A DNA stretch of 37,033 nucleotides from an uncultured Bacteroidales bacterium (GCA_946613135.1 CAMOFI010000008.1:1-37033), one strand, 5' to 3'; positions 1 through 37,033 are shown, counted from the first letter of the stretch. Translations and numbers: made by a program. Notes: a model not told the origin generated them from the letters alone.

Positions 1-2
1 CC

Positions 3-413
3 GCCAAGAGCCTTGAAATCGCCAAGCCGAAGGTTGCCGTCATCGCTGCCACCGAACAGGTGAGCGTCGGAATGCGTGCTTGCTCGGAAGGCGCATGGCT
101 GGGCATGATGAGCCAGCGCGGCCAGATTAAAGGCGCCATCGTCGACGGTCCTCTGTCGTTAGACTGCTCTATCGACAAAGAGAGCGCCCAGACCAAGAAA
201 CTCGCCAGCGAAGTTGCCGGTGATGCCGACGGACTGCTCTTCCCCAACATCGAGAGCGGCAACGTGTTCTACAAGGCCTGCACCAAGTTCGCCGGTGCCG
301 AACTGGCTTGCATGGTTGTAGGAGCCAAGGTGCCCTGCGTGCTCACCAGCCGCGGCGACAGCATCCAGTCGAAACTCTACAGCATCGCTCTGGCTGCCCT
401 TAACACAAAGTAA
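3..413 (+). CDS. Phosphate butyryl/acetyltransferase family protein, C-terminal part (gene starts before window)
   Basis: Frame is open from base 3 (AKSLEIAKPKVAVIAATEQVSVGMRACSEGAWLGMMSQRGQIKGAIVDGPLSLDCSIDKESA...DGLLFPNIESGNVFYKACTKFAGAELACMVVGAKVPCVLTSRGDS), matching the Ptb-like C-terminus. The ORF-track start (GTG, 60) is internal. Confidence 0.85.
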   Translation, partial: AKSLEIAKPKVAVIAATEQVSVGMRACSEGAWLGMMSQRGQIKGAIVDGPLSLDCSIDKESAQTKKLASEVAGDADGLLFPNIESGNVFYKACTKFAGAELACMVVGAKVPCVLTSRGDSIQSKLYSIALAALNTK

Positions 414-509
414 TCAATTCTCAATAAATGATTCCAGAAGGTTGAAGACAGTTTAAGCCGCAATGACTACACTGCCTTCAACTTTCTTTTTTAATCTATA
501 AACAATAAT

Positions 510-872
510 ATGGACCAGTTTTTTGAAGGACTGAAAAACATAGCCATCACTGTCTGCGACGCTGATGCCAACATCCTCGACATGAACCAGCACAGTGCCG
601 ACGTGAACAGCCACGGACACAAAATCATTGGCAACAACCTTATGGACTGCCACCCCGAACCGGCAAAAACAAAGCTTAAAGGACTGCTTGACGAACAGAA
701 ACTGAACGCTTACACCATAGAGAAAACTCTCGAGGACGGCAGCAAAGTGAAAAAACTCATTTACCAGACCCCTTGGTATAAGGAAGACGGCAGTTTTGGC
801 GGACTGGTCGAGTATTCCATCGAAATACCGTTCGAAATGCCACACTATGTACGTCAACCCAAAAAGCAATAG
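510..872 (+). CDS. Stand-alone PAS-domain protein (DUF438-associated PAS-like, 'MDCHP' motif)
   Basis: 120 aa; ITVCDADANILDMNQHS...GNNLMDCHPEPAKTKLKGLL...VKKLIYQTPWYKEDGSFGGLVEYSIEIP is PAS-like over its full length, with no output domain. Confidence 0.7.
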   Translation: MDQFFEGLKNIAITVCDADANILDMNQHSADVNSHGHKIIGNNLMDCHPEPAKTKLKGLLDEQKLNAYTIEKTLEDGSKVKKLIYQTPWYKEDGSFGGLVEYSIEIPFEMPHYVRQPKKQ

Positions 873-1021
873 AGAACAAACCACTATCGACAGATATTCA
901 TCTGCACAGACATTGATGTCCACATGGGATTTGTCTGATAATCCAAAGTCATGAGAAGCGACAACCGCATCATCCTGTCATGGTTAAGGCAAAGGTCATA
1001 GTTAAGGTTAAATAATTTAAA

Positions 1022-3601
1022 ATGAGACTTAGAAATATTTTGATGATCGGCGTAATGATGCTCACGACGATGAGCGGCTACGCACAAAAAGGCAAGATAA
1101 CAGGCAAAGTGATAGACAAGCAGTCGTCGGATGCTGTGGAGTATGCATCTGTGACACTGCTCAATCCTAAGGACAGCAGCATGGTGCAAGGAGTAGGAGC
1201 CATGACAGCGTCGAACGGCAGTTTTACGCTGAGCGCACCGTATGGTTCATACCTTCTCCGAGTGACCTTTATGGGCTATGCACCCTATATCCACCCCATA
1301 CGCATTAACTTGTCGGCACAACATCCCACAGTGTCGGCAGGCAAGATTGTCATCTCGCCGAGTTCGGCATCGCTTGAGGCCGTAGTCGTCACGGCAGAAC
1401 GCACAATGGTCGAATACCAGCTCGACAAACGCGTGGTCAATGTCGACAAGAACCTGGTAGCCAGCGGTGGCACTGCCACCGACGTGTTGCAGAATGTGCC
1501 CAGCGTGTCGATCGACAACGACGGCAACGTCAGTCTGCGCGGCTCGAGCAACGTCAAGGTGCTCATCAACGGCCGCCCCTACGAGCTGGTGGCCAACGAT
1601 TTGGAGAGCCTGCTCGAACAAACCCCGGCCAGCAGCGTGGAGAGCGTTGAAGTAATCACCAACCCATCGGCCAAGTACGACCCCGAGGGCATGTCGGGCA
1701 TCATCAATATCAAACTGAAAGACAAAGCCTCAGCAGCTATGGGCCTGAACGGTGCCGCATCGCTCAATCTGGGCACTCCGCTGGCATTCCTCGCCAGCAG
1801 CTACCCCGACGCGCTGCCGTCAGTGCTGCCTACGACGATGGCCACGCTGAGCCTGAACTACACCACCGAGAAGTACAATCTCTTCCTCTCGGCCGACGGC
1901 GGCGTGCGTAGCCGCGGACACGTGGGCCACGCCTTCCGCGAACGTCTGCGCAACGACAGCGTATGGTCGCGCGACACCATAGACCAGTACAGCCACAGCC
2001 GCAACTATATGGGCAGCATCAAGGTGGGCGGCGAATATTTCTTCAACGACAAGAACAGCCTTTTGGCCAGCTATCAGCTGCGCGGCGGCGCCCGTCACCG
2101 TTGGAACGACATCTATGCCACCGACCTGCTGACGGCGGGCCTGCTGGACTATTGCCAGATCGACACCAACGACAACCGCAACATCAACCACAGTTTCAAC
2201 ATGCACTATACCAAGAAGTTCGACGAAAAAGACCGCGAGTTTACGGCCGACGCTACCTTCAGCACCCGCCAGATGCACGGAACCGGATGGCAGCAGCAGC
2301 TCTACAGCCCCCTGGCTGGCGACAGCACAGCGGTGTGGAATAATTACTACCTGCGCGAATCGACGTCGGAGAACCATCACAATGCGCTGAACCTCAAGTT
2401 TAACTACCTGCATCCTTTCTCCAACGGATGGAAGCTGGAGACAGGCTATGAGGGCCGTATGGACTGGCCCGACCAGGATGCCGTCTACTACCGCACGGAG
2501 TACGACGCTGCGCACAACCTGGCGAAGAACTTCGATTCTCTGTCGTCGACGCACTTCAACTACACGCAGCAGGTCCACGCCATCTATGCCACCTATGGCG
2601 GCAAGCTGGGTGAGAAATTGTCGCTGCAGGCCGGTCTGCGCGGCGAATATGCCCTCACCAAGGGCCACGACCTGAACCACGCATCGACACCCGAAGTCAA
2701 CAAGGAATACTGGAAACTATATCCGACGCTGCACCTGTCGTACGAAATCAGCAAGATGCAGAGCGCACAGTTCAGCTACAGCCGCCGTGTGCACCGCCCA
2801 CATATGTGGGATATGAACCCCTATATGAACGTGCGCGAAGGGCAGGAACTGAGCTTCGGCAACCCGAATCTGGATCCAGAGTTCACCAACGCCTTCGAAC
2901 TGTCGTACAACCTCGGCTTCGACAAGGTCAACCTCTATACGTCGGCCTATTTCCGCCAGACCAACAATATGATTACCTGGTACGGCTTTGTGTGGGATTC
3001 GGCCAGCGCGGCACACTATTCATGGTGGGAACCCTACAACAGCGAATACAACGGCTATTGGGCCTCGGCACCGCAGAACCTGAACCGCGGCCTCAACTAT
3101 GGTCTGGAGTTCATCGTCGACTGGCAGGTGACGAAGTGGTGGAAGCTGAATGTCAGCATCAATGCCTACAAGAACAAAATTGAAGGCACCGAGCTGCTCG
3201 ACAACAAAAGCACCGACGCCTTCCAGGCCAGCGGCAAATTCAATTCGTTCATGACCCTGCCCAAGGACTGGACCATCCAGTTCAGCGGCCAATACTGGGC
3301 ACCATGGCTCGACCTGCAGACCAAGATGTACGGCAACTACTGGTTCGATCTGGCCGTCAAGAAAGATGTGCTGCAGAAACGAGGCACCGTCAACCTGCGT
3401 GTCGGCGACCTGCTGTGCACCGGCGGATGGGGCCACGAGACATTTACCGCACAGCTGAACCGCATCACGCGCTCCAAACGCCTGTCGCCAACGGTGACGG
3501 TGGGCTTCACATACAAAATAGGCAGTGGACTGAAACAGCAGAGACAGGATAATCCCGTAATGGAAGATGAGAGCGAAGGCGAAGGTGGCGGCGGCTATTG
3601 A
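1022..3601 (+). CDS. Outer membrane beta-barrel / TonB-dependent receptor-like protein with N-terminal carboxypeptidase-regulatory-like domain
   Basis: Signal peptide; GKITGKVIDKQSSDAVEYASVTLLNPKDSSMVQG domain; plug-like VVNVDKNLVASGGTATDVLQNVPSVSIDNDGNVSLRGSSNVKVLINGRP; long aromatic-rich beta-barrel. Confidence 0.9.
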   Translation: MRLRNILMIGVMMLTTMSGYAQKGKITGKVIDKQSSDAVEYASVTLLNPKDSSMVQGVGAMTASNGSFTLSAPYGSYLLRVTFMGYAPYIHPIRINLSAQHPTVSAGKIVISPSSASLEAVVVTAERTMVEYQLDKRVVNVDKNLVASGGTATDVLQNVPSVSIDNDGNVSLRGSSNVKVLINGRPYELVANDLESLLEQTPASSVESVEVITNPSAKYDPEGMSGIINIKLKDKASAAMGLNGAASLNLGTPLAFLASSYPDALPSVLPTTMATLSLNYTTEKYNLFLSADGGVRSRGHVGHAFRERLRNDSVWSRDTIDQYSHSRNYMGSIKVGGEYFFNDKNSLLASYQLRGGARHRWNDIYATDLLTAGLLDYCQIDTNDNRNINHSFNMHYTKKFDEKDREFTADATFSTRQMHGTGWQQQLYSPLAGDSTAVWNNYYLRESTSENHHNALNLKFNYLHPFSNGWKLETGYEGRMDWPDQDAVYYRTEYDAAHNLAKNFDSLSSTHFNYTQQVHAIYATYGGKLGEKLSLQAGLRGEYALTKGHDLNHASTPEVNKEYWKLYPTLHLSYEISKMQSAQFSYSRRVHRPHMWDMNPYMNVREGQELSFGNPNLDPEFTNAFELSYNLGFDKVNLYTSAYFRQTNNMITWYGFVWDSASAAHYSWWEPYNSEYNGYWASAPQNLNRGLNYGLEFIVDWQVTKWWKLNVSINAYKNKIEGTELLDNKSTDAFQASGKFNSFMTLPKDWTIQFSGQYWAPWLDLQTKMYGNYWFDLAVKKDVLQKRGTVNLRVGDLLCTGGWGHETFTAQLNRITRSKRLSPTVTVGFTYKIGSGLKQQRQDNPVMEDESEGEGGGGY

Positions 3602-3610
3602 TAGCCTGTA

Positions 3611-4045
3611 ATGCAATACACTATGGACAGCGACAAGATTAGGATAGAAAACGGCCGAATTTTCGACATAGTACGCCGTCGCTGGGTGGCGCTGACCCCC
3701 GAAGAATGGGTGCGCCAGCAGACTATCAACATGCTGCACTACCGTTTCATGTTCCCCTTAGAACTAATGCAGGTAGAGGCGGCTATCGCACTAAATGGAA
3801 TGACAAAGCGTTGCGACATAGTGGTATATGATCGCAATGTCCATCCATGGATGATTGTGGAGTGCAAGAAAGAATCTGTTCCTCTCAATCAGAAGGTTAT
3901 CGATCAAGCATGCCGCTACAACCTGGTGCTGAAAGTGCCGTATCTACTTCTGACCAACGGAAGTCAATTGCTATGTCTGAAAGTCGACACCGGCACAGAA
4001 ACGTTGCAACAAATCCCGCTGCCCTATTATAGTGCAGGAGAGTAA
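3611..4045 (+). CDS. HsdR N-terminal-like (type I restriction enzyme R protein N-terminus) orphan protein
   Basis: 144 aa with PD-(D/E)XK-like core: RCDIVVYDRNVHPWMIVECKKE. Confidence 0.8.
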   Translation: MQYTMDSDKIRIENGRIFDIVRRRWVALTPEEWVRQQTINMLHYRFMFPLELMQVEAAIALNGMTKRCDIVVYDRNVHPWMIVECKKESVPLNQKVIDQACRYNLVLKVPYLLLTNGSQLLCLKVDTGTETLQQIPLPYYSAGE

Positions 4046-4070
4046 TAATAAATCAACTGATTGCAGATAT

Positions 4071-4661
4071 CTATAGACGGCTTTCCACCGTTGGCCAGTC
4101 GATATGCTGCCATAGGTCGGCGAGATAGTCGGCTCGGCGGTTCTGGTAGTCGAGGTAATAGGCGTGTTCCCATACATCGAAGGTAAGCAACGGAATCAGT
4201 CCGTGTCGGACAGGATTGTCGGCATTGGCGTTCTGAGTGATGACAAGCTTTTTGTTGCTGTCGATACTGAGCCATACCCATCCTGAGCCAAACAGCGTGG
4301 CTCCTTTCTGGTTCATTTCCTTTTGCAGATTCTCGAAGGTTCCAAAATCGCGTTTTATCTGGTCGGCAAAGCTGTCGCTCATCTGTCGCGGCGAGTTACT
4401 GAACTGTTCAAAATACATAGTGTGGTTGAGCACTTGTCCGGCATTGTTGAATATGCCGCCATCGCTGCTTCTCACTATCTCTTGCAGGCTTTTCCCTTCA
4501 AAGGCGCTGCCAGGCAGGGCTTTGTTGAGGTTGTCGACATAGGCTTTCAGGTGCTTGCCGTGGTGGAACGACAGGGTGTTCTGGCTGATGGTGTCGCCAA
4601 GTCTTTCGTATGGCAGCTGCATCATGGCAAACTGTCCATTGGTGGGTGTAATGTCCTTCAT
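4071..4661 (-). CDS. sodB: Superoxide dismutase (Fe/Mn family)
   Basis: TLSFHHGKHLKAYVDNLNKAL, NHTMYFEQ, GSGWVWLSID, LLTFDVWEHAYYLDYQNRRADYL are SOD hallmarks including metal ligands. Confidence 0.95.
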   Translation of the reverse strand: MKDITPTNGQFAMMQLPYERLGDTISQNTLSFHHGKHLKAYVDNLNKALPGSAFEGKSLQEIVRSSDGGIFNNAGQVLNHTMYFEQFSNSPRQMSDSFADQIKRDFGTFENLQKEMNQKGATLFGSGWVWLSIDSNKKLVITQNANADNPVRHGLIPLLTFDVWEHAYYLDYQNRRADYLADLWQHIDWPTVESRL

Positions 4662-4690
4662 TGTTTCAATTATTAATGGATTTCAAGTTG

Positions 4691-4698
4691 CAAATATA
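4691..4698 (-). promoter_or_regulatory. Putative Bacteroidetes -7 element (TATATTTG) for the SOD gene
   Basis: Plus strand CAAATATA, about 30 nt upstream of the SOD start. Confidence 0.45.
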
Positions 4699-4765
4699 CA
4701 CAAAATTTTCTGATTCAACCACAAACCAATAAAAAACATTGACACATAGCCTTATTGAACGTGCC

Positions 4766-6448
4766 TTATTTCAAAACGACACACTTTTTGGCGTGCCCGG
4801 ATGAAGACTTGACGATATAGACACCTGATGTCGGAACGGCAATGGATACAGAATGCGGAGCATCGTTAACCGATGCGACAATTCTGCCGTTCATGTCGTA
4901 GAGGTACAGACTCAATCCCCAGCAGTTATCGACAACAACATGACCATTGCGGACATATACCGCCATATTGTTTTGTCGGGCAATGGGGTTGATGTCGTTG
5001 AGCGGCCGGAAATGAGCAACGAGCCGTCCTGTCGTTCTTGGCGGAACATTGATAGTGTATGGATTGCTTGTCGATCCATCGCTCCAGCGGTCGAAAATAT
5101 ATCCCTCGTTGGGAAATGCCTCGACTGTTTCTTTTCCGTCGCCACAAGCTGCCAGCTCGGTGATTTCGGCACTGCCGTGCGATTCATCGTCAGACACAAC
5201 GTCGATGTAGTACTTTATCTCAATGAAATTGTTTAGAATTGGCCACCCCTCTTGGTAGTTACTTGTCTTGCCGCACGGTATGTATACCGGAATGTCATGG
5301 CTGCAGTCGGCAAAAGAGGTGGCGGTCGAGGTGGTGTAGTATGGTGGTGTCTTGCTCATGCACACTATCGATTCCAGATTCGGGCAGTGAGCGAAGGCAT
5401 CGCTTATATTTGTTACGCTCTCTGGAAGCATCACCTGGCGGAGGCTGTCGCAGTCAGTAAAACTGCCAGTCTCTATAGTTGTGACACTCTTTCCGAAATA
5501 GACATCGCGAAGCATTGTACAATAGCGGAACGCCCACATGAACACTATGCTGACACTGTCGCCGATGTGTACCGACTCGAGTTTGCTGCATCTCTCGAAT
5601 GATGTTTTGATCTCTTTCACATTGTCGGGTATTACTACCTTCTTCAGCGATTTACAGCCTTTACAGAAATAATCGGGGATGGCTTTAACGTTCTCTCCGA
5701 AGGTTATACTTTCAAGACTGAGACAATTCTGCAAAAAGCAATTATGATGATAGTTGCCCGGAAAATTGTAATATACGTATTTCAGATTCAGGCAATCAGA
5801 AAATTGCAAGTCTGCAGCCAATATGGTGTCCGTTCCATCGAGCCACAGGCTGTCAATCATGGTGCCGGCATAGGCATACATGTCTATTGTTCTGACTGTG
5901 GCAGGGTAGCTGAAATGTGTGGTTTGCTTGTCGGCATAGACCAAATGGCTCATCGACTCATCGCTGTAGCACCAGCCGTCCTGAACGTAGGCATTGTAAT
6001 ATCTTGCGCCCCATGGCATACCCACGGCTCCTCCGTCGTATGTTATGTTGCTGACTGAGAAAAAAGCCATATTGCCTATTGAATCGACTGTTGATGGAAC
6101 TTGTATTGTTCCAATAGAATGGCAGGATGAAAAGGCCAATGGAAGAATCGCCTTGACAGACGGCGGAATTTGTACTGAGTGCAGCCTGTAGTCATTCATG
6201 AAAGCCTCTTCGCCTATAACACGGACAGGAAAAGTCTGCCCATTGTGCGAAACGTAGGTAGGAATGACCAAGTCGATATACGGATCAGCGCTCGTCACAG
6301 AATCAGACCGTCCGGTGACGATGGCATAGTTGTTGACAATCTCGTATGTTAGCATATCGCCAGAAGGCGATATGGCCGAAAACCTTTGTGCCCTTGACGC
6401 AACCATTGAGGCAAGGAGTATGACCAATAGTAAAGCTGTTTTTTTCAT
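4766..6448 (-). CDS. Secreted BspA-like leucine-rich repeat protein with a B-repeat-like domain and T9SS-type C-terminal domain
   Basis: Signal peptide; BspA/LRR_5-like units (LESITFGENVKAIPDYFCKGCKSLKKVVIPDNVKEI); GYIFDRWSDGSTSNPYTINVPP; CTD LYLYDMNGRIVAS...TSGVYIVKSSSGHAKKCVVLK. Confidence 0.85.
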   Translation of the reverse strand: MKKTALLLVILLASMVASRAQRFSAISPSGDMLTYEIVNNYAIVTGRSDSVTSADPYIDLVIPTYVSHNGQTFPVRVIGEEAFMNDYRLHSVQIPPSVKAILPLAFSSCHSIGTIQVPSTVDSIGNMAFFSVSNITYDGGAVGMPWGARYYNAYVQDGWCYSDESMSHLVYADKQTTHFSYPATVRTIDMYAYAGTMIDSLWLDGTDTILAADLQFSDCLNLKYVYYNFPGNYHHNCFLQNCLSLESITFGENVKAIPDYFCKGCKSLKKVVIPDNVKEIKTSFERCSKLESVHIGDSVSIVFMWAFRYCTMLRDVYFGKSVTTIETGSFTDCDSLRQVMLPESVTNISDAFAHCPNLESIVCMSKTPPYYTTSTATSFADCSHDIPVYIPCGKTSNYQEGWPILNNFIEIKYYIDVVSDDESHGSAEITELAACGDGKETVEAFPNEGYIFDRWSDGSTSNPYTINVPPRTTGRLVAHFRPLNDINPIARQNNMAVYVRNGHVVVDNCWGLSLYLYDMNGRIVASVNDAPHSVSIAVPTSGVYIVKSSSGHAKKCVVLK

Positions 6449-6464
6449 GGCACTGTCTTTTCTG

Positions 6465-8204
6465 TTACTTTTTAACGAAGTATAAGAAACCCTGGTGCCT
6501 GTCGAGGCTCAGGCGCAATATGTAGCGTCCACGAGGGAGGTCGGACAGATCGATGGTCTCGGACGGCCCGTTTATGCCAAACACTTTGATTCTGCGACCT
6601 TGAAGGTCAAAAATCTCAGCCTTGAAGACTCCCTCCTGCCCTGTAGCCACAGTAATGCCACCTTTTGTCGGATTGGGCGATATGCTGAAAACCAGACCCT
6701 CTGCTTGGTCAATCCCTTCGGTGCCACCATTGCCAAGGTCGATGAAGAATGCCGTGAACGACGTATCCTGTGTGACTGTTACGGTGCGTGGATTGTCCCA
6801 ATTGCCATCGTTCCATTTGTCAAAGAGACCGTTCTCCATAGCTGTCGCCGTTATGATGACAGTCTCGTCCTCATAATAGCTGCCACTTCCACTAACGATG
6901 CCCAAGAGCGGATTGTCACTCTCCACGCTAACGTTGTATATCGGCTTTTCTGCGAAGAAGGCAGTGAAGGCGGTATCCTGCGTGAGGTACACAGTGCGAG
7001 GATTGTCAGTATTGCCATCGTTCCAGCGTGAGAACATGTAGTGTCCGGTCGGGATAGCCTCAATAGTTACAGGTTCATTTTCAGGATAGTTGCCACTACC
7101 CACTACTGTGCCCCATTCTTCATTATCGGACGACACTGTAAGAACATATCTATCCGAGGCTATAAAAAAAGCCGTGAACGATGTGTCGCTGGATGGGTAG
7201 ACAATGCGCGGGTTGTCGGTATTTCCGTCATTCCAGTGAAGGAACCGGTATCCGGCATTGGCTTCAGCACGGATTGTGTCATACCATTCCTCGGGATACC
7301 AGCCGCCACCGTAAACGCTGCCGTGTATGGCAGAGTCCACGTCGACGTCTATTTTATACTGGTTTACGATAGGCAGATAAAGACCAAAGAAGTTGTCGGG
7401 CCACGGACAATGCCAGTAGCCGCCATTGGCACCGACGGTGTAGAAAGCGACATGTCCTCTGGCATAGTGGCTGCCTAACCAATCGTAATTGACAGGGGCA
7501 TTACAGTCCGGGCCCCATCCGTTCTTGGGAGGGTTGACCGTGCCGACAATCTCGGCATATGACGTCGGTTTATATTCAAACATAAATGCATAGCTGTTTA
7601 ATGCGCTGTCAAAATGTCTCTGATTGCTGTTGCCCGACCCCATGATATAGAAGTCCGAGTCCACATAGACAGGGTTCTTAAAGTAGCTCTCATAGGCATA
7701 TACATATTCTTCAATTTCATTTACACCGCCTTGTTCTATGGGCATATATAGGGGCTGGGCGGTGTCCCAACGCACCGAGTCGACAATCTGCAGATCGATT
7801 GTTACAGCCCATGGCGCCGGCATTCCCTGCCAAGACGAATCCTTATATGTCAGTTGGTAAAGGTACATATACTCCGGAAGCCTGTATGTGTGGATATTGC
7901 CCCATCCATTGGGATTCGATTGGAGCACAAGTGCCACCAAGCCCCTGACTTTCAACGGCTGATTTGCGTATTCCCATTTTGCGATACCTCCCCCTCTATC
8001 ACTTGTCACATATTTCTCTGTCCAACAACTGTCTGACGAACCATACATCGGAACTTGGTCGTACCATTGTGTGTAATAATATTTTTGATAGCGCGATGGT
8101 ATAGTGTCATCAAATGACAATGAAGAATACACCACATTTGCCCTTACCATGAAGCAAACAGGTATCAACAATGCCAAAGCTGATAATCTTTTTAACGATT
8201 CCAT
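6465..8204 (-). CDS. Secreted protein with three InlB-like B-repeats and T9SS type A sorting domain
   Basis: Three FLHWNDGNTDNPR..DTSFTAFF units; C-terminus FSISPNPTKGGITVATG...AEIFDLQGRRIKVF...LPRGRYILRLSLDRHQGFLYFVKK. Confidence 0.85.
   Translation of the reverse strand: MESLKRLSALALLIPVCFMVRANVVYSSLSFDDTIPSRYQKYYYTQWYDQVPMYGSSDSCWTEKYVTSDRGGGIAKWEYANQPLKVRGLVALVLQSNPNGWGNIHTYRLPEYMYLYQLTYKDSSWQGMPAPWAVTIDLQIVDSVRWDTAQPLYMPIEQGGVNEIEEYVYAYESYFKNPVYVDSDFYIMGSGNSNQRHFDSALNSYAFMFEYKPTSYAEIVGTVNPPKNGWGPDCNAPVNYDWLGSHYARGHVAFYTVGANGGYWHCPWPDNFFGLYLPIVNQYKIDVDVDSAIHGSVYGGGWYPEEWYDTIRAEANAGYRFLHWNDGNTDNPRIVYPSSDTSFTAFFIASDRYVLTVSSDNEEWGTVVGSGNYPENEPVTIEAIPTGHYMFSRWNDGNTDNPRTVYLTQDTAFTAFFAEKPIYNVSVESDNPLLGIVSGSGSYYEDETVIITATAMENGLFDKWNDGNWDNPRTVTVTQDTSFTAFFIDLGNGGTEGIDQAEGLVFSISPNPTKGGITVATGQEGVFKAEIFDLQGRRIKVFGINGPSETIDLSDLPRGRYILRLSLDRHQGFLYFVKK
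6745..7365 (-). repeat. Three tandem in-gene repeat units of about 210 nt (70 aa), B-repeat-like
   Basis: Equivalent motif starts on the plus strand at about 6751, 6961 and 7171, spacing exactly 210 nt; diverged at nucleotide level. Confidence 0.8.
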
Positions 8205-8242
8205 AATATATATTTTTACTATTCGAAACTACTGGTTATTTA

Positions 8243-9805
8243 TTAATTGTCAGTGCATTTTCTTTCAATGTCAAATGCCTCAACAGTAAAGTTTATATAG
8301 TATGTTGGATATGTTATAGAGTCAAAAGGATATCTTTTTTGAATAGGGAGAGACAGTGTAGAAGCTGTTGTTTCAATTGATACGGATGACGCTTTGTCTT
8401 CACTTATGTATGCACAGTTGCTGTTTCCACTAAAGGGTATTTGATAGTCCATCAAAAATAAAGGAGCATTTACCGAATAGGAAATCATGCCCCATGAAAG
8501 GTATTCGGCTCCAATACTGTATGGAGCAACTGACTGTTGATTATATGACGAGGAGTAAAGAATTTGAAAAGAGCTGTAACATTCATTGGTGTTCCATTTG
8601 TTGATTATTGTTGTAGAGTTCGTATTAAAGGCGTCTGAAGTCAATACGGCAGTATATTTATTGGTCGGAAGGTATACAAGTTCTCTGACAACATTATTGC
8701 TCCATTTTTCATATGCACCATCTTGAAACAATAGACCATTGTTGATTCTAAATCTATAAGTATGAATTCCTTGTACATCAGTATTGTCAACACCCAGCGT
8801 GAAAGCAAAGTCATTGTTGGTCATGTTGCATACTCTTAGAGAATCTGAAAACAACAATCCACTCACACCGTCTATATTATTATAACATAAACGGAGTTTA
8901 TTCCAATTTATTGTGTTTATTGTAGTACTTAATTCACGACCACCATAATAGAAGTATGATTCCTTGATGCTGTATCGCATAAAAACATCATGTTTATTGG
9001 TTTTATATCGAGATACCGTAACGACAAAATCATCTGTCCCTGTAATGTCACATAGGATTTCGTTCGAACTTGGATTGAATCGCAAATTATTATCCCATAT
9101 TACAGTACCATTGAAATCCGGATAAAATTTTGTCCTGGTCTGACAGGGTCTTTTTCCCCATGTATGATTAGTTATACCAATAATATCCAATACCGCATTA
9201 TCCCAAAAAGCAGTTTGTTCATACACATGATAACCTCTCCCTTCACCATAGTTTGTCATTCGAAACAGTTCAGATGTTCCTTCAACTTCACGAACCTTTG
9301 CAGTAGCAGAAGACGGAACGTAAGGGTTGTTACTTGCTTCTATAGCATCATCCATCGAGAAAAAACCTGCGAATCCAACGCTGTCAATCTTGTAATAGTA
9401 AGAGCCGTCATGGTTTGCGTATATTCCCTTGTATATTCTTTTAGTTCCACAAAAACAACAAAAATCAGAGGACTGAGTGGTGTCTGACATTTTCCGTAAT
9501 GTAACAAACCTAATGTCATGAACAGTGTATCCAACTGGCAACGAGAAAAGCCTAGCCAACGAACCTGTACTATTATCACGGATAAAGAAATCTGTATATT
9601 CCCAAACTATAGGATTTGTAGTTGGAGCTGAAGGATCTTCTCCGCAACTAGAAATTATGTTGAAGGTGTCGTTATAGTTACGGACAACCGTTTCTGTCGT
9701 GAAATAGGAATTGCTTAACATGGGCTGAATAATTCCAACACTCTGAGCATCCGCTGTTTGCACAAGTGCTCCAAAAATAAAGATATTTAATATAATTTTT
9801 TTCAT
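8243..9805 (-). CDS. Secreted hypothetical protein, no recognisable domain
   Basis: 520 aa with signal peptide MKKIILNIFIFGALVQTADAQ; no T9SS C-terminal domain seen; AT-rich coding. Confidence 0.7.
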   Translation of the reverse strand: MKKIILNIFIFGALVQTADAQSVGIIQPMLSNSYFTTETVVRNYNDTFNIISSCGEDPSAPTTNPIVWEYTDFFIRDNSTGSLARLFSLPVGYTVHDIRFVTLRKMSDTTQSSDFCCFCGTKRIYKGIYANHDGSYYYKIDSVGFAGFFSMDDAIEASNNPYVPSSATAKVREVEGTSELFRMTNYGEGRGYHVYEQTAFWDNAVLDIIGITNHTWGKRPCQTRTKFYPDFNGTVIWDNNLRFNPSSNEILCDITGTDDFVVTVSRYKTNKHDVFMRYSIKESYFYYGGRELSTTINTINWNKLRLCYNNIDGVSGLLFSDSLRVCNMTNNDFAFTLGVDNTDVQGIHTYRFRINNGLLFQDGAYEKWSNNVVRELVYLPTNKYTAVLTSDAFNTNSTTIINKWNTNECYSSFQILYSSSYNQQSVAPYSIGAEYLSWGMISYSVNAPLFLMDYQIPFSGNSNCAYISEDKASSVSIETTASTLSLPIQKRYPFDSITYPTYYINFTVEAFDIERKCTDN

Positions 9806-9887
9806 AACAATAATTATTTACTAAAGTTTGACAAGTTTTTTTCAAAAAAATGCGACATAACGGCTTGTGCAAATCACTAATTTTTAG

Positions 9888-9895
9888 TAATTTTG
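9888..9895 (+). promoter_or_regulatory. Putative -7 element TAATTTTG (with TTG about 20 bp upstream), plus strand
   Basis: TTG at 9865-9867, 20-bp spacer, TAATTTTG. Confidence 0.35.
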
Positions 9896-9931
9896 TGGTA
9901 TTAATCAAAAAAACACCGCTATATCACGATG

Positions 9932-9939
9932 CAAAAATA
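9932..9939 (-). promoter_or_regulatory. Putative -7 element TATTTTTG, minus strand, upstream of the 520-aa secreted protein
   Basis: Plus strand CAAAAATA; about 127 nt upstream of the start at 9805. Confidence 0.3.
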
Positions 9940-10280
9940 CGAATTTTTTCTCAGAGATTGAGACTTTTTCCAAAAAAAGTGGAGATAACGCAATACAGGC
10001 TATGACAACCGCCTAGAAAGCCATAAAACTGACAGGTAGAATACCCACATTGGATACCCAGCACAACGCAACGGTAAAAACGTCTGAATAGTCTTGTATA
10101 CGTACCTTTTCTTTTTCCGTAGACTCATCGATACCAATGTGCATGAATACGGAAAAGGTCGGCATCGGGACTGTTTTGCACATATACATAAAGTTCGCGG
10201 ACTTGCAATCTAACCGACGAAGATGATTGGCATACAGGCGTACCAAATTATCGGAGGAAAACAAACGTAGTGTACACTGC

Positions 10281-12206
10281 TTAGAACTGGAAGTAGATGA
10301 AGGGCTGCAGATCGGCAGTGATGAACTGATATACTATGAAAACCGCAACGACTGTTGCAAGGAGCATGACCCAAAGGGGGCGTGTGGCGAACCAGAGTCG
10401 ATAGCGGCGTTTGAACCGCGTTGGCAACCAATGGATCAGCATGCCGACAAGGAATATTATAAAGACGTTGCTGTAGGAATGTATGATTTGCGGTATAAGC
10501 TGGAGGTTCCACTCGCCGCCAATGCGACCGACCATGTCGCGGGCAGTCTGCCAAGCCAGTTGGTTAGCCTCGGCGGGAGGAAGATTGGAACCGCTGCGGA
10601 AAAAGAGACGTGTGAAGGTGATAAATGCGAAAGTGAGGAGAATATTCCACGACCGTTCGAGAGTGGCTTTTAGGCGCGGGCGATTAAACTTGTCGCATAG
10701 TGGATTGACAAGGAGATAGCGCAGGGCCGTACCAACAAAGATGATGCCGCTCCATACAACAGCCAGGTTGAAGACTGGGAGAGGCCAAATGACATCGACA
10801 AGGAGAAAGAGGGCGAAGAACGCTTCGGTGACGACAACACGTGCCCTGGGCAGCATGGTTTTCCAACTTTTGTATATGAGTATTCCCGCTCCGTTGAGGG
10901 CTCCCCATGTGATAAAATTGAAACTGGCGCCATGCCACAGGCCTCCAAGGAGCATGGTATCCATATTGTTGACATTGCGGCAATACTCAATGCGATGGCG
11001 TGGAAAGATGAGGTAAATGGCAAGAAGGATGCCCAGCGTGGCGACAACAAGTATCGTGACCCACAGGGTTTGCGCCATAAGGGCTACAACGACAAGCATG
11101 CCGCCAAGTATGAGGTAAGAGGCCAGAGTGGCACGATATTTGCCACCGAGGGGAATGTAAAGGTAATCCTTGAGCCAATTGCTGAGAGATATATGCCAGC
11201 GTTTCCAGAAGCCGGCAGCATTGGTGGCCTTGTAAGGGGAATTGAAGTTCTGGGGAAGGTAAAAGCCCATGAGCATCGCTACACCAATGGCTATATCGGT
11301 GTAGCCAGAGAAATCGGCATAGACCTGCAGAGAATAGACAAAGAGTGCAGAAAGATTCTCGAATCCAGTGAAAAGCAACGGGTTCTCAAAAACCCTGTCG
11401 ACAAAATTGACGGCGAGATAGTCGCTGAGGACGATTTTCTTGATGAGACCGTTGAGAATCCAAAAAACGGCTATGCCAAACTGTCTACGACCGAGAAAAT
11501 ATGGCTTGTAGAGCTGCGGAATGAACTGGTCAGCACGAACTATGGGGCCGGCAACAAGTTGCGGGAAAAAGGTAGTGTAGAAACCAAAGTCAAACACATT
11601 GTTGGCATGGCGAATCTTGCGCTTATAGACATCGACGATATAACTGATGTTCTGGAAAGTGAAGAATGAGATGCCGACAGGAAGGAGTATGACCGATGCA
11701 TCGAACCGCGGCGTGGAGGTGAAATGGTTGGCAAACTTGGCGATGTGGTTGACAACATGTATATTGGAATGAAACATGTTGTTGTATATGTCCGTGAAAA
11801 AGTAGGCATACTTGAAATAGAAAAGTATGACAAGGTTGACAACTATGCCGAAGATGAGCAAACATTTGCGGCGGCGTTGGATGGATAGCTGATTAGTGGA
11901 CATGTCGGCCAAATGGTCGAAGCGGCAACCAAGCCAATAGCCAAAAAAGGTAGAGAATACAAGAAGAAGGACAAACAGGCCACTGGTCTTGTAATAGAAG
12001 AAAAGACTTACAATGAAGAGGTAGCCATTGCGGAAAGTGAGTGGACGCGAAGAGGCGTAAGAATTAGAACTGCATATCCGCCGCAAAAGACAAAGCCCGA
12101 CAAAGACAAGAAGAAAGAAGGCCCAGAAGTTGAACTGGGTAAAGAGTAGTGGATGCTTGGTATCGAAGGTGAACAGGTCACTCAAAAACGTAATAATGTC
12201 TCTCAT
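10281..12206 (-). CDS. MBOAT family membrane O-acyltransferase (AlgI-like)
   Basis: Polytopic; FFPQLVAGPIVRADQFIPQL, VYADFSGYTDIAIGVAMLMGFYLPQNFNSPY, FWKRWHISLSNWLKDYLYIPLGG, LLGGLWHGASFNFITWGALNG. Start chosen at MRDIITFLSD (12206) rather than 12314. Confidence 0.93.
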   Translation of the reverse strand: MRDIITFLSDLFTFDTKHPLLFTQFNFWAFFLLVFVGLCLLRRICSSNSYASSRPLTFRNGYLFIVSLFFYYKTSGLFVLLLVFSTFFGYWLGCRFDHLADMSTNQLSIQRRRKCLLIFGIVVNLVILFYFKYAYFFTDIYNNMFHSNIHVVNHIAKFANHFTSTPRFDASVILLPVGISFFTFQNISYIVDVYKRKIRHANNVFDFGFYTTFFPQLVAGPIVRADQFIPQLYKPYFLGRRQFGIAVFWILNGLIKKIVLSDYLAVNFVDRVFENPLLFTGFENLSALFVYSLQVYADFSGYTDIAIGVAMLMGFYLPQNFNSPYKATNAAGFWKRWHISLSNWLKDYLYIPLGGKYRATLASYLILGGMLVVVALMAQTLWVTILVVATLGILLAIYLIFPRHRIEYCRNVNNMDTMLLGGLWHGASFNFITWGALNGAGILIYKSWKTMLPRARVVVTEAFFALFLLVDVIWPLPVFNLAVVWSGIIFVGTALRYLLVNPLCDKFNRPRLKATLERSWNILLTFAFITFTRLFFRSGSNLPPAEANQLAWQTARDMVGRIGGEWNLQLIPQIIHSYSNVFIIFLVGMLIHWLPTRFKRRYRLWFATRPLWVMLLATVVAVFIVYQFITADLQPFIYFQF

Positions 12207-13761
12207 TCTGGTTTGCGGGTTGGAGGGTTTGAGGATTGGAGAGATCGGATTGCTTATCTGGAGAAGCAGGCATACTGTCGGGGTTTGTCTGCGGCGACGG
12301 TGGCATACCATCACCGGAAGAACGACGATGTCTCTTTCCTCGATAGAGGGGGTTGGGACGACTATTGCGGCTGGGCGACGTGGAAGTGTCGGCTGAGGGC
12401 GAAAGCGGTGCCTTCAGCTTAGAGGGCGGCAGGGGCGGCTTGAGACTGACAACGGCTTCGAAAATGGCGTTGTGGAGCATGTCGGCAAGGAGCTGGTAAC
12501 CTTTCCGCGTGAAATGGACTTTGTCGCGCTGGGCAAGACTTTGGCCCTGCCACTGGCTCATGGAGGTGAGGCCTCCCATGATGGTAAACTGGTCCCATAC
12601 CATGCCTCCGCATGCGGAAGCAATACGAATGAACGCATCACGCACAAGCGGACCGTTGTTGTTTACACTGTATTTGCGTCTGACAAGACGGTAGCTGTCG
12701 TTGTTGGTAATGAAGATAAAGGCACAGTCAGGACTGATTCTGCGTATGGAGTCGACAAGCTGGAGATAGCGTTTTTGGAACACTACTGTGTCGAAATTGG
12801 GACCCGAGGCATCGTTGATACCTATACCGAAAATGACAAGGTCGGGCTGCAGCAATTGGAGATCGGTAGTAAAATAAGGACACTTGTTGATGTAATCGGC
12901 TGTAGAGGCTCCGTTTACGCCAATAGAATGGTAGGTGAGGCCTGGCTGTTGGTTCTGGAGGCAAAGCCCGGTGAGGGCAAAGGCCTGACCACTGTCGCAG
13001 GGAAGGACTATACGAAATGAGTCAACAGGAAACTGGCTATGATAGATATAGCGGCGACGGAGTGTATCTACAGATGTGGGATGCAGGATGGTGGTGTCGG
13101 GTAACAGCTTTATGAGAGGCACGACACTGCCGGTGGGCTTGCCGAGGAGAATGATGGTGCGCGTGTCGAAGTTGATTTGCGGTTCGCTAAGGGTGATGCC
13201 GATTTCGGCAGCGCTGTCGGCAGCAGTGACGGCTATGCCGCACAGGCCAAGGAGCTGGTCGGGCTCTTTATACACATTGCGCGTAAGGATGAGAGGGTAT
13301 GTCCGAGAGACTTTATAGTCAAAAGGGTTGTTGCATTTGACGGCGGCAGAATAGGGGAAGAGCATACCGCGCGAAGCAACAGGGAAATTATGGTTGTCGC
13401 AATCCGGGTTGGCAATGGCGTTTGCAGCGCAAAGCAGCAGGTTGCGTCGAAGCTGATGGGGAAACGTGCCGCCCTGGACATGCGAGGCTCCTATCTGAAG
13501 AATGTTGACATTGCCCTCTCCCGACCGAAGAAGTCTGTAGAATTTGTCGGCAAAACGTCTCATCTGAGAACTGTCACCACAGAAAATCAGATGATTATCT
13601 TGATAGTTAATAAAGGAATATGATGTGTCGACAGATACAAAAAGCGCACTGTCGTCGACCACATAAGGACGGGGGCATGGCACGTTGGTTTGAGCTTGCC
13701 CACATGAGGCAAACAGGAACGCAAAGAGCATGAGACAACATGTATGTAGTATGAAACGCAT
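12178..13761 (-). CDS. SGNH/GDSL-type hydrolase/acyltransferase, putative lipoprotein, with Pro/Ser-rich C-terminal tail
   Basis: Lipobox-like LLFASCGQ; block I ILQIGASHVQGG (GAS variant), block III VIFGIGIND, block V RDKVHFTRKGYQLLADML. Confidence 0.8.
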   Translation of the reverse strand: MRFILHTCCLMLFAFLFASCGQAQTNVPCPRPYVVDDSALFVSVDTSYSFINYQDNHLIFCGDSSQMRRFADKFYRLLRSGEGNVNILQIGASHVQGGTFPHQLRRNLLLCAANAIANPDCDNHNFPVASRGMLFPYSAAVKCNNPFDYKVSRTYPLILTRNVYKEPDQLLGLCGIAVTAADSAAEIGITLSEPQINFDTRTIILLGKPTGSVVPLIKLLPDTTILHPTSVDTLRRRYIYHSQFPVDSFRIVLPCDSGQAFALTGLCLQNQQPGLTYHSIGVNGASTADYINKCPYFTTDLQLLQPDLVIFGIGINDASGPNFDTVVFQKRYLQLVDSIRRISPDCAFIFITNNDSYRLVRRKYSVNNNGPLVRDAFIRIASACGGMVWDQFTIMGGLTSMSQWQGQSLAQRDKVHFTRKGYQLLADMLHNAIFEAVVSLKPPLPPSKLKAPLSPSADTSTSPSRNSRPNPLYRGKRHRRSSGDGMPPSPQTNPDSMPASPDKQSDLSNPQTLQPANQNERHYYVFE

Positions 13762-13764
13762 ATA

Positions 13765-15162
13765 TTATCGTATTTTTTCAATTTGGTCGGGATACTGCTG
13801 ACGCAGCAGGTAGAGTTGGTAGAATTTGAGGAAGGCATCGCTGAAAAGGTTGCCCATCAGCTCGGCGCCTTTGTGGGTAAAGTGGATATAATCGCTGCCC
13901 GCAAGCCCGTTGTCGTGCCAGGCAGACATCGAACCTTGTCCACCCATAGCATCGTAGATACTCCAAAATGCTGCATTGTGGGCATTGGCTGTCTGGCGGA
14001 GAGAATTGATGACGTCATGAAGCCGCTTGTAGGTAGTGGAGCTGCTACCCATATCGGACGGCCCGATAAAGAGGATTGCTGCATCGGGGCACGTGGAGTG
14101 CAGATAATCTATCTGTTTGGCCATCTGGGAACAATAGTCCTGGATTGCCTTGTCGGTTCGGAGGTATGGAACAGAATTGCCACCGAACTGCATTATAATC
14201 ATACCAACATCAATGAGCTTGTATGACTCGGCAAGTTGGTTGAACTTGACTTTGCCGAACTGGTGGCCCGAAGTGCTGCGCATGCCTATGTTGTCGACAG
14301 CCACGCCATAGCCGTCGTCGACAAGGATTCCGTATATGTCGGCATTGCCGTTTATGGTGATACGCGCAGACGACGAGACCGTGTCGAGCTGCCAGGCTAT
14401 AAGTCCTATCCCAGGCTCGGAAACAGATGTCTTGAACGAGCCCGACCCTGCTCGGTCGGTCATGCTGACAGAGAGCGGACCGGGGCGGTTGTTGTATAGT
14501 ACACGCAGCATAGAGAATCGGCTGACGCGAGGGGTTGCGTACATGCCTTTGGAGGCAGAAAGCGAAAGCGATGCCTGCCCCGACACATGCCAAGAGCGCA
14601 GCATGGGACCATAATGTCCATTGCGTACAAATGCACTGTCGCCCCACGTGGTCTGGGCAAAGAGCGAACCCGAAGCATTCTGGTTGAAGGAGTAGGTGGG
14701 AACGGGCTGCCTCAAGGGGAGCAGTCCTGGTCCTCCGCCGCCAAACACTTCCTGCATGCGCTCGCGTATGGTGAGCGTGATGCGGTCCTGCTCGATTTGG
14801 GAGTCGCCATAGTGGAGGATTCGTACAATACGATGCTGGCGTTGCGCCTGACAGAGCGACGAGAAGAGATTATCGAAGTAGGCAGGGTCGTCGTTGGGAA
14901 GCCAAAAACGGTACTGTGAGGAAAAGAGTGTCTGGTAGCAGTCGTTGATAGAGTCTATGGCTTGGCTGAGGTCTCGCTTTGGCGCGACAGCCAAAAGGGA
15001 ATCAATATCCTTGGCCTTTTCGCGCACAAGGACTTTGTGGAGGGTAGGAAAACGAAACTCTATGCCGGCAAAACGGATACCGTCGGCAGGAAAAACAACA
15101 CACAGTAGCGCGAGGAGCGCCACTGTGATGATGAAAAATTTGAGTGTGTCTGTCAGTTTCAC
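13765..15162 (-). CDS. SGNH/GDSL-type hydrolase/acyltransferase, N-terminally membrane anchored
   Basis: GTG start overlapping the lpxD stop; TM anchor FFIITVALLALLCVVF; RILHYGDSQIEQDRIT, IIMQFGGNSVPY, GSDYIHFTHKGAELMGNLFSDAF. Confidence 0.85.
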   Translation of the reverse strand: MKLTDTLKFFIITVALLALLCVVFPADGIRFAGIEFRFPTLHKVLVREKAKDIDSLLAVAPKRDLSQAIDSINDCYQTLFSSQYRFWLPNDDPAYFDNLFSSLCQAQRQHRIVRILHYGDSQIEQDRITLTIRERMQEVFGGGGPGLLPLRQPVPTYSFNQNASGSLFAQTTWGDSAFVRNGHYGPMLRSWHVSGQASLSLSASKGMYATPRVSRFSMLRVLYNNRPGPLSVSMTDRAGSGSFKTSVSEPGIGLIAWQLDTVSSSARITINGNADIYGILVDDGYGVAVDNIGMRSTSGHQFGKVKFNQLAESYKLIDVGMIIMQFGGNSVPYLRTDKAIQDYCSQMAKQIDYLHSTCPDAAILFIGPSDMGSSSTTYKRLHDVINSLRQTANAHNAAFWSIYDAMGGQGSMSAWHDNGLAGSDYIHFTHKGAELMGNLFSDAFLKFYQLYLLRQQYPDQIEKIR

Positions 15163-16193
15163 TCTGCGTTAAGCTCCTTCAATATTTTTTCGATTTGGTC
15201 GACACGTTTGTAGAGCTGGTCCAAATTGCGCTCGTAGATGTAGGTCTTGCGCTGCTTGATAGCATCGGTGGCTGGCGACCCGAGGATGGTGACATTGTCG
15301 GGGAAATTGCGTGTGACGCCCGACTGGGCGGCAATGGTCACATTGTTGCCAACCTCTATGTGTCCGACAATGCCTACCTGCCCGGCAATAATACAATGGC
15401 TACCCACTTTGCCCGATCCTGCTATTCCGCTCTGCGAGGCCATCACAGTATCGTGTCCAACAACAACATTGTGGGCCACCTGACATAGGTTGTCGAGCTT
15501 GACACCACGGTGGATGACTGTGGAGCCAAGCGTGGCACGGTCTATGGTGGTATTGGCTCCTATCTCGACATCATCCTCGATGACGACGTTGCCAATTTGG
15601 TCGATCTTTTGATAATTGCCGTCAGCCGTAGGCGCAAAGCCGAAACCATCTGCGCCGATAACAGCACCGGAATGGATTATGCAGCGTTTGCCGACAACTA
15701 TGTTCTGATAAATACGAACACCTGCAAAGAGAGTCGTGCCTTCTCCTATGGACGAATTGTCGCCAACATAGGTCTGAGGATAGATCTTGGCACCGTCAGC
15801 AATAATTGCATTCTCGCCAATATAGGCAAAGGGGCCAATATAGCAATTCTCGCCAATGGTGGCACTGGGTGAGATATAGGCCAGCTTGTCGACGCCTTTC
15901 TTGTCGAGCTGCATCTCGTTATATTTCTTGAGCAGAGAGGCAAAGGCCAGGTACGGGTCGGCAACACGGATGAGCGAAGTCTTGACAGGATGCTCGGGTT
16001 GGAAATCTTTGCTGACAATTACGGCTGTAGCCTTCGTATCATATATATAATTGGTATACTTGCTGTTGGCCAAAAACGAAAGACCTCCTGGTTCGCCCTC
16101 TTCAATTTTGCACAATTTCCATACTTCAGCATTGGCATCGCCTTCAACTGTTCCTCCCAAAAGGGCAGATATCTGAGTGAGAATGAATTTCAT
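15159..16193 (-). CDS. lpxD: UDP-3-O-acylglucosamine N-acyltransferase LpxD
   Basis: Hexapeptide repeats; GADGFGFAPTADGNYQKIDQIGNVVIEDDVEIGANTTIDRATLGSTVIHRGVKLDNLCQVAHNVVVGHDT; N-terminal LpxD domain. Confidence 0.95.
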   Translation of the reverse strand: MKFILTQISALLGGTVEGDANAEVWKLCKIEEGEPGGLSFLANSKYTNYIYDTKATAVIVSKDFQPEHPVKTSLIRVADPYLAFASLLKKYNEMQLDKKGVDKLAYISPSATIGENCYIGPFAYIGENAIIADGAKIYPQTYVGDNSSIGEGTTLFAGVRIYQNIVVGKRCIIHSGAVIGADGFGFAPTADGNYQKIDQIGNVVIEDDVEIGANTTIDRATLGSTVIHRGVKLDNLCQVAHNVVVGHDTVMASQSGIAGSGKVGSHCIIAGQVGIVGHIEVGNNVTIAAQSGVTRNFPDNVTILGSPATDAIKQRKTYIYERNLDQLYKRVDQIEKILKELNAE

Positions 16194-16268
16194 CGGGTAT
16201 GAATATATATGGTTTTTACGTGTTTATAGGTTAAAAATGCTTATAACTTTGTTATGAACGTGAAATAG

Positions 16269-16967
16269 TCAATTAAATTGTATATATCCATATAATTTTG
16301 CAACTGTTTCTTCATCAATAAGATTTACCAGCAGAAGATCGGTCATGTTTGTCAAGTTGTTCCCCTGTTGGCGAAATTGCACAATGGCTTTTGCCTGATA
16401 GTAGTCGATATACGGGTGACGTCTGAGCTGGTCTATGGTTGCACTATTGATGTGGATTTTGTCGACAGCGCCGGTATCAACAGTAATATAAGGCAAAATC
16501 TGGTTGTAGCGTTCGTCGGTCATGCCATAGACTTCGCGCAACTGTTCTGTGCGCACATAGCCTCCCAACAGGGATCTGTATTTGACAATGCGCGAGGCAA
16601 ACACAGGCCCGATGCCATAGAGGAGCTGCAGGGTGGCGGTGTCGGCTGTGTTGAGCTCAACGACAACATTGCTGAAATGCTGCTTACGGACAGCAGTGTC
16701 AAACTCTGAAGATTGGAAACGTTTGGTCGACGGAGGTGTGGAACGGCGTGGCTGACGATAGAACTGATGGTTAGAATATGCATGCTGTTCAATGCTATCG
16801 CCAAAGAGATCCACAAGTTCCTCTAATGTCGCATTGTCGTTATGCGTGCCTGACGCAGACTTTGACTTGCCGCGATGCGGGACAAAGACAAGTGCGACCA
16901 ATGCCAGCAAAAGAATGCAAGAAAGGACAATATAGCCGCGCCACTGGCCTCGCGTAGGTGTGTTCAT
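16269..16967 (-). CDS. Helix-hairpin-helix (ComEA-like) protein with N-terminal TM anchor
   Basis: VELNTADTATLQLLYGIGPVFASRIVKYRSLLGGYVRTEQLREVYGM and a second HhH INSATIDQLRRHPYIDYYQAKAIVQFRQQ. Confidence 0.88.
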   Translation of the reverse strand: MNTPTRGQWRGYIVLSCILLLALVALVFVPHRGKSKSASGTHNDNATLEELVDLFGDSIEQHAYSNHQFYRQPRRSTPPSTKRFQSSEFDTAVRKQHFSNVVVELNTADTATLQLLYGIGPVFASRIVKYRSLLGGYVRTEQLREVYGMTDERYNQILPYITVDTGAVDKIHINSATIDQLRRHPYIDYYQAKAIVQFRQQGNNLTNMTDLLLVNLIDEETVAKLYGYIQFN

Positions 16968-16972
16968 GGGTT

Positions 16973-17554
16973 TTATTCGTCAATAGTCATCGTTCCTCGC
17001 TGATGCAGTATCTGTGGGGCGACAAATTCGTCATCACTCTCGATGCCGTCACCGTAAGTGATACGCTGTCCGTTGACCGACTTGACGGGGTCGTGAGAGA
17101 AAATGCGATGTTCCGCCGAGTTCCACACAAGGCTTTCGAGATAGGACGTGTCGCCAGAACGATAGTCGATGACGACGACATTGTTGCGAGCCTCGATAAT
17201 CTTCTTTTCGTCGTAGGATATCGCATAATCGGCTCTGATATTGGCAACGGTACGGTTAGGGCCTTCCAGAATCTGCATCTCGAATCCGTCAGGATATACT
17301 GTTCTGCGCTCGGGACTACCATAGGTAAGTACCCTGTCGGCCGAAAGTTTCATCTGTACCTTCCCTTCTACACTGCGTATGGCACTAACGGAGTCTAAAG
17401 CCTGAAGAGGCACATCCTTATGGTCGAAAAAAAGGATTTTGTCCATATCGTTACGACAGGCAGCGAGAAGGAAAAGCAGACAAAAGCAAGGAAGCGTACT
17501 GAATGTACGCCTCCTCGTTGGTGTATGGGTATGGATGTTGATCCGCTTGGACAT
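16973..17554 (-). CDS. lptC: LPS export protein LptC
   Basis: Lipobox-like LLFLLAACRN; LptC-like SADRVLTYGSPERRTVYPDGFEMQI...ANIRADYAISYDEKKIIEARNNVVVID...ESLVWNSAEHRIFSHDPVKSV. Confidence 0.88.
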   Translation of the reverse strand: MSKRINIHTHTPTRRRTFSTLPCFCLLFLLAACRNDMDKILFFDHKDVPLQALDSVSAIRSVEGKVQMKLSADRVLTYGSPERRTVYPDGFEMQILEGPNRTVANIRADYAISYDEKKIIEARNNVVVIDYRSGDTSYLESLVWNSAEHRIFSHDPVKSVNGQRITYGDGIESDDEFVAPQILHQRGTMTIDE

Positions 17555-17572
17555 ATATCCTACAGGGGTCTG

Positions 17573-18892
17573 TTATTTTCTGGTACGGACGGTTGTAGTA
17601 ACTCCTATCCAACCAGGTACGGTGTAACTGTTGCCGTCGATAAGGTCCTGCATGAAAGCCTCATCCTGTTTGGGGAAGTGGCCAGAGTAGGAGTTGATGA
17701 GGCGCTGAGCGGCTTCGACATTTTCAGGCGAATCATCTATACTGATGGCTTTGCGTGCGGCATCGACAGCAGCCCAGTAGGCTGAACGTCCTCCCATATT
17801 GTCGCTGACGGCACGTGCACCTTTGGCGTAGAGCTGCGAGATAAGGCGGTAAGGTTCGCCCTTGGTGCCGTCCATGTCGGCAGCACGGTTGTAGGAAGCG
17901 CGGGCAGCTGAGTAGTTGTTGCTGTTGGCGTAGCAAAGACCCTGGAGGATGTACATATTGTATTTATCCTTCTCCTCTGCACCCTGCAGTGCATCGTTTA
18001 CATACTTGGCAGCCTCGCTGAATTTGTCCTTATTGTAGCACATCTGAGCCATGAGGTAAGCCGTAGAGGGTGTGGGCTCTAGAGAGTGAAGCTTCTCGGT
18101 TGCGGCAAAGAAGAGCTCGGTATCCATACATTTCTTCTTGCGAAGTATCGTAGTGATTTTTTTCAGAAGGGCCACATCGTTTGAGTTCGCATTGAACTTC
18201 TTGGTGTATATCTTCACAAGCTCCTCGCAGGAAGCAAACGGTGAGAAATGGTTTTCGACATTGACAAGCACATTATGGATTTCTGTACGCTTGGCACTGT
18301 CTGTAGTGTTTTGGAGCAATGCGTCAAGCGCATCGGAGGCTATATCGTAGTTGTCTACGATAAGGGTGGTGTCGGCATTGCCGGCAGTGACGTATTTGAC
18401 TGTTGCATCGAAGTAGCGCTCAATGAAGGCGACTTCGAGGTCGCTGGCTCCCAGCGACATTGCCTCAGCATAGAGTGCATAGTACTCTTTGAGTGCTGCA
18501 TTGCCACGCAGCTGCTCCATGTCGTAGGCCTTGCGTGCCGTCACCTCTGCGGCCTCGCCAAAGAACTGGATACGAAGATCGTACATCCTCATAAGCTCAT
18601 CAACGATAGCTTTGCGTTCAGCAGGATCCTTGGTGGCATTGAACTTGGACTTGAGAATGGTGACGCCACGAATGTAGAGGTTCTTGTTGTTGGCGGGACA
18701 TTTTTCAAGACACTCTTTCCAGGGCTCGTAAGCCTCGATGTACTGTTTGTTCTTGAACGCTTCGCGATAGAGGAAGGTGTTGGTGACACAGCTGACACTG
18801 TCTTCGGGCGTAGCTCCCCATTTCTGAGCCGAAACAGAGAGCACCGATATGGTCATTAACAATCCGAGAGTTGCAAATTTGAGTGTTTTCAT
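17573..18892 (-). CDS. Secreted tetratricopeptide repeat protein
   Basis: Signal peptide and TPR-like units (EAFKNKQYIEAYEPWKECLEKCPANN; GLCYANSNNYSAARASYNRAADMDG). Confidence 0.85.
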   Translation of the reverse strand: MKTLKFATLGLLMTISVLSVSAQKWGATPEDSVSCVTNTFLYREAFKNKQYIEAYEPWKECLEKCPANNKNLYIRGVTILKSKFNATKDPAERKAIVDELMRMYDLRIQFFGEAAEVTARKAYDMEQLRGNAALKEYYALYAEAMSLGASDLEVAFIERYFDATVKYVTAGNADTTLIVDNYDIASDALDALLQNTTDSAKRTEIHNVLVNVENHFSPFASCEELVKIYTKKFNANSNDVALLKKITTILRKKKCMDTELFFAATEKLHSLEPTPSTAYLMAQMCYNKDKFSEAAKYVNDALQGAEEKDKYNMYILQGLCYANSNNYSAARASYNRAADMDGTKGEPYRLISQLYAKGARAVSDNMGGRSAYWAAVDAARKAISIDDSPENVEAAQRLINSYSGHFPKQDEAFMQDLIDGNSYTVPGWIGVTTTVRTRK

Positions 18893-19004
18893 CGTGTATG
18901 TTATTTTTAGTTATTTACTTCATTAGTTACCATGCCGAGGGATAAATTGCTTTTTTATGATTTTTTATATGTTGGCATATTCGGCAGGCCCTTATTGGTG
19001 ATGT

Positions 19005-20354
19005 TTAGTTAAACTTGCGTTTTACAAACCAGCTTTCGCAGCTGCCTACAGAAATGCCTATGCTGAAGAGGTCGCGACGCAAGAGGTCGACAGTGCCAAA
19101 CGAAGAGTAGGAGGCTGAAATGTTGAGAACCGAACGCCCCTTGCGCATAGGAAGGGAACATCCGAGACCCACTCCCCACTCGTCAAGTTTGTACTCAGTA
19201 CCGTCGATATGAGCCATCTGCATACGACCCGCCTCGTAGTGAGCGCCGGCAGAGAAAGTGATACGTCTAAGATAAGAAGAAGAATTACGGTCGCCCAGCA
19301 GCTGAAGACCCACAGCATACCTCTGGCTTCCTCCATATCGCAACGGGCTGTCGCCAAAGATAGAGACGCTGCTGCCCTCTGTATATTTGAGACCGTTCCA
19401 CGGCATGAAAGTGGCATCCACTGCAATCAGCCACAAGTCGTTGTGCTGGAACGAGAGGCCTATGCCGGTAGTGAAAGGCTGTTCGAGAGTGCTTTCAAAT
19501 TCGCTGCTGCTGCCTGATGTGGGGAAGACCGTGTCGCGCATAAACTCGGTAGCGGCATTTGTTACGAAAGTATAGACAAGTGCATTATCTCTCACTGTCA
19601 TTGTCCTGTGGGGCCTGATGTTGACTCCGACACCAAAAGAATAATGCTCGCCCACAGGCTGGTCGTACTGGAGTCCAAGATCAAAGGTGAGATTTTTGAT
19701 ATATGTATCTTTCTGACGGCGAGAATCCATAAAATAAGTCGTGTCGCTTGCCACAAAATCATATGTCATTGCTCTTGTCAAGCTGCCATACATGAAGTTG
19801 AGGTTGAAACCCGCACGCAAGTGTGCCTTGGCAGGGTCTGTACCACCGAGAATATTGAAGCCGTGACCCCAAAACAGCTGAGCCACTCCACCTGTTCCCT
19901 CATAGATGGTCTTTACCTCGCCACCAGGATTGATGGCGGAGGTCTGTGTAGACTGGTAGTTGACATCCGACAAAGGCATCACGCCTAAAGAAGTCTTCCA
20001 CCAGTTTGTCAATGGGAAGGCGACATTGAGGTGGCCAAGCTGCCCGTCGGCATCAAACTGCGAGCCAGTGTTGTCGCGGAGGGTGCTCATATCGATAGAA
20101 AGACCCATGTCAAAGACAAATGTTTCTTTGTTGATGGCCGCATACGAAGCAGGGTTGAAGGGATTTATCATGTTATTGTACGAGCGGGTGTAGACTACAC
20201 CTCCCATACTCGCTGCGATGGGTGCATTGTAAGGCATATTGCTGAAACCAACGCCATATTGCGAATACGGTGAGTTTATGCCGTTCTGTGCCTCAACAGG
20301 CATAACGACAACAGCAAGCAACAGCGCCAAAATAATTCTAATATATTTTCTCAC
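19005..20354 (-). CDS. Outer membrane beta-barrel protein (FadL/PorV-like hypothetical)
   Basis: Signal peptide; SPYSQYGVGFSNMPYNAPIAASMGGVVYTRSYNNMINPFNPASYAAI; beta-barrel-like C-terminal half. Confidence 0.8.
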   Translation of the reverse strand: MRKYIRIILALLLAVVVMPVEAQNGINSPYSQYGVGFSNMPYNAPIAASMGGVVYTRSYNNMINPFNPASYAAINKETFVFDMGLSIDMSTLRDNTGSQFDADGQLGHLNVAFPLTNWWKTSLGVMPLSDVNYQSTQTSAINPGGEVKTIYEGTGGVAQLFWGHGFNILGGTDPAKAHLRAGFNLNFMYGSLTRAMTYDFVASDTTYFMDSRRQKDTYIKNLTFDLGLQYDQPVGEHYSFGVGVNIRPHRTMTVRDNALVYTFVTNAATEFMRDTVFPTSGSSSEFESTLEQPFTTGIGLSFQHNDLWLIAVDATFMPWNGLKYTEGSSVSIFGDSPLRYGGSQRYAVGLQLLGDRNSSSYLRRITFSAGAHYEAGRMQMAHIDGTEYKLDEWGVGLGCSLPMRKGRSVLNISASYSSFGTVDLLRRDLFSIGISVGSCESWFVKRKFN

Positions 20355-20387
20355 AGGTTTAAAGTTTTTCGATAGTTTATCAAGACA

Positions 20388-21134
20388 CTACACATTCATT
20401 CCCAATATTTTATCCAAGCCTATAAAAAGAAGGTTTGAATTTGCAAAGTTCGGAAAAAATAATTGTTTGGCAAAAAAAACAGCATCACCGCCTGTTAAAA
20501 AAAGTTTAAGACCTGGATATAGCCGACTATACGAATCAGCAAAACCCTGTATTTCAAAAAGCAGCGCTTTGAGAACGCCAGAAACTATAGAGTCTCTTGT
20601 CGACCTGCCAGTGAGTGGCAAACCAGCAACTCCGGAATGCTCTGCCTCGGTGAGTTCCACCAATGGAAGCGATGCCGTATAATCGTGGAGCGAGCGCAGA
20701 CGCATCTGTATGCCAGGCAGTATTGAACCGCCACGATAACAATTATTGTTGTCCAATATGTCTATTGTTATACAGCTTCCCGCATCTACGACCATCAGCG
20801 GACTGGCCGGCGACAGCTCGCGGGCACCGACAACGGCTGCCACACGGTCCATACCGAGTGTTTGAGGTGTTTCGTAATCGATATCGATAGGAAGCCTGGA
20901 ACGACTCGTAAGCAAATGGAACGAGCTATATGCTTGAGGTGGCAACAGACGTTCGAAGTCGGGCATTTTCCCGACGACAGAAGCAATGGTGGCTACAACT
21001 TGATACTGTTCGCATTTGTCGCCTATGGCAAGCGACTCAAGGTTGGCGGCAACAAATGTGGCAATAATGGAGCCGTTCTCGGCCACTGCCGCTTTTGTAC
21101 GTGTATTGCCGATGTCGAGAAGAAGATGTGCCAT
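20388..21134 (-). CDS. coaX: Type III pantothenate kinase
   Basis: LLLDIGNTRTKAAV, LGMDRVAAVVGARE, LMVVDAGSCITIDIL, GGSILPGIQMR, LFLTGGDA. Confidence 0.95.
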   Translation of the reverse strand: MAHLLLDIGNTRTKAAVAENGSIIATFVAANLESLAIGDKCEQYQVVATIASVVGKMPDFERLLPPQAYSSFHLLTSRSRLPIDIDYETPQTLGMDRVAAVVGARELSPASPLMVVDAGSCITIDILDNNNCYRGGSILPGIQMRLRSLHDYTASLPLVELTEAEHSGVAGLPLTGRSTRDSIVSGVLKALLFEIQGFADSYSRLYPGLKLFLTGGDAVFFAKQLFFPNFANSNLLFIGLDKILGMNV

Positions 21135-21142
21135 TGATCTGT

Positions 21143-21772
21143 TCAGTTATACATATTCATTGCACGGTCGACTCCAAGAGTCACGAAGGTCTTTATAGCG
21201 TCCACGGCCCTGTCGAGAGCAGGCTCCAGCAGGGCCTGCTCCTCATTGCTGAAACGGCCAAGCACATAATCGATCTGATGACCTTGGCCAAAATTGTTGC
21301 CCACGCCAATACGAAGACGGCAATAGCTGGACGTATGCAGCATCTGCTCTATATTGGCCAATCCATTGTGTCCGCCTCCGGAGCCTTGTTTTTTCATCCT
21401 TATCTTACCTACCGGCAACGCAATATCGTCGACAACCACAAGCAGGTTTTCCAGCGGTATCTTCTCTTTTTGAAGCCAGTATTGCACTGCCTTGCCACTC
21501 AGGTTCATATATGTTGTCGGGCGAATCAAGACCAGGGAGCGCCCTCTCCACTTGGCCTCTGCCCTATAGGCATGGCGGTCAAGCACGTAGGTAGGCTTTT
21601 CTCCTTCGGCTGTGCACGCTTTCAGCAGTCGATCGACGACCATAAAGCCACTGTTGTGGCGCGTACCCTCATACTCAGCCCCAATGTTGCCAAGTCCTGC
21701 TATAAGGTATTTCATTGCTGTATCTTCTTCTTGCTTTTTCCCCCTGTGAAACAGTGAATCGAAAATTCCCAT
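21143..21772 (-). CDS. pth: Peptidyl-tRNA hydrolase (start may be 21715, MKYLIAGLGN)
   Basis: YLIAGLGNIGAEYEGTRHNSGFMVVDRLL, LIRPTTYMNLSGKAV, VVVDDIALPVGKIRMKKQGSGGGHNGLANIEQML. Confidence 0.95.
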   Translation of the reverse strand: MGIFDSLFHRGKKQEEDTAMKYLIAGLGNIGAEYEGTRHNSGFMVVDRLLKACTAEGEKPTYVLDRHAYRAEAKWRGRSLVLIRPTTYMNLSGKAVQYWLQKEKIPLENLLVVVDDIALPVGKIRMKKQGSGGGHNGLANIEQMLHTSSYCRLRIGVGNNFGQGHQIDYVLGRFSNEEQALLEPALDRAVDAIKTFVTLGVDRAMNMYN

Positions 21773-21774
21773 AC

Positions 21775-23973
21775 TTATTTGCCTCCCACAAGCGTCATCT
21801 CGTCTATCAGATGGCCGGCACCGGCATATTTGTCAATGATGAAGAGGCAGTAGCGAATGTCGAGACAGATATTGCGACAATAGTCGGGGTCGAAAAGCAA
21901 GTCGCTCATTGTTCCTTCCCAGCAGCGGTCAAAATTCAGTCCTATCAGACGGCCGTCAGCGTTGAGCACAGGGCTTCCGCTGTTGCCGCCGGTGGTGTGG
22001 TTGGTAGCGATGAAACAAACCGGCATCTGGGAGTTTGTCGAGGTGCGCACACTTGTAACCACACGGTCGGGAAGGACAGTGACGGTTGTGTCGTCATGCG
22101 ACTCGACGACACCATATCGGCCATAATCCTTAAGGGCATACAGCTCTTTGAGTTTTGGTTCGACAACATAGTCATAGATGTCCGGATTCTCCTTTTCCAT
22201 GATACCTTGCAGGGTGCTATAGGGTTTATAGTAGACGCCGTCTCGAGGACGGAAACCCTCAACATGGCCATAGGCGACACGAAGGGTCAGATTGGCATCA
22301 GGGAAGAAGTTGACCTCAGGTTGCATTTCCATCATACCCTTGACATAGGTGCGCATAAGCCGCTGTATGTCGGCATAGGCACGGCGGTAGGTGGCCAGTT
22401 TCTGCGCATCGTATGCCATAGTGTAGGCCTGGTCGAAAAGTGCCACGCCTGGGTCGCTCTTCAGCTTCTTGGAACTCTTGGCGGTATATCCGTCAAGAAA
22501 CTTCTGGAGTTTGCTCTCGTTATTGAGGATAGATCCGTCGTATATCTTCTCAAGCTTGGCCTCGACAGCTTTTTTGTCCATACCGCTTTCGGCCAGGTAT
22601 GGGGCGTATCCGGCTTGCCACATATAGAGAAATGTCTCGACAAAAATGGTACGATCCACTACCGTGTGTTGTTCAAAATCGCTGAAATATTTGGCATTGG
22701 CCTCTTTCAGTTTGTTTACTGTCGATACGATACTTACGTCGTCATCTTCGTTAGACAGCTGACGGTAAGTTTGTGCACGCAGCATGAAGTCGCTGGCTCT
22801 TACAGCTTCGCCGAAGTAGGTTAATTCCAAGTCGACCGGCGTGAGTTTTTCATAAGCCTCGTGCAACTGAGCAAGGACGTTGTAGTACTGAGGCTTGTCG
22901 TTGGCCCACAGCTGGAAGCGGCGCTCGAAGTCGCGTTTTTTCGCCACACCATCCAGCCTGTTGATACCCAAGGTCTCACCTTGCCACTTCTTCCATCCGT
23001 TGGCAATCGATGCCACCTTTGAGGCATATTTCAGACGCTGTGCAGCACTTTGGTTCATAGCGTTGTTGTAGTGTTTGAGGCGTATGGTACGCAGGTCGAT
23101 GCGGATAGGATTGTCAAGATTGGCAATTAGATTGACAGCGTCGCTCGTAACGTATCGTTGAGTCGTTCCAGGGTAACCGAAAACAAATGTAAAGTCGCCC
23201 TCCTTCACTCCGTCGAGCGATATCTCGAGATGCTTGAGGGGCTTGTAAGGACGATTATTTTTTGAATAGTTGGCCGGTTTATTGTCGGCATTGGCATAGA
23301 CGCGGAACATCGAGAAGTCGCCAGTATGGCGAGGCCACATCCAGTTGTCGGTGTCGCCACCGAATTTGCCTATGTTCGAGGGCGGAGCTCCCACCAGCCT
23401 GACATCGGTAAAAACCTCATTGATATACATAAAATATTGGTTGCCATAGTAAAATGGCTTAATGATAGCTTTATAGTGTGTTCCTTCAACGGCACGAGCA
23501 GTAATCTTTTTAATGTTGCTCTCCACTATTGCCTCGCGTTCGCCAGGAGTAGTCTCTGCCGATACACCTTCGAGCACCTGAGCGGTGACATCCTCCATAC
23601 GCACCAGTCGCGTGGCCGTAAGTCCGGGGCATGGCAGTTCCTGTTCACGATCCATTGCCCAGAAACCGTTGGTAAGGTAGTCGTGTTCTACGGTACTGTG
23701 CGACGTGATATAGCTATATCCACAGTGGTGGTTGGTGAGGAACAGACCTTCGGCACTTACATATTCTCCCGTGCAGCCCTGGTTGAAAAGCAGTATTGCG
23801 TCCTTGAGGCAGGCATTGTTCACGTCATAGATATCCTTTGCTGAGATGCGCATTCCTGCTTTCTGCATATCAGCCTCGTTGCGGCCAAGAAGCATGGGTA
23901 TCCACATGCCCTCATCAGCCATAGCATTGATTGTCAGTGCTGCCAACACAAGCAGCATCATAAGTCTTTTCAT
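21775..23973 (-). CDS. S46 family dipeptidyl peptidase, DPP11-like (Asp/Glu-specific predicted)
   Basis: LTNHHCGY (His), GDTDNWMWPRHTGDFSMFRVYA (Asp), TTGGNSGSPVLNADGRLIGLNFDRCWEG (Ser, and Arg 18 residues later). Confidence 0.93.
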   Translation of the reverse strand: MKRLMMLLVLAALTINAMADEGMWIPMLLGRNEADMQKAGMRISAKDIYDVNNACLKDAILLFNQGCTGEYVSAEGLFLTNHHCGYSYITSHSTVEHDYLTNGFWAMDREQELPCPGLTATRLVRMEDVTAQVLEGVSAETTPGEREAIVESNIKKITARAVEGTHYKAIIKPFYYGNQYFMYINEVFTDVRLVGAPPSNIGKFGGDTDNWMWPRHTGDFSMFRVYANADNKPANYSKNNRPYKPLKHLEISLDGVKEGDFTFVFGYPGTTQRYVTSDAVNLIANLDNPIRIDLRTIRLKHYNNAMNQSAAQRLKYASKVASIANGWKKWQGETLGINRLDGVAKKRDFERRFQLWANDKPQYYNVLAQLHEAYEKLTPVDLELTYFGEAVRASDFMLRAQTYRQLSNEDDDVSIVSTVNKLKEANAKYFSDFEQHTVVDRTIFVETFLYMWQAGYAPYLAESGMDKKAVEAKLEKIYDGSILNNESKLQKFLDGYTAKSSKKLKSDPGVALFDQAYTMAYDAQKLATYRRAYADIQRLMRTYVKGMMEMQPEVNFFPDANLTLRVAYGHVEGFRPRDGVYYKPYSTLQGIMEKENPDIYDYVVEPKLKELYALKDYGRYGVVESHDDTTVTVLPDRVVTSVRTSTNSQMPVCFIATNHTTGGNSGSPVLNADGRLIGLNFDRCWEGTMSDLLFDPDYCRNICLDIRYCLFIIDKYAGAGHLIDEMTLVGGK

Positions 23974-24008
23974 GTGATATAATGTTTTATAATTCCATTT
24001 TGAAGGTG

Positions 24009-24016
24009 CAAAAATA
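24009..24016 (-). promoter_or_regulatory. Putative -7 element TATTTTTG for the S46 peptidase gene
   Basis: Plus strand CAAAAATA, 35 nt upstream of the start at 23973. Confidence 0.4.
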
Positions 24017-24069
24017 CAAAAAAATTAGATATATATACTAAAACGGCAAAAATTAAGTTAAATATCTTT

Positions 24070-26178
24070 GTGAAACTGATTATCGACTATCCATGGTATT
24101 TTGTGCTTCTGTGCCTGCTGCTGGGCATAGCATATGCCTTTGTGCTTTACTATAGAGTGCGACGCGACGACGACGGGATGTCGCGCCGAATGATACTATT
24201 TCTTTCGGCACTGCGCACACTGGCAGTGGCGGCAATTGCGTTCCTGCTGCTTTCGCCTCTTGTCAAACGACAGACCAACCACAAGGAGAAACCCGTCATT
24301 ATCACCCTCGAGGACAATAGCGAGTCTCTCAACATGACACCCGACTCGGCCTATTACAACAACGAATTCCAACAGGAGATGGATGCCCTTGCAGAAGAAC
24401 TGGGCAACGACTTCGATGTCCATCGCTACCACTACGGTTCCTCAATCAAAGACATCAAAGCTATTGACGGGACTGACGCCGAAGGCCTTTTCTCCGACAG
24501 CTATACAGACATTTCGGCAGCCATAGACGAAATAGCCGAACGCTACTATCGCCGCAATGTAGGAGCAATAATACTTACAGGCGACGGCATCTTCAACCAC
24601 GGCATAAACCCTATGGCTGTAGCCACAAAGGCGGCAATCCCGGTCTACACCGTCGCCATGGGCGACACTACCCACTACCCCGACGCTGCCATAGCCAACC
24701 TACGCTACAACCACATTGCCTATATTGGCAACGATTTCCCCATCGACATAACCATCAACGCCTCACTGCTCGCCGGCAAAGAGGCTACACTTTCCGTCTC
24801 GCGCGATGGGCAGAAGCTCTTTTCGAAAAAAATCATATACGACAACCAACGTTTTTCAACGACAGAGAGCATAATGCTAGAAGCCGACAAAGAGGGGCTT
24901 CATAACTACCTGATAGAAATCACCCCTCTCAATGGAGAAAAAACCATACGCAACAACCGGCGCACTATCCCTGTCGAGATTATCGACGGCCGCAAGCGTG
25001 TCGCCATCATCGCCGCGGTGCCTCATCCCGACATAGCTGCACTGCGTGCTGCCATCGAGAGCAACCGCAACTACGAAGTGGAAACATTCCTTGCCAGCGA
25101 CTTCAACGCCCACACCGAAGACTACGACATGCTCATCCTCCATCAGCTCCCAACAAAGGTGGCACAATCCAACATAGACATTGCCGCACTGCTGAAAGGT
25201 GGGATCCCTACACTCTTTGTCATCGGCAGCCAGACCGACCTGCCTCGATTCAACGCCCTGCACACTGGTCTTGAAATATTCACACGAATAGAACGGCAAA
25301 ACGAAACCTTCCCTCTGAAAAACAGCAACTTCACATTCTTTACTCTCGACGACAACGTATCCACGCGCATAGCCTCTTTCCCTCCTTTGCTCTCGCCTTT
25401 CGGCGAATACCGTCTTGCAGGCAACGCACAGACCCTCTTCACATCGCGCATAGGTTCTGTCAACTCTGGCCAGCCGCTCATAGCCATGACACAAGTCCTT
25501 AACCGACGCTATGCATTCATTGCCGGCGAAGGGCTGTGGCGGTGGCGCATGGCCGACTACCTGTCCAACAGCACACATGACGACTTCGACCAGCTGATGA
25601 GCAAAATCATCGTTTTCACTTCCATACACGCCGGCAACGACCGGTTCCATGTCGATGTGCCTCACCTCGTCGCTCCCACCGATGCCATAGTAGCAGAAGC
25701 ACAGCTCTACAACGAAAACTATGAAGCCGTAAACACACCTGACGTGCAACTGACCCTCCAGGACGACAGCGGCAAAAAGTACCAATACCTCTTCAATCGC
25801 TCCGGGACAGGCTATTCCGTAAATATCGGCACCCTGCCTCCGGCCACCTATCGCTACACCGCAACGACGAAACTCAGCGGCACCGAGTTCTCCGCTTCAG
25901 GCTCCTTCATAGTCGACGAACACAACCTTGAAGCGATGCTCACGATTGCCGACCATTCGCTGATGAACACCATTGCCACCTCGACGGGAGCTGTTATGGT
26001 CGACGCACACCATTGCCACGACCTGGCCGACATCATCCGGCAACGCGACGACATGCACACTCTGATTTATAGCGAGACGACCTACTCCGACATGCTAAAC
26101 TCTCCCCTACTTCTCCTTCTTGTTCTCGCGCTGCTGGCAGCGGAATGGATAATCCGCAAATACAACGGTACCGTATGA
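24070..26178 (+). CDS. Membrane protein with VWA-like domain (BatA/glutamine-amidotransferase-like architecture)
   Basis: GTG start; two N-terminal TM helices; DxSxS MIDAS-like motif in VIITLEDNSESLNM; GAIILTGDGIFNHG; C-terminal TM LLLLLVLALLAAEWIIRKYNG. Confidence 0.8.
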   Translation: MKLIIDYPWYFVLLCLLLGIAYAFVLYYRVRRDDDGMSRRMILFLSALRTLAVAAIAFLLLSPLVKRQTNHKEKPVIITLEDNSESLNMTPDSAYYNNEFQQEMDALAEELGNDFDVHRYHYGSSIKDIKAIDGTDAEGLFSDSYTDISAAIDEIAERYYRRNVGAIILTGDGIFNHGINPMAVATKAAIPVYTVAMGDTTHYPDAAIANLRYNHIAYIGNDFPIDITINASLLAGKEATLSVSRDGQKLFSKKIIYDNQRFSTTESIMLEADKEGLHNYLIEITPLNGEKTIRNNRRTIPVEIIDGRKRVAIIAAVPHPDIAALRAAIESNRNYEVETFLASDFNAHTEDYDMLILHQLPTKVAQSNIDIAALLKGGIPTLFVIGSQTDLPRFNALHTGLEIFTRIERQNETFPLKNSNFTFFTLDDNVSTRIASFPPLLSPFGEYRLAGNAQTLFTSRIGSVNSGQPLIAMTQVLNRRYAFIAGEGLWRWRMADYLSNSTHDDFDQLMSKIIVFTSIHAGNDRFHVDVPHLVAPTDAIVAEAQLYNENYEAVNTPDVQLTLQDDSGKKYQYLFNRSGTGYSVNIGTLPPATYRYTATTKLSGTEFSASGSFIVDEHNLEAMLTIADHSLMNTIATSTGAVMVDAHHCHDLADIIRQRDDMHTLIYSETTYSDMLNSPLLLLLVLALLAAEWIIRKYNGTV

Positions 26179-27485
26179 AATCGCCATTCATCTTTTTGAA
26201 GTCGCGATTCGTCAGAGAAGGCACCACGCTGCTTTCAGGCAACGTTTGGGCTCAAGGCATAGCCTTTTTAGCCTATTTTGCCATCGTACGTCTCTACAGC
26301 CAAGAGGACATAGGACTGTACAATATTTTCTACTCATATATTGAGGTGCTTATCATCTTGAGCACCCTGCGATACGAACAAGCTGCCGTCGTAGCACAAA
26401 ACGACCGCGAAGCCATTGCCGTAAGCCGTCTTGCATTGCTCATCAATGCCGTAGTCTCCGCCATCCTGCTTGCCACAGCGCTGGTCATCATCTTCATGCA
26501 GCAATACAGAGTCGTTCCCAACCTCATGAGCCTGCAGATGCTCATTTTTATTCCTCCCATGGTCTTCTTCTGCGGCACATCACGCGTCTATGCAGCGCTG
26601 TTCAACCGTTTCCGCAACTTTAAGCACATAGCCCTCAGCGAAGCCGTCGGGTCGACAACAAGCGTCGCCGCCAAGCTCCTGTTCGGCCTGCCTCAACTTG
26701 CCCACACGCTCTGGCATACCATAGGACTGCAGTTTGGCACCGTCCTCGGCAAGATAGCATCCAATTTCAACTACCTGGTCGCACTGCGCAAATTAGGACT
26801 ACCCAACGACACCACACGAGCCGAAATGCGTCAAGCCTCACACAAATACCGCAATTTTGCCCTATATACGACGCCTAAAGACCTCGTCAACAGCCTGTCC
26901 TACAACCTGCCTTTCATCTGGCTGGCGCTCTATTTCGACAAAGCCGAAGTAGGGCTCTTCGCTCTGGCACTCACCTTCACCTTCAGACCTGCCAACATCC
27001 TCAACGGCGTGTTCGAGAAGCTGCTCTATGTCCGTATTGCGGAAAAAGTGCGCTGTCAGAGCAGTATCAGCCGCGACATCGTCAAGTTCGCCATCTGCCT
27101 TAACGCCATGGCTTTCCCCCTGTGCGTAGCCGTTTTTCTCTTTGGCGATACAATCTTCGGTTTTCTCTTCGGAGAACGGTGGAGCCAGTGTGGATTCTAC
27201 CTCCGTTGTCTTATCCCATGGGTGTACATAATGCTCACAACCACATCACTCACATTCATAAGCAACGTGTTTGCTCGCCAGCGTACCGAATTTGTGTTCT
27301 ACCTTGTGCTTTTCCTAATGCGCACAGCGTCGGTCGTTGTCGGAATAGCCACAGCGAATTTCCGCACAGGCATAGCCCTTTTTGCAGCCAGTGGGGCATT
27401 GGTTTCTGCCGCACTGCTGGTATGGTACACTATACAAATAAAGAAATACGAAAAAAACAGAATTGAAAATTCAGAGAGGATATGA
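26175..27485 (+). CDS. Polysaccharide/oligosaccharide flippase family protein (MOP/Wzx-like)
   Basis: TTLLSGNVWAQGIAFLAYFAIVRLYSQEDIGLYNIFYSYIEVLIILSTLRYEQAAVVA; polytopic. Start at 26175 forms an ATGA overlap with the upstream stop; the track start 26145 is less likely. Confidence 0.85.
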   Translation: MKSPFIFLKSRFVREGTTLLSGNVWAQGIAFLAYFAIVRLYSQEDIGLYNIFYSYIEVLIILSTLRYEQAAVVAQNDREAIAVSRLALLINAVVSAILLATALVIIFMQQYRVVPNLMSLQMLIFIPPMVFFCGTSRVYAALFNRFRNFKHIALSEAVGSTTSVAAKLLFGLPQLAHTLWHTIGLQFGTVLGKIASNFNYLVALRKLGLPNDTTRAEMRQASHKYRNFALYTTPKDLVNSLSYNLPFIWLALYFDKAEVGLFALALTFTFRPANILNGVFEKLLYVRIAEKVRCQSSISRDIVKFAICLNAMAFPLCVAVFLFGDTIFGFLFGERWSQCGFYLRCLIPWVYIMLTTTSLTFISNVFARQRTEFVFYLVLFLMRTASVVVGIATANFRTGIALFAASGALVSAALLVWYTIQIKKYEKNRIENSERI

Positions 27486-27511
27486 TAAAAAAAGACTATC
27501 GCCTTTGGCGA
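27485..27511 (-). terminator. Putative rho-independent terminator for the 67-aa minus-strand ORF
   Basis: Minus strand TCGCC-AAA-GGCGA stem-loop followed by TAGTCTTTTTTT. Confidence 0.45.
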
Positions 27512-27589
27512 GAAATTCTGCGTAATCGAAAATAAACAAAAGCTGTTTAATGGTTTGACAAAAGTCTGCCCGATGAGCAAAACGGAACA

Positions 27590-27793
27590 TTAAACTTCGC
27601 CCTTCCCCTTCCTGCGCTTGTAGAAAGGACCCTTGAACGAAAAAACGATCTTGACGGACTTCCAAAAATAGTTGGGCACATCTTGAGCTTTCAGTTCCTT
27701 GATTTCTCGATGTATATCTCTAATACTCTCCCCTCGCAACACACGGAACAGTATAAGAAGCACAGTAAGTATCGAAATAGAAATAATTAGCAT
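27590..27793 (-). CDS. Small single-TM basic protein, hypothetical
   Basis: 67 aa MLIISISILTVLLILFRVLRGESIRDIHREIKEL...; -7-like element upstream and hairpin/T-tract downstream. Confidence 0.55.
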   Translation of the reverse strand: MLIISISILTVLLILFRVLRGESIRDIHREIKELKAQDVPNYFWKSVKIVFSFKGPFYKRRKGKGEV

Positions 27794-27841
27794 TGACAGT
27801 ACAAATTTATCGTCTTTTTCGTTTATCTAACGACACAAAAG

Positions 27842-27849
27842 CAAAAATA
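27842..27849 (-). promoter_or_regulatory. Putative -7 element TATTTTTG for the 67-aa ORF
   Basis: Plus strand CAAAAATA, 48 nt upstream of the start at 27793. Confidence 0.35.
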
Positions 27850-27914
27850 TTGTAACTACATTAAAAATTCAGGACCTACAAAAAAGGGAAAACCTACTTT
27901 AAACCATAATTTAG

Positions 27915-28088
27915 ATGAAACGCCCAACAAGAACCATATTATTCCTTATCGTTGCAACACTGATCTTTGCGGGATGCAGCCACAAAGGAGTTCACATGTC
28001 CAAACACCGCAAAAGTCGCAAATGCAACTGTCCCACATTTGCCGAAACCGCAGCAGCCAACGCTACCACCGCTATCGTCATTCAATAA
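27915..28088 (+). CDS. 57-aa putative lipoprotein with basic/CxCP tail (not in supplied ORF track)
   Basis: Translated by eye: MKRPTRTILFLIVATLIFAGCSHKGVHMSKHRKSRKCNCPTFAETAAANATTAIVIQ*. Lipobox IFAGC; TAATG overlap with the next gene. Confidence 0.7.
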   Translation: MKRPTRTILFLIVATLIFAGCSHKGVHMSKHRKSRKCNCPTFAETAAANATTAIVIQ

Positions 28089-28732
28089 TGCCAACCCAAG
28101 AAGAGCAATACAAGACCATCCTTTCACACTATCTGCCAGCGACTGCCGTCGACCCGATATACTCGTTTATCGTGACCAACGCTGTCCATTTCCGCATCAG
28201 TGCATCGCGAACGTCCAAGCTGGGCGACTATCGTATGCCGCAGCAGCGTCACCCCTTTCATGAGATAAGCGTGAATGGCGACCTGTCTCCCCACCTCTTC
28301 CTGCTCGTCCTGCTCCACGAGATGGCGCACCTCAACACTTTTCTCCTCTACGGACGCCAAGTGGCGCCACACGGGCATGAATGGCAGGAACAGTACCGGC
28401 AGCTTATCATTCAATACCGCGACGGAGGCCATTTCCCCAAACAAGTGATTCCGCTCCTCGACCGATACACATCCCACATCCCGCTCCACCACCCTACAGG
28501 ACAGCAAATAGAGCGGATGCTCAAACAACTCGACTCGCCCGGTTCACGAGTAGGAATCCTCACTCTTTCCGAACTTCCCATAGGCTCCACTTTCCGCCTG
28601 TCCAACCGGCCGACAATGCTGTTCCGCAACATTGAAAAACGCCGCACACGCCACCTGTGTATCGATGTCAGAACAGGCACACGATACCTCATCAACGGCG
28701 CAGCCGAAATCATACTTTCCGACACAATCTGA
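28088..28732 (+). CDS. SprT-like zinc metalloprotease domain protein
   Basis: LLHEMAHLNTFLLYGRQVAPHGHEWQEQYRQL (HExxH plus downstream H). Start at ATG 28088 (MPTQEEQYK), not 27974. Confidence 0.85.
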   Translation: MPTQEEQYKTILSHYLPATAVDPIYSFIVTNAVHFRISASRTSKLGDYRMPQQRHPFHEISVNGDLSPHLFLLVLLHEMAHLNTFLLYGRQVAPHGHEWQEQYRQLIIQYRDGGHFPKQVIPLLDRYTSHIPLHHPTGQQIERMLKQLDSPGSRVGILTLSELPIGSTFRLSNRPTMLFRNIEKRRTRHLCIDVRTGTRYLINGAAEIILSDTI

Positions 28733-28765
28733 CAAAAGAAGAGGACGAAGGTTAGTTTTTTTTCG

Positions 28766-28773
28766 TATCTTTG
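28766..28773 (+). promoter_or_regulatory. Putative -7 element TATCTTTG upstream of the 56-aa ORF/lptE
   Basis: TAnnTTTG match; no good -33 found. Confidence 0.4.
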
Positions 28774-28846
28774 TGTTTTGAAAAAGTTAGGGCTTATCAT
28801 CCGTAAGTTACTGACGAAAAAATCATTACAAAAACAAAAAGAAAAA

Positions 28847-29017
28847 ATGGACAACAATATCAAACTCAAAATCGATGCCATCATCAACGAAATAAGTGCC
28901 ATCAACGACCTCAACATCAAACACGCCATACTGACCTATATGGAGCAGCAGGCTGGCTTCATGCTTTGGCAGATGGAAGACGAAAAACATATCGACAACG
29001 ACTCGCACAACGTATAA
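28847..29017 (+). CDS. Small hypothetical protein (56 aa)
   Basis: MDNNIKLKIDAIINEISAINDLNIKHAILTYMEQQAGFMLWQMEDEKHIDNDSHNV; 8 nt before lptE. Start 28847 chosen over 28778. Confidence 0.55.
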   Translation: MDNNIKLKIDAIINEISAINDLNIKHAILTYMEQQAGFMLWQMEDEKHIDNDSHNV

Positions 29018-29025
29018 CCAAAGCC

Positions 29026-29529
29026 ATGAAAAGACTCGTCCTTCTGTTCGCTGCTGTCTTCATGCTGCTTGCAGGCTGCAAAGGTGGTTACAGTTTCACC
29101 GGAGCCTCCATACCTCCAAATGCAAAAACGATTTCGGTGGCTACATTCCCCAACTACGCCGCCACCGTCAATCCCCAATTGAGTCAAAAACTGACCGACG
29201 ACCTTCGCAACCTTTATTCATCGCAGACCTCGCTGAACGTTGTTAACGGCAATGCCGACCTCGAAGTCAGCGGACAGATAACGTCCTACACCACCCGTGC
29301 CGCAGCCCTCTCGGCAAACGACGATGTGTCGATGAACCGCCTGTCGATCACTGTCAAAGTGAAATTTGTCAACAACTGCGACCCCGAAGCCAACTTTGAG
29401 CAGTCGTTCACACGCTATCGCGACTACAACGCACAGCTGAACTTTTCGTCGGTAGAGAGCTCCTTGATGGCCGAAATTGTGGCAGAACTCTGCGACGACA
29501 TCTTCAACAAATCTGTTGTCAACTGGTAG
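29026..29529 (+). CDS. lptE: LPS assembly lipoprotein LptE family
   Basis: Lipobox FMLLAGCKG; YSFTGASIPPNAKTISVATFPNYAATVNPQLSQKLTDDLRNLYSSQTSLNVVNGNADLEVSGQITSYTTRAAAL. Start at 29026. Confidence 0.88.
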   Translation: MKRLVLLFAAVFMLLAGCKGGYSFTGASIPPNAKTISVATFPNYAATVNPQLSQKLTDDLRNLYSSQTSLNVVNGNADLEVSGQITSYTTRAAALSANDDVSMNRLSITVKVKFVNNCDPEANFEQSFTRYRDYNAQLNFSSVESSLMAEIVAELCDDIFNKSVVNW

Positions 29530-29553
29530 AACCACAAAAAAACGCCACACCAT

Positions 29554-31983
29554 ACGGAAACAAGTAAGAAATACACACTCACAGGCTGGCTTGTTGCGAT
29601 CTTAGGCACTGCAGTCTACATGTTGACTCTGGAGCCCAGCGTCAGTTTCTGGGATTGCGGAGAATTCATTGCCACATCCCACAAGCTGATGGTAGGCCAT
29701 CCGCCTGGAGCTCCGCTGTACCAACTCCTTGCCCACTGCTTCACACTCCTTGCCATGGGCGACGCCGGGCGCATAGCGTGGTGGAGCAATGCCTTGAGCG
29801 CCGTAGCAGGAGGCTTTACTGCCATGTTTCTTTTTTGGACCATCGGACGCCTCGTCGCGCTCCTGAACCCCAGATACACAGCCGACACACCGCCGATCCT
29901 TCCATCGCTCATAGGCTCGACCTGCTACCTTTTTTGCGACACGGCATGGTTTTCGGCCGTGGAGAGCGAAGTCTACAGCCTATCGATGCTTTTCTCCTCT
30001 GCAATACTCTGGACCATGGTACGCTGGGCCACGTCGCCCACTCCGTTCCAGTCCCAACGCTGGCTATTCCTTACGGTATTTCTTGTCTGCCTTTCGACGG
30101 GAGTACACCTCCTTTCGCTCCTTACCCTCCCTGCAATACTCCTCATCTACATCTTCCGTAGGCATCGGACGAGCGCGTACGCTTTTCCGCTAAGGCAACT
30201 GCCTATCCTGTTCATCCTCGTCATCGTAGGGCTATCCCCCTGGCTCATTATACCCCTGCGTGCTGCCGCCGATCCTCCAATCAACAGCGGCGACCCATCG
30301 TCGGCTTCCGCATTCCACCAATACGTATCGCGTGCCCAGTACGAGCATGCGCCCATCGTCTATGGTCGCTGCTTCAATTCGCCCATAGTAGCCTATACCG
30401 ACGGCAAACCCGTCTATGCCAAAGAGATGGACATGATCTTTCCGCGAATGTGGAAACAGCACCCACATGCCGAGCAATACTATACCGACTGGTGCGGACG
30501 ACATGGCAAGAACATCACAATAGGAGGTCACCAATACTACAAACCATCCTTTGTAGACAACCTCGTGATCTTTTTCGGATACCAGCTTGGATACATGAAT
30601 CTGCGATACCTGATGTGGAACTTTAGCGGACGCTACGACGACAATCAAGGTTTCGGCAACCTGCAGAGAGGGCAGTTCATCAGTGGCATACCGTTTTTAG
30701 ACCGCCTTCTTGTGGGCACTGGCAAAGGGATGCCAGAATCTCTTGCAAACAAGGGACACAACCGCTACTTCCTTCTACCCTTTGCATTGGGGCTTGTAGG
30801 GTTCTTCAGTTCAAGGAAAGAGAGACCCCTCTTCTGGATGCTCCTCGCTCTCTTTATAACTTCCAGCCTACTCCTCACAGTATACCTCAACCACCCCGTC
30901 TACGAACCACGCGAACGCGACTACGCCTATATCCTGTCTTTCTACACCTTTGCCATCTATATCGGACTCGGGACCGACAAAGCTTCGCATTGGTTTGTTT
31001 CTTCGCGTCGGCGCCGTCAAGGTGCCGTCAAGAGCCCACTGAGACTGGTCCTGCTTGCCGTTCCCCTCCTGATGGCGTGCCAGAACTGGGACGACCACGA
31101 CCGGAGCTGCCGCTATATAGCCCGTGACTCTGCCGCCAACCTCCTCCAGTCGTGCAGCAAGGGAGCAATCCTTTTCACCCTTGGCGACAACGACACCTTC
31201 CCGCTCTGGTATATGCAGCATGTGGAGGAGTTCCGCACCGACGTACAAGTGATCAACATATCGCTCCTTGCCGACGACAGCTATCTGCGTACCACTCTCC
31301 GCAAGTTGCAGGACACCTCACTCGCCGCAGACGACCTTGTCAACTATGGACCATACCAGCGAATGATGAGCATCATTCGCAGCAGTGTCCGTCCGGTACA
31401 TTTCAGCCATTATGCCAAGGGAGACCCGCGCATCAACTTCCCCAACAGACTCAAACTCTGCGGCATTTCCTATCTGCTTTCCGACAGCGCCAGCGTGGAC
31501 ACCGTGGACATAGGGCGCTGCCAGCGGCTCTTTGCTCAAGAGCTGCAGTGGCATCCTGTGGACAAAGTATATATCGACGAAATCTCGAACCGTTTTTTAC
31601 TCCAGTATTGGAAAGACGCACTGCTTACAGTCGAAAACCTTGCCCACCATGGAAGGGCAAGCGAGGGTTTGGCACTCTTAGACCACATCCAGCAAAAGGT
31701 ACCCCTGAGCGTGCTGAAGAATCCGGAGACAGAATATCGTGCGCTCAACGCCTACAGCATTTGCGGCGACAGGCACACAGCCTCCATGCTTGCCAAGCGA
31801 CTTGAAAAGACGCTCCGAGAGCAGATGGAGTACTACGGCAGCATGCCTGGCTCTATGCTGCAATATATCGAATACACCATCGACCCGCTGCTGAAGCTGG
31901 AAAAACAGCTTGACAGCACCATTGCAGAGATTGAGACATATAATCGCCACACTCCAACACATCACACGGCAACATCCCTATAA
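29554..31983 (+). CDS. DUF2723 / TMEM260-like (GT117) multi-pass membrane protein; start codon unresolved (ACG 29554 proposed; first ATG 29620)
   Basis: TETSKKYTLTGWLVAILGTAVYMLTLEPSVSFWDCGEFIATSHKLMVGHPPGAPLYQL is typical of the N-terminus. Frame is open from 29530; no ATG/GTG/TTG in frame before 29620. Confidence 0.88.
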   Translation, partial: TETSKKYTLTGWLVAILGTAVYMLTLEPSVSFWDCGEFIATSHKLMVGHPPGAPLYQLLAHCFTLLAMGDAGRIAWWSNALSAVAGGFTAMFLFWTIGRLVALLNPRYTADTPPILPSLIGSTCYLFCDTAWFSAVESEVYSLSMLFSSAILWTMVRWATSPTPFQSQRWLFLTVFLVCLSTGVHLLSLLTLPAILLIYIFRRHRTSAYAFPLRQLPILFILVIVGLSPWLIIPLRAAADPPINSGDPSSASAFHQYVSRAQYEHAPIVYGRCFNSPIVAYTDGKPVYAKEMDMIFPRMWKQHPHAEQYYTDWCGRHGKNITIGGHQYYKPSFVDNLVIFFGYQLGYMNLRYLMWNFSGRYDDNQGFGNLQRGQFISGIPFLDRLLVGTGKGMPESLANKGHNRYFLLPFALGLVGFFSSRKERPLFWMLLALFITSSLLLTVYLNHPVYEPRERDYAYILSFYTFAIYIGLGTDKASHWFVSSRRRRQGAVKSPLRLVLLAVPLLMACQNWDDHDRSCRYIARDSAANLLQSCSKGAILFTLGDNDTFPLWYMQHVEEFRTDVQVINISLLADDSYLRTTLRKLQDTSLAADDLVNYGPYQRMMSIIRSSVRPVHFSHYAKGDPRINFPNRLKLCGISYLLSDSASVDTVDIGRCQRLFAQELQWHPVDKVYIDEISNRFLLQYWKDALLTVENLAHHGRASEGLALLDHIQQKVPLSVLKNPETEYRALNAYSICGDRHTASMLAKRLEKTLREQMEYYGSMPGSMLQYIEYTIDPLLKLEKQLDSTIAEIETYNRHTPTHHTATSL

Positions 31984-32083
31984 TGAGAATTTTAATGCCA
32001 CGCATAAACCTTTATGATGTGACGATAGAGTAGAGACTCGAAATCATTGAGCAAATCAGAAAGAATATATGAAAATTTTCTTG

Positions 32084-32091
32084 TACCTTTG
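32084..32091 (+). promoter_or_regulatory. Putative -7 element TACCTTTG upstream of PBP2
   Basis: TAnnTTTG match 99 nt before the GTG start; no convincing -33. Confidence 0.45.
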
Positions 32092-32095
32092 TAAC

Positions 32096-32126
32096 TTATT
32101 ACAAAAGAGGAACTCTTTTGTAATAA
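32096..32126 (+). repeat. Perfect 14-bp inverted repeat with 3-nt loop in the PBP2 leader
   Basis: TTATTACAAAAGAG-GAA-CTCTTTTGTAATAA. Confidence 0.95.
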
Positions 32127-32160
32127 ACTATTTTTATGTTTTTTAACTCTATATAAAAGA

Positions 32161-32190
32161 ATCGAAATCTATCGAAAAACATCGAACAAG
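32161..32190 (+). repeat. Three 10-bp tandem units ATCGAA(A)nnn adjoining the PBP2 start
   Basis: ATCGAAATCT / ATCGAAAAAC / ATCGAACAAG; base 32190 is the first base of the GTG start. Confidence 0.85.
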
Positions 32191-34043
32191 TGAGCCGCAA
32201 CCAATACCAAGAGCGCAGCAACGTGATACGCATCATCTTCATTACGATAGGGGCAATCTTTATCGTGAGGCTTGCTTTTTTGCAACTTTTCGACAACACC
32301 TACCGCGATCTGGCCGACCAACAGGCACTGCGCAACGTGACGCAGTATGCCGCACGCGGACTGATATACGACCGAAACGGCAAGCTGCTTGTCTACAACG
32401 AGGCCGTATACGACCTGATGGTTATCCCCAAAATGACGAAGCACCTGGACACAGCTTATTTCTGCAAGGTGATTGGGATAAGTCGGGAGGACTTCGACGC
32501 CCGCATGAAAAAGGCTTGCCGCTACTCAACCTACTCTCCTTCGATATTCATGAAGCAGGTGTCGAAAGAGGAATACGGCTCGTGGCAGAGCCATCTATAC
32601 AAATTCCACGGTTTCTATGTGCAGAAACGCACACTGCGTGTATACGACAAGCCGATAGCTGCCCACGTGCTCGGATATGTGGGCGAAGTTGACCAGAGCG
32701 ATATCGACAACGACCACTACTACAAGCAGGGTGACTATATAGGCAAAAGCGGACTGGAAAAAAGCTATGAGGGAGTGCTGCGCGGTGTGAAAGGCAAACG
32801 GGTCATGCATGTTGATGTGCACAACCGGGAAATAGGACCTTACAAGAACGGCGCGGAGGACACTATGGCTATTGAGGGGGGCAACCTGTACACTACGCTC
32901 GATGCAGACCTGCAGGAATATGCCGAGGGACTTATGGCAAACAAGCGCGGATGTATTGTGGCGATAGAGCCTTCCACAGGGGAGGTACTGGCTCTGCTTT
33001 CGGCGCCTGGCTATGACCCCAACCTGCTTGTGGGCAGGGCGCGAGGCGAAAACTATCTGATGCTGCAGAGGGACATTGCCAAGCCCCTCTTCAACAGGGC
33101 CCTTCAGGCTCAGTATCCTCCAGGATCGATCTTCAAGGTGGCGCAGGCTATGACAGCTCTGGATTTGGGCGTCATATCGCCATCGACGGGTTTTCCGTGC
33201 GACAAGTCGCTGGTGGGATGCCACAACCACCCCTCGGCTCGAACGGTGCAGGAGGCTATAAAGATGTCGTGCAACCCATACTTTTACTTTGTCTACCGAC
33301 GTATAATACAGCAAGGCAAATATAGCAACATCTACCGCGACAGCCCTTACGGTCTGACAGTGTGGCACAACTATATGGAGCGCTTCGGATTCGGCACCAG
33401 AATCGGCATCGACCTGCCGAGCGTGAAGAGCGGCAACATTCCGGACACGAATTACTACAACCGCTGGTACGGTGCCGGCAAATGGGCTTTCTCTACGATA
33501 TACTCGAACAGTATAGGGCAAGGCGAAGTGGAGGTAGTGCCGCTGCAGATGGCCAACCTGGCCTGCATAGTGGCGAACAGAGGCTACTGGATCACACCGC
33601 ACCTGGTACGCTACTACGGGCCAGACTCGACACGCAACGAGGAGTTCTACACACGCCACGAGACAGGGATCGACCGCCGGTACTTCGAAATTGCGGCAGC
33701 AGGAATGTATGATGTTGTGCACACTGCAGGAGGCACAGCACGACGGGCCAACATTGCAGACATTGACGTGTGTGGCAAAACTGGCACAGCGCAGAATATC
33801 GGCTACGACCACTCTGTTTTTATCTGTTTTGCTCCGAAGGAGAACCCCAAAATAGCTGTAGCCGTGTATGTGGAGAACGCTCCGGGTGGCGGCGGTTTCT
33901 GGGCTGCTCCGATAGCGAGCCTTGTGGTGGAGAAATACATTCGCGGAAACGTGACACGCACGGAACTGGAGAAATACTATCGCGAGGCTGCTCCTTGCCA
34001 GAAGCTGCCTCTTACCCGCATATCGAAAAAGAAAAGGAAATGA
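32190..34043 (+). CDS. mrdA: Penicillin-binding protein 2
   Basis: RGLIYDRNGKLLVYNEAVYDLMVIP; transpeptidase YPPGSIFKVAQAM (SxxK), VCGKTGTAQN (KTG). Confidence 0.95.
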   Translation: MSRNQYQERSNVIRIIFITIGAIFIVRLAFLQLFDNTYRDLADQQALRNVTQYAARGLIYDRNGKLLVYNEAVYDLMVIPKMTKHLDTAYFCKVIGISREDFDARMKKACRYSTYSPSIFMKQVSKEEYGSWQSHLYKFHGFYVQKRTLRVYDKPIAAHVLGYVGEVDQSDIDNDHYYKQGDYIGKSGLEKSYEGVLRGVKGKRVMHVDVHNREIGPYKNGAEDTMAIEGGNLYTTLDADLQEYAEGLMANKRGCIVAIEPSTGEVLALLSAPGYDPNLLVGRARGENYLMLQRDIAKPLFNRALQAQYPPGSIFKVAQAMTALDLGVISPSTGFPCDKSLVGCHNHPSARTVQEAIKMSCNPYFYFVYRRIIQQGKYSNIYRDSPYGLTVWHNYMERFGFGTRIGIDLPSVKSGNIPDTNYYNRWYGAGKWAFSTIYSNSIGQGEVEVVPLQMANLACIVANRGYWITPHLVRYYGPDSTRNEEFYTRHETGIDRRYFEIAAAGMYDVVHTAGGTARRANIADIDVCGKTGTAQNIGYDHSVFICFAPKENPKIAVAVYVENAPGGGGFWAAPIASLVVEKYIRGNVTRTELEKYYREAAPCQKLPLTRISKKKRK

Positions 34044-35290
34044 TGGAGAACAAAATCGACTGGATATCGCTAACACTATACTTGGCCATACTGTTGTTCG
34101 GTTGGCTGAACATATATGCGGCATGCTATGACGAGAGTCATGCTGGAATATTTGATTTTTCTACCAAGCACGGCAAGCAGCTTATATGGATAGGCGTGTC
34201 GTTGTTTTTTGCTCTTGTGATCACACTTACCGACCCGAAGATTTTTTCGCAGACTGCTTATTTCATCTACCTCGGCGCACTGCTGCTTTTGGTGGTCACC
34301 CTCTTTGTGGCCAACGTGACGAAAGGCGGCCAGTCGTGGATAGACTTCGGCTCTTTTAAGCTGCAGCCCTCAGAATTTGCAAAATTCGCCACAGCTCTGG
34401 CTCTTGCGAAATACATGAGTTCGCTCGACTTGGACTATAAGCTGGTCCGCACTAAGATTGTTTCGTGGGTGATTGTCCTTATTCCGGCTCTGCTGATACT
34501 GCTGCAGCACGACACAGGGTCGGCGATGGTCTTTGCTGGTTTCGTATTGCCGCTCTATCGCGAAGGTCTTTCGCCAAAGATACTCATCTTCGGGCTTATA
34601 GCAATAATTCTTTTCGTCGTGGCTCTGCTCGTAAACCGTTTCATCATTATAGGAATGCTTGCTCTTATAGCACTTTTCTACCTTTTTGTATGGCTCAACA
34701 AACGCACTCGCAAGCACTACATGTGGGCTACGGTGGTATTTCTTGCCTGCTCGCTCTTCACTTTGTCGGTCGACTTCGCGTTTGAACATATCCTGGAACC
34801 TCACCAGCGCGACCGTATCTATGTGCTGCTTGGCAAGACGGACGATACTCGCGGAACAGGATATAACGTGTACCAGTCGAAAATAGCCATCGGGTCGGGT
34901 GGCGTAATTGGGAAGGGATTCCTGAACGGCACCATAACAAAAGCCGACTTTGTGCCCGAACAGGAGACCGACTTCATTTTCTGCACGGTAGGCGAGGAAT
35001 GGGGCTTTGTCGGCGCCACGGCGGTAACGCTGCTCTATGTATGCCTGCTTCTGAGGCTGGTAACACTTGCGGAGCGACAGTATTCGCGATTTTCGCGTTT
35101 CTACGGCTATTCCGTCGCCAGCATACTTTTTGTGCATGTATTCATCAACATCGGCATGGTGCTGGGGTTGCTGCCTGTGATAGGTATTCCGCTACCGTTT
35201 TTCAGCTACGGAGGTTCGTCGCTCATTGCTTTCACCATACTGCTGTTCATATTCCTGCGACAGGATCAGGAACGCTCGAAACCAGTTTGA
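34040..35290 (+). CDS. rodA: Rod shape-determining protein RodA
   Basis: SEDS motifs GGQSWIDFGSFKLQPSEFAKFATALALAKY, LILLQHDTGSAMVF, IPLPFFSYGGSSLI. ATGA overlap with PBP2; the track start 33770 is too long. Confidence 0.95.
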   Translation: MMENKIDWISLTLYLAILLFGWLNIYAACYDESHAGIFDFSTKHGKQLIWIGVSLFFALVITLTDPKIFSQTAYFIYLGALLLLVVTLFVANVTKGGQSWIDFGSFKLQPSEFAKFATALALAKYMSSLDLDYKLVRTKIVSWVIVLIPALLILLQHDTGSAMVFAGFVLPLYREGLSPKILIFGLIAIILFVVALLVNRFIIIGMLALIALFYLFVWLNKRTRKHYMWATVVFLACSLFTLSVDFAFEHILEPHQRDRIYVLLGKTDDTRGTGYNVYQSKIAIGSGGVIGKGFLNGTITKADFVPEQETDFIFCTVGEEWGFVGATAVTLLYVCLLLRLVTLAERQYSRFSRFYGYSVASILFVHVFINIGMVLGLLPVIGIPLPFFSYGGSSLIAFTILLFIFLRQDQERSKPV

Positions 35291-35396
35291 GAAACAGGCG
35301 CTAAGGGGTTACTCAACATGGTTTTTGCAGACCAGCAGGAGAGGAGAAAAACGGGAAATGGCGCTTTAACGATTGAAGAATAAAAAATAAACTATA

Positions 35397-36617
35397 ATGC
35401 CAAAGAAAAACAACAACGAAGAACACTGCTCATTTTGCGGACGTCCGGCTTCGCAATGTTCGATGCTCCTTACGGGCATCGACGGATATATATGCCCCGA
35501 CTGTGTCAGCCAGGCCAACCTGATACTGAAACAGGAGGATCCCGCAACTTCGAAAGGCAAGAGACACTACACGCCGGACAAGCACATCCCGACTCCCACG
35601 GAAATAAAGCAACTGATGGACCAGTACGTCATCGGTCAAGACGATGCAAAGAAAATCCTCGCCGTTGCTGTATACAACCACTACAAACGGCTACAGTACT
35701 ACGAAAGGACAGGCTCGTCGAACGATGTGGAGATCGAAAAGTCGAACATAATCCTTGTGGGAGAGACAGGAACTGGCAAAACGCTTATGGCCAGAACTAT
35801 TGCGCGGATGCTCGACGTGCCTTTCTGCATAGCCGACGCGACAACGCTGACGGAAGCCGGATATGTGGGCGACGATGTCGAAAACGTGCTCGTTCGACTG
35901 CTGCAAGCTGCAGACTACGACGTGGCTGCTGCGGAACGCGGCATTGTCTTCATCGACGAGATTGACAAGATTGCACGCAAGAGCGACAATCCGTCAATAA
36001 CACGCGACGTTTCAGGCGAAGGAGTGCAACAGGCACTTCTCAAACTGCTCGAGGGTGCCATAGTGAACGTGCCGCCCAACGGAGGACGCAAGCATCCAGA
36101 ACAGCAGATGATACAGGTGAACACTCGCAACATCCTATTCATCTCGGGAGGAGCTTTCGACGGTATCGAACGCGACATAGCCCTCCGCATGAACTCGAAC
36201 GTAATCGGATTCAACGGCTCGAAGACGAGAGAAGAGATAGACCGCCACAACATGCTGCAATACATCCAGCCGATGGACCTCAAAAAGTTCGGACTGATAC
36301 CCGAACTGGTGGGTCGTTTCCCAGTGCTGACCCACCTCGACCCACTCGATCGCAACGCATTGCTCCGCATCCTTACTGAACCCAAGAACGCCCTCGTCAA
36401 ACAATATCAAGAACTGTTCAAAATGGACGACGTGAAGCTTGAATTCGACACTGCTGCACTCAACCAAATCGTTGACACTGCAGTGGAATACAAACTCGGC
36501 GCTCGCGGACTCCGCTCGATAATGGAAAAGGTAATGAACGACCTGATGTTCGAGCTGCCATCACATAGCGGCGAAACGATACGCATCACGAAAAAAACGG
36601 TACAGAAAAACTTATGA
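35397..36617 (+). CDS. clpX: ATP-dependent Clp protease ATP-binding subunit ClpX
   Basis: CSFCGR...CPDC zinc domain; [71 protein letters not shown]. Confidence 0.97.
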
Positions 36618-37033
36618 TTTTACGTCTCACCAAACAGTTCGACTTCCAGATGGCGCACTCGCTTACGGGCTACGACGGGAAGTGCAGCAATATACATGGG
36701 CACAACTACCGGCTGCTTGTAACCGTAGAAGGAGAGCCCATAGCAAGCGCCGACAACGCCAAAAACGGCATGGTAATGGATTTTGGCGACATAAAGCAGA
36801 TTGTGGCCAAACACCTGATAGAGCCCTTCGACCACGCCCTCGTCGTGCAGAAGGACTCACCCTACAGCAGCATAGAGGGAACAAAACTTATCGTGACATC
36901 ATTCCAACCCACAAGCGAAAACATGCTTATTCATTTCGCCAGCTTGCTCGGTCCGCACATGCCTCCTACAGTGGCTCTCCACAGCCTTCGCCTTTACGAG
37001 ACAGAAAGCTCTTATGCCGAGCTGATACTTTAA
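36614..37033 (+). CDS. queD: 6-carboxytetrahydropterin synthase / 6-pyruvoyl-tetrahydropterin synthase family (QueD-like)
   Basis: [61 protein letters not shown] overlap with clpX. Confidence 0.93.

Follow-up and report, generated by a model that had tools for sequence, protein, structure and literature searches.

Introduction

In the O-acetyltransferase PatA, the tyrosine of a FXYXXF motif carries acetyl taken from acetyl-CoA, a histidine is required, and the SGNH protein PatB accepts acetyl from an acetyl-tyrosine peptide (Anderson et al. 2025, PMC12148441). PatB was later recognised as the true transferase behind the 2005 name 'ape2' (PMC6174289). Lytic transglycosylases require that the C6 hydroxyl of MurNAc be free, and O-acetylation blocks them (PMC6174289). 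In Bacteroides and Porphyromonas, the peptidoglycan O-acetylation (OAP) cluster consists of ape1b-ape1c-pat, in that order (Weadge et al. 2005, PMC1199599). The carrier species include Bacteroides thetaiotaomicron, whose measured level of peptidoglycan O-acetylation was 27%, B. fragilis, with 69%, and Porphyromonas gingivalis; the link from cluster to peptidoglycan was drawn by correlation, not by mutation (PMC1199599).

Here we describe a locus of an uncultured Bacteroidales bacterium in which three genes, most likely an OAP cluster, stand directly behind the lipid A gene lpxD.

Gene content and packing of the locus

The window, i.e. the whole stretch of DNA that was analysed (37,033 nt), belongs to a draft genome that is 75% complete in 140 contigs. 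The named relatives found were Bacteroidales metagenome bins from ruminants. By direct reading of the sequence, lpxD, SGNH1, SGNH2 and MBOAT are four tightly packed minus-strand ORFs. The features of the directon are:

10281..12206, minus strand: MBOAT acyltransferase, PatA-like, 641 aa (PF03062, 61.7 bits; His425 and FIYFQF invariant)
12178..13761, minus strand: SGNH2, exported Ape1-family SGNH protein (PF13472; closest to Ape1 structures in profile and fold searches)
13765..15162, minus strand: SGNH1, membrane-anchored Ape1-family SGNH protein (conserved columns; Ape1 best by profile and fold)
15159..16193, minus strand: lpxD, UDP-3-O-acyl-glucosamine N-acyltransferase (TIGR01853, 361.6 bits; single copy)
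16269..16967, minus strand: helix-hairpin-helix (HHH, ComEA-type) protein, upstream of lpxD (PF12836)
16973..17554, minus strand: lptC, LPS export protein, upstream of lpxD (TIGR04409, over cut-off)
17573..23973, minus strand: remaining directon, with TPR protein, outer-membrane protein (OMP), coaX, pth and Dpp7-family dipeptidyl-peptidase

At the lpxD/SGNH1 junction, GTGA forms a 4-nt overlap in which the GTG start of SGNH1 overlaps the lpxD stop. SGNH1 and SGNH2 are separated by a 3-nt gap (TAA-TAT-ATG), and the MBOAT ATG lies within the last 29 nt of SGNH2. These junctions, read directly, are those given in a preliminary description of the locus. A GTG upstream of the MBOAT ATG, at 12314, is a possible start, but the family alignment begins at the ATG. 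The packed unit proved longer than previously described: dpp7-pth-coaX-OMP-TPR-lptC-HHH lies upstream of lpxD in the same orientation, its genes separated by short gaps, and the module closes the directon (...lptC, HHH, lpxD, then the three acyl-transfer genes). Within the upstream part, coaX encodes type III pantothenate kinase and pth peptidyl-tRNA hydrolase. No RNA elements or tRNAs were found in the window, and a promoter and terminator scan gave signal near background.

SGNH1 and SGNH2 as predicted relatives of Ape1

Both SGNH proteins are, by homology and predicted fold rather than by literal motif, relatives of the peptidoglycan O-acetylesterase Ape1. Each matched PF13472 (GDSL/SGNH), and PF13472/PF00657 were the only Pfam families found. 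Neisseria Ape1 (4k3u) was matched by the SGNH1 family profile at 7e-33 and by the SGNH2 profile at 1e-32, with Campylobacter Ape1 (8gkd, 8gld) next for both families at 1e-17 to 1e-28. For SGNH2, the 4k3u match lay mainly in the C-terminal half and the 8gkd/8gld matches spanned the whole protein. The alignment to Ape1 has a common motif, MGG.SM..W....D..HF. AlphaFold models built from the family alignments (pLDDT 87.8 for SGNH1, 83.5 for SGNH2) both found the Ape1 structures as best match (about 1e-24; TM-score by target 0.74-0.84); the next structural family came at about 1e-9, roughly 15 orders of magnitude weaker. In both models, as in Ape1, a beta domain is inserted between block I and block II. 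The catalytic and oxyanion residues are kept in SGNH1 (Ser121, Asn329, Asp424, His427) and in SGNH2 (Ser93, Asn316, Asp413, His416).

The literal Ape motifs, which come from a small 2005 sequence set, gave a mixed picture. Motif I, GDS(H/F), reads GDSQ in SGNH1 and GASH in SGNH2, departures that count against an OAP assignment; at motif VII, Dx(V/T)H, SGNH1 misses with DYIH and SGNH2 fits with DKVH. SGNH2 falls outside the definition of Ape1c, having 223 residues, including a beta-rich region, between S93 and N316. We file the module as an OAP-kind cluster because of its gene order, its MBOAT motif and the SGNH fold, and do not file SGNH2 as Ape1c. The block II Gly is replaced by Ser in SGNH1 of the source species and three close relatives and is Gly in other members of the genus; for PatB, sources disagree on whether this Gly is kept or replaced by Ser/Asn (PMC12148441 vs PMC6174289).

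The N-terminal membrane anchor previously proposed for one SGNH protein was recovered in SGNH1 as a helix (residues 3-23 of the model), and a hydrophobic N terminus is kept in its relatives. The lipobox-like signal ascribed to SGNH2 fared less well. It is present in the source species, and 14 of 33 orthologues have a lipobox-like Cys, but the signal peptide of the others is of the ordinary type, mostly with AQ at its end; on that count SGNH2 was rejected as a conserved lipoprotein. The C-terminal tail of SGNH2 (residues about 463-527, low model confidence) is proline-rich and disordered.

No recognisable PatB entry was found among the profile and fold matches of SGNH1 and SGNH2. Neither protein matched PF16822 (ALGX) or PF14286 (DHHW), and on this an AlgJ/AlgX-type SGNH identity was rejected; genome-wide searches with ALGX and DHHW gave no match, but none in controls either, and so are no evidence of absence. 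A further GDSL gene that could serve as a PatB candidate was not found with PF13472 in the source genome or in a 100%-complete congener (G002).

The MBOAT protein carries a PatA-type tail

In the MBOAT protein, His425 is invariant in 31 aligned sequences. The C terminus, FIYFQF (residues 636-641, with Tyr638), is invariant in the family alignment and fits FXYXXF. The F-W-R/N-R-W-H motif appears as F333-W-K-R-W-H338, with Lys in the third place and the other positions kept. DltB was the nearest solved relative by profile and also the nearest NCBIfam model, below cut-off. Given the FIYFQF tail, the His and the chemistry of PatA, a relay from acetyl-CoA to MBOAT Tyr638, to an SGNH Ser and on to a glycan is, by analogy, very likely. 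The MBOAT-SGNH envelope acyl-transfer module recognised at the outset is borne out.

lpxD is a housekeeping gene in a conserved operon

The lpxD product scored 361.6 bits against the TIGR01853 equivalog (cut-off 242.5) and retains the catalytic His, which we take from E. coli LpxD to be His241. There was one full match in the source genome (75% complete), and lpxD is single-copy in nearly all relatives. In the source genome lpxC-lpxA lies on a different contig, and the lpxD loci retrieved for other genera of the family contained no lpxC. The earlier premise that lpxD sits with lpxC-fabZ/lpxA, stated for many Bacteroidales, fails in this family, and a move away from lpxC-lpxA in this species only was rejected on the same evidence. 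Gene order from pth to lpxD is kept across the genus and in its sister genus (g5), and the position of the HHH gene is kept in g5 and much of the genus. In g5, pth-coaX-OMP-TPR-lptC-HHH-lpxD occurs without the module, and SGNH1-SGNH2-MBOAT is on another contig. Taken together, the module-free order in g5, the single copy of lpxD and the lack of a neighbouring lpxC in the family suggest that the place of lpxD is old and that the module moved.

lpxD is an ordinary, single-copy housekeeping gene of lipid A synthesis, and its operon (pth-coaX-...-lptC-lpxD) is conserved. It had been proposed to be either a dedicated paralogue or a relocated housekeeping copy; the housekeeping copy stands, while both the paralogue (no second lpxD in the 75%-complete genome) and a relocation in this species only are rejected. 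Nothing relevant emerged from literature searches that paired MBOAT with LPS in Bacteroidetes or looked for lpxD operons in Bacteroidales.

The lpxD-module linkage is limited to one genus

lpxD adjoins SGNH1 in all 31 genomes sampled in the genus, and all four genes are together in 28 of them; the exceptions have MBOAT elsewhere (G065) or SGNH2-MBOAT elsewhere (G080, G085). Of 34 genus loci, 19 show the -4 overlap of lpxD and SGNH1 and 8 the -29 overlap of SGNH2 and MBOAT; SGNH1 identity goes down to about 43% within the genus. The four-gene packing is more than chance and is conserved genus-wide. Four genus loci have a glycosyltransferase-like gene between lpxD and SGNH1 (two of these pass the PMT_2 cut-off and the other two are homologues), and about 13 have a sulfatase-fold, LtaS-like gene after MBOAT. 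Such neighbours also fit a role on LPS or another glycan and in that respect speak against an OAP cluster.

Outside the genus, 28 family members from other genera had an unambiguous SGNH1, and in none of them was lpxD beside it. Across the order, 129 genomes were sampled and 66 had SGNH1; only in the window's own genome did lpxD adjoin it (thus 0 of about 65 others), the nearest other lpxD-SGNH1 distances being 9 and 11 kb. The lpxD linkage is limited to the genus, and this lack of co-occurrence refutes a functional lpxD link outside it. Conservation of the four-gene order, which the preliminary description put up for testing, holds within the genus but not beyond. SGNH1-SGNH2-MBOAT itself was found in this order repeatedly across many families of the order. 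At lpxD, the module is operon-like across the genus; the system itself is of an established kind, and its location is new.

A lytic transglycosylase gene precedes the module elsewhere

The immediate upstream neighbour of SGNH1 is a same-strand MltD-type lytic transglycosylase gene (SLT and LysM) in 30 genomes spread over 17 families, with the loci of one genome counted once. Within the family this arrangement occurs in genera g3, g4, g6, g8, g9 and g11; the window's genome has an MltD relative on another contig (C20). Since six genera of the family share it, the MltD-SGNH1 order is probably the ancestral state, and the position at lpxD the derived one. This neighbour evidence, order-wide in extent, is new relative to the literature that we found on the cluster. 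The module also has the OAP gene order, with two adjacent Ape-family SGNH genes upstream of MBOAT on the same strand. SGNH family, published gene order and MltD neighbour are three independent lines that point to peptidoglycan as the glycan.

Discussion

Our preferred reading is that SGNH1-SGNH2-MBOAT is a Bacteroidales OAP cluster working by the acetyl relay proposed above, and that it settled behind the lpxD operon; we give this explanation as a whole a probability of roughly three in four. MBOAT His425 would move acetyl from cytoplasmic acetyl-CoA to Tyr638 of the FIYFQF tail on the periplasmic side. Ser121 of anchored SGNH1 would then take up the acetyl and transfer it to peptidoglycan, at the N-acetylmuramic acid C6 hydroxyl, and exported SGNH2 would remove acetyl as an Ape1-like esterase or act as a second transferase. 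The expected outcome is control of lytic transglycosylases and of lysozyme sensitivity. O-acetylation bears on lysozyme resistance and on the muropeptides that reach the host from gut bacteria. The module may have settled behind pth-coaX-...-lptC-lpxD in the ancestor of the genus, in which case joint transcription with the LPS genes, and translational coupling to them, are now probable.

Which protein transfers the acetyl group is the question on which this cluster departs from the PatA-PatB scheme, and two Ape1-type proteins without a PatB-type gene make it testable in Bacteroidales. With no PatB in the cluster and no other GDSL gene, one Ape1-type protein must accept the acyl group; as Ape1 proteins are esterases, this transfer step is putative and counts against an OAP assignment. 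SGNH2 is absent from four near-complete genomes (G103, G207, G212, G022) in which SGNH1 and MBOAT are still adjacent, which suggests that SGNH1 is the partner that MBOAT requires. MBOAT proteins of genera g11 and g9 that lack the Tyr tail were never paired with an intact SGNH1 triad. Both patterns favour SGNH1. Against it as sole partner, G080 and G085 have a SGNH2-MBOAT pair with no adjoining SGNH1, and against it as transferase, g11 also has loci where the Tyr tail is present and SGNH1 is degenerate. On balance we lean slightly towards anchored SGNH1 as the transferase and SGNH2 as esterase or helper. A bolder version, PatB-free O-acetylation by an anchored Ape1-fold esterase turned transferase and wired by translational coupling into the lptC-lpxD operon, is tentative and falls somewhat short of an even chance.

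The adjacency to lpxD could also have a function, as an addition to the OAP reading and not a competitor: regulated coupling would keep O-acetylation proportional to LPS synthesis and transport. The order pth-coaX-OMP-TPR-lptC-(HHH)-lpxD-SGNH1 and the overlap are indeed kept despite the divergence of SGNH1, but three genus genomes have MBOAT or SGNH2-MBOAT away from lpxD, and operon order can persist by vertical descent alone. We regard such coupling as possible and hold it more loosely than the PatB-free scheme. The missing PatB and this possible link of wall acetylation to LPS synthesis are where the remaining interest of the locus lies.

Two other substrates were weighed against peptidoglycan. 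O-acetylation of capsule, exopolysaccharide or another surface glycan, as done by AlgI/AlgJ/AlgX for alginate, draws on the fact that MBOAT-SGNH chemistry serves many glycans (PMC12148441) and on the carbohydrate-binding-like beta domain inserted in the SGNH proteins. We consider it unlikely: Ape1 with the same inserted domain works on peptidoglycan, ALGX and DHHW did not match, and no capsule or glycosyltransferase cluster lies directly around the module in the window. O-acylation of lipid A, LPS core or O-antigen with lpxD as a functional part is less probable still, for although genus-wide adjacency, the -4 coupling, lptC further upstream and the PMT_2 and LtaS-like neighbours speak for it, the adjacency ends with the genus, both SGNH proteins have peptidoglycan esterases as their nearest solved relatives, the module elsewhere accompanies a lytic transglycosylase, and LpxD works in the cytoplasm on UDP-sugars with no periplasmic partner required. 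The reading as a lipid A acylation system is not supported. The LPS/lipid A or surface-glycan substrate of the preliminary description gives way to peptidoglycan on Ape1-type SGNH proteins, OAP gene order, MltD context and a genus-only lpxD link; lipid A acylation was a tempting misreading of what is most likely a peptidoglycan O-acetylation cluster.

Comparison with known systems

The closest match is the OAP cluster (PMC1199599), with the same gene order of anchored Ape1-like SGNH, second Ape1-like SGNH and MBOAT, and with like fold, catalytic residues and bacterial order; this comparison was made with the published description of the cluster. P. gingivalis Ape1 is likewise predicted to have a membrane anchor (PMC1199599), as SGNH1 has. 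The published cluster lies behind a cation-efflux gene whereas the module here lies behind lpxD, its motif I differs from that of both SGNH proteins here, and Ape1c is defined by lacking a roughly 100-residue segment after motif I where SGNH2 has a long beta-rich one. DltB-DltX-DltD shares the nearest solved MBOAT and an acyl-tyrosine shuttle; here, however, the shuttle tail is fused to MBOAT, the unit has no DltA/DltC carrier, and the SGNH proteins showed no relation to DltD at the search sensitivity applied. AlgI-AlgJ-AlgX (alginate) and WssH/WssI (cellulose) are alike in MBOAT and SGNH chemistry and in acyl transfer across the membrane, but differ in their SGNH families and in the exopolysaccharide genes, of which there are none near this module. 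PatA-PatB-Ape1 of Neisseria and Campylobacter agrees in the MBOAT FXYXXF tail and invariant His, in two SGNH partners and in the Ape1 fold; in our locus both SGNH proteins are Ape1-type, with none of PatB type, and the order is reversed, with the SGNH genes first.

Degenerate SGNH1 and MBOAT orthologues in related genera

We found that SGNH1 orthologues lying next to MBOAT at nine loci in two other genera of the family (g11 and g9) have lost the catalytic Ser, Asn or Asp-His (loci L150, L152, L153, L155, L158, L159, L161, L163 and L164). In six of these loci with degenerate SGNH1 the C-terminal Tyr motif was also missing from MBOAT, and in others it was present. A motif-less MBOAT paired with an intact SGNH1 triad was found in none of the g11 and g9 loci.

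The SGNH2 protein of the window ends in a proline/serine-rich tail of approximately 65 residues, which is predicted to be disordered (12178-12390) and whose DNA overlaps the start of MBOAT.

Variation in gene content around the module

In four members of the window's genus, a gene resembling PMT_2-type (GT39/ArnT-like) membrane glycosyltransferases lies between lpxD and SGNH1:

L033, 10357-11901
L035, 9928-11640
L055, 6699-8501
L057, 6328-8103

The gene immediately past MBOAT encodes a sulfatase-fold, LtaS-like membrane protein at two loci of the genus (listed below) and at about 11 others:

L033, 16828-18819
L043, 14553-16559

An LtaS-like homologue was also observed in genus g2, approximately 2 kb downstream of lpxD (L061, L062), and SGNH1 was not found in the sampled genomes of that genus. 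Two members of the window's genus carry a second SGNH1 and MBOAT copy without lpxD (L086, on contig C24 of genome G045, and contig C22 of G090); the L086 copy lacks SGNH2.

Elsewhere in the window, the following was identified:

4766-8204, minus strand, BspA-type leucine-rich-repeat protein and adjoining InlB B-repeat protein

In the neighbour of the BspA-type protein, the InlB B-repeats are divergent and a C-terminal sorting domain for type IX secretion is present. Open reading frames of 520 aa (8243-9805) and 702 aa (24070-26178) had no Pfam matches.

lpxC of the same genome

On another contig of the window's own genome (C44; locus L002, 544-2283), lpxA comes after lpxC, which encodes a 309-aa protein. 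Many Bacteroidales have a bifunctional LpxC/FabZ, whereas this lpxC is without the fused FabZ domain.
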